Below, in pieces: positions 1-64,000 of a stretch of 64,000 nucleotides of DNA. The stretch is from positions 1 to 64,000 of the forward strand of contig DAOUTW010000002.1 in assembly GCA_030668485.1 (NCBI GenBank), given 5' to 3'. A program made the position numbers and the translations under genes. Below the pieces are notes generated by a model that saw only the letters and a list, made by a program, of their open reading frames with translations, did not search any database and was not told where the DNA came from. Source of the DNA: Candidatus Zixiibacteriota bacterium. Its GTDB lineage: Bacteria > Zixibacteria > MSB-5A5 > GN15 > JAAZOE01. Within the stretch, counting starts at the first letter, position 1, and each line of letters starts with the position of its first letter.

Positions 1-456
1 AGCTAAATCGTCTGAAAATACTTATTGTCAAAACCGAGGCTTAATCAGAAGATGAGAAAAAGTTACTTCCTCTGGTGCCTCCATCTGTGTAAAAAAATGA
101 CCCCTTTACCAACACTTTTTGGTCATTATGCCCGCGATGACGAACTTTTATTCATGCTTAGCTGTTCCGTCAGGTCTTGGCCGACGAAGGAGGGTGTGAC
201 CTGACGGTCACTTATAAAGACCAGAGGTGTATCTGGCCAACCCACGACAAGCCTGATCTCCCCCATTATTAGCGTAACTCTTAGCCATAGTCGACGTAAA
301 TAGTATTGAATACTTCGTGGGTATAGCGGTATAGGGAATGTAAGGGATTGTAAGGTTCAACACCCCATCTGAAATAAGACGAGATCGGCTGTCCACTTAT
401 ATCCCCTATAAAAAACCAGAATGCAATTTCTTGATAAACCGGCAGGTGAGGCGATT
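1..456. other. Intergenic region with inverted repeats, no gene seen
   Basis: No convincing coding region is visible on either strand. A 7-bp inverted repeat (AATGACC at 96-102, GGTCATT at 121-127) encloses a T-rich loop, and a stronger 10-bp repeat is listed separately at 167-207. The small open frame on the minus strand (208-396) lacks a ribosome site and resembles nothing known to me. The stretch may hold the end of a gene left of the window and the promoter of the protease gene at 457. Confidence 0.5.
167..207. repeat. Perfect 10-bp inverted repeat (hairpin)
   Basis: CCGTCAGGTC at 167-176 is exactly complementary to GACCTGACGG at 198-207, with a 21-nt loop. There is no T-tract after it, so it is not a classical intrinsic terminator. 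Similar long-armed hairpins stand in other gaps of this window (13216-13251, 46821-46869, 56885-56922). It could be a transcript-end structure or a REP-like element. Confidence 0.6.
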
Positions 457-2733
457 ATGATTAAGACTGGCCACAAAACTGTGTATCTGATTGTCATGGT
501 GTGCGTTAGCATGTTGATGGTAGGCGTTGCACCGGCGCAGGAGTACGGAAAAACGCAATCGGCAACCTTTCAGGAATTTCTCGATTCAGCCCCGCCACTT
601 TTTAAGAATATGTTCGCACCTCGCCATTTGCCGCCGAATTATACGCCCAAATCAGCAGGCCAATATAATCGCTACGATTGGCAGGCGGCTATCGATGCCA
701 CCTGGGGGATCGGTCTCGGTATTGAATTGAAAAAATCGTTTTTTCAGGACAGTTGGGATTTGGTTGATGAATCGTTCCCGGCGTTCAACGATCTCGATTC
801 CAATATCTGGCAGGATGTGTACGACCGCTACTGGCCGGAGTTGACCGATACCAGTCTTTATATCAGCCGTGGACGTTTTTGCGCAATAATGCAGAATGCC
901 TATATGGTCCTGGGTGACGATCATACCGCTATGATGGACTTGGACGTTATCTATACCGAACCGCTTCCGGGAGTGCCGCTCTTCAACGGTGTTGGCATCG
1001 GCGATAACGATCATTTCGGGGCGGCCCTGACACCTCTGGCAGATAGCTCTATTGTGGTTTACGATGCCGTCGAGTCGCATCCGCTGGGTCTGGAGCCGGG
1101 TGATCTGGTGCTGGGATATGACGGCATGGCATGGAAAGATATTTATCCTCAATTACTGGACGCCGAACTGCCGATGACTAACCCGCCGTACCATACCACC
1201 CAAAAGACTTTCGATCATACGATTCTGGCCGCAGTCGGCCAAAACTGGCACTTGTTCGATACCATCGACGTGGTCAAATATGGCAATGGCGATACTCTGC
1301 ATTTTCCGACCAGTCTGCTGGCGGGACAGAATATGAACTTCTGGGGGACCGAGCAGCTTGAAATTCCGGGTGTGCCAAAACCGAATCCGTATTTCGAAGA
1401 GGTATTCAGTTGGGGCTACATCGACGGAACCGATATTGCTTACATTTATACTCACGGCTGGTGGGGCGACGAAGCCGCTCTTCTGGAAAAGTGGGGAAAG
1501 GCGCTCGATTCGATCATGCATAATGGTGAAGTCGAAGGGCTTATCATCGATGACCGGGCCAACTGGGGATCGGCGCATCTGACTTTTATCGATCCGGTAA
1601 ACCGGCTCTTTGATGATACTATCCAAGTGGTTCGATGGTTTGATCGCTGTAGCCCCACCGATCATTTTGATATGTGCCCTAACGATGATCTTGGTGAATT
1701 TGTAACATCAATAAATGGCGAAGCGAAGCATTTCTTCGACAAACCGATCGCAATCCTGACCGGACCTAATGCAGTTAGCGGAGGCGACTTTTTCCCGATG
1801 GCGATGTCGTTTCATCCGATGGTCAAGATATTCGGCAAGCCGACCAACGGCGCTTTCAGTAGTGTAGCGGCCGGTAATTGGATTTATTCGTATTGGCTGG
1901 TTACCCTGACCTATACGGTGTGCGATTTGTTTGATAATCCGGGCGATTATTTATTACGCAAGGAGTTTCCCAACCCTGTCGATTTTCCGTGGGTCGCTTA
2001 TGAAGATGTATGGCTGACGAGGGACGGGATTGCCGAGGGCCGGGATGACGTCGTGGAAGCGGCGGTCGAGTGGATATATTCGGGGGATGTCGATCAGGAT
2101 GGAATCAACAATGCACTTGATAATTGTCCCGGAACGACCAATCCATTGCAGGAAGACGCCGATGCCGACGGTGTCGGCGATGTTTGTGATGTTTGCGAGG
2201 GATACGATAATTATTCCGATACCGACCAGGACAGCATCCCGTATTGTTATGATAATTGCCCCGAAACCACCAATCCCGATCAGGCTAATTCCGACAACGA
2301 CAGTTATGGCGACTTGTGCGATAATTGTCCCTTGGCCGATAACGAGGACCAGGCCGATATCGACGGCGACGGCATTGGAGATGCCTGCGATGAATGTACC
2401 GATACCGATGTCGACGGCTGGGGCAATCCCGGCTATGCGGCTAACACCTGCGAGGTCGATAATTGCCCTGACGTTTTTAATATCTGGCAGGAAGATTCCG
2501 ACGGTGATGGTGTCGGCGACGCCTGCGAATATATATGCGGCGATGCCAACGGCGACGAGTTAGTTAATGTCGGCGATGCGGTTTTCCTGATAAACTATGT
2601 ATTTCGAGGGGGCGAGGCGCCTGATCCGATCGAGGCGGGCGACGCCAACTGCGACAATCAGACCAATGTCGGCGATGCCGTTTACCTCATAAATTATGTC
2701 TTCAAAGGCGGCGCAGAACCCTGCTGCCCGTAG
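457..2733 (+). CDS. Secreted S41-like peptidase with thrombospondin-3 repeats and C-terminal dockerin
   Basis: The ATG at 457 is preferred over the in-frame ATG at 421 because AGGTGAG lies 8 nt before it and the protein then opens directly with a signal peptide ending near APAQ. Numbering from 421, residues about 220-245 resemble a PDZ domain (LEPGDLVLGYDG). Residues about 340-500 resemble the S41 (C-terminal processing protease) core, with GPNAVSGGDFF placing a candidate nucleophile at Ser453. Calcium-binding thrombospondin type-3 repeats (DxDxDGVGDxCD) fill about 555-705, and a type I dockerin with two loops ends the protein at about 706-770 with CCP. The expected role is a cell-surface or exported protease. 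I could not confirm the S41 lysine by eye, so the catalytic assignment is moderate. Confidence 0.8.
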   Translation: MIKTGHKTVYLIVMVCVSMLMVGVAPAQEYGKTQSATFQEFLDSAPPLFKNMFAPRHLPPNYTPKSAGQYNRYDWQAAIDATWGIGLGIELKKSFFQDSWDLVDESFPAFNDLDSNIWQDVYDRYWPELTDTSLYISRGRFCAIMQNAYMVLGDDHTAMMDLDVIYTEPLPGVPLFNGVGIGDNDHFGAALTPLADSSIVVYDAVESHPLGLEPGDLVLGYDGMAWKDIYPQLLDAELPMTNPPYHTTQKTFDHTILAAVGQNWHLFDTIDVVKYGNGDTLHFPTSLLAGQNMNFWGTEQLEIPGVPKPNPYFEEVFSWGYIDGTDIAYIYTHGWWGDEAALLEKWGKALDSIMHNGEVEGLIIDDRANWGSAHLTFIDPVNRLFDDTIQVVRWFDRCSPTDHFDMCPNDDLGEFVTSINGEAKHFFDKPIAILTGPNAVSGGDFFPMAMSFHPMVKIFGKPTNGAFSSVAAGNWIYSYWLVTLTYTVCDLFDNPGDYLLRKEFPNPVDFPWVAYEDVWLTRDGIAEGRDDVVEAAVEWIYSGDVDQDGINNALDNCPGTTNPLQEDADADGVGDVCDVCEGYDNYSDTDQDSIPYCYDNCPETTNPDQANSDNDSYGDLCDNCPLADNEDQADIDGDGIGDACDECTDTDVDGWGNPGYAANTCEVDNCPDVFNIWQEDSDGDGVGDACEYICGDANGDELVNVGDAVFLINYVFRGGEAPDPIEAGDANCDNQTNVGDAVYLINYVFKGGAEPCCP

Positions 2734-2828
2734 TAACGCCTTCCCTTCCCCCGGCCTTTTACTTTTACTCCAATCCCCCTTTTATTCATTTACAGCCATA
2801 GTAACCAGGAAATTTCAAGCCAAGATTA

Positions 2829-5483
2829 TCAGTCAAACAAATCGCCAATCAATTCAAGTGGGAGGCAGGTACGAACCCATGTCCATTTATTTCTTACCAG
2901 ACTGAGGGTAATATCAAATTTCTGATTATTATCATAAACGGTGATACTGACGTAAAGCCTGGAATAACCGGCGTCTTCACCGCACCCTCCCCACGTAACC
3001 GTATGCCAATACTGACCTACGACGTTGGACACATCCTTGACTTTGAACTCGGCCTCATTGTTTCGTTCGGAGGCCGTTAGCTGTTCATTTTTAAGAGTCT
3101 TGGAATAACCACCGGGCATCAAATGAAACGAGGTTTGCACTTTGCTTATGCTTCCAATATCACCACACCATTTATGACGAAGGTATACGTGGATGGAATC
3201 TACTTTCTTGCCGCCTTCAACATTGGCCACGAATGTTCCCGCCGCATGACCGGAGTACGATTTACCCTCCTTTAATTCCCGCGAAACCCCCATATTGATC
3301 TTCTTTCCCTCGGGAGTCACCAGAATTGCGTTCGCCATAGCCGGGGAACGCAATTGCCAATCATCAAATGTTTCCAGACGGTCTATTACTTTAGTGGGAA
3401 GAATGTGATGATCGGAGCGATATACAAAATAGGGCGTGGGCGGACTATCCGGCCCCTCTATTTCAACCGCCGGCACAAATATACCCGCATTCAAAGACTT
3501 AGCCAGCCACTCATACCCGGACATTCCCCGGAATTTTTCTTGAAGGGTTTCTTTATTATGAATGTTATAGCGGCACAATTCGGTGCCATACACGTTGGCT
3601 TCTGATAGGACATTCATGTCGAATTTGTCATAGCCCTCACTCCCCTCACCCCCCTGTGGGCATAATACAGTGCCTTCAAATGATTGGCCATCGACTTCAA
3701 TCTTATGATTGGTTGCCGGGAAAGCTCCACAATAGGTAGCAGCCCAGCCGCGAAACAACGCCAGCGCATTGAGGTGTAAATATCCGGACTTGCCATAGCC
3801 CACTAATCCATACTTAAATGGCATTGGATTCTCAGGGCGTCCTTTGAGGGGATCGCCGGTGTTGTCATACTCAAGGGGTGAAAGGTTGTCGAAATCGGTC
3901 GATAAAACGGTTCGCCAGACGTACGGTTTATCGACACCGTATTCTTCTTGCCAATTACTCTCAATAGGACCCCAGTCTACAATCCTGAATCCCATCACAC
4001 TAACCTGCCCGTCAAGGGCATCGTAGATTAACTGGTTAAACTTGTTACACAAATCCGTAAAGTCCTTCATATTACCGTCGGTAAGCGGCCAAGACTCGTT
4101 GAGATCGGATTCAACAAGAACTTCATTGATTTCGAACCGGGGCGGGAGTTTGTCGACAACATCTCCGGAAGCAACCACCCAGCTTTCATTATTATCAAAA
4201 GTGATAAGCCCTCCAACCATTGCTTCTGTGAATGAGCATGGGTGGGTTGTATATCCTGTGACGTCAAAATCCTCATCATATTCACCGTTTGGTAATAATC
4301 GGACAATTGATATGTTCGGACTGCTGAGCATTTTAATACCGGCTAAAAGAATTCTTCCGTCGGGTCTCACACTTAGAGCTCCTGCTTGAATATTGCCAAA
4401 CAGTTTTTTTAGGATTCTTTTGCCTTCACTTCCGAAATTATTGGAAGGTGAGCCATCCTTTTCGTAACTGGCGACGGCATAAGACGTTTTTTCGCCTTCC
4501 TGTACAGTTCCAGCGAGAATAATATTTAATGCCGACCGGCCGAAGGCTATATCTTCGAGAACGGCCGGATTCTCAGCACCATAGCTGATGAATGAAGTTC
4601 CGCCAGCACCGAAATTGACTTTTCGAGTGCCGTCAGCATTAAATCCGCCAAGAGCAAATAACAAAACCGGTTCCTTGTCCTCGTGGGGGGATTTAACGAT
4701 GGCTGTTCCCCCTGCTATTAAATCGCCATCTGGATGAACAAGCACCCTGGTGGCCAGAACCCACTGGGCCGGCGGAAATTCAGCAAAAAGCCATCCCTTG
4801 CCATTCAGCGATTTATCATATGTCCCATCCGAATTTAAGCGCATGATTACAAATTTTTTATTTTTCTCATCGTCGAAAGCCTGAACCGCCAGCACGATCT
4901 TGCCATTGCCGTCGACAGTCACCGATTGGGCCGATGCCTGCCATGGATGATCTATCGGCGGTAATGCATAGCCATCGGCACCAAAGGACTTATCGATCAG
5001 TCCGTTGGGTGCAACACGTGCCACAACCGCGCGGAATTTTCCTTTACAGAAGGTTTCACCGGCAACGATTAATGAATTATCGGACAGATCGACCGCGACA
5101 TCAAATGCACGTTGCTGCTCGCAGCCGGGGACGCCTAAAGTTCTTCTGCCATTCATATTGAACTTTTTGTCACGCCTTCCGTCCGGCAGATACCGGACCA
5201 GGGCCATACTCAGATCTGAGCGGAGCTCTGTCCAGCCCGCAACGACTACATTGCCATCGTTATCCAATATGGCGGCTTCGGCACTGATGTGATCGGTATT
5301 GGGAAAGTCGGTCCATATGGTTCCGCGAATTCCAAAAGGAAAAGCGATATGACCGCTTTTCAGGAATTTCATGAGCATGATTTTTTCGTCGATATTCGCT
5401 TGAGCGTTTGCTCCTGCAAAGGCGGCCATTACTAATAGCACAGCGGCAATGCAAGGCAAGATGCGTGAATTTGGCAGGTGCAT
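2829..5483 (-). CDS. Exported delta-60 repeat protein
   Basis: The start at 5483 has GGGAGG 8 nt upstream, followed by a Sec signal peptide (hydrophobic stretch ending GANAQA). Residues about 45-450 contain at least six delta-60 type repeats of the form LxPDGxxDxxFGxxG (for example APNGLIDKSFGADGY and LPNGEYDEDFDVTGY). Such repeats fold as propeller-like blades in secreted bacterial proteins. The C-terminal half (about 450-884) has no domain I recognise; it is rich in aromatic residues and has scattered cysteines. The gene converges with the protease at 457-2733 and diverges from the arylsulfotransferase-like gene. The function is unknown, and surface or periplasmic location is inferred from the signal peptide. 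Confidence 0.75.
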   Translation of the reverse strand: MHLPNSRILPCIAAVLLVMAAFAGANAQANIDEKIMLMKFLKSGHIAFPFGIRGTIWTDFPNTDHISAEAAILDNDGNVVVAGWTELRSDLSMALVRYLPDGRRDKKFNMNGRRTLGVPGCEQQRAFDVAVDLSDNSLIVAGETFCKGKFRAVVARVAPNGLIDKSFGADGYALPPIDHPWQASAQSVTVDGNGKIVLAVQAFDDEKNKKFVIMRLNSDGTYDKSLNGKGWLFAEFPPAQWVLATRVLVHPDGDLIAGGTAIVKSPHEDKEPVLLFALGGFNADGTRKVNFGAGGTSFISYGAENPAVLEDIAFGRSALNIILAGTVQEGEKTSYAVASYEKDGSPSNNFGSEGKRILKKLFGNIQAGALSVRPDGRILLAGIKMLSSPNISIVRLLPNGEYDEDFDVTGYTTHPCSFTEAMVGGLITFDNNESWVVASGDVVDKLPPRFEINEVLVESDLNESWPLTDGNMKDFTDLCNKFNQLIYDALDGQVSVMGFRIVDWGPIESNWQEEYGVDKPYVWRTVLSTDFDNLSPLEYDNTGDPLKGRPENPMPFKYGLVGYGKSGYLHLNALALFRGWAATYCGAFPATNHKIEVDGQSFEGTVLCPQGGEGSEGYDKFDMNVLSEANVYGTELCRYNIHNKETLQEKFRGMSGYEWLAKSLNAGIFVPAVEIEGPDSPPTPYFVYRSDHHILPTKVIDRLETFDDWQLRSPAMANAILVTPEGKKINMGVSRELKEGKSYSGHAAGTFVANVEGGKKVDSIHVYLRHKWCGDIGSISKVQTSFHLMPGGYSKTLKNEQLTASERNNEAEFKVKDVSNVVGQYWHTVTWGGCGEDAGYSRLYVSITVYDNNQKFDITLSLVRNKWTWVRTCLPLELIGDLFD

Positions 5484-5744
5484 GGTATTTGCCTCCCAAT
5501 CAATTATAATGATTTCCTAATTTTCGAGAATCTGCCTTAATTACTTTGTCCAGTATATGGATAAGGTATCGGGAATGCAAATTAAAATATTCTTGTTTTC
5601 GTTTTTCCTGAATTGGGTGTGTGTCCAGCCGCGTTCTTTTCGCGGAACAATCATTACCAGTCATTGTTGATAATGGATATATAGAGCCCACGATATTAAC
5701 GTACAGCTTGGGATTTCAACGGGGCGATTAATTGAAAAGATGGA

Positions 5745-7667
5745 GTGTGTCATTTGGGAAATACAGCTAAATATGGATATTGGTTGATAGTAGCATCCTT
5801 TCTGTTTGTGGCCGTTTCTTCGACGCAGGCCCAGGATCAAACGGTCGGGCTGTTTACTTACGATACGGCTATTTACAGAGGCTATACATTGTTTGCGCCG
5901 ATGAGTTCGTCTGCGACCGTTCTGATGGACGATTTTGGACGAATGGTCCATAGCTGGGAAGCGGTCAACGCGCCGGCCGCGTCGGTATATCTGCTTGATA
6001 ATGGTAATCTGCTTCGCACCAATCATCTGACCGGCAGCGCCGGAGCGGGCGGAGGGGTGCAGATCTTCGATTGGGATGGAAATGTTGTCTGGGATTATGT
6101 TTATTGGAGTGACACCTACCTCCAGCATCATGACATCGAACCGATGCCGAATGGCAATGTACTGATCCTTGCCTGGGAATACAAAACCGTGGCTGAAGCT
6201 GTCGCCGCGGGCCGCAACCCGGCGCTTTTGGATGACACCCTGTTATGGCCGGAACATATCGTCGAGGTCAAACCAACCGGGCCGACCACCGGGGAGATTG
6301 TCTGGGAATGGCATCTGTGGGATCACCTGATTCAAGATTTTGATCCCCTCGCGGATAATTACGGCGTGGTTGAGGATCATCCCGAATTGATGGATCTAAA
6401 TTATGCTCCGACTGGCAACCCCGATTGGATTCATGCCAATGCGATCGATTATAATGCCGAACTGGATCAGATCGTTATCAGTGCCCGGACGATGAATGAA
6501 TTATGGATTATCGATCACGGCACCACGACTGAAGAAGCAGCCGGGAATACCGGTGGCAGGAGCGGTATGGGCGGCGCTTTTCTTTATCGTTGGGGAAATC
6601 CCCTGGTGTATCGTGCGGGGACAGCAGCCGATCAAAAATTATTCGGTCAGCATGATGTGCACTGGATCCCCGAAGGTTTGCCCGGCGCGGGTAATTTGCT
6701 GGTTTACAACAATGGACAAGGACGCACCGAGGGGAATTATTCGACGGTTGATGAAATCGTTCCTGCCGTCGGCGTGGGCGGGCGCTATGCGCGACCGGCG
6801 AGTGGAGAGCCGTTTGGCCCGGCGTCAGCCATATGGTCATATGTGGCCGATCCTCCGACCAGCTTCTATTCGAATATTCTGTCAAGTGCCCAGCGGCTTC
6901 CCAATGGCAATACTCTGATTTGTGCCGGACGCATTGGCAAGTTTACCGAAATCGATGAGAATGGGCAGATATTGTGGGAATATATCAATCCGATTACTGC
7001 GACTGGCGGGATGAATCAGGGCGATGTGGTTCAACCGGGGTCCAATTTTGTATTCAGGGCCCTCCGCTTCACATCCGATTTTCCCGGGCTGGCCGGGCGA
7101 ACACTTATTCCGGAAACAACCCTGGAACGCTACCCGATTACAGTTTCCGGAACCAGCCATTCCCCGGTAAATCCGGAGAGCAACAATCAGGTCGAGGTCA
7201 CGACTTCGATAACCTATGACTATCAACCGGCTGTGGTGGAACTTAAGGTCGGATCGGGCAACGATTTCTGGACTATTCCGATGGATGCCGACGGTGTCGG
7301 CGAGGATGGTGACTTTTTATATAGCGCCGTTGTTCCTGCCCAGGCCGGACCGGATGTTTTCTACTATATCTATGTCGAAGCCAGCCCCGATACATCTTTG
7401 TATGATCCGCCCAATGCGCCATTTATCGCTTACAATTACTCTGTCGAAGGAGGTTTGCCCTATGTATGCGGTGATGCCAGCGGTGATGGGACAGTCGATG
7501 TCGGAGATGCCGTTTTCCTGATCAATTATATTTTCAAGAGTGGCGCCGCGCCCGACCCGATAGAGGCCGGTGATGCCAACTGCGATAATCAGGTCAATGT
7601 CGGCGATGCGGTCTACCTGATCCAACATATCTTCAATAGCGGCCCACAGCCGTGTTGTCAATTTTAA
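5745..7667 (+). CDS. Arylsulfotransferase (ASST)-family protein with C-terminal dockerin
   Basis: The first candidate start is GTG at 5745. A TTG at 5754 with GGAG 8 nt upstream is an equally good alternative. A signal peptide ends near TQAQ. The body (about 40-470) has the blade-like motifs of the arylsulfotransferase family, including QHHDIEPMPNGNVLIL, DWIHANAIDYN and QHDVHWIPEG, whose histidines match the family's conserved substrate-site histidines. Family members transfer sulfate between phenolic sulfates and phenols in the periplasm, but many distant members have no tested activity. A beta-sandwich-like linker follows, and a two-loop dockerin ending PQPCC closes the protein (about 575-640). 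A link to the sulfate metabolism encoded further on is possible but not shown. Confidence 0.8.
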   Translation: MCHLGNTAKYGYWLIVASFLFVAVSSTQAQDQTVGLFTYDTAIYRGYTLFAPMSSSATVLMDDFGRMVHSWEAVNAPAASVYLLDNGNLLRTNHLTGSAGAGGGVQIFDWDGNVVWDYVYWSDTYLQHHDIEPMPNGNVLILAWEYKTVAEAVAAGRNPALLDDTLLWPEHIVEVKPTGPTTGEIVWEWHLWDHLIQDFDPLADNYGVVEDHPELMDLNYAPTGNPDWIHANAIDYNAELDQIVISARTMNELWIIDHGTTTEEAAGNTGGRSGMGGAFLYRWGNPLVYRAGTAADQKLFGQHDVHWIPEGLPGAGNLLVYNNGQGRTEGNYSTVDEIVPAVGVGGRYARPASGEPFGPASAIWSYVADPPTSFYSNILSSAQRLPNGNTLICAGRIGKFTEIDENGQILWEYINPITATGGMNQGDVVQPGSNFVFRALRFTSDFPGLAGRTLIPETTLERYPITVSGTSHSPVNPESNNQVEVTTSITYDYQPAVVELKVGSGNDFWTIPMDADGVGEDGDFLYSAVVPAQAGPDVFYYIYVEASPDTSLYDPPNAPFIAYNYSVEGGLPYVCGDASGDGTVDVGDAVFLINYIFKSGAAPDPIEAGDANCDNQVNVGDAVYLIQHIFNSGPQPCCQF

Positions 7668-8076
7668 TTTAAACATCCGTGAATTGTTGACGATGCCCGG
7701 TAATATCGACCGATACTGCCGGGTTATCGCGACTCTTGCCGGTAGTTAGTGAGCCCTATTATTTCCTTGACTTAAACTTATCAATGGTTATAATATATAC
7801 ATAATCATCGTGAGTCTGCAGCGCGAAAGTAACATCAATTGAGCACACCCTTAATAGTTATATATTGATCCTTGGTATAAGGGTCTTGACAAGAACCAAT
7901 GCCCGGTTGGGGCGATGGTGCGGATGAGGGTGTCTTGATTCCTCAGGAAGTAATGACATCTCCTCTGTTTCCAATCTATTCATCGGGCAGCGGTAAGTGC
8001 AATTCCAAATAGCGTCAATGGTTTTCTATGACCGTGTGCTGTTTGGATGAAAATTCAGGTGCAATTGGAGGGTACA
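7668..8076. other. Intergenic region before the YadA-head-like gene
   Basis: About 400 bp without a gene. It holds a 7-bp imperfect hairpin (CCCGGTA near 7695 with TGCCGGG near 7716) that lacks a T-tract, and a good sigma-70-like promoter at 7767-7794. Nothing else is recognised. Confidence 0.5.
7767..7794 (+). promoter_or_regulatory. Sigma-70-like promoter TTGACT-N16-TATAAT
   Basis: TTGACT at 7767-7772 and TATAAT at 7789-7794 are separated by 16 bp in an A+T-rich stretch. The promoter would give a leader of roughly 275 nt for the gene starting at 8077. This is a sequence match only. Confidence 0.55.
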
Positions 8077-9777
8077 ATGTACAAATTTCAAGTTCTTGTT
8101 TTGGCTATTGTCGCTTTGTTTCTCTTTGGCGGAGCTTTGGCCGATTCACCATCATTGATGACCTATCAAGGGGTTTTGCTCGATGCTTCAGATAATCCTT
8201 TGGTCAACTCAACTCATAATGTGACGTTTAAGATCTATGATGAGGAGATGCTGGGTACGGGAAACATGCTTTACGAGTGGAACTTTCCGACCTTGACGAC
8301 CGATGCATCTGGAGGTTTCACCGTAACATTAAACAATCTGAATCAGACCGATTTTGCCGATACCTCTCTCTGGCTTGAGATCCAGGTCGATTCCGATGGC
8401 CCGATGGATCCCCGTATTCGGTTGACAGCGGCCCCGTACGCTATTCGGGCCGGTGGCTCATGGTCACTCAATGGAAACGAGAATCCCGACGATCTTTTCT
8501 TTCTCGGAACGACTGATAATTCTCCGATGGAATTTAAGGTTAATAACTATCATGCATTACACTTCATGCCACCAGACGTGTATTCATCATTTAATGTCCT
8601 CACATCCAGCATAATTGGTGGTCATGGGAACAATACTGTGACCGAAGAGGTTCAGGGAGGAACTATTAGCGGTGGCGGTTATTATAACACGATCGGGGGT
8701 ATAGATTGTCGAAATAAGATCACACAAAATTTTGGTACTATAGGTGGTGGCGCTGATAACAAAGTACTTGCCAAATATGGGTCAGTGGGTGGAGGATATT
8801 CCAATAACGCGAGCGGGGAATATAGCACCATCCCTGGCGGTTATAACTGTTTAGCCTCGGGAGATTACTCTTTTGCGGCCGGATACAAGGCCTCGGCAAT
8901 ACATAATGGGTCTTTTGTCTGGGGCGACTATACCGAAGCCACGGTACATACGACCGGTGACAATCAATTCAAGATAAGGGCGTCAGGAGGTGTTATCATA
9001 GGCGGCGGAGTTGATGCTAACGTGGAAATTAACGATGCCAACAATGTCACGGCCATCCAATTCCATGGTGGTAGCCATTCCATGCGAATGAAAAATTCCT
9101 CCGATGAATTGATAATAAAGCATGACGCCGAAGCGGGTAAGATTATACTTTACCCTTCCGGATCCCTGGACGCGTCGATCGAATTAAACGGCGGTAATCA
9201 TCTCCTTAGAATGAAAAATTCCTCCGGTGATTTGACTATAACAAATGACGCCGAAGCGAGTACGATTAAACTCTTCCCATCAGGATCCACGACCGGCGAG
9301 TCGATCAGGCTCAATGGTGAGACCGGTGCAGTAGTAACTGAAATACTTAAGATTTGCAATGGCTGCGATATTTCGGAACCGTTTGCGATGACCGATGATG
9401 TTATGCTACCAGAAGGAGCCCTGGTAGTGATCGATGCCGCTAATCCGGGGCGTACTACCTTGAGCACTCGGCCATATGACCCCTGCGTGGCCGGTGTGAT
9501 TTCAGGAGCCGGAGATATTAATCCGGGATTGACTCTGAGCCAGCATGGAATTTTTGATGATGGCCAGAATGTGGCCCTGACCGGCCGGGTTTACTGTCTC
9601 GCGACCGCCGCCAATGGAGCCATTCGTCCGGGTGATATGCTGACAACTTCGAATATTGCGGGCCATGCCATGAAAGCAACCGATCGTGGCCGGGCTTTCG
9701 GCTCGGTGATAGGTAAAGCAATGACTTCCCTAAATGATGGAGAAGGCCTGGTCCTTGTCCTGGTTAACCTTCAATAA
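8077..9777 (+). CDS. Exported protein with YadA-head-like glycine repeats and C-terminal fibre-type domain
   Basis: The ATG at 8077 is chosen because GGAGGG lies 5 nt upstream and a signal peptide follows at once; the longer frame from 8047 would bury that peptide. Residues about 20-130 (YQGVLLDASDNPL onward) form an N-terminal beta domain common in exported FCB proteins. The middle (about 180-310) has short glycine-rich repeats (GTIGGGADN, GSVGGGYSN, FAAGYKASA), like the left-handed beta-roll heads of trimeric adhesins. The last 150 residues, rich in GDMLTTS-type motifs, resemble C-terminal domains of fibre-like proteins. It probably forms an extended surface structure. No anchor or dockerin is visible. 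Confidence 0.65.
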   Translation: MYKFQVLVLAIVALFLFGGALADSPSLMTYQGVLLDASDNPLVNSTHNVTFKIYDEEMLGTGNMLYEWNFPTLTTDASGGFTVTLNNLNQTDFADTSLWLEIQVDSDGPMDPRIRLTAAPYAIRAGGSWSLNGNENPDDLFFLGTTDNSPMEFKVNNYHALHFMPPDVYSSFNVLTSSIIGGHGNNTVTEEVQGGTISGGGYYNTIGGIDCRNKITQNFGTIGGGADNKVLAKYGSVGGGYSNNASGEYSTIPGGYNCLASGDYSFAAGYKASAIHNGSFVWGDYTEATVHTTGDNQFKIRASGGVIIGGGVDANVEINDANNVTAIQFHGGSHSMRMKNSSDELIIKHDAEAGKIILYPSGSLDASIELNGGNHLLRMKNSSGDLTITNDAEASTIKLFPSGSTTGESIRLNGETGAVVTEILKICNGCDISEPFAMTDDVMLPEGALVVIDAANPGRTTLSTRPYDPCVAGVISGAGDINPGLTLSQHGIFDDGQNVALTGRVYCLATAANGAIRPGDMLTTSNIAGHAMKATDRGRAFGSVIGKAMTSLNDGEGLVLVLVNLQ

Positions 9778-9804
9778 ATAAACTGCCAGGATAAGGAGAA
9801 CGAC

Positions 9805-11424
9805 ATGAAATCAAAGAAATACAGAAATAGAACTACTGGTCCGCCTGTCCTGTTTTTCATCCTGCTTTACCTGATTTTATTTTCTGCACTGATTCAGGCC
9901 AAGCCAATGAGTGAGCAGGAGGTTAAATCGGCAGTCGAAATCTGGGTTCGCCATCTGCCGACGGATGCCCTTCCGGATGCAGTTATCGACCGAATGGAGG
10001 GATATCCCGATGAGAGTGAGGCGGTTGCCTACATTGCCCATTTCAAGGACGAAGGCTTTTGCCTGTGCGCCGCTAATGATCTGCTCCTACCTGTATATTT
10101 TTATAGTCCTGATGGGAAGTATGATGAAAGTAGCCCCGATTTAAAATACTTTCTGGACGAAATTGCCGAACGTACGAGAGTATATTCCAATGCAGTACAG
10201 AATAAGGATCTGGATTTTGACATGTATCGGGATGACTTCCAGAAGCGTACCGACCTTTGGGAAGATCTCATATCCGGGCGAGTACCTGAAGATGAAGTGG
10301 ATAAAGATCCTGACGCGCCTCCCTACTACTTGAAGCTTGATCTGACCAGTCTCTGGCACCAGAGATCGCCGTATAATGATGACTGTCCTGAATTATCTCC
10401 GGGAAATGATGAACATTGTGTTGTTGGCTGTGCCGCCACATCAATGGCGCAGATTATGTATTATTGGAAATGGCCGAATTCTGGAGTAAACGAGGGAAGC
10501 ACTGATTATACCAGAAAGTATACTTCCTCCTGGTTGGAGTTCCCCCTTCCAGTCGACCCCAATATACCCACCGAGTGGTTCTGGCAAATTCGGCTTTGGT
10601 GGTTTTCTCTCGACGGCGGTAATTTGGTTATGGCAGGATATTGGGATGACTCAGTTTATGATTCGGCCATGGGATTGAACTCAGATCCCAATTACCAGTT
10701 TGCGTTAACGACTCTCTATAATAGTTTATCTGAAACCACCACTACGCTTGGCGTATCATTCGCTGCCGCAGAATACGACTGGAGCCTGATGAATGACGAC
10801 CATTATGATTACAATCCGGTTCCCGGGGATGCTGAGGTAGCTAAACTTTCATATCATCTCGGTGTGGCTACCGGTTCAGTTTATCGACTTTGGGCTACCA
10901 CAGGCTTTTCGGACAAAATGGAACTCGCATTTGAAAATAACTTTCGCTATGACGATGATGTTCAGTATATGAGCCGAGATGCAGTGATAATGATTACTGA
11001 AATCCAGTGGTTACGGCCACTTATACTTCAGGGATGCAACGGATCAGGCGGGTGCCATTTCTGGATTTGCAGTGGATATGACATTATCAATGGCGAATAT
11101 TATATGAACCTGGGGTGGTCAGATCCTCTTAATAATGACTGGTATGCCATAGACGATTTATTCACCGTAGATCAAGATCAGTTTGCATTTGTCGCTCCTG
11201 AAAACGTGGTCAAATTCGTTGATGTCATTGGTATCGGTAACGGATCCCCCACTAATCCTTATGGTGGTATCGATGAAGCCGTTATTGAGGCACCCGATGG
11301 CGCTACCCTGATCTTCAAAGCCGGGTCGGATAATACTTTTGTCGGGGACGAATTGATCATTGACGCCGCCGATAAAGAACTCACGCTCAAGGGAGAGGAC
11401 ATAACAATCAGGAGGGCCGAGTGA
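9805..11424 (+). CDS. C10 family cysteine protease (streptopain-like), first of a tandem pair
   Basis: AAGGAG lies 7 nt before the ATG, and an N-terminal hydrophobic segment (FILLYLILFSALIQA) serves as signal peptide. Residues about 30-170 resemble a C10 propeptide. The catalytic Cys is C209 in CVVGCAATSMAQIMYYW, the typical C10 motif, and H418 in GCHFWICSGY is the likely catalytic His. The last 70 residues (GNGSPTNPYGG to TIRRAE) look like the first coils of a parallel beta-helix and recur in the next gene. The gene is translationally coupled to that gene through a TGATG overlap. Family members cleave proteins outside the cell. Confidence 0.8.
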   Translation: MKSKKYRNRTTGPPVLFFILLYLILFSALIQAKPMSEQEVKSAVEIWVRHLPTDALPDAVIDRMEGYPDESEAVAYIAHFKDEGFCLCAANDLLLPVYFYSPDGKYDESSPDLKYFLDEIAERTRVYSNAVQNKDLDFDMYRDDFQKRTDLWEDLISGRVPEDEVDKDPDAPPYYLKLDLTSLWHQRSPYNDDCPELSPGNDEHCVVGCAATSMAQIMYYWKWPNSGVNEGSTDYTRKYTSSWLEFPLPVDPNIPTEWFWQIRLWWFSLDGGNLVMAGYWDDSVYDSAMGLNSDPNYQFALTTLYNSLSETTTTLGVSFAAAEYDWSLMNDDHYDYNPVPGDAEVAKLSYHLGVATGSVYRLWATTGFSDKMELAFENNFRYDDDVQYMSRDAVIMITEIQWLRPLILQGCNGSGGCHFWICSGYDIINGEYYMNLGWSDPLNNDWYAIDDLFTVDQDQFAFVAPENVVKFVDVIGIGNGSPTNPYGGIDEAVIEAPDGATLIFKAGSDNTFVGDELIIDAADKELTLKGEDITIRRAE

Positions 11425-12746
11425 TGCCATTTAGACATCCTGTCTTGATGAGAGGATTATGGCTGGTGCTTCCAATTGTGTGGATGCTTGCAACTTCCTC
11501 ACCTGCCGAACTCCTATCGGCTGACAAAACTCGTCAGGCGGCCGAAAACTGGCCCGTGTATATGGGGTTGGAGGAGGAGGGGAGGAAGGCATCAGAAATA
11601 CTTCCGATCCCTGATCTGGATGCCGGGACTGTCTACCATGTCAGCTTCGAAGGTGGAGGATGGGCTCTCGCGGCAGGGGATGACCTGTTGTTGCCGGTAT
11701 ACGCCTATTCTCCAACCGGGGACTATCCTGTCGGAGACAATCCCGCCAAGACGGCCTTGTATGCCATGATTAATCGTTCGATAGAAGCAAGGCAGGTTAT
11801 CGTGGGTGAAGCACTGACGGAAATGATAGCCGGAACTGACCAAGTCTGGCTTGAGGTTTTATCCGGGGCGCGTCCCAAGACTCCGCCTGATAAAGTGGAC
11901 CAATTGATGTCATCGAACTGGTATCAGTCAGGCCCCTATAACGAAGATTGTCCTGCATCGGGCGGGATTTGTGGTGGGGAATCAGGTGATAATCCAGATG
12001 AATGTCCAACTGGTTGTGTGGCCACCGCTATGTCGCAATTAATGTACTACTGGAAACATCCTGCCAGTTATGATTGGGAGGATATGCTGGATCAAGTCTG
12101 GCTAACTTCTCCTCAAACAGCGATCGACGCCGTGGCACAATTGTGCCACGAGGCCGGTTTGGCGGTAAGTATGGATTACTGTGATGAGTTTCTATGTAAA
12201 TCTGGGGCCTTCTCAGAAGATGTCCCCGGTGTAATGAATAGTACCTTTGATTACTATGCCGATGCCAATTACGAAGAAGCCAATATCGCTGATTTAATTG
12301 GTGACTTGACATTTCTCAGGCCGGTTTATGTTAGGGAAGAGGGAGTTCATGCCTGGGTTTGTGATGGCTATGACCAAACCGGTGGAACGACGGAGTTGCA
12401 TTGGAGGATGGGGTGGGACGGAATGAACGATATCTGGGCAACTGTAGATGCCATACCGGGCCCGCCGAATTCAGGTATCCCTTTAATGACATATACTCAT
12501 CATATAAGGTACATTGCGCCCAGATATGAAGTAATGTTTGTGGGCAGTTCCGATCCCGGCGACGGTTCGCCCAATAATCCTTTCGGAAGCGTTGAGGAGG
12601 CAGTCGCCAAGGCGCTCAATGGAACTACCCTCATATTCAGGGCGGGATCGGATAACGCTGTTTCTACGGCAGACTTGATTATAGATTCCGACGTTAAGGA
12701 ACTTACTCTAAAAGGAATCGATGTCACTATCAGGAGGGCCAAATAG
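11424..12746 (+). CDS. C10 family cysteine protease, second of the tandem pair
   Basis: The start is the ATG at 11424, inside the TGATG overlap with the preceding stop, with GGAGG upstream; GTG at 11421 is the alternative. A signal peptide is present. The catalytic Cys is C198 in CPTGCVATAMSQLMYYW and the catalytic His is H309 in GVHAWVCDGYD, matching C10 peptidases. The protein is about 100 residues shorter than its upstream paralogue, mainly between the Cys and the His. It shares the C-terminal module (GDGSPNNPFGSVEEAV to TIRRAK). The pair probably arose by duplication and diverged. Secreted proteolysis is expected from the family. Confidence 0.8.
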   Translation: MPFRHPVLMRGLWLVLPIVWMLATSSPAELLSADKTRQAAENWPVYMGLEEEGRKASEILPIPDLDAGTVYHVSFEGGGWALAAGDDLLLPVYAYSPTGDYPVGDNPAKTALYAMINRSIEARQVIVGEALTEMIAGTDQVWLEVLSGARPKTPPDKVDQLMSSNWYQSGPYNEDCPASGGICGGESGDNPDECPTGCVATAMSQLMYYWKHPASYDWEDMLDQVWLTSPQTAIDAVAQLCHEAGLAVSMDYCDEFLCKSGAFSEDVPGVMNSTFDYYADANYEEANIADLIGDLTFLRPVYVREEGVHAWVCDGYDQTGGTTELHWRMGWDGMNDIWATVDAIPGPPNSGIPLMTYTHHIRYIAPRYEVMFVGSSDPGDGSPNNPFGSVEEAVAKALNGTTLIFRAGSDNAVSTADLIIDSDVKELTLKGIDVTIRRAK

Positions 12747-13184
12747 ATGAAAATCAAAGTATACATTTCACTACTTTTGATATTTATGCTCATGCCAATG
12801 GCTGTTGACGCTCAAATCAAGATGGGAAAGAGCATCATCGCCGGTGGGGGAGGCAAGACCAGCTCGGCGAACTTTGGAATAGGAGGAACCGCGGGCCAGC
12901 CCGCTGCGGGAGATGCCAGTTCCGCCACATTTGGGTGCGCCGGAGGGTATTATCCTACCCAGGGAGGCGCTGGCCCGGTTTATGTTTGCGGTGATGCCAA
13001 TGGCGATGGCATGGTCAATGTTGGCGATGCCGTCTTTCTCATCAGCTATGTCTTTAAGGGCGGCCTCGCACCCGATCCGCTGGAGGCAGGCGATGCCAAC
13101 TGCGATGGGGGAGTAAATGTCGGCGATGCTGTTTACCTGATAAGTTATGTCTTTAAAGGCGGACCAGAGCCATGCTGCCCATGA
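12747..13184 (+). CDS. Small exported protein carrying one dockerin
   Basis: The ATG immediately follows the TAG of the second C10 protease, with an upstream GGAGG, so the three genes form one operon. A signal peptide ends at VDAQ. Residues about 25-75 hold a glycine/serine-rich segment (KTSSANFGIGGTAGQP) of a type seen at the N-terminus of many uncharacterised exported proteins. Residues about 80-145 are a two-loop dockerin (CGDANGDGMVNVGDAV and its second copy) ending PEPCCP. With no catalytic domain it may serve as a docking adaptor for the two proteases, which lack dockerins. That role is inferred from operon position only. Confidence 0.75.
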   Translation: MKIKVYISLLLIFMLMPMAVDAQIKMGKSIIAGGGGKTSSANFGIGGTAGQPAAGDASSATFGCAGGYYPTQGGAGPVYVCGDANGDGMVNVGDAVFLISYVFKGGLAPDPLEAGDANCDGGVNVGDAVYLISYVFKGGPEPCCP

Positions 13185-13215
13185 TATCATAGGGTGATTT
13201 GCGAATCAAGATAAA

Positions 13216-13251
13216 TTCCCAGATTCGACCCAATGTAATCGAATCTGGGAA
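13216..13251. terminator. 13-bp hairpin between convergent genes
   Basis: TTCCCAGATTCGA (13216-13228) and TCGAATCTGGGAA (13239-13251) form a perfect 13-bp stem with a 10-nt loop between the ends of two convergent genes. A T-tract is poor on both sides, so a bidirectional terminator or RNA 3'-end stabiliser is likely but not certain. Confidence 0.55.
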
Positions 13252-13362
13252 TATAGTATTCTGCCAATTAACGAACCAGCTAACTGAGCGTCTGGTAAAC
13301 CAGTTGTGAATTAGCTGTACTATGGCCCGGTCTCTATGCCGAGCTATTTTTGTGCTCTAAGA

Positions 13363-14430
13363 TTATTTTTCGGTGGCGATGGATTCGGTGAGAGCTTCGA
13401 CTTCGGTGTCGGAACCGAGCAGGATCGCCATCCACCTGGTGTCTTCTTTGATTTCAAGAGCGAGTTTGACCATCATAGTCAGCGGCACCGATAAAAACAT
13501 ACCTACCGGTCCCAGAACCCATCCCCAGAAAACGAGGGAGATAAAAACTACCAGGGTGGACAATCCCAGTCCACGCCCCATGAATCTGGGTTCCAATATC
13601 GACCCGATGGTGGTATTTATAAACAGATAGCCGATGATTACCAGTATAGATGTTCCCGGACCGATTTGAATCAGGGCCAGGATAACCGCCGGCACGGCGG
13701 CGATTATCGATCCGATCGAGGGAACATAGTTTAGAAGAAAGGCCAGAAGGCCCCACAGGAGGGGGAAATCAACACCGAGTATGGTCAGCCAGATGGTAAC
13801 CACGACACCGGTGATGAAACTGGTGATGGTCTTGATACCCATATACTGGTTTATTTTCTGCGAGAAATTCTGCAGATAGCTCAACTGCACCGTCGGATTG
13901 ACAAACGCTTTCCTGATTTTGGCCGGGCTGGATTGAGCCTCGAGGAGGATGAAGATTACGGTAAGCAGAATCATGAAACCGTTCGAGACCATGCTGCCGA
14001 TACCGCTGAGCATCCCGGCGGAAACGCTCATGATCGCCTCGACATTCAGATACGACGACAGGATATCGGCCGGTACCTCGACGCCGATTCCCACCAGCCA
14101 GGATTGTATCGACTGCATCAGAGTCCCAATCCGGGCTTGGTAAAATGGGAGACTTTCGGAGAAATCGGTAATCGATTCGCCGATAATAGCTCCGAAGCCG
14201 ATACCGAGTCCGGCGATGACGATGATAACGATGATAAACGCCAGCCATCCGGGCAGGCCCTTCTTTTTCAGCCAGATGAGGGGCTGGGCGAAGATGGTGG
14301 CAACGAAAGCGGCCAGTAGAAACGGTACGACCAGCGATTGCGCCGCCCGCATTCCGGCCACGATCACGATAAAAGCGGCCAGCGCTACCATAAAACCGGG
14401 CGACTGAGATCGTAACGTGTTACTGTCCAT
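13363..14430 (-). CDS. AI-2E family transporter (PerM-like)
   Basis: This is a polytopic membrane protein of 355 residues with about seven to eight hydrophobic segments. The arrangement is typical of the AI-2E/PerM family: two N-terminal helix pairs, a soluble loop (about 85-150) and a C-terminal membrane bundle. Typical family sequences are FLLNYVPSIGSIIAAVPAV and the C-terminal GPVGMFLSVPLTMM. Relatives export autoinducer-2 or act as ion/Na+-H+ antiporters, so the substrate cannot be given. It is monocistronic and convergent with the mini-dockerin gene. Confidence 0.88.
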   Translation of the reverse strand: MDSNTLRSQSPGFMVALAAFIVIVAGMRAAQSLVVPFLLAAFVATIFAQPLIWLKKKGLPGWLAFIIVIIVIAGLGIGFGAIIGESITDFSESLPFYQARIGTLMQSIQSWLVGIGVEVPADILSSYLNVEAIMSVSAGMLSGIGSMVSNGFMILLTVIFILLEAQSSPAKIRKAFVNPTVQLSYLQNFSQKINQYMGIKTITSFITGVVVTIWLTILGVDFPLLWGLLAFLLNYVPSIGSIIAAVPAVILALIQIGPGTSILVIIGYLFINTTIGSILEPRFMGRGLGLSTLVVFISLVFWGWVLGPVGMFLSVPLTMMVKLALEIKEDTRWMAILLGSDTEVEALTESIATEK

Positions 14431-14474
14431 ATATGAAAATCCCTTTAATGATCGCAGGTTATGCTAATAAAGTA

Positions 14475-14503
14475 AGTATTCTTCAGGGAAGTCGTCGGGT
14501 CAA
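14475..14503 (-). promoter_or_regulatory. Possible promoter of the AI-2E transporter gene
   Basis: On the minus strand TTGACC (14503-14498) is followed after 17 bp by AATACT (14480-14475), about 45 bp upstream of the ATG at 14430. The -10 box is only a 4/6 match. Confidence 0.4.
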
Positions 14504-14654
14504 CAAAAAAATATCAACCGCAGAATCCGGTAGCGGGTGCTGCCAAAAGCCCTTTTGTGAAGCAATGGTCTTCGCGAAAAATCTGTCGGCCTTACAGCTT
14601 GGTCGTAATTCTTATCTCATGGTGTCCATGTGGCCGGAGCTCGCTATGCGGATA

Positions 14655-14691
14655 GAAAAAAGGCGGCGAATGATAATCACTCGCCGCCTTT
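14655..14691 (-). terminator. Rho-independent terminator of the dockerin gene
   Basis: On the minus strand an 11-bp stem (AAAGGCGGCGA with TCGCCGCCTTT) is followed directly by a run of T. It lies 20-55 bp beyond the stop at 14711, so it should end the transcript of the split dockerin protein gene. Confidence 0.8.
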
Positions 14692-14710
14692 CCAAAAAAA
14701 TATAGATACA

Positions 14711-16597
14711 TCAATCTGGCCATTCACATATGTCGTTTGTAATTGGGGGGTCGCCCTCATTAAAGACATAGCTGATAAGATACACCGCATCCCCAACATT
14801 GAGGTTACAATCACCGTTGGCGTCACCTTCAGCCTTGCAGGGAGGTTCAGGTCCGCCTTTGAACACATAATTGATCAAATAGACGGCGTCACCGACATTG
14901 CAGTTACCGTCGTTATTGGCGTCTCCGGGCACATCGGCAGCACGAATGTGTGCATCCGCCAACATAAATGGATAGGTTGCGTCGGGGCCGGACTTAACCG
15001 TAGGCACGGCGACAATGGTCGGTACAAACGAGGGCGCTTGATCGAAAGTTACCGGAGTGACGGTGGTCGGCGACGATCCGCCGCCCGTCCATGATACATA
15101 AATCTCGAACAGATCAAGTTGCTGTCCGGCATACAGTGGCACACTTGCCGGAGCTGTTTGTCCCAAAAGCATGCCCGACCAACGTTCCGTTCCAAAATAG
15201 GCCGGATCATGCTCCGTCTCGGTCCAGACGCCGTAGGTTTGATAATTCTGCAGAGAAATACCAACACTGGCCGGTCCGGAGACAGAATTGAAGTCGATAG
15301 GTACTGCCACGCCAAGGATATCATAATCATCGGCCGATGTATTAATCAAAGAAACGGTAAAAACCTGCGATCCCGATGAACCTGATAATGTCAGGGGAGA
15401 GGGAACCACCATGACAATGCCGGTATTCTCAGGTATTTTGGGACAGATGCATTCCTGAGGAGGAAGGGCGCCGATACCATGAATAAAGAAATTCTGATAG
15501 GCGATTATGTCACCAATTGTCGGCGAGCAGGGAAAAGCAGGGTTCCTGTAGGCGTCCATCTCCGACCCGCACCCGGATAATAATGGCTCGTGGCCCAATA
15601 TCACCAAGTTCAGATAAATCATATCGCTGACCGACAGAGCGATCCCATCGTCGTTGGCGTCACCCCACGGGGCCAGGTCATCACAGTTAGGCCCGCAGCA
15701 TTCGCAGTCAATCAACACGTCGATAAATGGTACGGAGTAGGTCGGGATAAATGGCGTCAGAGCACCAAATGCCCCGCTGTCCGAAACCAGGGCCGATTGA
15801 GGCAACCAGGCGCCACCGGAGACGGAATAGGAGAGATCCACCTCGTTGCAGCCGCTGACTCCGGCATCATCGGTTTTGACCATATAGACGGTTGGATAAT
15901 CTGCGCCGTCGTCGATTCCGGCCAGAATATAGCCGCCTTCATAAACCTCATTGACTGTACAAAAGCGCTGACTCGTACCGGTGCGGCCGTATTCGGTCGC
16001 CCATTGCGGAGTTCCGTCACTTGCCGTTTTCAGCATAATCGCATTCGGCACCGAAGTAGACTGATCGGAAATAACGAAAGCATAGCCGCCATCTGAGGTC
16101 TCCCGCACCGACCGGGCGCCGTATTCTTCGACAAAACCCGGTTTTTCATACATGGCGAACCACGAGACATCACCGTTCAGATCGGCCTTGATCAGAAACG
16201 GTTTTCCCATTCCCATGGTTGTTGTGATTTTCCCCGTAATGGCACAGCCGCCGTCGCCGGTCCAGGTGACCGAATACGCTTCTTCTTTACATCCGGTGCA
16301 GAGATCGTTGCTGAGTAGCCGCGACCAGACAATATTTCCGGGAATATCAATTTTCAAAAGAAGCCCGTCGCCGGTTTCCGGACTGGAAGGAATGAATAGT
16401 TTACCAACCAGAACGTATCCACCATCGGAATAATCGATGTCATTGAATTCAACTGAAGCCCCAAAATCGCCGTAATACATCCGCGACCAGGAGAAAATGC
16501 CCGCATCATCGGTTTTGACAACAAAACCCTGGTTAGAATTTCCAGCTCCAAGATATGTGCCGATTAGAATATAGCCCCCGTCCTTACCCGGCAACAT
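14711..16597 (-). CDS. C-terminal part of an exported repeat protein with dockerin, cut off by an in-frame UGA
   Basis: This frame continues that of the upstream fragment (16619-17083) exactly; only TGA at 16621-16619 plus seven sense codons separate them. The fragment lacks a signal peptide and a clear ribosome site, so it is unlikely to be a free-standing gene. It continues the same repeat (DGGYILIGT, DGGYVLVGK, DGGYAFVIS, EGGYILAGI) found in the upstream part. A cysteine-containing dockerin-like pair follows near the middle (CGPNCDDLAPWGDANDDG), then a beta domain, and a final dockerin (GDANNDGNCNVGDAVYLINY and its partner). The undisrupted protein would have 789 sense codons plus the UGA. 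Confidence 0.7.
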   Translation of the reverse strand: MLPGKDGGYILIGTYLGAGNSNQGFVVKTDDAGIFSWSRMYYGDFGASVEFNDIDYSDGGYVLVGKLFIPSSPETGDGLLLKIDIPGNIVWSRLLSNDLCTGCKEEAYSVTWTGDGGCAITGKITTTMGMGKPFLIKADLNGDVSWFAMYEKPGFVEEYGARSVRETSDGGYAFVISDQSTSVPNAIMLKTASDGTPQWATEYGRTGTSQRFCTVNEVYEGGYILAGIDDGADYPTVYMVKTDDAGVSGCNEVDLSYSVSGGAWLPQSALVSDSGAFGALTPFIPTYSVPFIDVLIDCECCGPNCDDLAPWGDANDDGIALSVSDMIYLNLVILGHEPLLSGCGSEMDAYRNPAFPCSPTIGDIIAYQNFFIHGIGALPPQECICPKIPENTGIVMVVPSPLTLSGSSGSQVFTVSLINTSADDYDILGVAVPIDFNSVSGPASVGISLQNYQTYGVWTETEHDPAYFGTERWSGMLLGQTAPASVPLYAGQQLDLFEIYVSWTGGGSSPTTVTPVTFDQAPSFVPTIVAVPTVKSGPDATYPFMLADAHIRAADVPGDANNDGNCNVGDAVYLINYVFKGGPEPPCKAEGDANGDCNLNVGDAVYLISYVFNEGDPPITNDICEWPD

Positions 16598-16618
16598 GCC
16601 GGTTAAATAAGAACCTTC

Positions 16619-17083
16619 TCATGTGTATCCTGTCCCGAATCTGTTGATCCAGAGTAGCGTGCCGGCAAGATCAATTTTCATGAGGTATATACTGCTGCAT
16701 TGGCTACTATTGTTGATAATCGTCCCGGCAATGATATACCCGACTCCGGCCAATTCTCGAATAATGACCGGTGCCACCGAAAAACACTCGCCGGGATTTG
16801 TGCTCAATTCATATGCCATTTGAAATTGAGGTGTGCCGCAGGAATCGGTTTTCACGACGTACAACCAGTTCAAAGATCCGCCGCCCTGTTTGACATAGGC
16901 AGTGATCAGACCTCCGTCGTACGTTTCCCTGGCGTCGAAATAGTGATTGACTGCCAGCCCGCCGCCGATATCGTATAATTTCTGAAATTTTTCCTGAAAA
17001 GCCGAGGCGTCACCGGGTAGAATTATCAGACAAACCCCCAACATGAGCAAAATTACGGTATACACCGATCGTGCGTTGTTCAT
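16619..17083 (-). CDS. N-terminal part of the same repeat protein, ending at an in-frame UGA
   Basis: The ATG at 17083 has a strong AAGGAGGT 8 nt upstream, followed by a signal peptide (VILLMLGVCLIILPGDASA). The rest (about 30-154) contains two repeats with YDGGLITAYV and GVGYIIAGT cores, the same unit that repeats in the following frame. The frame stops at TGA 16621-16619 in the middle of a repeat unit (LLWINRFGTGYT), then continues without shift to 14711. A nonsense mutation, an assembly error or occasional read-through are the options. A single C-to-T change from CGA (Arg) would explain it. Confidence 0.75.
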   Translation of the reverse strand: MNNARSVYTVILLMLGVCLIILPGDASAFQEKFQKLYDIGGGLAVNHYFDARETYDGGLITAYVKQGGGSLNWLYVVKTDSCGTPQFQMAYELSTNPGECFSVAPVIIRELAGVGYIIAGTIINNSSQCSSIYLMKIDLAGTLLWINRFGTGYT

Positions 17084-17279
17084 TTGTAATACCTCCTTGC
17101 CGCAGATGAGACCTTCTGCAAATGAGCCAAAAATGATACTGTGATAATCCCGGTAATAATCTGGTGCAGGATGTCGGTCAAAGCATGAATAGGAACGATT
17201 CTCGTTCCGGCCGGGTTATCTAACGGTTATTAATTCGAAAGACAGTTGGTGGAATTCGGAGTCTTTCTGTCCTATATTC

Positions 17280-17308
17280 AAATTAACGCAAGTAGGCTGA
17301 TTTGTCAA
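17280..17308 (-). promoter_or_regulatory. Promoter TTGACA-N17-TAATTT
   Basis: On the minus strand the consensus -35 box TTGACA (17308-17303) is followed after 17 bp by TAATTT (17285-17280). It faces the repeat/dockerin gene starting at 17083. Confidence 0.5.
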
Positions 17309-17391
17309 GGAGAAATGCGGTCATGAGGGGAGGCATTTGTATCGGGACGACTTGGATCTTCAGATAGCACCAATATGAATGAGCAATAAAA

Positions 17392-17417
17392 AAAGCCCGG
17401 CGTTTGTGCCGGGCTTT
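17392..17417 (-). terminator. Rho-independent terminator of the YkgJ-like gene
   Basis: AAAGCCCGGC and GCCGGGCTTT form a perfect 10-bp stem with a 6-nt loop. On the minus strand the stem is followed by a run of seven T. It lies 36 bp beyond the stop at 17453. Confidence 0.85.
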
Positions 17418-17452
17418 ATCGTGGATCAAATAACAAAAAAGGGGGTAATGCA

Positions 17453-18295
17453 TCACGATGATGAATTTTTATCTTTCTCTTTTTCCGCCAGCTCTTTTTG
17501 CTTGGCGGTGCGGACATCGGACTTGATCCGGATGGTATCCTCGCCGAAAAAGGCGAAGCGAATCCAGCGATAACCGAACTTGAGCATTTCGACATCGTCG
17601 TCTTTGATTTTGTCCTGCGTCGCCTGATCGACGTCGAATTTCTTCAGGAAGCTACTCTGAAAGACAAAATTGCGAAACTTATCGATGTTGTAACAGGCGG
17701 TGAAGAACATGTCCATCTTCTGCGGCTCCAACTGGCCGCCTTTCTGGAAGAAATCATTCAGGGTGATATCTTTGAACAACTCACCGATCTCGGAATATTC
17801 GGCAATTCCCTGATCCTTGATCCATTCCCCGACGGTATACTTGTGATCCTCCTGATGTCCTTTGCAGACGTCTTCGTTCAGGACAAAGTAGAATTCATTC
17901 TGACCGATTTGAGGATCGTCTTTGGGTGAGGCCAGTCCCAGGGGATACATGCGGCACGGCCACGGCCTATCTTCGTATACGGTGCAGCCCTCGTCGGAAA
18001 CGAAGGGACAGGTTTTCTTTTCGTTATCTTCCATCTTGAGGAGAATAACCGGGTATTTGGTGCTTTCATCAAATGGGGAGAGGGTGTATTTGGAAAGAAA
18101 GTCACCGGAGGTGATCCCAAGGCGCTTTCTCAGCCTGATAACATCGTAGGGAGTCAGGAAGATATTGACATCGCCGCAACAGGCATTGAAGCAGGGGACG
18201 TCTTTGTGGCATTTGAAACAGAATTCGCTCTCTTCGTTCAACCTCGGATATTCTTTCAGAATAGTCTCTTTGAGTCGTTCGATTTCCTGGCTCAT
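17453..18295 (-). CDS. YkgJ family cysteine-cluster protein (zinc/iron-chelating domain)
   Basis: A 280-residue soluble protein. The N-terminal half carries the family's cysteine pattern: CFKCHKDVPCFNACC at about 22-36 and CPFVSDEGCTVYEDRPWPCR at about 97-116. The pattern is thought to bind a metal or Fe-S cluster. The C-terminal part is charged and lacks known motifs. It follows the zinc-ribbon gene by 6 bp and lies directly downstream of aprA on the same strand, but past the aprA terminator and a likely internal promoter. The position suggests a supporting role for sulfate reduction, for example metal handling. That is inference; no reaction is known. Confidence 0.8.
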   Translation of the reverse strand: MSQEIERLKETILKEYPRLNEESEFCFKCHKDVPCFNACCGDVNIFLTPYDVIRLRKRLGITSGDFLSKYTLSPFDESTKYPVILLKMEDNEKKTCPFVSDEGCTVYEDRPWPCRMYPLGLASPKDDPQIGQNEFYFVLNEDVCKGHQEDHKYTVGEWIKDQGIAEYSEIGELFKDITLNDFFQKGGQLEPQKMDMFFTACYNIDKFRNFVFQSSFLKKFDVDQATQDKIKDDDVEMLKFGYRWIRFAFFGEDTIRIKSDVRTAKQKELAEKEKDKNSSS

Positions 18296-18301
18296 ATTGT
18301 A

Positions 18302-18568
18302 CTACTCCTCGACAATACTGTCTTTGAGGGCATCCACCGACCATACCGGCACGGGGCCCGACTCATCGGCTTCAGGGTCATAACGGTGGCGGTAGGAGGC
18401 TTTTTGCTGGTACTGCGTTTGCATCCATTCCCAGCCTCTGATATAATACGGGCATTCGTCGTTAAAACAGACGTACTGCGGATGCTCACCCCAGGTCGAA
18501 TCGGCCGGCGGCATCCATTGTTTCATCTTTTGCCCGCAATGGGGGCAGTTTGTTTTGTCGTCGCTCAT
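18302..18568 (-). CDS. Small zinc-ribbon protein (Ogr/Delta-like)
   Basis: The frame opens at 18631, but the ATG at 18568 (MSDDKTNCPHCG) gives a sensible 88-residue protein that starts just before the metal site. The knuckles CPHCG and CFNDECPYYIRGWEWM make a four-cysteine zinc ribbon near the N-terminus. The tail (about 50-88) is acidic and aromatic and ends with a conserved-looking VDALKDSIVEE. The short gap to the YkgJ-like gene implies an operon of the two. DNA or protein binding would be usual for such ribbons, but the target is unknown. Confidence 0.7.
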   Translation of the reverse strand: MSDDKTNCPHCGQKMKQWMPPADSTWGEHPQYVCFNDECPYYIRGWEWMQTQYQQKASYRHRYDPEADESGPVPVWSVDALKDSIVEE

Positions 18569-18603
18569 TGTTCTCAACTTCGTTTCAGGTTCAACATTGC
18601 GCC

Positions 18604-18631
18604 AATATAACACATCGGCCTTAAAAATCAA
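18604..18631 (-). promoter_or_regulatory. Possible promoter of the zinc-ribbon/YkgJ pair
   Basis: On the minus strand TTGATT (18631-18626) and TATATT (18609-18604) are 16 bp apart. The -35 box borders the aprA terminator, so the pair could be transcribed independently of sat-aprBA. Confidence 0.5.
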
Positions 18632-18662
18632 AGTCCTCCGGGCGCGATCACCCGAAGGACTT
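18631..18662 (-). terminator. Terminator of sat-aprB-aprA
   Basis: A 12-bp stem (AAGTCCTTCGGG with CCCGGAGGACTT on the minus strand, one mismatch or wobble) with an 8-nt loop is followed by TGATTTTT. It lies 52-83 bp beyond the aprA stop. Confidence 0.75.
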
Positions 18663-18713
18663 AGTGTATATCTAACGAAAGTTGCTGTAAGGCTAAAATC
18701 AGCCGTCCGGCAA

Positions 18714-20600
18714 CTAACTTACCTTGACTTCCTCATAAATGGGAATAATGTCGCGTTTGAGCATTTCCCATTCATCCTTCGCCGGATGATAAACGCAGTT
18801 CGCAAAGACCTTCCAGTCTTCCTTCATCGAAGGGAAGTCGGAGCGGAAGTAATAGCCCGGCCAGCGGGTTTCTTCGCGGAACATGATCGTCCGGATGTGA
18901 GCTTCAGCCTGCCACATACGGTGGTAGTTCTCCCAGGCACGGCTCAACTCATGCAAGCCGTCAGCCGCCAACTTATCGGCGTCTTCCCTGAGCATGGCCA
19001 GCAGTTCGAGACCTTTTTCAAGCAGAGGCTTGCTGGTCATAAACTGGGTGGTCACACCGCCGGCATATTCGTCCATGATCTTCTGGAGACGGAACATGAA
19101 CTGTTTCGGCTTGATGTAGTTGGGATTGACTTCCGGATCGACAGTGGCGCCCTTGTGCTCTTCGAAAGTATCGATCGGAGCCAGAACCCACTTCTTGATC
19201 TCTTCGAGTTTAGCGTTGTCAAAGTTCGGCTCTTCGGTATTCTCGACACAGAATTTAACGCATGCCTTGGCGGCGATACGACCTTCGGTGAGAGAACCGG
19301 AGGAGAATTTGTGACTGGAGGCGCCAGAGGCGTCGCCGGCCGCAAACATACCCTTGACGGTGGTCATCTGGGCATAGCCCCAGAAATATTCCTTGGGAGC
19401 GATGTCTTCGGGACCACAGACCCACGCACCGGAGGCGCCGGAGTGAGAACCGATGAAGTACGGCTCACAGGCGGCGATTTCGGACGGCTTCTCTTCCGGA
19501 GCGGTATTGGTGGCCGCCCAGAGGATCGCCTGCGAAATGGTCATATCCAGGAAATCTTCCCATGCTTCGGATTCGAGCTCTTTGAGTTTTTTCTTCTTAG
19601 ATTTTTCATCCGGAGATTCCGCGGCGATTTTTTCGATGGCTTCTTCGGTCCGCATGAGGATCGGGCCTTTACCTTCCATCACGTCGAGCATCATCAGCCA
19701 GTTACGGAGGTTAGCCGGGACCGGCTTGACCATACCGTATGGTTTCCATTTCTCCAACTCGGGTCTGCGAGTCTGCATGTAGTTTTCACCCAGGGCATTG
19801 GTGGCGCGGGACTTGAAGAGCAGGAACCAAGCGCCGACCGGGCCATAAGCGTCTTTGAAACGGACCGGGATGAAACGAACTTCCTGGCAGGTCATTTCAG
19901 CGCCACCCTTGATGGTGAAATAGGCGCTGGCGCCGGAGTTAAACGGCGGATACCAGGAACGGCCGAGACCTTCACCGACGGAGCGCGGGCGGAAAACGTG
20001 CACCGCACCGCCCATGGTGACGATAGTGGTCTTGGCTTTAAAGACGTAGAACTTATTTTCACGGGTGCTGAAACCGACCGCGCCTACACATTTGCCGCCC
20101 TCGATCAGAGGCTCGACGATGAAAACGCGCTCGTAGATGTTGTCCATGCCGAGAGCGTTCTTGGCGGCTTCGGCAACGAGAACCTTGTAGGATTCGCCGT
20201 TGATCATCAGCTGCCAGCGACCTTCATGAACATATTTGCCGTCGGCATCTTTCCAGATCGGCAGGCCCCACTTCTCGAACATATGAACCGAGGAGTCGAC
20301 ATGGCGGGCAATATTGGCCACCAGGTCTTCACGAGTAACGCCCATCAGGTCATTGCGGACGTACTCGACGTAGTCCTTGATGCTGTTCTGGCCGTCTCTG
20401 ACACCGACATACTGGTTGATCGCCGAAAGACCCATCGCCACGGCACCGGAACGGTCCATGGCGGCCTTATCGACCAAAGTCACTTTAAGACCGTTTTTCT
20501 TTGCCCAATAGGCAGCTTCCGTGGCAGCCCCGCAGGCCGCCATTCCGCCACCGAGAATCAGGACATCAGTCTTGACTTCTACTGTTTCGAAATTCGCCAT
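18714..20600 (-). CDS. aprA: Adenylylsulfate (APS) reductase alpha subunit
   Basis: AprA is the FAD subunit of dissimilatory APS reductase, which reduces APS to sulfite and AMP in the cytoplasm. The 628-residue length is normal for the family. The N-terminal dinucleotide-binding motif (DVLILGGGMAACGAATEAA) is followed by DRSGAVAMGLSAINQYVG, a family signature. WFLLFKSRATNALGENY and the later GMFAAGDASGASSHKFSSGS match the fumarate-reductase-like fold with the conserved FAD and substrate contacts. The gene follows aprB by 22 bp and ends at a clear terminator. Its electrons should come from the Qmo complex, whose subunits are encoded at 23 kb and 42.9-46.5 kb. Confidence 0.97.
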   Translation of the reverse strand: MANFETVEVKTDVLILGGGMAACGAATEAAYWAKKNGLKVTLVDKAAMDRSGAVAMGLSAINQYVGVRDGQNSIKDYVEYVRNDLMGVTREDLVANIARHVDSSVHMFEKWGLPIWKDADGKYVHEGRWQLMINGESYKVLVAEAAKNALGMDNIYERVFIVEPLIEGGKCVGAVGFSTRENKFYVFKAKTTIVTMGGAVHVFRPRSVGEGLGRSWYPPFNSGASAYFTIKGGAEMTCQEVRFIPVRFKDAYGPVGAWFLLFKSRATNALGENYMQTRRPELEKWKPYGMVKPVPANLRNWLMMLDVMEGKGPILMRTEEAIEKIAAESPDEKSKKKKLKELESEAWEDFLDMTISQAILWAATNTAPEEKPSEIAACEPYFIGSHSGASGAWVCGPEDIAPKEYFWGYAQMTTVKGMFAAGDASGASSHKFSSGSLTEGRIAAKACVKFCVENTEEPNFDNAKLEEIKKWVLAPIDTFEEHKGATVDPEVNPNYIKPKQFMFRLQKIMDEYAGGVTTQFMTSKPLLEKGLELLAMLREDADKLAADGLHELSRAWENYHRMWQAEAHIRTIMFREETRWPGYYFRSDFPSMKEDWKVFANCVYHPAKDEWEMLKRDIIPIYEEVKVS

Positions 20601-20622
20601 AATGTTACCCTTTCCTTTCCTA

Positions 20623-21060
20623 TTACTTTACCGGGGGCAATGTGCTCATGCCGCACGATTCAGGTTCGGTGGCCAGGAGTTCATTGTTCAGGTCATCATG
20701 AGTGGCAAAGCCGGCTTCGGGCTCCGCTTTTCCTTCCGGAGTTGTCCGGATCGGGAATTTGAACCTTTTCAAAGTTCCATTGCGGAATTTGACCGTCCAC
20801 ATAATGGAGTCAGTACTCCGCATGGGGGTAACAGTAGCGCCGAGCGGTACAAAGTCGGCATAACCGCGAACCTCGATTGCCTGTACCGGGCAAATCTTGA
20901 CGCAGCTATAGCACTCCCAGCACATCTCGGGCGCTTGGTTGAAGGCTTTCATCAGGTCTTTGTTCAAGACCATCAGATCGTTGGGGCAGATATACTGGCA
21001 AGCGGTCTTGTCCAGAGCTTTGCACCCGTCACACTTATCAGGGATTACATAACTAGGCAT
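20623..21060 (-). CDS. aprB: Adenylylsulfate (APS) reductase beta subunit
   Basis: AprB is the 4Fe-4S electron-entry subunit that feeds the FAD of AprA. Two cluster motifs are visible: CDGCKALDKTACQYICP (about 10-26) and CWECYSCVKICPVQAIE (about 47-63). A C-terminal beta tail (to 145) wraps around AprA in known structures. The length is at the short end for the family. It lies between sat (60 bp) and aprA (22 bp), the usual sat-aprBA order, and is probably transcribed from the sat promoter. Confidence 0.97.
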   Translation of the reverse strand: MPSYVIPDKCDGCKALDKTACQYICPNDLMVLNKDLMKAFNQAPEMCWECYSCVKICPVQAIEVRGYADFVPLGATVTPMRSTDSIMWTVKFRNGTLKRFKFPIRTTPEGKAEPEAGFATHDDLNNELLATEPESCGMSTLPPVK

Positions 21061-21120
21061 AAAATTCTCCTATTGGAAGTTCTAACAATATTTCTCTGCC
21101 TATTATTTATCATTTCGTTT

Positions 21121-22356
21121 TTACTTGTCCTTTTTAACCTTGGCGTCGCCGGTGGCGTGGCCATGCATCTTAACCTCGACTTTGTCCTCGTCCTTGATTC
21201 CGGCATAGTATTCACGGAGAAGAGCCAACACCGGAGGGCGGCTGAATTCGGCAGGAACATCGCCGGCTTCAGACAGAGCCTTACGCAGGGCAGTACCGGA
21301 CAGGAACAAACGATCTTCCTTGGCATGCGGGCAGGTTTTCATCGAAGCCATGCCGCCGCACTTGTAACACCAGAAGGTCCAGTCGATCGGCAGCATCTTG
21401 CATTTCAGAGCGCCGTCCCAGAGCTTGAAGAAAACATCCTGGGCGTCGAAGGGACCGTAATAGTTGCCGACACCGGCATGGTCGCGGCCGATAATCATAT
21501 GTGAACAGCCGAAGTTCTGGCGGAACACGGCATGAAGCAGGCCTTCACGCGGACCGGCATAACGCATATCCAGAGGATAGCCGCCAGTAACGACACGGTC
21601 TTTGTCAAAGAAGTTTTCGACCAGGGTGTCGATACAGTTGACGCGCACGTCGGCCGGAATGTCGCCCGGTTTCAGTTTGCCGACCAACTGGTGGATGTAG
21701 AGACCGTCGCTGACCTCGATGGCTATCTTGGCCAGGTACTCATGCGAACGGTGCATCGGATTGCGGAGTTGCAGAGCGGCGATGGTCTTCCAGCCTTTTT
21801 CCTCGAAAATCTTGCGGCTTTCGGTCGGCGTCTGATAAATACCGGCGAATTCCTTCGGGAAATAACTTTCCGACAAAACCTTGACCGGACCGGCCAGATT
21901 CCATTCCTTCTGCTCCATCACAACCTTGACTCCCGGATGCTCGGGATCGGTGGTCGTGAAAACATTCTTGCATTCAAACTCTTTGTCGATCTTGTAGCAT
22001 TCGGAAACCTTCATCGTCCCCATGATTTCCTGAGTCTCACCGGAAACGAGACAGATGTCGGTACCCGCATCGAATTTCTGATCGTGCGAGAGTGTTACCG
22101 GAATCGGCCAGAAGATACCGTTGGTCATCTTCATATCCTGGCAAACACCTTTCCAGTCGGCTTCAGTCATGAAACCTTCCAGCGGCGTAAATCCTCCGAT
22201 ACCCATAAAAATCAAGTCGCCGGTTTCACGAGTGGTCATAACAACCTTGGGTAAGGTTTCCGCCCGTTTCAATTCATCTTCTCTCTCCTTACCCTCAAGC
22301 AACAATATCTTCAGGGTATCACTTCCGTGAGGAGAGATTAGTTTTGATTTTGCCAT
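21121..22356 (-). CDS. sat: Sulfate adenylyltransferase (ATP sulfurylase), dissimilatory type
   Basis: Sat activates sulfate with ATP to APS and pyrophosphate, the first step of dissimilatory sulfate reduction. The 411-residue protein shows the active-site motifs [14 protein letters not shown] (QxRNPxHxxHE) and [21 protein letters not shown] zinc site of the prokaryotic homomeric type ([15 protein letters not shown]) is also visible, followed by SGTALRKAL. It leads the sat-aprB-aprA unit. Two palindromes of the TTGTGA-N6-TCACAA type lie in its promoter region, one inside the -35/-10 spacer, which suggests repression by a redox regulator. No pyrophosphatase gene is seen in the window. Confidence 0.97.
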
Positions 22357-22519
22357 CTCAATTACCGTCCTCTCATATTGAGCTATAGGAAACTTTCTAT
22401 TCTTTATTCTCTCATCAATTCCAAATTTTCAAAGACTCAATCTAACGCGGGGACACCTTATGTTTTCCAAGCCCGAGATTCGATCATGGGACATTACAAG
22501 ACCCATTACAGTCGTTAGT

Positions 22520-22537
22520 ATGTGACTTTTTTCACAA
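22520..22537 (-). promoter_or_regulatory. Palindromic operator, sat distal site (TTGTGA-N6-TCACAT)
   Basis: Read on the minus strand the site is TTGTGAAAAAAGTCACAT, an 11/12 match to TTGTGA-N6-TCACAA. It sits between TTGACC (22550-22545) and a weak CATACT -10 box, so it may cover a second sat promoter. Confidence 0.6.
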
Positions 22538-22594
22538 TCTCGGTCAATAAAAAAACCTGCCTGCAAATCTATCCCAGAAGCGTTTACCGTTGAG

Positions 22595-22623
22595 AATGTA
22601 AAACTTTTCACAAGCCCTGTCAA
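22595..22623 (-). promoter_or_regulatory. sat promoter TTGACA-N17-TACATT with embedded operator
   Basis: On the minus strand a consensus -35 (22623-22618) is followed after 17 bp by TACATT (22600-22595). The palindrome listed next occupies almost the entire spacer. Confidence 0.65.
22596..22613 (-). promoter_or_regulatory. Palindromic operator inside the sat promoter spacer
   Basis: TTGTGAAAAGTTTTACAT (minus strand) matches TTGTGA-N6-TCACAA at 10 of 12 fixed positions. It overlaps the spacer and the -10 box, so a bound protein would block RNA polymerase, as expected for a Rex-like repressor. Confidence 0.6.
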
Positions 22624-23021
22624 GCGAAAAATCCCCTTTTTTATTGATTCGGACGAATAGAAGACTAACATTAACCTTTTTTTCGGGGAGCCGGTAAGAC
22701 CGCCCGGCGCTTCGCCGCAGAAGGGGCCCGCTGATCGCCATGATGACAATAGGGGATAAGGAACATCCTGTATAAACATGTCCACCGCCTCTTCTATTAT
22801 ATTGTCTAACAACATATTACAACCTATCATAATAATCTGCGTAATGCTCATAAGTTGGACCGGGATAATAGGCGAGTCGTTGCGCCAGATAGTTCCGAAC
22901 TGATATGAAAAAGTCCTCATGATATCCTGTGGCCGGGTCTGGCATCGAATTAAGGGGGCGCTCGGTAGTTATTCGAAATTCATCCGAAAATAGTCATAAT
23001 ATTGCCGGATTGTGTTAGACA

Positions 23022-23039
23022 TTGTGAAAAAAATAACAA
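23022..23039 (+). promoter_or_regulatory. Palindromic operator upstream of qmoC
   Basis: TTGTGAAAAAAATAACAA matches TTGTGA-N6-TCACAA at 11 of 12 fixed positions. It ends 5 bp before the -35 box of the qmoC promoter, so its centre is about 50 bp upstream of the expected transcription start. Confidence 0.6.
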
Positions 23040-23044
23040 AATGC

Positions 23045-23073
23045 TTGACACTTTTTATCTCACTGACTATTTT
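23045..23073 (+). promoter_or_regulatory. qmoC promoter TTGACA-N17-TATTTT
   Basis: A consensus -35 box (23045-23050) is followed after 17 bp by TATTTT (23068-23073). The leader to the ATG at 23139 would be about 60 nt. Confidence 0.65.
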
Positions 23074-23138
23074 CACGATGGACAAATGGTTTAATCTATC
23101 TCGCGTCTGTTTTGGTTTTTTGCGAAAAGGAGAATCAG

Positions 23139-24323
23139 ATGGCCGATGCCTGTCGTATCGATCCGGATCTGAACTTCATAAGAGAAATTAAGAAGGCCGG
23201 CGGAGATACCGTCAAGAAGTGTTTTCAATGTGCCACCTGTTCGGTGGTCTGCAATCTCTCGCCGGAAGATAAGCCGTTCCCTCGCAAAGAGATGTTGATG
23301 ACTCAATGGGGGCGCTCGGAAGTCCTCATGAGGAATGCGGATGTCTGGATGTGCTATCAGTGCAACGACTGTTCGACCTATTGTCCGCGCGGCGCCCGCC
23401 CGGGCGATGTCCTTGCGGCGATCAGGTCATACACCTATAAATATCACTCGTTCCCGTCCTTTATGGGTAAGGCGCTGGCCAGTCCGGCGATGCTTCCGGT
23501 CCTGTTTTTGATTCCGGCGCTGATTCTCCTGGCCTGCGTATTTCTATTCGCGCCCAAGACAGAGACGGGCGAATTCCTGTTCATGGTCAGTCCGATGATC
23601 GACTTCGATATATTTCTGCCGCACGGGGTGGTCGATGCCATTTTCGTGTTCGGCAATATCCTGATTTTCACTTGCGCCTCGATCGGATTTTTCCGATTCT
23701 GGAAAAATCTAAAAAGCGGCAACGAGGAAACGAAACTCTCATTCTGGAAGGCGCTGACCGCCACCATCAAGGATGTTATCACTCATAGCCAGTTTTTTGA
23801 ATGCGAAGCCAATCGGGCACGGGCCCAGGGGCATATCCTTTTGATTGCCGGCTTCATCGGCGCCATGATCACCACCGGCATCGTTTTCGTCTTTATATTC
23901 ATTCCCCATTACCTGGACATGCTCGGGCTCGGAAACTTCCACTCCTTTTTCGAATTGCCACTTAATCTGCCTCATCCGGTAAAAATCCTTGGCGTTTTCA
24001 GCGGTTTCCTCCTGATTCTCGGCGGGGCGCTACTGGTGCTGCGCCGCTGGGCCGACAGTGACGAGATCGGGGCCAACGGATATGGCGATCATCTTTTCCT
24101 CTACATCATGTTCCTGGCCGGGCTGACTGGAATTCTCTCCTGGTTGACACGAATCATGGGATTGCCGATGATTGCATATGCAAATTATTATGTACACCTG
24201 GTCGTCATCTGGTTTTTGCTCTGGTATATGCCGTATTCCAAATTCGCCCATATGTTTTACCGTACGCTGGCTTTGGTCCATGCGCGCATGATCGGCCGCA
24301 AATCTCGAATCGAGGCCGAATAG
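23139..24323 (+). CDS. qmoC: Quinone-interacting membrane-bound oxidoreductase subunit C
   Basis: The ATG at 23139 is preferred because AAGGAG lies 7 nt upstream; the frame opens at 23112. QmoC fuses an HdrC-like ferredoxin domain with two Cys motifs (CFQCATCSVVCN, CYQCNDCSTYCPRGARP, about 25-90) to a haem b membrane domain with about six hydrophobic segments (about 105-380) and histidines for haem and quinone. It should pass menaquinol electrons to QmoA/QmoB and then AprBA. Unusually it is not with qmoAB: it stands alone, divergent from sat, about 18.6 kb from qmoB. It has its own promoter, palindrome and terminator. Confidence 0.93.
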   Translation: MADACRIDPDLNFIREIKKAGGDTVKKCFQCATCSVVCNLSPEDKPFPRKEMLMTQWGRSEVLMRNADVWMCYQCNDCSTYCPRGARPGDVLAAIRSYTYKYHSFPSFMGKALASPAMLPVLFLIPALILLACVFLFAPKTETGEFLFMVSPMIDFDIFLPHGVVDAIFVFGNILIFTCASIGFFRFWKNLKSGNEETKLSFWKALTATIKDVITHSQFFECEANRARAQGHILLIAGFIGAMITTGIVFVFIFIPHYLDMLGLGNFHSFFELPLNLPHPVKILGVFSGFLLILGGALLVLRRWADSDEIGANGYGDHLFLYIMFLAGLTGILSWLTRIMGLPMIAYANYYVHLVVIWFLLWYMPYSKFAHMFYRTLALVHARMIGRKSRIEAE

Positions 24324-24351
24324 GTACTTCACGAAGGAATTTTTGTACAAG

Positions 24352-24385
24352 GGCGGAAGTCGCAAGGGCTTCCGCCTTTTTCTTT
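24352..24385 (+). terminator. Rho-independent terminator of qmoC
   Basis: An 8-bp stem (GGCGGAAG with CTTCCGCC) is followed by TTTTTCTTT, starting 29 bp after the qmoC stop. Confidence 0.85.
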
Positions 24386-24569
24386 ATTGTCGTGCCGGCG
24401 CATGCGGCGAAGTGTTGCGCCATAATCAGCAGGCCGATATCAACGCCTCACCGTTTTTCTATGGCGATGTTGAAAACATGCTGGAGATAATCGAAGCGGC
24501 GGAGCGGATGAGAGTGAAAGCAAAATTAGAAGATAGCATAGTACGATACGGCTCTTAGTTATAAACTCT
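24386..24569 (+). other. Possible coding remnant between qmoC and the transposase unit
   Basis: An open frame without start or ribosome site runs from the qmoC terminator to 24558. Its end (ENMLEIIEAAERMRVKAKLEDS) has a coding look with helix-like composition. I do not recognise it. It may be the decayed 3' end of a gene displaced when the neighbouring element arrived. Confidence 0.2.
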
Positions 24570-24612
24570 GTACCCCGCCCAGAAGCCATTCTCATGGCTG
24601 GCGGGTGGGATT
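24570..24612 (+). repeat. Left REP hairpin of the RAYT unit
   Basis: GTACCCCGCCCAGA is followed by a tip hairpin (AGCCAT, loop TCTC, ATGGCT) and GGCGGGTGGGATT. CCCGCC pairs with GGCGGG as outer stem. An inverted copy with a different tip stem lies at 25215-25257 on the other side of the transposase. Confidence 0.8.
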
Positions 24613-24678
24613 TCTTCGACCATCTCGTATGGTAAATATGTGATTGACAATTCGCCATTATTTATCAAATGTATTATC

Positions 24679-25215
24679 ATGGAACTCAAACATTATGATC
24701 ATGACGGCCGCGCGCGATTCATTACTTTTTGCACTCATTATCGACTGCCGCTATTAACCAATGATCTTTTCCGGTCAATTGTAGTAAAAGCCATTGCCAA
24801 GGTAAAAGCGCAGATCGGCCTCAAGCTCTTTGCCTGGGCTATTATGCCGAATCATATTCATCTGGTCCTTGTACCGCCAATCGATGGAGAAGTGGGGTTT
24901 ATTATTGGTGAAATCAAGCGCCTGTCGGCTTTTGCGATTCATCGTCGGCTAAAGGCTGTTAATTCGGAATTATTGGATAAGCTCATTATCAACCGTCGCG
25001 GCAAACGCAAATTTGCCTTCTGGCAAAAACGGTGTTATGATTATAACTGCCAGACGAATGAGGAAATCTGGACGAAGGTAAAATATTGCCATAATAATCC
25101 GGTGAGTTGGGGATTGGTGGCGACTCCGGATCAATGGCGATGGAGCAGTTATAACAACTATCTTGGCGAGGGGAACGGAGTGCTTGAAATCGACCTCGAA
25201 GGATGCACCCCATGA
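24679..25215 (+). CDS. REP-associated tyrosine transposase (RAYT, Y1/HUH)
   Basis: The ATG at 24679 (MELKHYDHDG) is the likely start of a 178-residue protein; GTG at 24640 is in frame but has no better site. The HUH motif is PNHIHLVL and the catalytic tyrosine is expected in KYCHNNPVSWGL, both typical of single-domain Y1 transposases of the REP-associated group. Such enzymes cut and join REP hairpins on single-stranded DNA. Two inverted hairpins flank the gene exactly, the right one touching its stop codon, so gene and hairpins form one unit. It has been inserted between qmoC and the end of the dsr operon. Confidence 0.88.
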   Translation: MELKHYDHDGRARFITFCTHYRLPLLTNDLFRSIVVKAIAKVKAQIGLKLFAWAIMPNHIHLVLVPPIDGEVGFIIGEIKRLSAFAIHRRLKAVNSELLDKLIINRRGKRKFAFWQKRCYDYNCQTNEEIWTKVKYCHNNPVSWGLVATPDQWRWSSYNNYLGEGNGVLEIDLEGCTP

Positions 25216-25257
25216 ATCCCACCCGCCGGTCGCCGGAGCGACCTCTGGGCGGGGTAC
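25215..25257 (-). repeat. Right REP hairpin of the RAYT unit (inverted copy)
   Basis: Read on the minus strand, GTACCCCGCCCAGA is followed by a tip hairpin (GGTCGC, loop TCCG, GCGACC) and GGCGGGTGGGATT. The flanks equal those of the left copy. The tip stem differs, yet both sides changed together, so the pairing is kept. Confidence 0.8.
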
Positions 25258-25347
25258 ACATATTGCAAAAAGATAACTCACAAGTTCAGAGATATGGACA
25301 GTTAAGATACCATTGCCCCGATCGCGAGTTATAAGGATCGAGGTATT

Positions 25348-26892
25348 TTATTTAGATTGATTTTTCTGGTAGTGTTCAAGCAGGGTAGCGATAAGTCCCT
25401 CAAGATCGTGCTTTTCCGCTTTGGCGGTTATTGCGAAACCATTCTTTGATAATGTATCGGAAACCATCGGACCGAGGGAGAAGATTTTTGCCCCTGAAGT
25501 GATCTGCTTGATTTCATCATCGGACAAATTGTGATTCATCCCCTTAACCGTCGAGGCGCTGGTGAAAAGGATGGCATGAGGCGGCGTCTCAAATAATTTT
25601 TCCTTGAGGCCGTCCGGCCAGTCGGGATGGAAAGTGCGATAAGTGGTCAGCGGAATTACTTTCACACCCACCTCCGGCAGGCCTTTCTCAATAGTATCTC
25701 CGGCCAGATTGCCGCGCACCCTTATCACCGTGGCTTCCTTCACATCGGTCAGCTTTTTCATTTCGGCGGTCAGGACTTCCGAGGTCGCCTTTGACGGTAT
25801 GAAATCAGGCTCCAGGTTATGTTCGGCCAGTGAGCGCGAAGTTGCCGATCCAATGGCGGCAATTTTAAAGCGCGACAGATAGCGAACATCGCCGAGGCGG
25901 TTTGCAAATTGCTGGAAGAAATAACGCACCCCGTTTTCGCTGGTAAAAATCAACCATGAGTTTTTATCCGGCGAATTTCGCAAGGCCTCCCAGCCTTCTT
26001 CATCATGCCATGCCTCGGTGGCGATGGTCGGATACGGCATCGGTTCGGCTCCAAGTTCGCGCAGCTCGGCATAAAGCTCCATCGATTGATCGGCGGGCCG
26101 GGTAACCATCACTCTGACACCCAGAAGTGGTTTGTCGACAAACCATTCCAACCACGGCTGGAGGGTGCAGACCTCGCCAATGACAAACAGCGCCGGCGGT
26201 TTGACATTTTCTGAAGCGACCTTTTTGGGCAGAAGGCACAGGGTGGTGATAACATTGCGCTGCGAGGGATAGGTGCCGCGCTCGACAATTGCCGCCGGAG
26301 TTTCCGGGTCCATGCCGTTGTCGATTAATTTCTCGACAATATTGGCGATTTCCCCGACACCCATATAGATAACGACAGTGCAATTTTTGGCCTTAGCCAG
26401 CCATTCCCATGCCACCGAGCTTTTATATTTATCGCTGGCTTTGTGTCCGGTTACGAAAACCACCGATGAGGCTAATACCCGGTCGGTGCAGGGGATTCCG
26501 GCATAGGCAGGCCCGGCGATGCCGGAAGTGACGCCGGTGATGATTTCGAAGGGAATGTCATTTTCTTTGAGAAACCGGGCTTCTTCTCCGCCCCGTCCGA
26601 AAATAAGTGGATCGCTGCCTTTGAGGCGTGCAACGCATTTGCCTTCCCGGGCGAGCTTGAGCATCAACTTGTTGATCTCATCCTGGGGAACCGGATGAAC
26701 GCCGGCTTTTTTGCCGACATGATATTTTTCAGTCTGGTACGGAATGGAAATCACCAGTTCCGAGGCCAACAGATTATCATAAATGACGGCATCGCACATT
26801 TCAAGATGTCGTTTGCCCTTAACGGTGATCAAACCGGGGTCGCCAGGTCCGGCCCCGATTAAAAACACTTTGCCTTTTCCGTCTTTGCGCAT
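25348..26892 (-). CDS. cobA-hemD: Fused uroporphyrinogen-III C-methyltransferase / uroporphyrinogen-III synthase
   Basis: The N-terminal domain (about 8-245) is an SUMT/CobA enzyme with VFLIGAGPGDPGLITVKG, the SAM site LKGSDPLIFGRGGEE and TGVTSGIAGPAYAGIP. It methylates uroporphyrinogen III to precorrin-2. The C-terminal domain (about 255-510) is HemD-like (VMVTRPADQSMELYAELRELG, FTSENGVRYFF, FTSASTVKGM) and closes the tetrapyrrole ring. Both steps lead to siroheme, the cofactor of DsrAB. It is the last gene of the long minus-strand cluster, 11 bp after the siroheme dehydrogenase gene. A weak hairpin without T-tract follows near 25320. hemB, hemC and hemL are not in the window. Confidence 0.95.
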   Translation of the reverse strand: MRKDGKGKVFLIGAGPGDPGLITVKGKRHLEMCDAVIYDNLLASELVISIPYQTEKYHVGKKAGVHPVPQDEINKLMLKLAREGKCVARLKGSDPLIFGRGGEEARFLKENDIPFEIITGVTSGIAGPAYAGIPCTDRVLASSVVFVTGHKASDKYKSSVAWEWLAKAKNCTVVIYMGVGEIANIVEKLIDNGMDPETPAAIVERGTYPSQRNVITTLCLLPKKVASENVKPPALFVIGEVCTLQPWLEWFVDKPLLGVRVMVTRPADQSMELYAELRELGAEPMPYPTIATEAWHDEEGWEALRNSPDKNSWLIFTSENGVRYFFQQFANRLGDVRYLSRFKIAAIGSATSRSLAEHNLEPDFIPSKATSEVLTAEMKKLTDVKEATVIRVRGNLAGDTIEKGLPEVGVKVIPLTTYRTFHPDWPDGLKEKLFETPPHAILFTSASTVKGMNHNLSDDEIKQITSGAKIFSLGPMVSDTLSKNGFAITAKAEKHDLEGLIATLLEHYQKNQSK

Positions 26893-26903
26893 AATTGAGC
26901 CGC

Positions 26904-27572
26904 TTATTCGGGCTTACTTTCGGTTGTCACTTCCGGTTCTTCGAGCAGCCGTTCCATTTCTCTTTGGAGCAGGCTATCGTCTTTTTCTTTGATCAATTCT
27001 TTCCAGTCTGCTGCCAGGAAGCGGTCCAGAGCGGAAGTTCTTTGTTCAAGGTCGCTTTTCCAGCGTTTTTGGGCCATTTTGCGATAATCGGCGGCCAGGA
27101 GGGCGATTTTTTCCCAGTGCTTGGGGAATATGCTATCGAGAATCTGCCGCAAATGTGCGGATAAAAACGGCGCGTGGCCGTCGGTCGAAATCGCCAGCGA
27201 AAGGCTTTCACGTCGCAGGGTGGCCGGGAAGGTGAAAGTACACAGTTTGGGATTGTCGACCACATTGACCAGGACGTTTGCTTTGACACAGTCTTCATAC
27301 ACCTGACTGTTGACCAGTTTATTATCGCTGGCCGAGATCACCAATCCATAACCGGTCGCCTCGGGCGACTGATAGGCTCGTTTTTCAAGTTTGATTATAT
27401 CTTTGGAACCGTAGTAGTCAATTCTATCAATCGGCTGCAGTGCGATAACGGTTATATCGGCCTCGTAGTCAAGCAGAGTCTCGATTTTGCGCAGGGCGAC
27501 ATTGCCCGCGCCGATTAAGAGTACCTTGCGGTCTTTGAGCGACAGGTTAATCGGCATATATTTGCTGGCCAT
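26904..27572 (-). CDS. Precorrin-2 dehydrogenase / sirohydrochlorin ferrochelatase-like protein
   Basis: The N-terminal NAD-binding fold (about 6-115: MPINLSLKDRKVLLIGAGNVA, IGAGNVALRKIETLL) is that of the SirC/Met8p/CysG-N family, which oxidises precorrin-2 to sirohydrochlorin and may insert iron. The following helical part (CTFTFPATLRRESLSLAIST, then a dimerisation domain) fits the family. The ATG at 27572 or the internal one five codons later may be used. It lies between hemA (4 bp) and the cobA-hemD fusion (11 bp), so the three genes form a siroheme/haem block. Whether it also has ferrochelatase activity cannot be judged here. Confidence 0.9.
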   Translation of the reverse strand: MASKYMPINLSLKDRKVLLIGAGNVALRKIETLLDYEADITVIALQPIDRIDYYGSKDIIKLEKRAYQSPEATGYGLVISASDNKLVNSQVYEDCVKANVLVNVVDNPKLCTFTFPATLRRESLSLAISTDGHAPFLSAHLRQILDSIFPKHWEKIALLAADYRKMAQKRWKSDLEQRTSALDRFLAADWKELIKEKDDSLLQREMERLLEEPEVTTESKPE

Positions 27573-27576
27573 AATA

Positions 27577-28797
27577 TCAATGCTCCGTTTTTTCAGGTGA
27601 TTGGGTAGTACGAGCTTTTATCTGAAGAAGTCTGTCCACCAGGTGGCGAGTCGCCCGATCGATAAGATCATGTGAATCGGTCGGCAGCGATTCCAGAAGT
27701 TTGCGTATTTCCTGGCGACGGATTTTCTCGAACGTATCGCCCAGGCCGTTATATAGCGGCTCATGGCGAACATGATTGAACCAGTACATAAACTGATCCA
27801 GTCGGCGGCCGATAATTTCTTCCGCATCGGGGATGGCCAACTGCCGCTGGTCTTGTTGGCCCTTTACGAATTGTTTGACATCTTCGAGGTCATAATATTC
27901 GATTCCGGGATAGTTCTTGGGAAGTTCCACATCGCGCGGAATCGCCATATCGGCAATGAGTAGTTTTTTATCCGGCTGTTCCGATATCAAATCGGAAATC
28001 ATCGGCTCGGTAATAACCGCGGTGCCGGCGCCGGTGCAACTAATGACAATATCGGCCTGAGACATCAGCCGGGGCAGTTGATTTAGACCGTACCCCTCGG
28101 CATGATGCAGGGCAGCAAACTCGATCGCTTTCTGCTCCGTTCTGTTGGCGAAAAGAAAACGATCATACCCGCGCCGCTTCAGCCGCGAAGTTGCCAGGGT
28201 GATCATTTTGTTCATGCCGATAAGCAAAATCAGCGGGTGAGAATCACGGGAGATTTTCGACCTGATCATTTCGATCGTGGCGGTGGAAACCGAGCAGGCG
28301 CCTTTGCCGAGTTCGGTCTCGGAACGGACCTTTTTGCCGATCCGAAAGGCCTGGTGAAAAAGGCCGTGTAAAACCTTACCGGCGGTCTTGACGGCGCATG
28401 CGGATGAATACGCTTCCCTGGTCTGTCCCACGATCTCGTTTTCGCCCAGAACCATCGAATCGATCCCGGCGGTGACGCGGAACAAATGGTCGACCGCTTC
28501 CTTGTCCTGATAGGTATAGAAACAGTTCTCCAGATCGGAAATATCCAGCCCCTTCGCTTCATGATAAAAGGCGGAAACAATATCAAAAGCCTTGCAGTGC
28601 CGATCAGCGACAAGATAGAATTCGATCCGATTGCAGGTGGATAAAATCAACGATTCCTTGACACCGTCAAGATATCCGAAAGCCGAATTGAGTTCGGCCA
28701 GTTCGTCCCGGCCGACCTGCAGCGATTCTCGCTGGCTGAGGTCTGCCGTTTTATGGTTGATTCCACATACAATCAACTGCCAGTTGCATGGTAACAT
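27577..28797 (-). CDS. hemA: Glutamyl-tRNA reductase
   Basis: HemA makes glutamate-1-semialdehyde from Glu-tRNA, the first committed step of tetrapyrrole synthesis by the C5 route. The catalytic-domain motif GINHKTADLSQRE and ILSTCNRIEFY, with nucleophile C55, are visible, as is GENEIVGQTREAYSSA. The central NADPH fold (about 180-320) and the C-terminal dimerisation helices are present at the normal length of 406 residues. Location inside the dsr cluster suggests that tetrapyrrole supply is matched to siroheme and haem demand of DsrAB, DsrM, DsrJ and QmoC. Confidence 0.95.
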   Translation of the reverse strand: MLPCNWQLIVCGINHKTADLSQRESLQVGRDELAELNSAFGYLDGVKESLILSTCNRIEFYLVADRHCKAFDIVSAFYHEAKGLDISDLENCFYTYQDKEAVDHLFRVTAGIDSMVLGENEIVGQTREAYSSACAVKTAGKVLHGLFHQAFRIGKKVRSETELGKGACSVSTATIEMIRSKISRDSHPLILLIGMNKMITLATSRLKRRGYDRFLFANRTEQKAIEFAALHHAEGYGLNQLPRLMSQADIVISCTGAGTAVITEPMISDLISEQPDKKLLIADMAIPRDVELPKNYPGIEYYDLEDVKQFVKGQQDQRQLAIPDAEEIIGRRLDQFMYWFNHVRHEPLYNGLGDTFEKIRRQEIRKLLESLPTDSHDLIDRATRHLVDRLLQIKARTTQSPEKTEH

Positions 28798-28824
28798 CGA
28801 TAACTGCTCTTTCTTCTCCGCCAG

Positions 28825-30528
28825 CTATCCTTGCGCGGCCTGATAGCCGCCGCTCAGGATCGTTACATCGGTAAACCCGGCCTGGTTCAAAATGGTCGAA
28901 GTCTGGTAGGACCGGGGGCCGCGTTTGCAAACAATGACAAATTTACTCTTTTTGTCGAGTTCGTCAAGCCTGCCGCGCAAATCATTTAAAGGAATTGCCA
29001 GAAGTTTTCCGTGTTTTTCGTCGATTGGCCACGGTTCGGCCTCGATTTCGGCCGGTTCCCGAACATCGAGCCAGATGGTGTCGCTTCCGAATGATGAAAA
29101 ATCGCCACCAGGGCCGATAAATTTGACTCCCCGCATCTGCCGGGCTTCGGCTATTGCCGCCAGGTGGTGGAGTGGATCAAGCGCCTCGGCATATGGGGGC
29201 GCATAGCCATGTTCGAAAGCCAGGAGATCGTCAAGGGTTGCATTAGACTGCATCAAAGCCGACATGGTATCGATCCGCCGGCAAATATCACCGCTGCCCG
29301 CTGCCTGAAGCCCCAAAATACGGCCAGTTTCAGTTTCGTAGACCAATTTGACAGTCATCGACTTGCTTTCCGGATAATAATCCGGCTTATCGGCAAAGGA
29401 CCCCAGGACCTCGCTGTATTTTATTCCGGCCTTCCGCGCCGCGGATTCCGAAAGCCCCACAGCGCCGACATTGAAATCGAAAACCTTGACCAGAAAGGCT
29501 CCCAGCGCGCCGGGAAATTCCATCGCATGGCCGGTAATATTCTCCGCGATAATCCGCCCGTGGCGGTTGGCCAATGATCCCATCGGGATATACAGTTTTC
29601 TTCCGGTTATCTGATTAACCGTTTCGGTACAGTCGCCCCCGGCATAAATATCGTGATCGGAGGTTCGTAAATGACTATCGACAACAATTCCGCCGAATTC
29701 CCCGAGTGCAAGGCCGCATTTCTTAGCCAGAGCGTTCTCCGGATGGACGCCCATGCAGAGGAAGACATAATCGACCGCAACCGGTTCGCGGTCGGCGATA
29801 TGCACGACCGGATTGCCGTCGCTGTCGAGTCCGATCTTTTCAACCATCGCGCCGGTGATTACTTCGATATCCTGACGTTTCATCTCCCGCTCGGCAATCG
29901 CTGCCATTTCCGGATCGAGGATGTAGGGGAGGAGTTGCGGTTCCTTTTCGACCAGAATAGTTTCGATACCCCATAGGCTTCCAGCCGCCTCGGCCAACTC
30001 GCATCCGATAAATCCACCGCCGACAATCAGGGCCCTGCCGATTTTTCCCTTTTCCGCCATCTGCCGAAAACCGATCGCATCTCCGGGACGAGTAAACGGC
30101 CGAACATTGGGGCTGTCCGGCGTCGGAAATGGAGGCGGGTTGGGAACGGCGCCAGTGGCAAGCACCAGCGTTCCGTATTCGTGCTCGAAAGTCTCGCCGG
30201 AATCGAGTATTTTGACAGTGACCGTTTTCTTCTCCCGATTAATGTCTGTAACTTCGGCGCCGGTAATGACCTCAAAACCTTTCGAACGGCGGAAGAAATC
30301 TGGTGTGCGGGGAAAATCGTATGAGGTCTTGGTCAATTCCTCGAAACTGTTAATATCACCGGAGGCATAGTAAGGCAAACCGCAGGTGCCATATGAAATT
30401 TCTTTTTCTTTCTGGAAAACGGTGATGACGATATCCTGTTTACGGCGAGCGAGGGTTGCTGCCGTTTTGGGTCCGGCGGCCACACCGCCGACGATAACCA
30501 CATCGGACTTTTTTTTCATCTCATTCAT
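28825..30528 (-). CDS. CoA-disulfide/persulfide reductase-like flavoenzyme with C-terminal rhodanese domain
   Basis: The first 450 residues are a pyridine-nucleotide-disulfide oxidoreductase of the CoA-disulfide reductase type. An FAD motif (VVIVGGVAAGPKTAATLARR) and the single active Cys C49 in SYGTCGLPYYASGD are visible. An NAD(P)H motif (ALIVGGGFIGCELAEAAG) and the second FAD site (DHDIYAGGDCTE) follow. The last 100 residues are a rhodanese domain whose active Cys lies in FVIVCKRGPRSYQTS. This layout matches NADH-dependent persulfide/polysulfide reductases. It could reduce persulfide or polysulfide made near DsrC. It lies between dsrP and hemA, but a terminator hairpin ends right at its start codon, so expression may differ from dsr. 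Confidence 0.88.
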   Translation of the reverse strand: MNEMKKKSDVVIVGGVAAGPKTAATLARRKQDIVITVFQKEKEISYGTCGLPYYASGDINSFEELTKTSYDFPRTPDFFRRSKGFEVITGAEVTDINREKKTVTVKILDSGETFEHEYGTLVLATGAVPNPPPFPTPDSPNVRPFTRPGDAIGFRQMAEKGKIGRALIVGGGFIGCELAEAAGSLWGIETILVEKEPQLLPYILDPEMAAIAEREMKRQDIEVITGAMVEKIGLDSDGNPVVHIADREPVAVDYVFLCMGVHPENALAKKCGLALGEFGGIVVDSHLRTSDHDIYAGGDCTETVNQITGRKLYIPMGSLANRHGRIIAENITGHAMEFPGALGAFLVKVFDFNVGAVGLSESAARKAGIKYSEVLGSFADKPDYYPESKSMTVKLVYETETGRILGLQAAGSGDICRRIDTMSALMQSNATLDDLLAFEHGYAPPYAEALDPLHHLAAIAEARQMRGVKFIGPGGDFSSFGSDTIWLDVREPAEIEAEPWPIDEKHGKLLAIPLNDLRGRLDELDKKSKFVIVCKRGPRSYQTSTILNQAGFTDVTILSGGYQAAQG

Positions 30529-30557
30529 AAAAAGCAGGGGCTGCTATCCGCAACCCC
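30529..30557 (-). terminator. Terminator or attenuator between dsrP and the flavoenzyme gene
   Basis: On the minus strand an 8-bp stem (GGGGTTGC with GCAGCCCC, one G-U pair, 5-nt loop) is followed by TGCTTTTT, and the ATG of the next gene starts directly after the T-run. The stem also contains the purine-rich stretch that could serve as ribosome site. Confidence 0.7.
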
Positions 30558-30622
30558 TCCTCCTTGCGTAAATTCATAACCGGTTGAGCAATCGCTCAGG
30601 CCGGTATTTGTCTTCTTCTCTG

Positions 30623-31777
30623 TCAGGCCACGTTCTTTTTAACAGTCAAGGCGACCTTATAAAGAATCGTGACGATCAAAGCTCCAATACTGTATACGCC
30701 GACCGTGATTAAAAGCTCAGGTAGTGTCGGCATGTATTCATGGACAACACCCATGACATTCGGAATATAGCCGGTGACGATCATCGCCATCCCTTTATCG
30801 ATCCAGAGCGATACAAAAAGGGCGACACAGGCGAAAGCGAGGATACTCTCGTTCCGCCGGGTCTTCGGATTGAGCAAAAGGATCAACGTCACCACTGCCA
30901 GAATCGAGGAGACCCACATAAACGGCGCCAGGGCGTTTTTACCGTCCAGTCCCAAAAAGAGATATTCAAAATGCGCCATATGCTCCGGCATCGAACTATA
31001 AACGGCGGTGAAAACCTCCATCAGGACGAGAAAAACGTTGATGCACATGGCATAGGTCATGATCACGGCCAGTTTCTGCAAAGCTTCCTTGCTGACATCG
31101 AACGATGCCACCTTACGCAGGATCAGGCAAAGAATAATGATCAGGGCCGGACCGGCGGAAAAGGCCGAGGCCAGAAAACGAGGCGCCAGGACTGCCGTCA
31201 TCCAGAACGGGCGGGCGGCCAGACCGGAATAGAGAAAAGCGGTCACGGTGTGGATGCTGATCGCCCACGGTATCGAAAGGATAATCAGCGGCTTGACCCA
31301 TTTGGGGGGCGGGAGCTGTTTGCGTTCGGCTCCCAACACTGTCCAGCCGATAATCACATTGAGGACAAGGTAACCGAACAGGACGACCGTATCCCAGAAC
31401 ATGACCGAATTCGGCGATGCATATATAAAAACATTGGGGGTCCTGAACGGCATCCCCATATCGACAAAGATAAACAACATGCAGACAATGCAACTGCCGA
31501 CGGCGACGAATTCACCGAGAATGGTGATTTTTCCGAACGACTTGTTGTCGTGCAGGTAGTACGGTAAAACGAGCATAACCGCCGAGGCTGCGACACCAAC
31601 CATAAAGGTAAACTGGGCGATATAAAAACCCCAGGTGACATCGCGGCTGAGGCCGGTGATGGTCAGGCCGAGTTCGTACTGCCGGAACCAGGCCAGCGTC
31701 CCGACACCGATGGCGAAAGCCAGAAAGCCTACCCACGACCAGTATCTTTTATCTCCGCTTAGTGCCTTTTCTATCAT
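30623..31777 (-). CDS. dsrP: Sulfite reduction membrane complex subunit DsrP (NrfD-like)
   Basis: The ATG at 31777 is preferred because GAGG lies a few bases upstream and the protein then starts MIEKALSGDKRYW; the frame opens at 31819. About ten hydrophobic segments form an NrfD/PsrC-type quinone-binding membrane subunit without haem motifs. Together with DsrO it forms the quinone-reactive module of DsrMKJOP. It follows dsrO by 7 bp and closes the dsrMKJOP block. The downstream hairpin at 30529-30557 is the likely end of most transcripts. Confidence 0.94.
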   Translation of the reverse strand: MIEKALSGDKRYWSWVGFLAFAIGVGTLAWFRQYELGLTITGLSRDVTWGFYIAQFTFMVGVAASAVMLVLPYYLHDNKSFGKITILGEFVAVGSCIVCMLFIFVDMGMPFRTPNVFIYASPNSVMFWDTVVLFGYLVLNVIIGWTVLGAERKQLPPPKWVKPLIILSIPWAISIHTVTAFLYSGLAARPFWMTAVLAPRFLASAFSAGPALIIILCLILRKVASFDVSKEALQKLAVIMTYAMCINVFLVLMEVFTAVYSSMPEHMAHFEYLFLGLDGKNALAPFMWVSSILAVVTLILLLNPKTRRNESILAFACVALFVSLWIDKGMAMIVTGYIPNVMGVVHEYMPTLPELLITVGVYSIGALIVTILYKVALTVKKNVA

Positions 31778-31784
31778 AACTACC

Positions 31785-32570
31785 TCACAACAAGTAGTAA
31801 ACTTCAGGATGGGTACCAAGCCCGGGTTTGCGCCTGATCGAATAGCGCTCCCTAAGCAGTTCGCGAACCTTTGAGTTGGGATCTTCCAGATCGCCGAAAG
31901 CTATGGCATCGTTTTTGGCCGCCTCGACGCAGGCCGGAATCTGACCTTGGGCCAGCCGTTCCTCGCAGAAAGTACATTTTTCGACCACCCCCCGCATCCG
32001 GGTCGGGAATTCGGGAGTGGTTTCCTTGATAAACGGTCGAGGATCGCGCCAATTGAAGCTCCGCGATCCGTAGGGGCAGGCGGCGATGCAATAACGACAA
32101 CCGATACACCGATGCCAGTCCATCATAACGATTCCATCCGACTCACGTTTCCAGGTCGACCCTGTCGGGCAAACCCTGACACAGGGCGGATTATCGCAAT
32201 GATTGCACAGCAGAGGAACTTTGGTGTACTCGAATTTCTCGGGCAGATGTTCGATCTCCTGTTCGTGGAAAGCATGGCGAAAATCTTCTTCCCACATCCA
32301 TTTGATCTCATCTTTAGGATTATCGAACTCCGGCACATTGTGGACTCGATGACAGGCCGCGGCGCAATCTTTGATATTTTCATGGTCGCGGCATTTTTCC
32401 AGGTCGACAACCATCGCCCAGCGCTTGGCCGTAAGCGGGTTTTCTTGCGGAAGCTTTCCGGAAATTTCCGCAGGTATATCTTCCTGTGCCAGGATCCCAA
32501 TCGGTTTGGCGGCGACACCCAGTGCGGCCAGCCCTGTCAGTCTCAGAAACTTTCTTCTATCGACAGCCAT
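31785..32570 (-). CDS. dsrO: Sulfite reduction membrane complex subunit DsrO (periplasmic ferredoxin)
   Basis: The N-terminus carries a twin-arginine signal (DRRKFLRLTGLAALGVAA), so DsrO should be exported folded. Four-cluster-type cysteine motifs follow, including CNHCDNPPCVRVCPTGS, CIGCRYCIAACPYGSRSF and CTFCEERLAQGQIPACVEA. They match the ferredoxin-like subunits of the DMSO-reductase/Psr group. The ATG overlaps the dsrJ stop by one base (TAATG) and has GGAGGTG upstream, so it is translationally coupled. It carries electrons between DsrP and DsrJ at the outer membrane face. Confidence 0.95.
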   Translation of the reverse strand: MAVDRRKFLRLTGLAALGVAAKPIGILAQEDIPAEISGKLPQENPLTAKRWAMVVDLEKCRDHENIKDCAAACHRVHNVPEFDNPKDEIKWMWEEDFRHAFHEQEIEHLPEKFEYTKVPLLCNHCDNPPCVRVCPTGSTWKRESDGIVMMDWHRCIGCRYCIAACPYGSRSFNWRDPRPFIKETTPEFPTRMRGVVEKCTFCEERLAQGQIPACVEAAKNDAIAFGDLEDPNSKVRELLRERYSIRRKPGLGTHPEVYYLL

Positions 32571-32953
32571 TACTTGGTCACCTCCGGAATAATGTGACAG
32601 TCATAGCAGTACGGATCGACGCTCAAATAATCATGGCATTTGTCGCAAAAGTTCGCCTTGTTGGAATGGCAATCCAGACAGGTCATGGTCAGACTCATAT
32701 TGTATTTGGTCCCATCGGGAGCGGTATGAATTCTCTCGCCGTCCCGGACAACCTTGTCTCGCCATTCGTTGAGCAAATCCATATGCTCCGCCCGCATATA
32801 TTCGGTATCCGCCACACACTGATCGCCCTTGACCGCCTTTTCCAGCTCCGGCACATAGGTTGCCTTTCCGGTGGCCACGTTATACCAGGTGGGAAAAGTG
32901 AGCAGCGCGAGGAAGATAACCAATCCCACGATTACTTTTCCGGCATCATACAT
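32570..32953 (-). CDS. dsrJ: Sulfite reduction membrane complex subunit DsrJ (triheme cytochrome c)
   Basis: The ATG at 32953 overlaps the end of dsrK by 8 bp (ATGTATGA) and gives MYDAGKVIVGLVIFLALL, a membrane anchor or uncleaved signal. The frame opens at 32986. Three c-type haem motifs crowd the C-terminal part: CLDCH, CDKCH and CYDCH. This is the pattern of DsrJ, the periplasmic cytochrome of DsrMKJOP. In known complexes one haem has unusual His/Cys ligation, which cannot be checked here. Confidence 0.95.
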   Translation of the reverse strand: MYDAGKVIVGLVIFLALLTFPTWYNVATGKATYVPELEKAVKGDQCVADTEYMRAEHMDLLNEWRDKVVRDGERIHTAPDGTKYNMSLTMTCLDCHSNKANFCDKCHDYLSVDPYCYDCHIIPEVTK

Positions 32954-34565
32954 CGGCAGTATCCTCCTCTCCGGCCCACGGTTCACCGCGCAAATCGTTG
33001 TCGCGGTCTTTTTCTCCGGTCATTATCAAGGCGTTGCCGACCAGCTCATGAACGGCGCAAACCTCCGTTCCGGGTACCCAGTATTCCATCAGGGGAGGCA
33101 GGGTAGCCTTATCGATGGCGCAGACACAACTGAGCATATTGACGCCGTGCTTGTCCTTGACGTATTGGACAGCATTCGCGCGAGGGAAACCACCGCGCAT
33201 ACGCATTTCCATGTTTTCGTCGGTACCGATACCCGATCCGCTGCCGCAACAGAAGGTTTGCTCTCTGATGGTGTTCTCCGGCATTTCATAGAAATGATTG
33301 CAGGTCTTGTTGAGAATATAGCGCGGCTCATCAAGAAGACCCATAGCACGGGCAGGGTTGCAGGAATCGTGATAGGTAACTTTCCATTTATCGTTACGGC
33401 TGGGATCAAGCTTGATCTTGCCGTGCTTGATCAAATCGGCCGTGAATTCACAGATATGAACCATCTTGGTCGATTTGGCGTTTTCGAATTTCGTCCCGGT
33501 GATAGGGGAGACCGGCGCTTCGAGGAAATCGGCCGGGCCGTTCATGGTATCCATGTATTGATGCAGCACCCGCCACATATGGCCGCATTCGCCGCCGATA
33601 ATCCATTTCACGCCGAGCCGTTTAGCTTCGCTGTAAATCTTGACGTTGAGACGCTTCATCATTTCATTGGAATGAAACAACCCGAAATTGCCGCCCTCGG
33701 AGGCGAAAGAACTGAAGGTGTAATCCAGACCGATTTCATGAAACAGGGTCAGATAACCCATAAAGCCGTAGTAATGAGGATCGGCGAAATAGTCTGCCGA
33801 TGGCACCACAAAAAGAATTTCAGCGCCTTTCTTGTTTACCGGCGCATCAACCCGCACACCGGTGTTGTCCTCGATATCATCAATAGCGAAATCAACACTG
33901 TCCTGGAATCCGTGCGGCTGAATACCGAGGTGGTTGCCGGTCCGGAAGCAATTGGCTGCCGGAGTCGAGATCCAGTCGATATCAAGCCCGAGAAGATTGA
34001 GCAGTTCGCGGCCGATCATGGTAATCTCGGCAGTGTCGATACCATAAGGGCAGAAAACCGAACAACGGCGGCATTCGGTACACTGGTAGAAGTACAGGAA
34101 CCACTCCCGAATGACATCCTTGGTCAGTTTACGGCCGCCGGCGATACTGCCCAGGATTTTACCGGCGGTGGTGAAATCGTTGCGGTAAATCGAACGCAGC
34201 AGTTCGGCGCGGACTACCGGCATATTCTTGGGATCACCCGATCCGATAAAGAAATGGCATTTATCGGCGCAGGCTCCGCAGCGAACGCATATATCCATGA
34301 AAATCTTGAGGGAACGAAAACGTTTCAGACGGTCCCGAAAGCCTTCGAGGATAATTTCCTTCCAGTTGTCCGGCAGTTGCCAGTCATCGTCGGTCGGCTG
34401 CCACTTGCGGACGTTGGGAAGATCCAGGTATTTGGTGCTTTTCGGAATGGCGGCCCAGTTGAAGGTGCCTTTCCGTATTTCCACTTTGGGATCCATCCAA
34501 TCTTTCTTGGAAGGGGCGAAATCTATCTGAACCAGTTGTTCCGGTTTTTGCAGTTTGTCAGACAT
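32946..34565 (-). CDS. dsrK: Sulfite reduction membrane complex subunit DsrK (HdrD-like)
   Basis: The ATG at 34565 has AAGGAG 5 nt upstream; GTG at 34571 is in frame. DsrK is the cytoplasmic catalytic subunit thought to reduce the DsrC trisulfide or disulfide. Two ferredoxin motifs (CVRCGACADKCHFF, CTECRRCSVFCPYGID) lie at about 90-180. HdrD-type CCG motifs follow, including CGGE-type sequence GGECGHMWRVLHQ, CNPARAMGLL and TFCCGSGSGIG, which bind the noncubane-type 4Fe-4S cluster. It overlaps dsrM and dsrJ by a few bases, in the conserved order M-K-J-O-P. Confidence 0.96.
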   Translation of the reverse strand: MSDKLQKPEQLVQIDFAPSKKDWMDPKVEIRKGTFNWAAIPKSTKYLDLPNVRKWQPTDDDWQLPDNWKEIILEGFRDRLKRFRSLKIFMDICVRCGACADKCHFFIGSGDPKNMPVVRAELLRSIYRNDFTTAGKILGSIAGGRKLTKDVIREWFLYFYQCTECRRCSVFCPYGIDTAEITMIGRELLNLLGLDIDWISTPAANCFRTGNHLGIQPHGFQDSVDFAIDDIEDNTGVRVDAPVNKKGAEILFVVPSADYFADPHYYGFMGYLTLFHEIGLDYTFSSFASEGGNFGLFHSNEMMKRLNVKIYSEAKRLGVKWIIGGECGHMWRVLHQYMDTMNGPADFLEAPVSPITGTKFENAKSTKMVHICEFTADLIKHGKIKLDPSRNDKWKVTYHDSCNPARAMGLLDEPRYILNKTCNHFYEMPENTIREQTFCCGSGSGIGTDENMEMRMRGGFPRANAVQYVKDKHGVNMLSCVCAIDKATLPPLMEYWVPGTEVCAVHELVGNALIMTGEKDRDNDLRGEPWAGEEDTADV

Positions 34566-34567
34566 AA

Positions 34568-35560
34568 TCACTCCTTATCCAGCGGCATACCGGCATCCTT
34601 CATAACATCCCGGAATTCATCTTCATATTCCTCGTAGGTGTGAACCTTGACGTCAGGATTCCAGGGATTGATATGCCGGCGCATACGGTTGTTGTTGGCC
34701 AGGTTCCGGGTCGGACTCATGAAAACGCCGGCCATGTGGACCAGCTTGCTGAAGGGGAAGTAGGCGATTAAAACACTGACCATGAAAAGATGGACATAAA
34801 AAAGGAGACCGATACCTTCCGGAAGAATCGGATTGAAGCTCAAAAGCCCCGTGCCGAGTTTCTTCACCGCAACAATATCGACCTTATAGAAATAGCGCAT
34901 GAGAATTCCGGAAATGGAGATAGTCAGAATCAGAAGCAGCGGGAAATAGTCGGCGGCCAATGAGAAATACCGAAGCTGGGGCGACACCACCCGGCGGAAG
35001 AAGAGATACGATACCGACAGGAGAATGATAATATCGGTCATGTAGAGGAGAGGTAATCCTATTTGCAGAAGGCCGTCCAGATTTTGCATAATGGGAATGA
35101 AAAACGGCACCGGCTCGGCGAAATACTTGAAATGCCGAATGAATATCACCAGGAAGGAATAATGGAAGGCGAGTCCTCCCAGCCAGAGCCACTTACTCGA
35201 ACCGTAGGCCAGCCGGGGGCCGTTTTTGAGTTCTGTTTTGGTGTTGCGGAACAGCGACCGGAAAAGGAAAATTTCCAGAGCCATCCGTCCGAGAACCCCG
35301 ATCAGGTTATGGGGGTTGTCCAGTTTGTTCTGTTTGATCCACGGCAGCGAATTTTGCTGACCGCCGGTCGTGGGAATGCGAAACGGAACCGGCGAGCCGG
35401 CCCATTTCAAAACGCGCAGAACAATTCCAACCAGAAAGAGCACGATAGCGGCATATGGAAATATGACGCCGAAAAAATATTTGAGATTGGCCGCGCCCGC
35501 GCCAAGCATAACCAGCAGGATTAAGAGTATGACCGCCATCAGGGATGTCATGGCTTTCAT
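34568..35560 (-). CDS. dsrM: Sulfite reduction membrane complex subunit DsrM (haem b)
   Basis: DsrM is the NarI-like membrane cytochrome b that links the quinone pool to DsrK. The 330-residue protein has about six transmembrane segments and the haem/quinone histidine stretches LAFHYSFLVIFIRHFKYF and FYVHLFMVSVLIAYFPFSKLVH. The cytoplasmic tail ends in EYEDEFRDVMKDAG. It opens the dsrMKJOP block 63 bp after the RsbRD-like gene. Confidence 0.95.
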   Translation of the reverse strand: MKAMTSLMAVILLILLVMLGAGAANLKYFFGVIFPYAAIVLFLVGIVLRVLKWAGSPVPFRIPTTGGQQNSLPWIKQNKLDNPHNLIGVLGRMALEIFLFRSLFRNTKTELKNGPRLAYGSSKWLWLGGLAFHYSFLVIFIRHFKYFAEPVPFFIPIMQNLDGLLQIGLPLLYMTDIIILLSVSYLFFRRVVSPQLRYFSLAADYFPLLLILTISISGILMRYFYKVDIVAVKKLGTGLLSFNPILPEGIGLLFYVHLFMVSVLIAYFPFSKLVHMAGVFMSPTRNLANNNRMRRHINPWNPDVKVHTYEEYEDEFRDVMKDAGMPLDKE

Positions 35561-35623
35561 AGGCCCTGGCCCCCTTTCCGGTCACTCGAAGATGATGTCG
35601 CCATCATTAAGATCCCCTTATGC

Positions 35624-36136
35624 TTATGATCTATGTTTTCTTTTTTCAATATTCGGTCCGCCGAAAAGCGATGCCTGCCGTTTGATATCGTTACAACGTA
35701 CTTCAAAAAGCTTTTCCCGGCAGTGCATATAGCTGTCGAAGGCCATCAATGCCATGCCGTCAATTTTCGATTCGAGCGACAGAATATCCCTGGTGAGGTT
35801 TTCGTCATCCGGACTACGGTCCAGTTCTTCCCTGATAGCCGTCTTGAGGAAGAAAACATAGGCTACTGCCTGAGAGGCGGTGAAGTTCTGTACCGCCCGG
35901 ATTTTGTCGATCTGTTCGAGGGAGTTGACGATGGCCTCGGAATCGGCCTCATCGATCAAGCCGTTGAAAAGAGTTTCAATTTCTCGCAGGAAAGTCTGAC
36001 CAACCGGATTGCTGAAGCGGTTGGTGTTATTGAGCAAAAAGTTGGAGGAGTCGGCGGGATAGGTTTTCACTATTTGAGAAAGCCACCGATCAAGGATTGC
36101 TTTTCGGTTTTCTGTCAAAAAAGTTTTAAGGTCCAT
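35624..36136 (-). CDS. RsbRD N-terminal-domain protein next to dsrM
   Basis: The ATG at 36136 (MDLKTFLTENRKAILDRWL) is the usual kind of start for this family; GTG at 36151 would add five residues. The 170-residue all-helical protein resembles the RsbRD N-terminal (globin-fold-like, non-haem) sensor domain, with no kinase, STAS or DNA-binding part. Such a gene stands just upstream of dsrM in other sulfate reducers, as far as I recall. It lies between dsrC and dsrM, after a hairpin at 36185-36221. A signalling or assembly role is possible; none is established. Confidence 0.65.
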   Translation of the reverse strand: MDLKTFLTENRKAILDRWLSQIVKTYPADSSNFLLNNTNRFSNPVGQTFLREIETLFNGLIDEADSEAIVNSLEQIDKIRAVQNFTASQAVAYVFFLKTAIREELDRSPDDENLTRDILSLESKIDGMALMAFDSYMHCREKLFEVRCNDIKRQASLFGGPNIEKRKHRS

Positions 36137-36184
36137 ACCCAGATAAGGCACCCGTTAAATTGCAATCGTTACCGGATAAAATGC

Positions 36185-36221
36185 GGGGGTCGAACTGATG
36201 ATAAATCACCGGACGACCCCC
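36185..36221 (-). terminator. Hairpin after dsrC
   Basis: GGGGGTCG (36185-36192) and CGACCCCC (36214-36221) form a perfect 8-bp stem with a 21-nt loop, followed on the minus strand by GCATTTT. It could stop or stabilise an abundant dsrC transcript. Confidence 0.55.
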
Positions 36222-36241
36222 GAATTATCTCAAAAATCAGA

Positions 36242-36559
36242 TTAAACGCAACCGGTCGGCTTGGCCAGGCCGGCAACCTTACAGGCGCCTTTGGCGGGGC
36301 CTGAAGGGAACAATTCATAGATTCTCTTCAGCGGAAAACCGCTTTCTTTACAAAGCTTCCGGATCATCGGGGCGATTCCGTACTTGGCAAAGTATTCGCG
36401 CAGGTAATGCACGATTTTCCAGTGTTCTTCGGTTAATTCGTTTACACCCTCAGTGCTTGCCAGACCCAGAGCGACGCGCTCATTCCACTGATCCGGCTCT
36501 TCCATAAATCCGTCTTCATCGACGTCAATCTTAATTTCTTCCCATTCAAAGATTGCCAT
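36242..36559 (-). CDS. dsrC: Sulfur carrier protein DsrC
   Basis: DsrC is the small protein that accepts the sulfite-derived sulfur from DsrAB as a trisulfide and is reduced by DsrMKJOP. The 105-residue protein ends in the mobile arm GACKVAGLAKPTGCV. C93 and C104 are the two conserved cysteines, exactly ten residues apart (CX10C), the feature that separates true DsrC from TusE/RspA-type relatives. It lies 53 bp after dsrL and has its own downstream hairpin. Confidence 0.96.
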   Translation of the reverse strand: MAIFEWEEIKIDVDEDGFMEEPDQWNERVALGLASTEGVNELTEEHWKIVHYLREYFAKYGIAPMIRKLCKESGFPLKRIYELFPSGPAKGACKVAGLAKPTGCV

Positions 36560-36612
36560 TTTTTTTGCCTCCGTTATAGCGATTTAAAATCTCAATCTAT
36601 TTATCTTTAATA

Positions 36613-38280
36613 TTAGTGCATCTCTATAAAGCCACAAGGACAGTTTTCCTCGCATTTTTTGCAACCGTTGCAGAATTCCAGTTTGAATTTGTAGTCTTCG
36701 CCCTTAACCAACGGCTTGATCACAGCGTTATCCTGGCAATAGCTCCAGCAGTTGCCGCAATCGAAGCACTGGCCGCAACTCATACAGCGTTTCGACTCGG
36801 TGGTCGCTTCATCCTGCGACCAGGTGGAAACGATTTCGGCGTCGAGACTGCCGAGTCGCTGCTCCACCGGGATGGAATGAACCGCCATCCGCTCCTTGTG
36901 CTCATAATAGGCCAGAAACATTTTGCTATGATCGATGGTTGCCATTTCCTTTTTTTCCACCGTTTCGCCGGTGACCATGGTATGGATCGCCTCGGCCGCT
37001 TCACGGCCATGCGCGATAGCGGTGACGGCAATATCGAGATTGATATTGTCACCGCCGGAGTACACTCCTTCGATCTTGGTCTTATGCGTTTCATCGGTCT
37101 TGATCCAGTCCCGGCCTTCTATCAAACCCTCAAAACCGGTGAAATCCGGCTCCTGGCTGATGGCGGGGATAAGCATCGAAAACTCCAGATCAAAAACATC
37201 ACCATCGATCGGGACCGGGCGGCGACGACCCGAATCGTCGGGCTCACCCAATTCCATCCGCTGGCATTTCATGCCGGTGGCATGGTCGCTGTTGGTGGCG
37301 ATTGAAATCGGAGCGGCTAAGAACTCAATGTTGATACCCTCTTCGAGAGTGCCTTCGATTTCATCCTCATAAGCCGGCATTTCCTCCCGTGTCCGGCGGT
37401 ACAGAATGGTCACATCGGCGCCGAGACGTTTGGAAACACGGGCCGCATCGATGGCGGTATCGCCGCCGCCGATCACGACCACCTTATCGCCGACATCGAC
37501 ATTTTCGCCGACATTGACTTTGTGTAAAAAATCCGTGCCGACGATGACGTTGTCAGCTTCCTCGCCGTCGACACGAAGCTTGTAACCTTTATGAGCGCCA
37601 AGGCCGACGAAGATGGCCTTGTATTCTTTGCGAAGGTCATCGAGCGGGACATCCTTGCCGACCATTGTGTTCACTTTCAATTCGACACCCATGTCGACTA
37701 TCCTCTGCATTTCGGCGTCAAGGATATCCTGCGGCAGGCGATAATCGGGAATCCCATAACGAAGCATACCGCCAGATTTGGGGAAGGCCTCGAAAACCGT
37801 CACGGGATAACCGCGGCGAGCCAGATGATAGGCACATGACATGCCGGCCGGACCCGATCCGATGATGGCGACCTTCTCAGGCCGGATTTGGTCGGTCAGT
37901 TTTTGCGGGACCAGCTTTTTTTCCAGGGCAAAATCGCCGAGGTACCGTTCGAAACTGTTGATTCCGACCGCACCGTCAACCTGTATCCGGTTACAATCCG
38001 TCTCACAAGGATGAGGGCAGACGCGACCGCAGACTGAAGGGAAGGGAGTTGTTTCCAGAAATATCCGAGCCGCCTCTTCAAAAGCCTGATCCGGCGTTTT
38101 CCCGTAATCTTCCGCCTTGGAAACAGTCATCAGCGCCTTGCGGATATGGTTATGATTGGGACACTTGATTCCGCAGGGCGGCTTCTTTGATACATATTTT
38201 GGGCGAAGCGACGAGGTTTCGACTCCCGAACCGCCGGAACTGGATCGAAGTCCTCGTTTTTTCTTCTTTTTCTTTGCCAT
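36613..38280 (-). CDS. dsrL: DsrL-like NAD(P)H:acceptor oxidoreductase (iron-sulfur flavoprotein)
   Basis: The protein resembles the small glutamate synthase subunit with an extra C-terminal ferredoxin part. A lysine-rich N-terminus precedes the Fe-S motif CGRVCPHPCETDC (about 85-97). The FAD motif VAIIGSGPAGMSCAYHLARR (about 135-155) and the NAD(P)H motif VVVIGGGDTAIDAARVSKR with YRRTREEMPA follow. C-terminal clusters are CMSCGQCFDCGNCWSYC and CNGCKKCEENCPCG. At 555 residues it is shorter than the best known DsrL of sulfur oxidisers (about 650). It lies between dsrN and dsrC. In oxidisers DsrL links DsrAB to NAD; here, with dsrD present, it would more likely donate electrons to DsrAB. Confidence 0.85.
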   Translation of the reverse strand: MAKKKKKKRGLRSSSGGSGVETSSLRPKYVSKKPPCGIKCPNHNHIRKALMTVSKAEDYGKTPDQAFEEAARIFLETTPFPSVCGRVCPHPCETDCNRIQVDGAVGINSFERYLGDFALEKKLVPQKLTDQIRPEKVAIIGSGPAGMSCAYHLARRGYPVTVFEAFPKSGGMLRYGIPDYRLPQDILDAEMQRIVDMGVELKVNTMVGKDVPLDDLRKEYKAIFVGLGAHKGYKLRVDGEEADNVIVGTDFLHKVNVGENVDVGDKVVVIGGGDTAIDAARVSKRLGADVTILYRRTREEMPAYEDEIEGTLEEGINIEFLAAPISIATNSDHATGMKCQRMELGEPDDSGRRRPVPIDGDVFDLEFSMLIPAISQEPDFTGFEGLIEGRDWIKTDETHKTKIEGVYSGGDNINLDIAVTAIAHGREAAEAIHTMVTGETVEKKEMATIDHSKMFLAYYEHKERMAVHSIPVEQRLGSLDAEIVSTWSQDEATTESKRCMSCGQCFDCGNCWSYCQDNAVIKPLVKGEDYKFKLEFCNGCKKCEENCPCGFIEMH

Positions 38281-38392
38281 GAAGTGACTCTTTCGTTGAG
38301 TTTTATCCGACAGTTTTTGTCCGTCGGCGGCACTTGTTTTCCTCTTTTTATATCTTACTCTCCACCGGATCGTGTCCGGCCTGTGTTATCAA

Positions 38393-39835
38393 TCAGGTCG
38401 ATTCGACGCTGCATACTTCAGGATGATCGCATCCCCCGGAAGAGAGACACTGTGTATCCGAGCGGAACTGTTTCGCGGCAGCGATCATAGCGGCGGCCCA
38501 GTTCTTGACGCCATCGGCATGGATGTGAGTATAACAGGCGAGGGTTCGATTCGACATTAAACCGTCACGACCTCCGCCCAGTCCCACACCGGTTTGTACT
38601 GCCATACACGACAACGATTCCGGTATATCGGAAACGACTCCCGAGTAATGAAACTCATGACCGGTGATGTTTGTCTCCGTTTTGAAAAACGGATTGGACC
38701 GATCCACCTGCAGTCTGGAATAACCATGACCAACCGGTTTGACCTGCATCTCCAGATCGACCGGAAACACTCCGGCCATCGGGTAGAGAGTATTATTCCA
38801 TTTCAAAGAACGGCAGAGGTAAATCAAACCTCCGCATTCGGCATAAATCGGCAGGCCTTTGAAAGCCGCCGACTTTACCGATTCCATCAGCGAACGATTC
38901 TCGACCAGGCGGTCGGCATGCGTTTCCGGAAAACCGCCGCCGATATATAAAGCGTCGATTTCCGGAAGAGATGAATCGGCCAGTGATGAAACCGGAACTA
39001 ATTCGGCGCCGCTTCGCTGCAGCGCTTCCAGATTTTCCGGGTAATAAAAAGTGAAAACGGAATCGTCAAAATATCCGACCTTTACTTGCGCGTTAACCGT
39101 TTCCTGCGGCCTGATTTCTCCCGCATCGATCTCCGGAGCATCTTCGGCGATCTTGATGATGCGATCGATATCGAGATAATCGGCGGCTATCTGCGCCAGT
39201 CTGGTCTCGACTTCCGCTCGCGCCGGAAATTCGTCCGGAGTCACCAGACCAAGATGACGGCCCGGCAGCAGCGAGGCATCATCGCCCAGTTTCGGGATAG
39301 CTCCCAAAACCGGCAGACCGCAAGATGATTCCACCGCTTCACGGATAACTTTTTCATGCCTCGCACCGGCGACTTTATTGAGAATCACACCGGCGATATT
39401 TAACTCCGGATCAAATACCTGACAGCCCTTCACCAGAGCGGCCACCGTTTGCGTCGCTTTGGTGACATTGACCACCAATAAAAGAGGGGCCTGCAAAAGT
39501 TTTGCAAGCCCCGCGGTGCTATGTAAACCTGTCAGATCTTTTTCGTCAAAAAGGCCGCGATTGCCTTCGATAACCGAAATATCGGTTCGGGAGGCATGGC
39601 AGGCAAAAGACTTCAGCACATCATCGGAATCAACCAGATAAGTATCCAGATTCCGGCAGGTTTTGCCGGAAACGGTACTCAGCCAGGCAGGATCGATATA
39701 ATCGGGCCCCTTCTTAAAAGGAGCGACTTTCAATCCCTTCCGGCGTAATGCCGCCAGCACACTGAGGCTGACGATGGTTTTTCCCGAATCGCCGGAAAGA
39801 CCGGCAATTACGAGCCGAGGTGTCTTCAATTTCAT
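38393..39835 (-). CDS. dsrN: Cobyrinate a,c-diamide synthase-like siroheme amidase DsrN
   Basis: The ATG at 39835 (MKLKTPRLVIAGLSGDSGKT) starts just before the P-loop GLSGDSGKT; GTG at 39844 is in frame. The N-terminal dethiobiotin-synthetase-like ATPase half is followed by a class I glutamine amidotransferase domain with CGGLIYLC near residue 325-335. This CbiA-type enzyme, when located in dsr operons, is held to amidate siroheme to siroamide for DsrAB. It lies 19 bp downstream of dsrD and 113 bp before dsrL. Confidence 0.92.
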   Translation of the reverse strand: MKLKTPRLVIAGLSGDSGKTIVSLSVLAALRRKGLKVAPFKKGPDYIDPAWLSTVSGKTCRNLDTYLVDSDDVLKSFACHASRTDISVIEGNRGLFDEKDLTGLHSTAGLAKLLQAPLLLVVNVTKATQTVAALVKGCQVFDPELNIAGVILNKVAGARHEKVIREAVESSCGLPVLGAIPKLGDDASLLPGRHLGLVTPDEFPARAEVETRLAQIAADYLDIDRIIKIAEDAPEIDAGEIRPQETVNAQVKVGYFDDSVFTFYYPENLEALQRSGAELVPVSSLADSSLPEIDALYIGGGFPETHADRLVENRSLMESVKSAAFKGLPIYAECGGLIYLCRSLKWNNTLYPMAGVFPVDLEMQVKPVGHGYSRLQVDRSNPFFKTETNITGHEFHYSGVVSDIPESLSCMAVQTGVGLGGGRDGLMSNRTLACYTHIHADGVKNWAAAMIAAAKQFRSDTQCLSSGGCDHPEVCSVEST

Positions 39836-39863
39836 AGAATCCACATTTCAAACGCCGAGACGA

Positions 39864-40109
39864 TTAATCGTTGGCGGCGCCTTCCCTATGTGGGAGCTCT
39901 ATAAAACTTCCGCCAAAATAGGTGTAAACGCAGCGACCGTTGTTAATCAATTCTTTGATCGCCATCTTACAGAGCTTCTTGTCAACTTCTTCACCGTAGA
40001 TCTGAATCATTGCCTTAATCAGATCCATCGGTTTGAGTTTCTTGACGCCCTGGGCCTCTTTGACCATGTTGAACATGGCGTCGGCAACTTCTTCTATACT
40101 CTTAGCCAC
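39864..40109 (-). CDS. dsrD: Dissimilatory sulfite reductase-associated protein DsrD
   Basis: An 81-residue winged-helix-like protein starting with GTG at 40109 and AAAGGA upstream. The helical start (SIEEVADAMFNMVKE) and the strand-rich end (NGRCVYTYFGGSFIELP) fit DsrD, reported to stimulate DsrAB as an allosteric activator. DsrD is found almost only in organisms using the pathway reductively or for disproportionation, so it is the best marker of direction here. It stands 11 bp after dsrB. Confidence 0.93.
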   Translation of the reverse strand: MAKSIEEVADAMFNMVKEAQGVKKLKPMDLIKAMIQIYGEEVDKKLCKMAIKELINNGRCVYTYFGGSFIELPHREGAAND

Positions 40110-40120
40110 GTTATTGTCCT

Positions 40121-41203
40121 TTAAAAAGTTATATGCGTTGAACGTTTGAACGTCAAACCGGCATGCTTAAAGTCGTCGATATGCTCACTCTGGAACTCGA
40201 CACCGGTCATTTTGAAGAACTTGGGCCATCCGATACGTTCAATCCACTCACCCAGCCGTTCGTACTTGTTGGCATTAGCGGCCCATATTTCGACGATCTG
40301 CCGGATCGCCGTGGTCACTTCGGGCCAGCGCGGCGGGTTGTTGGGAATATAAGGGATGAACAGTTTCGAGAACATCGGCTCGTGACGGGCATTGGATACC
40401 TTGCCGCCGACCCAGATCGAAACACCGTCGTTGACCGGATCATTAAGCGGCATCGCCGGACAGACAGTGTAACAGTTGGCGCAGAACATACAACGGTCTT
40501 CAATAACTTCAACCGAAGGAAGGCCGTCGACCGTCGCCGGCCGGATGGCCGCCGTCGGGCACGAGGCGCTAACATTCGGAATTTCGCACATCTTCTTGAC
40601 CTTGGTATGATCGATTACCGGAGGACGACGGTGCACGCCGAGAATAGCGATATCCGAGCAGTGGACCGCGCCGCACATATTGAGGCAGCATGCCAGGGCG
40701 ATACGAAGCTTGCCCGGAAGTTTGGTCTCTTCAAAATACTCAATCAAATCGTCCATGACACACTTGACGATACCCGAAGCGTCGGTCGCCGCCGAATGGC
40801 AGTGGACCCAGCCCTGAGTGTGAACGATACTTGTGATGGCATTGCCGATACCGCCGATCGGATGTCCGATCTTGGCCAGATCAGCGATCAGGGGATCGAC
40901 GTTTTCTGATTTGGACAGGAGAAATTCGGCGTTGTGACGGCTGGTGAAACGCATGTAGCCATCGCAATATTTGTCGGCCAAATCACAAAACATTCTGATC
41001 TTGTCAATACTTACTAACCTGCCGGAGGCAGCCCTGACCGTAAACAGCTTGGCGCCGCTTTCGCTGACGTGAACCAGAACTCCCGGCTTAAGAAGTTCAT
41101 GGTATTTCCATTTGCCGTAATTTTCCTTGATTATCGGCGGCAAAAACTGCTCATAATGCGGCGGGCCGTAATCTGTCCGTCTTTCCTGCATTGCTTCAGC
41201 CAT
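40121..41203 (-). CDS. dsrB: Dissimilatory sulfite reductase beta subunit
   Basis: DsrB carries the catalytic siroheme-4Fe-4S centre that reduces sulfite to the sulfur bound by DsrC. The 360-residue protein shows the coupled cluster motif [14 protein letters not shown] (about 165-180), followed by the second cysteine motif [12 protein letters not shown]. The inserted ferredoxin domain is [15 protein letters not shown]. Length is normal. It follows dsrA by 47 bp and precedes dsrD by 11 bp. Confidence 0.97.
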
Positions 41204-41250
41204 TTTTTACCTCTATCTCAAAGGTTAATTTTCCAGGTTAACAAAACGAC

Positions 41251-42450
41251 TTATTTGTCGTCTTCATCGTCATCCTCATAGTCTTCGTAGAAAACGTAAG
41301 GATTCTCACGCGGATGGGCAACCATCTCAGGAATCGGCTCGACTTCGATCTCGTCGAGGAACGCGCTCAAACCGACCCGCTGGATAAACTCGCCTACACG
41401 TTCGCGGTTCTTGCCTTCTTCGCACCACAAGTCCCAAATCTTATCAACCAGATCTTTGAGCTCAGTGTAGGGAGGCTCGATCTTTATGAAAGGAACGAGG
41501 ATTGAGGAAAGAAACGCGCCCTCGATGATCGGCGCCTTGGAACCTATGAGAAGCATTGCGCCGCGATCCTTACCCGGACGAAGCGCTTTCGGCATAACAT
41601 TGATACAATGCATACAATGACGACAGAAACTGTCATCGATGGTGATCTCTTTGCCATCCCAATTAATACATTTGCCGGGACAGTTGTTGACCACATCGGA
41701 CTGAATATCCATGCCCTTTTCGGCATATTCGGTGACGGCCGCTTTGTCAATCTGGATCTCGTCACGCCAGATGCCGATGATCGACAGGTCGGAGCGGGCA
41801 ATTGAGGCCACGCAGTCGTTGGGACATCCTGACATTTTGAATTTGAACTTGTACGGGAAGGCCGGACGATGCAGCTCATCCTGGTAATGCATAGTCAGGT
41901 CATGAGTCAGAGCCATGGTGTCATAACAGGCCCATTCGCAACGCGCCATTCCGCAGCAACAACTGGGCGTCCGCAAATCGGATCCGGAACCGCCAATATC
42001 GAAATCAATCTTCTGCAGTTCGTCGAAAACCGGCTCGAGCTCCTCGGTTCTGCAACCCAGCAGAATAATATCGCCGGTGGAACCGTGCATGTTGGTCAAA
42101 CCGGAACCGTGCTTCTCCCAGATGTCGCAAATTTTGCGGAGGGAATCGGAAGTGTAAAACCAGCCGGCCGGCTGATTGATACGCATGGTGTGGAAATGCG
42201 AAATACCGGGGTATTCTTTGGGCAGAGCCGAATATCTGCCGATAACGCCGCCGCCATATCCCATAACGCCGACGATGCCACCGTGCTTCCAGTAGCCGAT
42301 CTTTTCTCTGTAGGATTGCTCCAATTGACCGAGAAGGTCAGCCGCCATAGGGCTTCTTTTGGCCGCCATTTTGATTTCGGTAACAAAACTTGGCCATTTA
42401 CCCTTCTCCAACTCGTCGAGTTTGGGGGTGCTTGGGAGTTGATCCGCCAT
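41251..42450 (-). CDS. dsrA: Dissimilatory sulfite reductase alpha subunit
   Basis: DsrA is the structural partner of DsrB in the alpha2-beta2 sulfite reductase. Its coupled-cluster motif is [17 protein letters not shown] and its partner motif [12 protein letters not shown]. The inserted ferredoxin domain shows [10 protein letters not shown] and [12 protein letters not shown]. At 399 residues it is a little shorter than many homologues and ends in an acidic tail ([12 protein letters not shown]). A promoter TTGACT-N17-TAAAAT lies about 155-180 bp upstream with a palindrome in front of it, and the preceding qmoAB unit ends in a terminator. The dsr operon therefore starts here. Confidence 0.97.
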
Positions 42451-42603
42451 TGTAACTCCTTCTCTACGGGTGAAATAGTATATATTTAAATCTTTCTATT
42501 GTGCGATACTCATGCAAGCCTGCCTGCAAAACAGATAGATGTTCAACTTATTCAATATTTATTAAAGATGCCGACCCAGGCATCTTACCTCTTATTGATT
42601 AAT

Positions 42604-42632
42604 ATTTTACATCTTTGGCAAAGTGAAGTCAA
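42604..42632 (-). promoter_or_regulatory. dsrA promoter TTGACT-N17-TAAAAT
   Basis: On the minus strand TTGACT (42632-42627) and TAAAAT (42609-42604) stand 17 bp apart. The palindrome at 42640-42657 ends 7 bp before the -35 box. Confidence 0.65.
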
Positions 42633-42639
42633 GTAGATT

Positions 42640-42657
42640 TTGTGAAAAATTTCATTA
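42640..42657 (-). promoter_or_regulatory. Palindromic operator upstream of dsrA, proximal
   Basis: The plus strand reads TTGTGAAAAATTTCATTA: a perfect TTGTGA half and a degenerate second half. Its centre lies about 51 bp upstream of the expected transcription start. Confidence 0.5.
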
Positions 42658-42815
42658 TCTTTGGTTTTGGGAAAATAAATTTCGCAGCCTGATCAACCTT
42701 GTAAGTATTGGCCTATCCTGTTATGTAGTAGTTGATTATGCTGATTAATAGCTCTCCCGCAAACGCCCCGGAAGAAATTTTCTGGTTAAGCGACTTATCA
42801 ATTATCTCTGCTTTA

Positions 42816-42833
42816 ATGTGAATTTAGTCACAA
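42816..42833 (-). promoter_or_regulatory. Palindromic operator upstream of dsrA, distal
   Basis: The plus strand reads ATGTGAATTTAGTCACAA, matching TTGTGA-N6-TCACAA at 11 of 12 fixed positions. It lies 20 bp downstream of the qmoB terminator and about 200 bp upstream of the dsrA promoter; no clear -35/-10 pair overlaps it. Confidence 0.55.
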
Positions 42834-42852
42834 TGCCAGCCGAATTCGACAT

Positions 42853-42885
42853 ATAAAAAAACCCCCCGCCGAAAGCGAGGGGTTT
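42853..42885 (-). terminator. Rho-independent terminator of qmoAB
   Basis: On the minus strand a G+C-rich stem (CCCCTCGC with GCGGGGGG, one U-G pair) flanked by AAA/TTT is followed by a run of seven T. It lies 36 bp after the qmoB stop and separates qmoAB from dsrA. Confidence 0.85.
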
Positions 42886-42920
42886 GGCTAGTTACAGATA
42901 CAGTCTCATGAAAGTGATAT

Positions 42921-45167
42921 TTACATCCCTTTGTACGGATTAGGGCCGACGGTTTCGATCGTCTCCAGAAAATCATCGAGAATTTTCGGGATTTTATGAT
43001 AATCGGCGATCGACAACTCATGCATCTCAACCCGTTCCTCTTCCAGAACCAACTGCTGCAATTTCTCGCGGACATTACCCATCCGGTAATCGGCCAACTC
43101 ACTGCCGCGAATGAAATGGCACTGATAATCGTCACCTTTTTGGCAGCCGATCAGGATTACGCCGTCAAAACCCTGCGATAAGGCGTCACTGACCCAAACC
43201 GTGTTCATCGAACCCAGACACCGCAAGGGTATGATTCGGATCATTGAATTGTACTGCAAACGCTTCAGTCCGACCATATCGACCGATGGCATGGCGTCGT
43301 TTTCGCAAACAAAGGCCAGGATACGCGGCTTTTCCTCGAACTCATCAGGAACCTCGACCGCCTTGATCATCGATGAAATCATATGCACGCTGTAGTTCTT
43401 GAAGGAAACGATTCGTTCAGGGCAAGCGCCCAGGCATATGCCACAGCGACGGCAGCGGAGCGGGTTGGGAAGTGGTGTTCCCTTTTCGTCCTCATCCAGC
43501 GCTCCAAACGGGCATTCTTCGGTACACCGTTTACACTGGGTACATTTCTGCATGAAGAAATCGGGATAGGTTAAATCTCCTGCCCGGGGATGCAAGGTGC
43601 GCCCCTCGGCCATCGCATTAACCGCCTGGATAGCCTTCATGGCTGCGCCGTAGGCATCGTTGGCGGAAGAGGCCAAATCCATCGGCGACCGCACCGGCCC
43701 GGCGGCATAAATACCGGTCCGCAGCGTCTCGTACGGGAAGCAGATAAAATGCGAATCGGGGAAGCCGTATTTCAAGGTCGGCAGATCGGTCCCCTGACGG
43801 TAAGTCAGATTGATAATTTTGGCGCCCTTCTCGGCTGATTCCGCTTCCTTTTTGCCGTCATCGTCCGCTTTGTCATCGGCCTTCTCTTCGGTCGCGGCGT
43901 CAGTTTCTGCGGTATCCGTCCCCGGATTGTCTTCTACCTGGGTGGTCGGAACCATGCCCGCAGCCAGCACCAGCATGTCAGCCTCGACCTGGATATCCTC
44001 GCCCAGTAATGTCTCCTCGACATCGATCAGAATTTTGCCGTTTTCAGAAGCTACCCTGGCGATTTCACCTTTGGTCATAAAGATGGCATCGTCATCCTGG
44101 ACATTGGCATAGAACATTTCGAACTGAGCCGGCGAACGAATATCTTTATATATAACATAAATCTTCGCATCGGGATATTGCTCGCGCACATACATCGCCT
44201 GCTTCAAGGAAACGCGGCAGCATACCGCCGAACAATAGGGGAGATGATCCTGATCGCGCGATCCGGCGCATTGAATAAAGGCGATGCTTTCGATCGGCTT
44301 GCCGTCCGAAGGCCGCTTGATATCGCCGGCCGAAGCCATTTCTTCCATCTGGATATTGGTGACAATATCAGGCGATGAGCCATAACCGAGATATGACAAC
44401 TTTTCGGCCTTATATGGCTTCCATCCGGTGGCCTGAATAATCGACCCGACCGTGAACTGTCCGCCGCCGTTGCCGTTCTGTAGCGACACTTCGAATTGAC
44501 CCGGCTGTCCGGCCGTCTTCTCGACCTCGGAAGACAGATGAACAGTGATATTTTCGTCAGCTTCGATTTCGGCAACCAGTTCCTTATAACCGGAATCTTC
44601 CAGATCCTGATAGGGTGGATGTTTGGGAAAGACTTTTTTGAACTTGGTGGCCCAGCCGCCGAGTTGCGCTTCCTTTTCGACCAGGGCAACCTTATGACCG
44701 GCGGTCGCAGCAGCTTTGGCAGCCGTCATACCGGTGATCCCGCCGCCGATAACCATGATATCCTTGCTGGTTTCTTCGATAAACGGTTCCGGCGGTTCCA
44801 TCACGCCCAACTTGGCGATGCTCATCCGAATCTGATCCTCGGCCAGCATCTGGGTATCTTCGTCATCGGGCGCATGGCACCAGGCAACCTGTTCGCGCAG
44901 ATTGGCGCGATCGGCCATAACCTCTTTGCCAAATTCAAACAGTTCCGGGAAAATACGTTGTGAACAGGCGCCGACGCAAACCCGGTTGAGGCCTTCCTTC
45001 TCGACATCGTCCCGAATAATTTGGACTCCTTCAGGACTGCACAGGGCATCGTGAGCTTTGCTTACCGCCGCTCCTTTTTCGGTAGCCGCTTCCAGAACTT
45101 TATCGACATCGAATGTTTTGCCGATGTCACAACCTTTACAGATGTACACTCCGATTTTCGTATCCAT
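42921..45167 (-). CDS. qmoB: Quinone-interacting membrane-bound oxidoreductase subunit B
   Basis: QmoB is an HdrA-like flavoprotein fused to an MvhD-like C-terminal domain. The FAD motif IMVIGGGITGMTAAKAAATAG lies near 140-160, AGSRDQDHLPYCSAVCC is typical of HdrA-like proteins, and two ferredoxin motifs (CTQCKRCTEECPFG, CRRCGICLGACPE) precede the MvhD-like end with CENDAMPS and CLGSMNTV. A linker of about 40 residues rich in Asp, Glu, Lys and Ala (about 410-447) interrupts the core. The start overlaps GGAGGTAG at the qmoA stop. With QmoA and QmoC it should pass electrons to AprBA. Confidence 0.95.
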   Translation of the reverse strand: MDTKIGVYICKGCDIGKTFDVDKVLEAATEKGAAVSKAHDALCSPEGVQIIRDDVEKEGLNRVCVGACSQRIFPELFEFGKEVMADRANLREQVAWCHAPDDEDTQMLAEDQIRMSIAKLGVMEPPEPFIEETSKDIMVIGGGITGMTAAKAAATAGHKVALVEKEAQLGGWATKFKKVFPKHPPYQDLEDSGYKELVAEIEADENITVHLSSEVEKTAGQPGQFEVSLQNGNGGGQFTVGSIIQATGWKPYKAEKLSYLGYGSSPDIVTNIQMEEMASAGDIKRPSDGKPIESIAFIQCAGSRDQDHLPYCSAVCCRVSLKQAMYVREQYPDAKIYVIYKDIRSPAQFEMFYANVQDDDAIFMTKGEIARVASENGKILIDVEETLLGEDIQVEADMLVLAAGMVPTTQVEDNPGTDTAETDAATEEKADDKADDDGKKEAESAEKGAKIINLTYRQGTDLPTLKYGFPDSHFICFPYETLRTGIYAAGPVRSPMDLASSANDAYGAAMKAIQAVNAMAEGRTLHPRAGDLTYPDFFMQKCTQCKRCTEECPFGALDEDEKGTPLPNPLRCRRCGICLGACPERIVSFKNYSVHMISSMIKAVEVPDEFEEKPRILAFVCENDAMPSVDMVGLKRLQYNSMIRIIPLRCLGSMNTVWVSDALSQGFDGVILIGCQKGDDYQCHFIRGSELADYRMGNVREKLQQLVLEEERVEMHELSIADYHKIPKILDDFLETIETVGPNPYKGM

Positions 45168-45172
45168 GGCTT

Positions 45173-46450
45173 CTACCTCCTCGTCCCGATGTTTAGGGCT
45201 TTCAGGGCCGCTCCGGTCGCATCCTGAACGGTGGCGGAGACATCATAAGGTCGCGCCGCAACGCCGGCTCCGACAATACCGTTGGTCGTATCGGGGGCGA
45301 TAAACCCGAAATCGTCGAGCGGGGTGTCAAGAGGAGGCGCATCGTCTACTGTATTGGGAACCATGCCGGTGGCCAGGACCGCCATATCAACTTCGGTCTT
45401 GATGATCTCACCGGTCAGAGTGTTTTCAGCTTCTAAAATCACATTCCCGTTTTCCGGGTTTTCCGTTATCTTGGCCACTTTACCGCGATGGAAATGGAAT
45501 TTCTCATCTTCCTGCATCTTGACATAGAAATCCTCCAGCCGTCCCGGCGAACGGATATCGATGTAAAATATGTGCACCTCAGCATCAGGATACTGCGCCC
45601 GCACATAGGTCGCTTCTTTCATTGAGGCCATGCAGCAGATCGCCGAACAGTAGGGGAGATGATTTTCGTCGCGCGAACCGGCGCATTGCACGAATCCGAC
45701 CGAGGTTACTTCTTTCTGATCCGAAGGACGCACAATCTTGCCTTCAGTCGGGCCGTTGTCAGCCGCCAACCGCTCCATGATGACATTGGTTACCACGTTT
45801 TTGATCTTGCCGAAACCGAGATTTTCGATTTTGGTCGCGTCATAAGGTTTCCAGCCGGTGGCCCAGACAATCCCGCCGACTTTGGCGGTAATCGTCACCG
45901 GCTCCATATCGAGCTCGATCGCATCGTATGGGCAGGCTTCGACCACTTTTTTCATCGACTCGTCTTTGACAAATTCCGGATCGATCACATAGCGCGGGGG
46001 ATAGGCCATCAGATGCGGCAGATAGATAGCTTTGGTTTTATTCAGTCCGTAGTTTAGATCATTGTCGCGTTCGAGTTCGCAGACCTTTTCGCAGTCGCCG
46101 CAGCAGGTGCATTTTTCGTTCACATATCGGGGGCTGAGCTTGATTTTTACCTCGAAATCTCCCGGCGTGCCGGAAATCGATTCCACTTCCGCCAGAGTCA
46201 ACACCCGGATATTGGGGTTGCTCCTGATCCGTCTGAGGTTGATTTCTACGCCGCAGGTGGGAGGGCACAGTTTCGGGAAGTACTGATATATGGTCACTAC
46301 CCTTCCTCCCAGGGAGGGGAGTTTTTCGATCAGTATGGCTTTTTTCCCGGTCTCGGCCGTCTCAATGGCGCTGGTCATCCCGGCGGTTCCGCCGCCGACA
46401 ACCAGCAGATCGGCTGAAATCTGGCTTTCAAGAGGATCAATATTCGCCAT
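45173..46450 (-). CDS. qmoA: Quinone-interacting membrane-bound oxidoreductase subunit A
   Basis: QmoA is a soluble HdrA-like FAD protein of the Qmo complex. The FAD motif is LLVVGGGTAGMTSAIETAE and the HdrA-like stretches are IYQYFPKLCPPTCGVEINLRR and AGSRDENHLPYCSAICC. A 4Fe-4S motif CTCCGDCEKVCELE is also seen. At 425 residues it is close to the family norm. It leads the two-gene qmoAB unit, 5 bp before qmoB. A promoter and two palindromes of the sulfate-reduction type lie upstream. Confidence 0.95.
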   Translation of the reverse strand: MANIDPLESQISADLLVVGGGTAGMTSAIETAETGKKAILIEKLPSLGGRVVTIYQYFPKLCPPTCGVEINLRRIRSNPNIRVLTLAEVESISGTPGDFEVKIKLSPRYVNEKCTCCGDCEKVCELERDNDLNYGLNKTKAIYLPHLMAYPPRYVIDPEFVKDESMKKVVEACPYDAIELDMEPVTITAKVGGIVWATGWKPYDATKIENLGFGKIKNVVTNVIMERLAADNGPTEGKIVRPSDQKEVTSVGFVQCAGSRDENHLPYCSAICCMASMKEATYVRAQYPDAEVHIFYIDIRSPGRLEDFYVKMQEDEKFHFHRGKVAKITENPENGNVILEAENTLTGEIIKTEVDMAVLATGMVPNTVDDAPPLDTPLDDFGFIAPDTTNGIVGAGVAARPYDVSATVQDATGAALKALNIGTRR

Positions 46451-46520
46451 AGTCTTCTCCTTGGGGTCGATAATTAACTTGTTGTCTCTATTTGAATTTT
46501 ATTGTTTGCACGTTTGGAGC

Positions 46521-46538
46521 TTGTGAAATATTTAACAA
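46521..46538 (-). promoter_or_regulatory. Palindromic operator in the qmoA leader
   Basis: TTGTGAAATATTTAACAA (plus strand) differs at one position from the symmetric sequence TTGTGAAATATTTCACAA, the form known for Rex sites. It lies downstream of the predicted qmoA start site, where a bound protein could hinder elongation or mark a second promoter. Confidence 0.6.
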
Positions 46539-46584
46539 GCACTATTAGACGCAACTCCTCCTTATTCAGGCTTTTGGAAACACT

Positions 46585-46613
46585 AATAAAAATCGTCAGG
46601 GAGGAAAAGTCAA
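46585..46613 (-). promoter_or_regulatory. qmoA promoter TTGACT-N17-TTTATT
   Basis: On the minus strand TTGACT (46613-46608) is followed after 17 bp by TTTATT (46590-46585). The operator at 46620-46637 ends 6 bp before the -35 box, the same layout as for qmoC and dsrA. Confidence 0.55.
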
Positions 46614-46619
46614 GCGATT

Positions 46620-46637
46620 TCGTGATTTTCTTCACAA
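46620..46637 (-). promoter_or_regulatory. Palindromic operator upstream of qmoA
   Basis: TCGTGATTTTCTTCACAA (plus strand) matches TTGTGA-N6-TCACAA at 11 of 12 fixed positions, with its centre about 50 bp upstream of the predicted start of transcription. Confidence 0.6.
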
Positions 46638-46719
46638 GCGGCAGTGGAGCGAATCTGGAAAAATTCTCACCTGGGTAGCTCGTTTCTCCAAATACCCTGC
46701 GGCTATGGAATTTTTGAAG

Positions 46720-46733
46720 ACTTCTTAAGAAGT
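46720..46733. repeat. Perfect 14-bp palindrome
   Basis: ACTTCTTAAGAAGT is its own complement. It lies outside the sulfate-reduction operators and has a different sequence, so another regulator or a processing site is possible. Confidence 0.4.
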
Positions 46734-46820
46734 TTGGGTGCCGCACTGCTTGCGGTGCGAATTCTTACTGTACAGGAGCCAACATCATTGTCCCCTCCTA
46801 CCTTGCCTTCCAGATTGTAA

Positions 46821-46869
46821 GGCAGGAGTCCCTGTCGAAGATCCCGAATGAAATTAAAGGACTCCTGCC
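46821..46869. repeat. 11-bp inverted repeat in the gap after the papain-like gene
   Basis: GGCAGGAGTCC (46821-46831) and GGACTCCTGCC (46859-46869) are exactly complementary with a 27-nt spacer. It lies about 100 bp beyond the end of the papain-like gene and may terminate its transcript or be a REP-like element. A T-tract is absent. Confidence 0.5.
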
Positions 46870-46965
46870 TGCTTATCTGAGTAGAAAAGAATATTCATTT
46901 CCAACAACCGCCTCATTTGGCTGATTGCAATTGCTGGAAGTCTGTTGTAAATGGCCTTCCTTGCG

Positions 46966-47883
46966 TCAGATGCCAAACTTTTTCGTGTCGACCCACTTCA
47001 TACTCAACAACGACCAGAAGTCCAAAGCCAGTTTGCTCTTCACATAGTCATAGGGCAACCACCCGTAGCCGTTGTCTCCCCAGCTTGTACCCCACGAATT
47101 ACGGATGAGTAGCGCGCCGGTCGTAATCCTACCGCACCTCGTGTTCTTGATCTTCTTCTTATCGTCATAGCCGACGGCAACCACGGCATGGCCCCAGATC
47201 GCTCGTTCACCGGGACACGGATAGGGGATTCCACCCTTCACATCGCTCGATTTGGACGTTGGGAATCCCCAAAAGCCGAACATTGAGGGAATCTTGGCTA
47301 ACAGGTAATACTTAACCCTTTTCAGAACTACGTCTCCAGGGATATTGGCTCCCTGGGGGTCATGACAGAAATAACGCAGAGCTTCGTAGTTGTCTGCCAC
47401 GGAATAAACGAAGCATGGGGGCTCTTCGTCAAAGTCAGGGTCGGCATCTGTGTACGGCCAGTATTTCTCGTTCGGAACCCCGCAGAGCGCCAGGGCTCCC
47501 ATGGTATTTCTTAGCCATGCTCCCACGTCCCCGGTTACTTGCATCAGGTTGCGAGTTGTTTTGTATACAAAGAGACGAGAACCCTCGATATGCGTGCCGA
47601 ATGCCCGGCGTTGGAAGTACTCAACGACCCCTACTCCTGCCTGTGCCGTACAGGATCCCAGGCCCCCCTGATTCTCAATGGGTGAGCAGTAAGCCCTGAG
47701 ATCAACGGTTGACGGTAGCGCCTTCAGTTTTTTGCCTTTGCCAAATCCCAGCTTTTTGGCCATTTCATCAATCTTTGGTTCAGCCTCCGTAAAATCTCGC
47801 AGATCCGGCAAGGGCGGTAGCCACCCGGTGCCCACGGTACAGCCAGTCTCTGGAATTTCTACTGCTTGGTAGGTCGAATTCAT
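46966..47883 (-). CDS. Papain-like (C1A) cysteine protease without signal peptide
   Basis: The ATG at 47883 has AAGGAGGAG upstream and gives 305 residues; the frame opens at 47931. The papain triad is complete: C78 in ENQGGLGSCTAQAG, H232 in WGHAVVAVGYDD and N262 in LIRNSWGTSWGDNGYGWLP, with Q72 for the oxyanion hole. There is no signal peptide or membrane segment, and the N-terminal 55 residues could act as a short pro-part. A likely promoter lies at 48142-48170. It stands alone between qmoA and the methyltransferase cluster. The substrate is unknown; a cytoplasmic role or leaderless export are both possible. Confidence 0.88.
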   Translation of the reverse strand: MNSTYQAVEIPETGCTVGTGWLPPLPDLRDFTEAEPKIDEMAKKLGFGKGKKLKALPSTVDLRAYCSPIENQGGLGSCTAQAGVGVVEYFQRRAFGTHIEGSRLFVYKTTRNLMQVTGDVGAWLRNTMGALALCGVPNEKYWPYTDADPDFDEEPPCFVYSVADNYEALRYFCHDPQGANIPGDVVLKRVKYYLLAKIPSMFGFWGFPTSKSSDVKGGIPYPCPGERAIWGHAVVAVGYDDKKKIKNTRCGRITTGALLIRNSWGTSWGDNGYGWLPYDYVKSKLALDFWSLLSMKWVDTKKFGI

Positions 47884-48327
47884 TACTACTCCTCCTTCGT
47901 CTGAATTGATGTCAAACATTTTCTTGAACACATAACTTGCGTACTGGGCTATTGATTATTTTTGCGGACGACCTCCTTTCTGAGCTCTTGTGTTCATGCG
48001 CCTAATGCCAGAAATCAGCCATTACCGGAGGATGGCGCGACAAATCACTCTACCCGTAATCCGCGTGAACGGACATCGGGTGGATTCATCCAGTTAAACT
48101 TAAATGTTTATTTTGAAAATGATCTTTAATTTGCCAAGACCTATATACTGCAATTTCACCAATAAATCAATGATTATTTTGATTTTGTACCCACCCAGGA
48201 TCGCTCATGCGGCCGCAAGGTAGGCTTATATATTGATTCTGCTAAGTAAACTTGTCTCGAATAGATTAATGTGGCTGACGATTGTATACTTATCCTGCCC
48301 CCGGTCCACATTTATTGTACGAAGCGC
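47884..48327. other. Intergenic region upstream of the papain-like gene
   Basis: A+T-rich stretch of 444 bp with one good promoter (48142-48170, minus strand) and otherwise no recognised element. The leader of the papain-like gene would be about 250 nt. Confidence 0.5.
48142..48170 (-). promoter_or_regulatory. Promoter TTGATT-N17-TATATA
   Basis: On the minus strand TTGATT (48170-48165) and TATATA (48147-48142) are 17 bp apart in A+T-rich DNA, facing the papain-like gene. Confidence 0.5.
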
Positions 48328-49038
48328 CTACTTGTTCCCTACGATATCCATGCTCGAGGCACAGGCGAAACCGTGCTTCAAAATATACTGACGGATTTGA
48401 TCGCCCTCTTTTTGCAATTTATCATAATCCGGATGCCCCTCGACTTTGGCCAGTTCTTTGTCGATATCGGCCAGTTCGCGCTCCATCTTGCCGTCTTTTT
48501 CCGGGTCGCAGTCATTGCAGGTATATTTTCCGGTTTCATATTCCCCGAGACCAAGGCCGTCGACCAGATCGATGATCTCCTGTCTGCTGAGTGTCGAATT
48601 ATGGCTTATACCTTCGATACGGTTGATCCTGGCCGACCAATGATGCATCTGAACATCAGACAATTGTTTCTTGTTTTGATAATCGCAGGTCATTTCGCGG
48701 ATGATAAAAAAACCGCCCGGCTTCAGGACACGTTTCATTTCGCACAGGACTGATTTGATATCGGGAAGGTGATGCAGACCGGCACGCATAGCCACAGTGT
48801 CAAAGCTGTCGTCATCAAATGACAGATGGACACCATCCATGATCGCGAAAGTCACCCGATCTTCCTCGAAATCTTTATGCGCTTCATTAAAATGTTTATC
48901 GTCGATATCGATTCCGACAGCGTTGTCATAATCGTCGAAGGCATCGATCAGTTTGCGAATGAAGCTGCCGTCGCCGGTGGCTACATCGAGGATACGGCCG
49001 CCGGATAATGAACCGAGCTTTTTGTTTAATAGATTCAT
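48328..49038 (-). CDS. Class I SAM-dependent methyltransferase (UbiE-like)
   Basis: A 236-residue protein with the SAM-binding motif GRILDVATGDGSFIRKL (motif I), the acidic end of strand 2 (AVGIDIDDKHF) and motif IV/post-motif sequences (SFDTVAMRAGLHHLPD, RVLKPGGFFIIREM). The C-terminal third is charged and has CNDC, which could bind metal. It is the last of four genes on the minus strand and follows the TrmO-like gene by 26 bp. UbiE-like enzymes methylate quinones or small molecules; the substrate here cannot be named. Confidence 0.85.
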   Translation of the reverse strand: MNLLNKKLGSLSGGRILDVATGDGSFIRKLIDAFDDYDNAVGIDIDDKHFNEAHKDFEEDRVTFAIMDGVHLSFDDDSFDTVAMRAGLHHLPDIKSVLCEMKRVLKPGGFFIIREMTCDYQNKKQLSDVQMHHWSARINRIEGISHNSTLSRQEIIDLVDGLGLGEYETGKYTCNDCDPEKDGKMERELADIDKELAKVEGHPDYDKLQKEGDQIRQYILKHGFACASSMDIVGNK

Positions 49039-49064
49039 AATTATACTCTATGGAAAGGATCAAC

Positions 49065-49550
49065 TTATTTTGCAAATCTGTCATCGGCGTCTTCATTATC
49101 GGCGCGGTCGGCCTTGTCTTCCAGCCATCCGATGCGATAGTCCTGCGGTTCATCGAAATTATGCACATAGGGCTTGATATCCAGCAGAGGCGTGCCGTCG
49201 AGAATATCAATATCCTCGATATATAAAATAGAACCTTCGATCCGGTTCAATTTGACAATGGATAAACCGATTGGGTTGGGGCGACGCGGTGCGCGAGTGG
49301 CAAAAACACCGCGTTCAACATCATCCAGATACGGGATAACCTTGAGCTTGAACCCTTCGGATCGATCCAAATGAAAGATCAGGTATATATGCGAAAACCC
49401 ATCCAGATCGGCCAGTCCTTCGACATACTCCGGGAATATCTCAATCGTCCCTTCAATTCCTTTGCCCCTTTTCGGCTGAATAGGAGTCCCTTTTTGTTCC
49501 TTGAACGGAGTATGAATAATGCCGATCGGTTTTAACTGTACCGTATCCAT
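49065..49550 (-). CDS. TrmO/TsaA-like tRNA methyltransferase-domain protein
   Basis: The beta-barrel TrmO (TsaA, YaeB-like) fold is indicated by LKPIGIIHTPFKEQKGTPIQ, LDGFSHIYLIFHLDRSEG and the signature RAPRRPNPIGLSIVKLNRIEG. Bacterial TrmO methylates the N6 of threonylcarbamoyl-adenosine in tRNA with SAM, but short stand-alone members like this one (161 residues) are often not tested. It lies between two methyltransferase genes with gaps of 11 and 26 bp, so a shared task is likely. Confidence 0.85.
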   Translation of the reverse strand: MDTVQLKPIGIIHTPFKEQKGTPIQPKRGKGIEGTIEIFPEYVEGLADLDGFSHIYLIFHLDRSEGFKLKVIPYLDDVERGVFATRAPRRPNPIGLSIVKLNRIEGSILYIEDIDILDGTPLLDIKPYVHNFDEPQDYRIGWLEDKADRADNEDADDRFAK

Positions 49551-49561
49551 AATACTGGCAC

Positions 49562-50302
49562 CTATTCCTTTTCAATCAAGACAGTATACGCCGCATAGCG
49601 CGGTGATTCAAAAAACTTCGTGGCCTTCCATCCGGTACCATCCAGAATATCCCGCATCTCATCCCTCGATACCAGTAAATAATCAAACCACGGCGAGGCA
49701 TACTTCCGGTAACGGACCCTTATCCTCAACTGACCCGGCATGCGATTGCGCTGCCGATTCCATTTATGATAGGCCAGATGATCTGGGAATTTGGTGACAT
49801 AAGGATCACCGCTTTCGGCGATAATCCGCGCATCATCGGTGGTCATGCGATACATCCTCCGCAGAAGCACCTTAGCCCTTTTATACGATCCGAAAAGTCC
49901 GAAATTATTCCCGTACATTACAATCGTGTCGAAAAGACCGAGATCAGGTCCGATCTCGCTAATCGATTTGACATATACCTTTTTTACGCCTCGCTTTTTG
50001 CATACCCTGACCGCCAAAGGCGAATTGTCGATGCCGACGACATCATGCCCTTCTTGCTGAAGATGCAACGAGCATCGGCCTGCGCCGCATCCGATATCAA
50101 GGACCTTGCCTCGCGCCATTTTGATCGCCTGCCTGTGGTAATCCGGCCACTTCTTATATTCGGCAAAATAGGCCGGCGCCCCGGAACTGAAATCGACATA
50201 ACCGTCATCCCGTTCGACGATCTCACAAACATCAGGCAGACCCTGAAAATAATCATGAATCTCTCGCCCAAAGGCATCCTGTTCCTGAGATAATTCTGCC
50301 AT
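49562..50302 (-). CDS. Class I SAM-dependent methyltransferase, tandem copy B
   Basis: Motif I is KVLDIGCGAGRCSLHLQQEG and strand 2 ends VVGIDNSPLAVRVCKKRG. The region YRKYASPWFDYLLVSRDEM and LDGTGWKATKFFESP is shared with the neighbouring paralogue (copy A at 50315-51064). The two proteins align over nearly their full length with obvious identity, so they arose by tandem duplication. The N-terminal 45 residues (DYFQG, VERDDGYVDFSSG) are also shared. The substrate is unknown. Confidence 0.85.
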   Translation of the reverse strand: MAELSQEQDAFGREIHDYFQGLPDVCEIVERDDGYVDFSSGAPAYFAEYKKWPDYHRQAIKMARGKVLDIGCGAGRCSLHLQQEGHDVVGIDNSPLAVRVCKKRGVKKVYVKSISEIGPDLGLFDTIVMYGNNFGLFGSYKRAKVLLRRMYRMTTDDARIIAESGDPYVTKFPDHLAYHKWNRQRNRMPGQLRIRVRYRKYASPWFDYLLVSRDEMRDILDGTGWKATKFFESPRYAAYTVLIEKE

Positions 50303-50314
50303 ACCGTCTCCCTT

Positions 50315-51064
50315 CTACCGCTCGGAGATTTCTTTTTCAAGGATTACTGCATAAAGCGGCGATCCGGTCTCAAAGATCCGGCCGACTTTCCAGCCGGTAC
50401 CATCCAATATCTGGTTCAGTTCTTTCGGCGAGAGCAGAAGCCATTCAAACCATGGTGTGGCAAAGATCCGATACCTGATCCTGATCCGAATCTGCCCACC
50501 CATACGGCCATGTTTTCTATTGCGCCGCTGGTTTTCAACATGTTCCGGCAGTGTTGTCTGGTAGGGATCAAGAGTCTCACCGATAATCCGTCCATCATCG
50601 GGCATAATCTTATACATCTTTCTCAGAAAAACACGCACTGCCCGCGGATTGCCGGAGATTCCAAAATTACCGCCAAGCATGATGACGGTGTCAAATTCAC
50701 CCATGGCAGAGCTGATCTGCGTATACCCCATCTCGCGGATTTTTTTGGCGCCGCGCTTACGGCATATTTTTACTGCCAACGGGGAATTGTCAATTCCGAT
50801 AACATCCAGTCCCTTTTTTTGCAGGTAAAGCAAACACCGACCGGCACCGCATCCGATATCGAGGACCTTGCCCCGGGCGTGGGCAATGGCTTGTTTCTGA
50901 TGCTTTGGCCATTTGTGATAATCGGCAAAATAGCCGCCGGTGTCGACGGCCAATTCGATCAGACCGTCGTCTCTTTCAATCATTGCCATGGCATGAGTAT
51001 CGCCATCGAAATAATCCTGATAAAGACGACCGCAGGCATCCTGAAAAGGTTTGAGTGTTGCCAT
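50315..51064 (-). CDS. Class I SAM-dependent methyltransferase, tandem copy A
   Basis: First gene of the four-gene methyltransferase cluster, 12 bp before its paralogue. Motif I is KVLDIGCGAGRCLLYLQKKG and strand 2 ends VIGIDNSPLAVKICRKRG. A central FDTVIMLGGNFGISG and the C-terminal LDGTGWKVGRIFETGS match the copy B protein. A terminator of the upstream dockerin gene stands about 100 bp before the start, so the cluster likely has its own promoter. The reaction is unknown. Confidence 0.85.
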   Translation of the reverse strand: MATLKPFQDACGRLYQDYFDGDTHAMAMIERDDGLIELAVDTGGYFADYHKWPKHQKQAIAHARGKVLDIGCGAGRCLLYLQKKGLDVIGIDNSPLAVKICRKRGAKKIREMGYTQISSAMGEFDTVIMLGGNFGISGNPRAVRVFLRKMYKIMPDDGRIIGETLDPYQTTLPEHVENQRRNRKHGRMGGQIRIRIRYRIFATPWFEWLLLSPKELNQILDGTGWKVGRIFETGSPLYAVILEKEISER

Positions 51065-51163
51065 AAATGACCCTCCCGAATTTTTGGCACTGGAAAAAAT
51101 TGATAATATTTAAAGATAGTAATTGAAGGTTAATTATCAAGCATAATTGTTGGATAATAAACA

Positions 51164-51183
51164 GGGCCGGCTTTTGCCGGCCC
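51164..51183 (-). terminator. Terminator of the four-dockerin gene
   Basis: A perfect 8-bp G+C stem (GGGCCGGC with GCCGGCCC, 4-nt loop) is followed on the minus strand by TGTTTATT. It lies about 55-70 bp after the stop at 51236. Confidence 0.75.
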
Positions 51184-51235
51184 CGTAAGGGCTTTGTAGC
51201 GTGAGGTATCACAGGGAGAACAGAATTACATAATG

Positions 51236-52678
51236 TTACTTGAGAAGGACCATCTTCCTGCTGGCGCTGAATGATCCTGCCTTGATGGTATAAAGGTATA
51301 TACCCGATGCCACCGTGTTACCGTTTGTGTCCTTGCTGTCCCAGGTGACAATATGATTGCCCGCAGGATAAGCAGCATCGGCCAGTGTTACTATCTTTTG
51401 TCCGGTAATACTGTAGACCTCGAGAACGACCTCGGATTCTGTGGGAAGAGCAAAAGCGATTTCCGTAATCGGATTGAAAGGGTTAGGGTTATTTTGCACC
51501 AGTTCGTAGTCTGCGGGAATGGCATTGTTTGGCTGAACACGCCTTATAGCATCGCCGGCAGGCCCGTCAAGGCCTCTGGCACTGGTATGGCAGGCGCCCT
51601 TCACAGGATTGATGCAGGTACAATCCACGATGGTACATCCGCTGCCATAAAGCTGCTCGATCAGGCAGTCGATATCCAGTGAATCGATAACACAATCGCC
51701 GTTGGCATCGCCGTTGGCCGGCGGATTCGGCGCGGCGCCGTCGTTGCATAGATAATCGACCAGATACGAGATGTCGCCGATGGTTATAGTCCCGGTGCTG
51801 TTGGCGTCACCCGGATACTGAGCGCCGCAGGTGTCGTAACAATCTCCCTTGGTCGGCTCGATGCAAGTACAATCGACGATGGTGCAGCCGTTGCCAAAGA
51901 GCTCCTCGATCAGGCAGATGATATCCAGTGAATCGATTACACAATCGCCGTTGGCATCGCCGTTGGCCGGCGGATTTGGTGCATCGCCATCGTAGCATAG
52001 ATAATCGACCAGATAGGAAATATCGCCGATGGTAATGTCGCCGGTACCGTTGGCATCGCCGGGATACTGGAATCCGCAGGAATCAAAACAGGCGCCCTTG
52101 GTTGGGTTGATGCAAGTGCAATCGACGATGGTGCAGCCGCTGCCAAAGAGCTCCTCGATCAGGCAGATGATATCCAGTGAATCGATGACACAATCGCCGT
52201 TGGCATCACCGTTTGAAGGGGGATACGGCGCGGCGCCGTCGTTGCATAGATAATCGACCAGATAGGAAATATCGCCGATAGTTATGGTTCCACTCCCGTT
52301 GGCATCGCCCGGATACTGGAATCCGCAGGAATCATAACAGGCGCCTTTCGTCGGTCTGATACAGGTGCATTCGGCCAATGTGCAACCGCTTCCAAATAGA
52401 TTCTCGACGAGACAGTCGATGTCGAGTGAATCAATGACACAGTCACCGTTGGCGTCACCGTTGGCAAGCGGACTGGGAGCGGCGCCACTATTGCACAGGT
52501 AATCTACCAGAAATGCAATGTCGCCGATAGTTACAGTCCCGGTACTGTTGGCGTCACCGGGATATTGCCCCAAACAGGTGTCAATAATCGGTTTTTTGCC
52601 GAATGCGGGTCCGGATGCTCCGGCTACCAGAATAATTAATGCCGATAATGTCAACATCAAGCATTTGGATTTTGACAT
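51236..52678 (-). CDS. Exported protein with four tandem dockerins and a T9SS-type C-terminal domain
   Basis: The ATG at 52678 has AAGGAGG 7 nt upstream, followed by a signal peptide (LMLTLSALIILVAGASG); the frame opens at 52732. Four dockerin units of exactly 83 residues follow (YPGDANSTGTVTIGD... then NGDANGDCVIDSLDI), each with two calcium loops and two extra cysteine-bearing segments. The last 90 residues (PNPFNPITEIAFALP to SASRKMVLLK) match the Ig-like C-terminal domain used as type IX secretion sorting signal or as an FlgD-like domain. No catalytic domain is present, so it may be a scaffold that binds several partners. It lies 154 bp from the pseudopilin array. Confidence 0.82.
   Translation of the reverse strand: MSKSKCLMLTLSALIILVAGASGPAFGKKPIIDTCLGQYPGDANSTGTVTIGDIAFLVDYLCNSGAAPSPLANGDANGDCVIDSLDIDCLVENLFGSGCTLAECTCIRPTKGACYDSCGFQYPGDANGSGTITIGDISYLVDYLCNDGAAPYPPSNGDANGDCVIDSLDIICLIEELFGSGCTIVDCTCINPTKGACFDSCGFQYPGDANGTGDITIGDISYLVDYLCYDGDAPNPPANGDANGDCVIDSLDIICLIEELFGNGCTIVDCTCIEPTKGDCYDTCGAQYPGDANSTGTITIGDISYLVDYLCNDGAAPNPPANGDANGDCVIDSLDIDCLIEQLYGSGCTIVDCTCINPVKGACHTSARGLDGPAGDAIRRVQPNNAIPADYELVQNNPNPFNPITEIAFALPTESEVVLEVYSITGQKIVTLADAAYPAGNHIVTWDSKDTNGNTVASGIYLYTIKAGSFSASRKMVLLK
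51571..52570 (-). repeat. Four tandem 249-bp direct repeats (dockerin units)
   Basis: The same sequence point (GATACT/GATATT in the plus strand) recurs at 51814, 52063, 52312 and 52561, a period of exactly 249 bp. Units two to four are closest in sequence. The repeats are coding, in frame, and prone to copy-number change by recombination. Confidence 0.85.
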
Positions 52679-52832
52679 AATTTTCCTCCTTGAAAATGCG
52701 GTTTGATTTAGTTGTCTGAAACGCAAATTCACCCTTGGACGTTATGTGATACCCCGAACTGGACACTCCTAGCTTTGCCAGTTCTCCAAATATATACCCA
52801 ATATCATTTGAAATGTCAAGCGATTGGAAAAA

Positions 52833-53573
52833 CTACCAGAGATCGGCCGGAAAGACAACATCGATGTAGGTACCGCTACCGGGATTGACACACAGCTCAT
52901 ACTCCACCGTATCGCTGTCGGGGATATAAACCACTCTCATGAGATGGTTGCCTATGGGAATGCCGCTGAACCGGAAACTTCCATCGGCATTGGGGTTGAT
53001 CGACGAAGTCGCCAATCCGCCCGATCCGTCGGGATAAATCAAGCTGATGATCAACGAGTCGTCATAGGTATTCCCCGGCATATTGATGTCGGCATCGAGA
53101 AGATAACCGGAAACCGAGTTATTCAATAAATCGGCTGACTTGGAGGCGAAAACCCGGTCGATATTCATCCCGGAACCGACCGATCTCAGTAAAGTATCCA
53201 TATACAGATAGTTGGCATTCCAGGCATCTCGCCCGAAATCACCGCTTTCGATATTGCCGCTGATATACGGCCCGTCCCAGGTCGCCAAACCGGGATTGAC
53301 AGCCAGATCGTTCAGGCTCGACGGCAGGGCGCCGATATCGCCGACATAACCGAAATCGCTTCGCGCTCCTCCGGCGTCGATCGCAGCATTGCCGACAATA
53401 GAACGAGTCAGCTCAATGAGTTCGGCCCGGGTTGCCTCGTATCGGGAGGTCTCGATCGTATTCGACATCTTCATCGTGGCCACTCCGGCCATGATCCCGA
53501 TGATGATAATCACCATGATCAGTTCGATCATGGTGAAGCCGCTCTGACTGTTTATCATCTTTATCCGCTGCAT
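52833..53573 (-). CDS. GspG-like pseudopilin with fused beta domain, array member D
   Basis: The prepilin peptidase site G|FTMIELIMV lies 13 residues after the start, with the usual Glu at +5 and a hydrophobic N-helix. The next 90 residues resemble the GspG/pseudopilin head (ARSDFGYVGDIGALPSSLND, WDGPYIS). A C-terminal carboxypeptidase-regulatory/CNA-B-like beta domain follows (VSGYLLDADINMPGN, GSFRFSGIPIGNHLMRVVYIP). It is the last gene of a four-gene array, overlapping the preceding gene by 13 bp. No secretion-machinery gene is nearby. Confidence 0.85.
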   Translation of the reverse strand: MQRIKMINSQSGFTMIELIMVIIIIGIMAGVATMKMSNTIETSRYEATRAELIELTRSIVGNAAIDAGGARSDFGYVGDIGALPSSLNDLAVNPGLATWDGPYISGNIESGDFGRDAWNANYLYMDTLLRSVGSGMNIDRVFASKSADLLNNSVSGYLLDADINMPGNTYDDSLIISLIYPDGSGGLATSSINPNADGSFRFSGIPIGNHLMRVVYIPDSDTVEYELCVNPGSGTYIDVVFPADLW

Positions 53574-54712
53574 GTATCCGCCGTGAATATTATTGATGAG
53601 CCGTCGGAGAAGTCGATGGTAATGGTCGCTCCGGTCATATCCACCGGTGCCCCGGTGCCGCCCGGATTTTGATGAAATTGTTCCGCCTGAATTCTGACGG
53701 AAGCACCATCAGTTATGGTCTGGGCACTGCTGAATGTCGCGACATCACCGGTTCCCAGAGCCGGATTGCCGGACCGAGCAGTTGTCCCATTCCAGATAAT
53801 GTTTTTATAATATGCCACCGGCGATCCCCATGTCAGGGTCATTGAGGTAACGGTAATTGCACTGCCACTGTTATTGGATACCCAAAAAACCAGTTTGAAG
53901 CAGTTGCCCGATGTCAGAGTATCGGAATCAGCCACAAATTCAATCCCGGTGCCGCCGCCACCACCTCCGGCAGTCCAGACATCGGCGGCCAGATAATACT
54001 CGCCATAGGCATCAGAGTTGGGACGCACCGAGACAAAGCGCCGCAGGGTATCATTATCGGGGATATAAATCAGTTCCAGGTCATGGTTACCGATCGGGAT
54101 CGAATCAAAATTGAAATACCCTCCCGGATCGACAGGAGCGGTCTTGATTATCACGCTCCCGGCGCCATCAGGAACACTCAACTGCGCCGATAGCGAGTCG
54201 GTGTAGTCGTTTCCCGGAGGGGTGCCGTCGAGATCGAAGATATTGCCGGTAACGGTATTATATAAAATATGGCTGGATAAACCGGCCAGACGACGATCGA
54301 TACTGCTTCCCGAACCGGTCGAGGTAATGGTGACTCCTCCGGTATAGATATAGTCGCTTTGCCACGCATCTCTTTTATAGTCATTTGGAATCTGTTCCAG
54401 ATCGTTGCCGATATACGGCCCGTTCCAGGTACCGTAACCGGGATTGGTCTTGAGCGCATCCAGATTGGAGGGCAAAGTACCGACATCGCCGACATAGCCG
54501 AAATCGGATCTGGTTCCGTTGTTGTAAAGATCGGGATTGCCGATGATGGCGGTAGCCAGTTGATCCATTTCCTGCCTGGTATCTTCGACCTTTAGGGTCT
54601 CAGCCATCGGCGCGAATTTCTTGATCGCCACGGTCGCAAGAATTCCGATGATGATTATCACGGCAACCAGTTCGATAAGGGTAAAACCGCGCTTTGTTCG
54701 AAAATAGATCAT
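53561..54712 (-). CDS. GspG-like pseudopilin with extended C-terminal domain, array member C
   Basis: The prepilin site is G|FTLIELVAV at residue 9. The GspG-like head has TRSDFGYVGDVGTLPSNLDA and WNGPYIGNDLE, followed by the same regulatory-type beta domain (GNIFDLDGTPPGN, YFNFDSIPIGNHDLELIYIP). After a glycine-rich linker (AGGGGGGTG, about 249) comes an extra domain of about 125 residues (GNCFKLVFWVSNNSGSA, ASVRIQAEQFHQNPGGTG) absent from members A and D. This domain has beta-sandwich character and two cysteines. The gene lies 30 bp after member B. Confidence 0.82.
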   Translation of the reverse strand: MIYFRTKRGFTLIELVAVIIIIGILATVAIKKFAPMAETLKVEDTRQEMDQLATAIIGNPDLYNNGTRSDFGYVGDVGTLPSNLDALKTNPGYGTWNGPYIGNDLEQIPNDYKRDAWQSDYIYTGGVTITSTGSGSSIDRRLAGLSSHILYNTVTGNIFDLDGTPPGNDYTDSLSAQLSVPDGAGSVIIKTAPVDPGGYFNFDSIPIGNHDLELIYIPDNDTLRRFVSVRPNSDAYGEYYLAADVWTAGGGGGGTGIEFVADSDTLTSGNCFKLVFWVSNNSGSAITVTSMTLTWGSPVAYYKNIIWNGTTARSGNPALGTGDVATFSSAQTITDGASVRIQAEQFHQNPGGTGAPVDMTGATITIDFSDGSSIIFTADTCSG

Positions 54713-54742
54713 TATCTTTTAATCTCTTCTCTTATCTTATCC

Positions 54743-55987
54743 TCAATATGTATAAGCGACAATCACCCACACCTGAGTACTATAGGCCGGGTTGCTGTTG
54801 TTGTGCCCATCGAGAGCCTGGCCGGCCTGAATATTTATAATATCGGGCCAGGTCCATGCCATACCGGTGGAGGGATTGGTTGTCCACTCCTGACTATAAT
54901 CATCCCAGGATGTGGTCAAATTTTGGGTACTGCCGTTATATTCGGTTGAACTGGTATAAATTGTTGGCTGGACGGCTCCGTTACCGCTACTTTTTCTGGC
55001 CCGGCAATAAATCGTGACACCGGTGATAGTACCGATTGATGCGGAGGGATCTTCGAGTGAGTACACATCGGTGTCGAATGTTCCGGATCCTTTCGATACC
55101 TGAGAGGTGCTGCCATCGGATGCAACCTCATCGACACATTCGTAATTCGAGGCACATCCCGAACTTGCCAGATCGGTAATAGCTCCGGCCCCATCAGGGC
55201 GCAAGGTGTCGACAGCGGAGGTAGGGGGGGGGGCTGCCGCGGTGAAATGAGCCGAGGCGAAACGATAATCCCTTCCACTCTTGTTTCGCGGAAGAATGGT
55301 GACGTATCGCTGCAAAGTATCCGACTCCGGAGTGAAAATCAGCCGGAGAGAATGAGTCCCGACCGGCAACGAGTCGAGTGTAAACGCACCGGCGGAATCG
55401 GGAGCGTAAGTTCTGGTTATTATCCCACCCATGCCATTGGGTATCGATATATTGATATCGACCGAATCGATATAAATCGTGCCGGGAACCGAGTCGTTGG
55501 CATCTCTGATACTGCCATCAAAGTGGTTCAGAACGTAATCGGAACCGGCATCGGCGATCTTTTTGGTCAAAGTGCTGCTGCCGCCGGTGGATGTTATCGC
55601 TGTACCTCCGGTATAGGAATAGGCCTTGCCCCAGGCGTCAAGGCGGTAGCCGTCGGTATCCTGAGTAAATCCGGGCTCTAGATAAGGACCATTCCAGGTG
55701 GTGTATCCTCCGGGATTCTGATTGAGCGCCTGCAGATTGGGCGGGAAGGCGCCGACATCGCCGACATAACCGAAATCGGCTCGGCTGCCGGCTGTCCGTA
55801 AATCCGGATCGCCGACAATCGCTGTGGCCAGCATTTCCATTTCCCGCTCGGTTTCGACGGTCCGGACATCATCGACCGAACTTGTCATCGACTGCATCGC
55901 GACCCCGGCAATAACACCGATAACGACGATCGCCACGATCAACTCGATCATGGTGAAACCGGATATGTTAGCGAACCTTTTTATCAT
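54743..55987 (-). CDS. GspG-like pseudopilin with C-terminal beta domain and C10 tract, array member B
   Basis: The prepilin site is G|FTMIELIVAIVVIG at residue 10. The head (SRADFGYVGDVGAFPPNLQA, WNGPYLEPG) and the regulatory-type beta domain (GSIRDANDSVPGT, FTLDSLPVGTHSLRLIF) match the other array members. A linker coded by ten consecutive C (55233-55224, about residue 252, AAPPPTSA) leads to a 150-residue C-terminal domain (LASSGCASNYECVDE to WVIVAYTY) of jelly-roll-like type. A slip in the C tract would remove that domain. The gene starts 2 bp after member A. Confidence 0.82.
   Translation of the reverse strand: MIKRFANISGFTMIELIVAIVVIGVIAGVAMQSMTSSVDDVRTVETEREMEMLATAIVGDPDLRTAGSRADFGYVGDVGAFPPNLQALNQNPGGYTTWNGPYLEPGFTQDTDGYRLDAWGKAYSYTGGTAITSTGGSSTLTKKIADAGSDYVLNHFDGSIRDANDSVPGTIYIDSVDINISIPNGMGGIITRTYAPDSAGAFTLDSLPVGTHSLRLIFTPESDTLQRYVTILPRNKSGRDYRFASAHFTAAAPPPTSAVDTLRPDGAGAITDLASSGCASNYECVDEVASDGSTSQVSKGSGTFDTDVYSLEDPSASIGTITGVTIYCRARKSSGNGAVQPTIYTSSTEYNGSTQNLTTSWDDYSQEWTTNPSTGMAWTWPDIINIQAGQALDGHNNSNPAYSTQVWVIVAYTY
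55224..55233 (-). repeat. Homopolymeric C10 tract inside pseudopilin gene B
   Basis: Ten consecutive G on the plus strand (C on the coding strand) stand at the junction of the regulatory-type domain and the C-terminal domain. Tracts of this length slip during replication, and a one-base change would shift the frame. Confidence 0.75.
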
Positions 55988-55989
55988 AT

Positions 55990-56796
55990 TTACCAGACAT
56001 CGCCGAAATGCTGCAAGTCGGCGTAATAATCGCGACCCGGATTCACCGCGATTTTCCTTCGTATAGTGTCGTTACCCGGTATATAAATCATCCTCAGGGT
56101 ATGCAATCCAATCGGGACTGAAGTAAACTGTGTCAGCCCGTTGGCGTCGGGATATTCGGTTGTTGTCGTCGTTGCTCCGGCGCCGTTAGGAAGGGTCAAC
56201 AGAAACTTGACCGAGTCACAATAGACCGATCCGGGCGGATTACCGTCGAGATCGGTGACCGCAATTATAACATTATTGCCAAGCAGGTCGGCGGTCGAAT
56301 TGGCGATCCGGCGGGTGATGGTCGATGGTCCTCCGGTGGAGGAAAAGGTATTGCCGGTTGGGGCGCTGTATGGCTTCCCCCAGACGTCGAGTTTGAATTC
56401 ATAGTCGGCGCCGGATGAGAATTTATCCTGAGTATAAGGACCATTCCAGGTCGCGTAGCCACCGGGGTTGGATACCAGGGCATCCCAGTCGGGAGGCAGA
56501 GCGCCGACATCGCCGACATAGCCGAAATCGGTCCGGTTACCGGCGGAAATCAAATTGGGGTCTCCGGCAATGGCGAAGGCGAGGCGTTCCATCTCGGCCA
56601 TAGTTTCCTCGGATCGGGAAACGTCCATAGAGCCGCCCATGGACTGAAAGGCGACCGCCGCCAGAATTCCGATGATGACGATAACTATCACCATCTCGAT
56701 CAGCGAATACCCAGCCTGTCCAGAGGCGTGGTAAAGCCTTCGGCCATTGGTAGGGGCGTGGTTTCCGCGCCCGAATATTTTATAAATTCCAGGCAT
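55990..56796 (-). CDS. GspG-like pseudopilin, array member A
   Basis: The ATG at 56796 (MPGIYKIFGRGN) has GGA 5 nt upstream; TTG at 56814 is in frame. The leader is longer than in the other members, and the prepilin site is G|YSLIEMVIVIV at about residue 29. The head is again GspG-like (NRTDFGYVGDVGALPPDWDA, WNGPYTQDKF), with the C-terminal regulatory-type domain (VTDLDGNPPGSVYCDS, VPIGLHTLRMIYIP). It is the first gene of the array and diverges from ricT. Confidence 0.83.
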   Translation of the reverse strand: MPGIYKIFGRGNHAPTNGRRLYHASGQAGYSLIEMVIVIVIIGILAAVAFQSMGGSMDVSRSEETMAEMERLAFAIAGDPNLISAGNRTDFGYVGDVGALPPDWDALVSNPGGYATWNGPYTQDKFSSGADYEFKLDVWGKPYSAPTGNTFSSTGGPSTITRRIANSTADLLGNNVIIAVTDLDGNPPGSVYCDSVKFLLTLPNGAGATTTTTEYPDANGLTQFTSVPIGLHTLRMIYIPGNDTIRRKIAVNPGRDYYADLQHFGDVW

Positions 56797-56884
56797 AATT
56801 ATCCATTTGAGCAAGATATAGTTACTCCCTTCCTATATCGGCAGTTGGATGAGGATGTTTATGATATGTAGAAACCTGTTTTGG

Positions 56885-56922
56885 GCTGTCGCGCAGGTGA
56901 CCTGTGTTAATTGCGCGACAGC
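56885..56922. repeat. 11-bp inverted repeat between divergent genes
   Basis: GCTGTCGCGCA (56885-56895) and TGCGCGACAGC (56912-56922) are exactly complementary with a 16-nt loop that contains AGGTGACCT. Being between divergent genes it is not a terminator; a regulatory site or REP-like element is more likely. Confidence 0.55.
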
Positions 56923-56965
56923 TAATATCCGGCCTCTGTCTATAGATTTCCCGCCATAATTGCTG

Positions 56966-56994
56966 TTGACTTACGTACTTAATTTCGTGATTAT
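56966..56994 (+). promoter_or_regulatory. ricT promoter TTGACT-N17-GATTAT
   Basis: TTGACT (56966-56971) and GATTAT (56989-56994) are 17 bp apart and would give a leader of about 14 nt with GGGAGAG before the ATG at 57015. Confidence 0.55.
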
Positions 56995-57014
56995 ACAAGG
57001 TTTAGGGAGAGAAA

Positions 57015-57884
57015 ATGCCCGATTTATATATAGTGGAATTTATAGGTCACCGGCGTGGGTATTACCATAATACTTACTACCATGCCCTGGAATCAGGAGA
57101 TAAAGTAATCGTCGAGGCCGAACGCGGTGAAGACCTGGGAACGGTCTCCAAGCGGGTCGGTGACGAAACCAAACTCAACCTGGATGAAAAACCGCTGTCG
57201 ATTTTACGGCCGTTCACTGAAGAAGATTTAGTTCGGCAGACCGACAACAAACAGGCAGAAAAAGACGCTATCGTCAAATGCGAAAAACTGGTTTCCAAAC
57301 ATGGCTTACCGATGAAACTGGTCGGGTCGGAATACCAGCATGACCGCAATAAACTGACCTTTTATTTCACCGCCGATCAGCGGGTCGATTTCCGGGCTCT
57401 TGTTCGCGACCTGGCGGCGATTTATAAAACCAGGATTGAATTGCGCCAGATCGGCGTCCGTGATGCGGCCCGCCGTCTGGGCGGATTCGGAGTCTGCGGC
57501 CTGACGCAATGCTGCTGCACCTTCCTGCACAAATTCGAGCCGATCTCGACGCAGTTTGCGCGGGAACAGAACTTGTCATTGAATCCGTCCAAGATATCAG
57601 GTAATTGCGGACGACTGCTCTGCTGCCTCACTTATGAAAAAGACCATTATCTGCAGGAGCTGGCTCGATTTCCGAAGCAGGGTGAAAGTTATACTACCGA
57701 GAAGGGTGAGGGTATTATCGAGGAAATCAATATCTTCAAGAAATATATGGTGGTAAAATTACCCAAAGGGGAGCGTGAAAAGATAACTTTGACCGATATA
57801 AAAAAGAAAGAACGTCATAAGAAATCTTTTTTCAAGAATTGGCATAAAAAACGCAAAGAATCGAGGGATAGCAGTGCTGAATAA
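57015..57884 (+). CDS. ricT: PSP1-domain protein RicT (YaaT)
   Basis: The PSP1 C-terminal fold is recognised by GDKVIVEAERGEDLGTV and by KLTFYFTADQRVDFRALVRDLA. A conserved cysteine cluster is CGLTQCCCTFL and GNCGRLLCCLTYE. In Bacillus these cysteines bind a 4Fe-4S cluster in the RicAFT complex, which affects RNA processing and competence. The C-terminus is lysine-rich. The last codons overlap the GTG start of metG by 11 bp, so both genes are coupled. In many bacteria ricT lies near metG and tatD, which fits this operon. Confidence 0.92.
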   Translation: MPDLYIVEFIGHRRGYYHNTYYHALESGDKVIVEAERGEDLGTVSKRVGDETKLNLDEKPLSILRPFTEEDLVRQTDNKQAEKDAIVKCEKLVSKHGLPMKLVGSEYQHDRNKLTFYFTADQRVDFRALVRDLAAIYKTRIELRQIGVRDAARRLGGFGVCGLTQCCCTFLHKFEPISTQFAREQNLSLNPSKISGNCGRLLCCLTYEKDHYLQELARFPKQGESYTTEKGEGIIEEINIFKKYMVVKLPKGEREKITLTDIKKKERHKKSFFKNWHKKRKESRDSSAE

Positions 57885-59805
57885 TTTCTACGTCACCACG
57901 CCCATCTACTACGTCAATGACAAGCCTCATATCGGGCATGCCTATACATCAATCGCGGCCGATTTCTTTGCCCGTTTCAACCGCCTCGCCGGACGGGAAT
58001 CGTTTTTTCTGACCGGTACCGATGAACACGGTACCAAAGTTGCCAATGCCGCTGAAGCGGCGTCGAAGACACCGCAGGAATTTTGCGATGAGGTCGTGAA
58101 GCAATTCGCCGACACCTGGAAAGTCCTGGGGCTGGCCCACGATTATTTCGTCCGTACCACCGACAAACGCCATATCGAGGCCGTATGCAAGCTGTTGACG
58201 GTTTTGAATGAGGCGAAAACGCCGGATGGCCGGGATGCCGTATATTCCGGCGTGTATGAAGGTCTTTATTGCACCGGATGCGAGAAGTTTTTGACCGAAT
58301 CGGAGATGGTCGACGGTATGTGTGCGATCCATAAAAAACCGGCCGAGGAACTCAAGGAGAAAAACTACTTCTTCCGGCTGGAACCGTATATCCCGATCAT
58401 TCGCGAACTGGTCGAAAGCAACAAGATGGTTATTCTTCCCGAGGAACGCCGCAAGGAAGTTTTGGGGCTTTTGAAGCATGGCCTGCCAGATTTTTCGATT
58501 TCGCGCGAGTCGGTCAAATGGGGGATACCGATTCCGTTTGATCCGGAGCAGGTGGCGTATGTCTGGGTCGATGCATTGCCCAATTATATCACGGCGATCG
58601 GGTATGGCGACGATTCCGATCAGTTCAAAAAATGGTGGGCCGACGCCGAAGTCGTTCACCTGATGGCAAAAGATATTTTGAAGTTTCATACCATATACTG
58701 GCCGGCGATGTTGATGGCGGCCGGTCTTAAATATCCCGACAAGCTTTTCCTCCACGGTTATTTCACCGTCAACGGTGAAAAGATGGGAAAATCGGCGGGG
58801 AATATGATCGATCCCAAAAAGATGGTTGACATCTACGGCACCGATGGCACGCGTTATCTGCTCTTAAATCAGTATCCGTTCGGGGTTGATGGCGATATCA
58901 AGGAGAAAGATTTCGCCACCCGGTACAATGCCGATCTCGCCAATGACCTCGGTAATCTGGTGTCGCGCATTGCCAAAATGATGATGCAGTATTGCGACGG
59001 CAAAATCCCGGAACCGAAATCGGATATTCCCGGTCAGGCGGAGATGATGGATATGGCCGAAGATTTGCCCGATGCGGTATACGGTCATGTCCTCAATTAC
59101 CGGATCACCGATGCAGTGGCCAAGACGCTGGAATTGATCCGGGCGACCAATCGTTTTATAGAAAACTCAGCGCCGTGGAAACTGGCCAAAGAGGGCAAAA
59201 TCGAAGATGTCGGAGGGGTGTTATATACCGGCGCGGAATTGGTTCGTATCGCCACCATTTTGCTTTTTCCGTTGATGCCGGATAAAATGCGCGAGATCAG
59301 GGCGGTCTTCGGTTTGAGCGACGATGATATCACCCTCGATTCGGCCCGAACCTGGTTCGAACTGCCGCATGGGAATGAGGTGAACCTGAAAGGCTCCATC
59401 TTCCCACGGCTCGACCCGAAGAAAATTCCGGCCCTGGTAGCGCCCAAAAAAGGGGCTGGAGGAACCGATGCCGATGGAAACGGTCTGGTGACGATTGACG
59501 ATTTTGGCCGGATGGAATTGCGGGTGGCATTGGTCGAGCAGGCGGAGCGAGTGGAAAAGGCCGACCGGCTGCTGAAGCTGCAAATAGATATCGGGTCGGA
59601 AAAAAGGCAGATTATCGCCGGTATTGCGGCGCAATATGAACCTGAAGATATTATCGGTAAAAAGATCATTGTAGTAGCCAACCTTCAGCCGGCCAAAATC
59701 CGCGGGATCGAATCGAATGGGATGCTTCTGGCGGCCAAGACCGGCAAGGAATTGAAACTGGTTACGGTTGACGGCGATATAGCCCCCGGCGCATCGGTCG
59801 GGTAA
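57874..59805 (+). CDS. metG: Methionyl-tRNA synthetase
   Basis: The GTG at 57874 overlaps the ricT stop. The class I signatures are HIGHAYTS (HIGH) at about 21 and KMGKSAGN (KMSKS) near 305. A zinc knuckle is CTGCEKFLTESEMVDGMCAIH. The anticodon-binding helical domain and a C-terminal EMAP/Trbp111-like tRNA-binding domain (about 540-643, FGRMELRVALVEQAERVEKAD) are present. Full length is 643 residues. It charges tRNA-Met for initiation and elongation. Confidence 0.97.
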   Translation: MLNNFYVTTPIYYVNDKPHIGHAYTSIAADFFARFNRLAGRESFFLTGTDEHGTKVANAAEAASKTPQEFCDEVVKQFADTWKVLGLAHDYFVRTTDKRHIEAVCKLLTVLNEAKTPDGRDAVYSGVYEGLYCTGCEKFLTESEMVDGMCAIHKKPAEELKEKNYFFRLEPYIPIIRELVESNKMVILPEERRKEVLGLLKHGLPDFSISRESVKWGIPIPFDPEQVAYVWVDALPNYITAIGYGDDSDQFKKWWADAEVVHLMAKDILKFHTIYWPAMLMAAGLKYPDKLFLHGYFTVNGEKMGKSAGNMIDPKKMVDIYGTDGTRYLLLNQYPFGVDGDIKEKDFATRYNADLANDLGNLVSRIAKMMMQYCDGKIPEPKSDIPGQAEMMDMAEDLPDAVYGHVLNYRITDAVAKTLELIRATNRFIENSAPWKLAKEGKIEDVGGVLYTGAELVRIATILLFPLMPDKMREIRAVFGLSDDDITLDSARTWFELPHGNEVNLKGSIFPRLDPKKIPALVAPKKGAGGTDADGNGLVTIDDFGRMELRVALVEQAERVEKADRLLKLQIDIGSEKRQIIAGIAAQYEPEDIIGKKIIVVANLQPAKIRGIESNGMLLAAKTGKELKLVTVDGDIAPGASVG

Positions 59806-59826
59806 CCGGAAGCGGGGACAAACATC

Positions 59827-60597
59827 ATGATCGACACCCATTGCCATATCGACTTCCCGGATTTCGACCATGATCGTGAAGATGTGATAGTACAGGCGGT
59901 CGAATTCGGTGTCGACCGCCTGATCAATATCGGGACCGATTTCAAATCTTCGCGGCGATCTTTCGCTTTGGCGAATTCGTATGAAAATATTTTCTGCACC
60001 GTCGGCATCCATCCGCATGACAGCAAAATTTTGAATCCCAAATTCCTCGCTGAAATGGAAACCATGGCCGACAATCCGAAAGTGGTCGGCATCGGCGAGA
60101 TCGGACTCGACTACTACCGCGACCTCTCACCGCGTGATATTCAAAGAAAAGCGTTTATCACCCAACTCGACCTGGCGATTAACCTCGATTTGCCGGTGGT
60201 GATCCATGTGCGGGAGGCGATGGAGGATGCGCTGAAAATAATCGGCCAATATGCCGGAAAACTGCAAGGCGTACTTCATTGTTTTCCGGGGACGGTTGAA
60301 GAAGCCGACCGAGTCGCCAATATGGGATTTCATATTTCGGTCAATGGCGTCATGACCTACAAGAATTCCAAGATGCAGGATTTGGGCCGTGAGGCTGATC
60401 TTGATATGATGCTGATCGAAACCGACTGCCCCTATCTGACACCGATACCGCATCGGGGAAAACGCAACGTCCCGGCCTATACAAAATTCGTTTGCGTCAA
60501 ACTGGCGGAATTACGGGAAATGAGCATGGCTGAAATCGACAAAATCACGACCCGTAATGCTGAAAAACTTTTTCGTCTGGTGGAGATATTCGGCTGA
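59827..60597 (+). CDS. TatD family metal-dependent hydrolase (DNase)
   Basis: The metal-binding motif DTHCHID at the start, together with VGIHPH, IGEIGLDYYR, VIHVREA, LHCFPG and IETDCPYLTP, define the TatD family. Members are magnesium-dependent nucleases with roles in DNA repair or RNA/protein quality control. It follows metG by 21 bp and overlaps the rsmA start (TGATG). Confidence 0.93.
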   Translation: MIDTHCHIDFPDFDHDREDVIVQAVEFGVDRLINIGTDFKSSRRSFALANSYENIFCTVGIHPHDSKILNPKFLAEMETMADNPKVVGIGEIGLDYYRDLSPRDIQRKAFITQLDLAINLDLPVVIHVREAMEDALKIIGQYAGKLQGVLHCFPGTVEEADRVANMGFHISVNGVMTYKNSKMQDLGREADLDMMLIETDCPYLTPIPHRGKRNVPAYTKFVCVKLAELREMSMAEIDKITTRNAEKLFRLVEIFG

Positions 60598-61388
60598 TGG
60601 TTAAAGCCAAAAAATCATTAGGCCAGCATTTTTTGGTCGATCCCCTGATAGTTTCGCAGATTGTCGAGGCTCTCGGCCCGAAATCGGGGGAGACGGTGTT
60701 GGAAATCGGACCCGGTCAGGGTGTCTTAACATTGCCGCTGGTCAATTCCAAAGCCGATATCGTGGCTATTGAACTCGACCGCCGACTCGCGCCGGAGCTG
60801 GAGAAAAGATTCAAAGATAGCGATAATTTCCGGGTTATGGAAGCCGATATTCTTGCCATCGATCCGGCCAGCGTCGGATTGGAAAAGTTTGCCGTGGTTG
60901 GTAACCTGCCTTATAACATCACCACCCCGATTATGAACTGGCTGTTGAAATATCATCCCGTTATCAATCGAGCGGTGTTTATGATGCAGAAAGAGGTTGG
61001 CGAACGGGTGGCATCACCGCCGGGAAGAAGGTCGCGATCGACCATCTCGGTTCTGACTTCTCTGTACTATGACAGCGAAAAAGTGTGCGATGTCCCGCCC
61101 GAATCATTCCGACCGCGCCCAAAAGTCGATTCGGCTGTGATACGATTCAGAGCGCACAAACGCAGTTATGACATAAAAGATATTGCCCGCTTCGAGAAAT
61201 TTGTCCGTTTTTGTTTTGCGAGCAAACGCAAAAATCTTCTGAATAATCTCAACGTCGCCTATCCGATCAAGCGCGATGAAATCGAGCAAATCCTTGCCGA
61301 AGTCTGCGGCAACCCCAAAATCCGCGCCGAACAGTTGGAGTTGGGTACTTTTATCGATCTTTCTCGCATCATCTTCGAACGATTGTAA
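60597..61388 (+). CDS. rsmA: 16S rRNA dimethyladenosine transferase
   Basis: RsmA (KsgA) dimethylates two adjacent adenosines near the 3' end of 16S rRNA. Motifs are SLGQHFLVD, the SAM site VLEIGPGQGVLT, VVAIELDRRLAPEL-like strand 2 (IVAIELDRRLAPELEK) and the catalytic NLPYNITTPI. The C-terminal helical domain is present. It overlaps the tatD-like gene by one base. Confidence 0.96.
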   Translation: MVKAKKSLGQHFLVDPLIVSQIVEALGPKSGETVLEIGPGQGVLTLPLVNSKADIVAIELDRRLAPELEKRFKDSDNFRVMEADILAIDPASVGLEKFAVVGNLPYNITTPIMNWLLKYHPVINRAVFMMQKEVGERVASPPGRRSRSTISVLTSLYYDSEKVCDVPPESFRPRPKVDSAVIRFRAHKRSYDIKDIARFEKFVRFCFASKRKNLLNNLNVAYPIKRDEIEQILAEVCGNPKIRAEQLELGTFIDLSRIIFERL

Positions 61389-61459
61389 ACCTTCACCGTA
61401 TATAAATCATCTTGTGTTAAGCGCCACGGAGGCGTAGTTTGAGCCTATAAGGAGATAGA

Positions 61460-62191
61460 ATGGCTTATTTATCGGTGAAATTGGATCATGTGGCCGCGCT
61501 AAGGGCGGCTCGTCGAGGACAAAAACCTCTGCCGTCGCAGGCGGCGACGCTGGCCGAACTGGCCGGCGCCGACAGCATTACCGTGCATATGCGCAACGAC
61601 CGGCGGCATATCAAAGAAAAAGATATCTTCGTCCTCAAGCAAACAGCCGGGACCCGGCTGGTTATCGAAGTCGCGCCGACCGAGGAAAACCTGGCCAGGG
61701 TACTTGAGGCCAAACCATATATGGTAACGCTCATACCGGAACTGGAACGGGAGATTACCACCCAGTCAGGACTGACTCTTGACGAAGATTATGAAATCAT
61801 ACAGGAAATGGTGCAGCGGTTACAAGCCGTTGATATAAAGGCCTCGGTGCATATCGAGCCGGATGCCGATATTGTCAAACGGGCCTCGAAAATCGGTGTC
61901 GATGCCGTGAAGTTGCATACCGGATTCTATGCCGGAGCCCGTACCGAGGAAGAGGGCCTCGCCGAACTGGGTAAAATCGAGCGCGCTGCCAAGGCAGCGG
62001 GAAAGGCCGACCTGATGGTCATCGCCGGGCAGGGGCTGGATTATCAAAATCTCGGTCCGCTGGTCAAACTGGGTGTCATTGACGAATTTACCATCGGGCA
62101 GGCGATAGTGGCTCATGCGGTGATGGTCGGGATGCATCAGGCGGTGCGCGATACATTAGAAATTATCCGCTATGAAGGCGCCGGAGTTTAA
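61460..62191 (+). CDS. pdxJ: Pyridoxine 5'-phosphate synthase
   Basis: PdxJ joins 3-amino-acetone phosphate derivative and deoxyxylulose phosphate to give pyridoxine 5'-phosphate. The TIM-barrel motifs LSVKLDHVAALRAARRGQ, ITVHMRNDRRHIKEKDI and VDAVKLHTGFYAGA are visible, and the end GQAIVAHAVMVGMHQAV is typical. AAGGAGAT lies 7 nt before the ATG. Confidence 0.96.
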   Translation: MAYLSVKLDHVAALRAARRGQKPLPSQAATLAELAGADSITVHMRNDRRHIKEKDIFVLKQTAGTRLVIEVAPTEENLARVLEAKPYMVTLIPELEREITTQSGLTLDEDYEIIQEMVQRLQAVDIKASVHIEPDADIVKRASKIGVDAVKLHTGFYAGARTEEEGLAELGKIERAAKAAGKADLMVIAGQGLDYQNLGPLVKLGVIDEFTIGQAIVAHAVMVGMHQAVRDTLEIIRYEGAGV

Positions 62192-62199
62192 TTCGATCC

Positions 62200-63183
62200 A
62201 TGGAAAAGGGATATCGCAAAGAGACAGTGACCGTACCGGAAGAAATAGAACCGGTGCGCCTCGATAAATACCTGGCATCGGTGCCGGAGCTTGATCTGTC
62301 GAGAGCTTTCATTCAAAATATAGCGGGCAAAGGCCTGATCTCTCTTGCCGGTAAGCCTGCCGATAAAAAACTGAAATTGAAAGGCGGCGAAGTCATTGAA
62401 TTAATGATACCGCCGCCCGAACTGCCCGACCTGACACCGGAAGATATTCCTCTCGATATAGCCTATGACGATGAACATCTGGCGGTGATAAACAAACCGG
62501 TCGGACTGGTGGTCCATCCCGCACCGGGAAATCTCAATCACACCCTGGTCAATGCCCTGCTGCATCATTTCGGAACATTATCCCATGATTCAGGAGGACT
62601 CCGACCAGGGATAATCCATCGGCTCGATAAAAACACATCCGGATTATTGTTGGTCGCCAAGACCGATTCGGTGGCCCGCCGGTTGCGGCAGCAATTATCC
62701 GATCGCAAAATCACCAAAATATATCACGCCGTCACCTGTGGTCATATGCCGGATGATTCAGGGACGATAGATCTTCCGATTGGGCGGTCGTTGAAGGACC
62801 GCAAGAAAATGATCGTCACCAATTTGAAGTCACGCGAAGCGATCACGCGGTATAAGGTCCTGAACCAGTACCGCCTCAATGATTTGGTGGAAATAAACCT
62901 GGTGACCGGGAGAACCCATCAAATAAGGGTGCACCTGACTCACATGAACCGGCCGGTGCTGGGCGATGCTGAATACGGCGGTTGTGAGAAATGGGTGAAA
63001 GGGATCGAACCGACTCAAAAAAGAACCGCCCGGGCTTTGCTCGATTTGATCGACCGTCAGGCGCTCCATGCCAAAAGCCTGACTTTCATCCATCCGATAA
63101 CGGAAAAAGAAATTTCTGTCACCAGTGAATTGCCGGACGATATGGCCCGGCTGATTGAGATGCTCGAAGAAAAACCGCTCTGA
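62200..63183 (+). CDS. RluA/RluD-family rRNA pseudouridine synthase
   Basis: An N-terminal S4 RNA-binding domain (about 18-75, VRLDKYLASVPELDLSRAF) precedes the catalytic domain with IIHRLDKNTSGLLLVAKT, in which D143 is the catalytic Asp. Later motifs TGRTHQIRVHLTHMNRPVLGD and ALHAKSLTFIHP fit the RluD type. It isomerises uridines in 23S rRNA; the exact site cannot be told from sequence. It lies 8 bp after pdxJ and converges with the methyltransferase gene. Confidence 0.93.
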   Translation: MEKGYRKETVTVPEEIEPVRLDKYLASVPELDLSRAFIQNIAGKGLISLAGKPADKKLKLKGGEVIELMIPPPELPDLTPEDIPLDIAYDDEHLAVINKPVGLVVHPAPGNLNHTLVNALLHHFGTLSHDSGGLRPGIIHRLDKNTSGLLLVAKTDSVARRLRQQLSDRKITKIYHAVTCGHMPDDSGTIDLPIGRSLKDRKKMIVTNLKSREAITRYKVLNQYRLNDLVEINLVTGRTHQIRVHLTHMNRPVLGDAEYGGCEKWVKGIEPTQKRTARALLDLIDRQALHAKSLTFIHPITEKEISVTSELPDDMARLIEMLEEKPL

Positions 63184-64000
63184 TTACTTCAGCTTCCGCA
63201 TAATCGGTACAAAACGCCAGGCCGCTTTGTCATTCGACAGCAAGATATTCTTGTCGATAGCCCCGTAAGTATCCACTATTTCAAACCGTCCGGCCAATTG
63301 ATTCAAGGCCTCAAAAGTTTTAATCGAGCAGCGGCGATAACGATCGGGGAAATCATAATGGGTCGTCCCATCGGGCGTGGTGACAGTGAATGACACAGTA
63401 ACATCATCGATCTCCGTCATCGGATCGAACTTCTGGTCATCGCCGCCCCAATTGGAATCAACCGTAATATCACCGCGGGTCATCGACCAGACGGTCTCAG
63501 CCGATTTTCCCTCATCGCCATAGAAATCGCGCGGGTGCGCGGTTGAGATGATATAAATACCGTTGTCATTGAGCAGATCGGCGACACAGTTAAAATTATC
63601 GAGAATATCCTGATTGGTCTGTAGTTGCGCGAAAGATGCCATCAGGATATAGACCAGGTCATACTTTTTATCCGATTTATAATAACGCATGTCGCCTTCG
63701 ATGATCTCGCATGACAGTCCTTCTTTCTCAACCAATCCGCGAGTATAGGCAACCATATTCGGCTCCAGGTCGAGGCCGCCTGAAATGATGCCGCGCCGCG
63801 ACATTTCGCGAGTATGATAAGCCGGACCGCAGGCGATCTCCAGAGCCGACTTGATTTCCCGCCCGGCATGTTCTCTGGCAATATCAAGAAGGAAATCCAC
63901 CTCTTTGCCGGCGTCGCGAAAGTCAAAGGCGATATCATATAACTCGGGAATGGTATAGACCTGCCCGATTTTAGAAGCCTTGATAATTTTTTTGTCATTA
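63184..64000 (-). CDS. Class I SAM-dependent methyltransferase, 5' end outside the window
   Basis: Motif I (KSALEIACGPAYHTREM), strand 2 (GGLDLEPNMVAYTRGL) and FDLVYILMASFAQL-like motif IV (YDLVYILMASFAQLQT) show a SAM methyltransferase. A GTG at 63900 gives 238 residues, but the same frame stays open to the right edge and reads IPELYDIAFDFRDAGKEV, a typical N-terminus of this family. The true start must lie near or beyond 64000. The gene is therefore partial. The substrate is unknown. Confidence 0.85.
   Translation of the reverse strand, partial: NDKKIIKASKIGQVYTIPELYDIAFDFRDAGKEVDFLLDIAREHAGREIKSALEIACGPAYHTREMSRRGIISGGLDLEPNMVAYTRGLVEKEGLSCEIIEGDMRYYKSDKKYDLVYILMASFAQLQTNQDILDNFNCVADLLNDNGIYIISTAHPRDFYGDEGKSAETVWSMTRGDITVDSNWGGDDQKFDPMTEIDDVTVSFTVTTPDGTTHYDFPDRYRRCSIKTFEALNQLAGRFEIVDTYGAIDKNILLSNDKAAWRFVPIMRKLK

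Follow-up and report, generated by a model that had tools for sequence, protein, structure and literature searches.

A probable reductive dsr operon pairing DsrL-2C with a divergent DsrD in Candidatus Zixiibacteriota

The dsr genes of a Candidatus Zixiibacteriota bacterium very probably form a conventional bacterial reductive operon of the DsrL-2C kind, carried by a sulfate-reducing member of this phylum. The operon lies in a stretch of 64,000 nucleotides (contig DAOUTW010000002.1, positions 1 to 64,000; hereafter the window) from an assembly of 4.5 Mb that is 99.95% complete and in which a search for 16S gave no match. DsrL is best known from sulfur oxidisers and DsrD is typical of sulfate reducers; both are encoded here, next to a reductive-type DsrAB. 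The gene content, gene order, DsrL subtype, signature residues and conservation described below are direct observations. The locus represents a clean, phylum-conserved case of DsrL-2 combined with DsrD, and adds to the evidence that dsrL alone is no marker of sulfur oxidation.

Organisation of the locus

Reading along the minus strand from 46450 to 30623, the genes follow each other in the order qmoA, qmoB, dsrA, dsrB, dsrD, dsrN, dsrL, dsrC, an RsbRD_N-domain gene, dsrM, dsrK, dsrJ, dsrO and dsrP. The initial annotation, which had placed dsrL and dsrD in one dsr operon with dsrC between dsrL and dsrM, is confirmed on both points; we additionally find that the RsbRD_N gene lies between dsrC and dsrM, and that dsrN is the gene separating dsrD from dsrL. 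Genes for sirohaem/haem biosynthesis (25348-28797) lie between the sat-apr/qmoC-like region and the dsr operon. The features and the evidence for each are as follows.

45173-46450, minus strand: qmoA (HdrA-like); partial match to NF040770, and synteny
42921-45167, minus strand: qmoB (HdrA-like with FlpD domain); partial match to NF040770, PF02662, and synteny
42859-42885, minus strand: terminator-like hairpin between qmoB and dsrA; 12-pair stem and T tract, consensus match only
41251-42450, minus strand: dsrA, reductive type; TIGR02064 (565 bits) and tree
40121-41203, minus strand: dsrB; TIGR02066 (504 bits)
39864-40109, minus strand: dsrD, divergent winged helix of 81 aa with wing YTYFGGS; fold, position and profile comparison, missed by PF08679
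38393-39844, minus strand: dsrN, cobyrinate a,c-diamide synthase family (sirohaem amidation); TIGR00379 (438 bits) and synteny
36613-38280, minus strand: dsrL, reductive DsrL-2 (2C), predicted NADPH:acceptor oxidoreductase of 555 aa; domains, tree, S23xxR26, Y294-R295-R296, Fe-S ligands and NfnB/GltD-like fold
36242-36559, minus strand: dsrC, both C-terminal cysteines present (CKVAGLAKPTGCV); TIGR03342/PF04358 and sequence
35624-36151, minus strand: RsbRD_N-domain gene; PF14361, located where dsrT has been published (PMC10504309)
34568-35560, minus strand: dsrM; NF038037 (539 bits)
32946-34571, minus strand: dsrK; Fer4 domains and conserved synteny
32570-32986, minus strand: dsrJ; position and conserved synteny, without a Pfam match
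31785-32570, minus strand: dsrO; Fer4_11 and synteny
30623-31819, minus strand: dsrP, the 5' end of its ORF overlapping dsrO; position and synteny
30536-30558, minus strand: terminator-like hairpin 3' of dsrP; 9-pair stem and T tract, consensus match only
27577-28797: hemA-like gene; sequence and synteny only
26904-27572: cysG, N-terminal part
25348-26892: cobA-hemD fusion
23139-24323, plus strand: putative qmoC-like gene; HdrC-type Fer4 domain (Fer4_8) followed by a hydrophobic, membrane-type half
21121-22356, minus strand: sat; TIGR00339 (369 bits)
20623-21060, minus strand: aprB; TIGR02060 (209 bits)
18714-20600, minus strand: aprA; TIGR02061 (910 bits)

Its position makes the RsbRD_N gene a candidate dsrT. 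The qmoC-like gene is not adjacent to qmoAB and is encoded on the other strand; the name is proposed from its Fer4 domain and its hydrophobic C-terminal half. Two further minus-strand genes were noted in the window: one for a cysteine peptidase of the papain family (C1), located upstream of qmoA (46966-47931), and one for a 628-aa protein with a dockerin type I domain at its C-terminus (14711-16597).

Since terminator-like hairpins are found after qmoB and after dsrP, the sequence suggests that dsrA to dsrP constitute a single transcription unit. The gap between qmoB and dsrA (42451-42920, about 470 bases) has a similar length in many relatives and contains, besides the hairpin at 42885-42859, a promoter-like site; sites of this kind did not exceed the frequency seen in shuffled sequence. 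Another terminator-like hairpin, with 12 pairs, lies within the dsrN coding region (39512-39486, minus strand). An Rfam scan of the region from 10 to 50 kb, including the qmoB-dsrA gap, gave zero matches.

Proposed electron flow and its direction

By analogy with characterised homologues, Sat, AprAB and Qmo would convert sulfate to sulfite, which DsrAB would reduce onto DsrC. The divergent DsrD would activate or stimulate DsrAB, and DsrL-2 would pass electrons from NADPH through FAD and its [4Fe-4S] clusters to DsrAB. DsrMKJOP would reduce the DsrC trisulfide with membrane electrons, sulfide being released and DsrC recycled. It is these homologues that suggest the NADPH specificity, the contact between DsrL and DsrAB, the activation by DsrD and the direction of flow. 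The cytosolic path from NAD(P)H to DsrAB in addition to DsrMKJOP, which the initial annotation had regarded as possible, is supported in its NADPH version, which is the expected role of a DsrL-2 and is in line with published biochemistry (PMC7596348); DaDsrL-2 is NADP(H)-specific (PMC7596348).

The flexible or disproportionating metabolism raised in the same annotation, on the other hand, found no specific support. In the DsrA tree, the window protein falls on the reductive side (100/99) and the oxidative clade is separate (100/99). DsrL-2C beside a reductive DsrAB has been proposed as an indicator of reduction (PMC10591310), and lineages with DsrL-2 and DsrD, Zixibacteria included, have been assigned to reduction (PMC10591310, PMC11406059). 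Candidatus Zixibacteria has also been placed in the group that retains DsrD and DsrL and has lost DsrEFH (PMC11406059). Nothing found here points to disproportionation or to a switch of direction, neither of which sequence alone decides.

We nevertheless considered that the operon might serve a reversible or disproportionating metabolism, in which DsrL-2 would move electrons from DsrAB to NADP+ during the oxidation of sulfur compounds. DsrL enzymes do run both ways in vitro, and Desulfurella amilsii, a DsrL-2 carrier, can disproportionate sulfur (PMC7596348); moreover, Dsr pathways with reductive-type genes can run backwards, as they do in Desulfurivibrio and the cable bacteria. Published genomes thought able to switch, however, have a second, oxidative dsrABL set, whereas the genome studied here gave a single dsrA match, and its search for the DsrE family, and with it DsrEFH, returned no match at the cut-off and one sub-threshold match. 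Both DsrA and DsrL belong to reductive clades, the latter to a reductive subclade, and DsrD is present. A reversible operation of the operon thus appears unlikely, and we favour a conventional reductive operon.

As a separate observation, a Thermoleophilia contig (L089, 1816-10511) bears dsrAB-dsrL twice in tandem: one set is reductive and includes dsrD, the other is oxidative, an arrangement like that published for SURF19.

A divergent DsrD downstream of dsrB

DsrD lies directly 3' of dsrB in the loci inspected. Its product in the window, a protein of 81 residues, was not matched by the Pfam model of DsrD (PF08679), so that its identity had to be shown by other means, and we file it as a DsrD homologue and not as a PF08679 member. 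When run on 18 genomes, the model reached its cut-off in Desulforhopalus only (98 bits), a carrier of the classical DsrD; among Desulfobacterota it was passed by 65 of 148 genomes, the classical DsrD of this phylum mostly scoring 85-110 bits. Because the model is blind to the form found here, annotation that uses only PF08679 would mistakenly record DsrD as missing in these lineages, and the direction of sulfur metabolism could be misjudged.

The fold, the position of the gene and the profile comparisons all speak for homology, and we regard the small gene after dsrB as a divergent dsrD. Its product is strongly conserved among relatives in the alignment and is predicted to adopt a winged helix (pLDDT 90.8), which matches the DsrD structure 1wq2 with a TM-score of 0.77 by target length and an rmsd of 2.4. 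A search of PDB sequences with DsrD, both as single sequence and as alignment, gave nothing above noise, and 1wq2 is not the top structural match by E-value, other winged helices ranking higher. As many winged-helix proteins fit the predicted fold about equally by this measure and PF08679 fails to match, the product might be taken for an unrelated winged-helix protein such as a DNA-binding regulator. We consider this very improbable: profiles of the window-type and the classical DsrD find each other, if weakly, at the same operon position, and their profile-profile comparison gives a probability of 91.6% (P 8e-7). The order dsrA-dsrB-dsrD-dsrN is, moreover, common to the classical Desulfobacterota operons, the match to 1wq2 argues in the same direction, and Hausmann et al. 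recognised the acidobacterial DsrD through conserved hydrophobic residues (PMC6018796).

The divergent DsrD carries the wing motif YTYFGGS, where the classical protein has YWSSGSTT. DsrD of the GGS type occurs beside dsrB in 6 of the 148 Desulfobacterota genomes without a strong DsrL match, which rules out a strict tie between this type and DsrL. The converse held: in the loci examined, which had been fetched through DsrL, those with DsrL-2C and a DsrD always had the GGS-wing form. A tentative and rather doubtful idea is that the GGS-wing DsrD, being the form present in every DsrL-2C operon examined that has a DsrD, represents a distinct functional subtype, which would contact DsrAB in a manner unlike the classical WSSGST wing and may let DsrD and DsrL act on the same DsrAB.

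Identity and subtype of DsrL

Judged by its sequence, the window protein is a true DsrL and belongs to the reductive subtype DsrL-2C, the 2C assignment being based on its membership of the reductive clade. Its best NCBIfam match is PRK12771 (574 bits, over the cut-off) and its domains follow in the order Fer4_20, Pyr_redox_2 and C-terminal Fer4. The gene is complete, resides in a dsrAB-bearing genome and has dsrN and dsrC as neighbours, with no linkage to pyruvate/ketoisovalerate oxidoreductase genes; in these respects, as in domain content and order, it agrees with the published definition of DsrL (PMC7596348). The linker before the C-terminal ferredoxin domain comprises about 60-75 residues by domain borders (from about 425-438 to 499), the published figure being about 100 (PMC7596348); linkers shorter than about 100 residues have been described outside DsrL-1A.

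The phylogeny recommended in the initial annotation, run on 59 sequences, places the window protein with its phylum relatives inside the reductive DsrL clade (branch 100/96), among DsrL from genomes that possess both reductive DsrAB and DsrD, and not with glutamate synthase small subunits. The same clade holds sequences of Acidobacteriota, Calditrichota, Bacteroidota/Ignavibacteriota, Actinomycetota and Myxococcota. The opposite, oxidative side of the tree includes Nitrospirae RBG_19FT_COMBO_42_15, Desulforhopalus IMCC35007, Magnetococcales and Gammaproteobacteria, and related NAD(P)-binding proteins from outside the Dsr system are set apart on their own branch (100/99). The protein might instead be taken for a plain small subunit of glutamate synthase, or for an Nfn-like oxidoreductase, that happens to lie in the operon, as these share its superfamily and include its nearest solved structures. 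This reading is extremely improbable and is rejected on tree and domains: the protein groups with DsrL apart from the non-Dsr branch, has a C-terminal two-cluster ferredoxin domain that is absent from GltD and is only 33-40% identical to the other homologues of the same genome, and the order dsrN-dsrL-dsrC is conserved across the phylum. The closest solved folds, namely chains of Nfn (NfnB), StnABC and GltD, are those expected for this superfamily; our structure model of DsrL (pLDDT 76) can be relied on in its core only, with both ends below 50.

Signature residues of the protein include S23xxR26, in which Arg replaces the fourth Cys of the distal cluster, the remaining 4Fe-4S ligands all being present. 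At the position published as Cys42, 57 of 59 reductive DsrL have Arg and all 12 oxidative ones have Cys, the signature being Ser-x-x-Arg in the former group and Ser-x-x-Cys in the latter; the other Fe-S ligands are conserved. The NAD(P) domain carries a YRR motif (Y294-R295-R296), which has been linked to NADP(H) use in the DsrL-2 of Desulfurella amilsii (PMC7596348). As a marker dividing reductive from oxidative DsrL, YRR was dropped, because oxidative rows of the alignment carry it too, in disagreement with the published statement that DsrL-1 lacks YRR. These rows were chosen by similarity to the window family, may be atypical and could reflect biased sampling; YRR was therefore not used alone, and the assignment of NADPH leans on homology to DaDsrL-2. 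In DsrL proteins from gammaproteobacterial and Magnetococcal oxidative loci (L098, L101, L104-L108, L111), a long insertion interrupts the NAD(P) domain, and YRR is nevertheless present.

Conservation across the phylum

At the thresholds used, dsrA, dsrD and dsrL were each detected in 45 of 110 genomes of the phylum. The sets overlap pairwise in no fewer than 43 genomes, and 42 genomes belong to all three; the genomes outside them have none of the three genes. Among the exceptions are a contig that begins at dsrL (G023), a short dsrL fragment only (G029) and a match to a frame of 1247 residues that is not DsrL (G039). The DsrL of Candidatus Zixiibacteriota bin38 (CP070742.1) is 69% identical to that of the window. 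Gene order is identical in most of the relatives' loci inspected, and this recurrence excludes a chance arrangement.

Comparison with known systems

Although the pairing of DsrL-2 with DsrD is real, earlier publications already describe it, for Zixibacteria by name and for several other phyla. The closest counterpart is the combination of DsrL-2C, DsrD and reductive DsrAB (PMC10591310; group three of PMC11406059), which has the same gene set, DsrL subtype and absence of DsrEFH, and among whose carriers Candidatus Zixibacteria is named. Compared with the systems of PMC10591310, no functional difference was apparent; the window genes differ in sequence and in their precise order, dsrN being located here between dsrD and dsrL.

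The biochemically characterised DsrL-2 of Desulfurella amilsii (PMC7596348) shares the YRR motif, comes from an organism with reductive DsrAB and is NADP(H)-specific. That organism differs in being described as one that reduces and disproportionates sulfur and thiosulfate but does not reduce sulfate. The classical DsrD of Desulfobacterota (PF08679) is, like the protein described here, a small winged helix whose gene lies between dsrB and dsrN, immediately after the former, and differs in its wing (YWSSGSTT there, YTYFGGS here), the Pfam model missing the latter.

Finally, peatland Acidobacteria (PMC6018796) likewise have a dsrC-dsrL pair downstream of dsrAB, together with dsrD, dsrN and dsrMKJOP. 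They belong to a different phylum, and in the acidobacterial loci compared DsrL is 48-59% and DsrD 47-61% identical.
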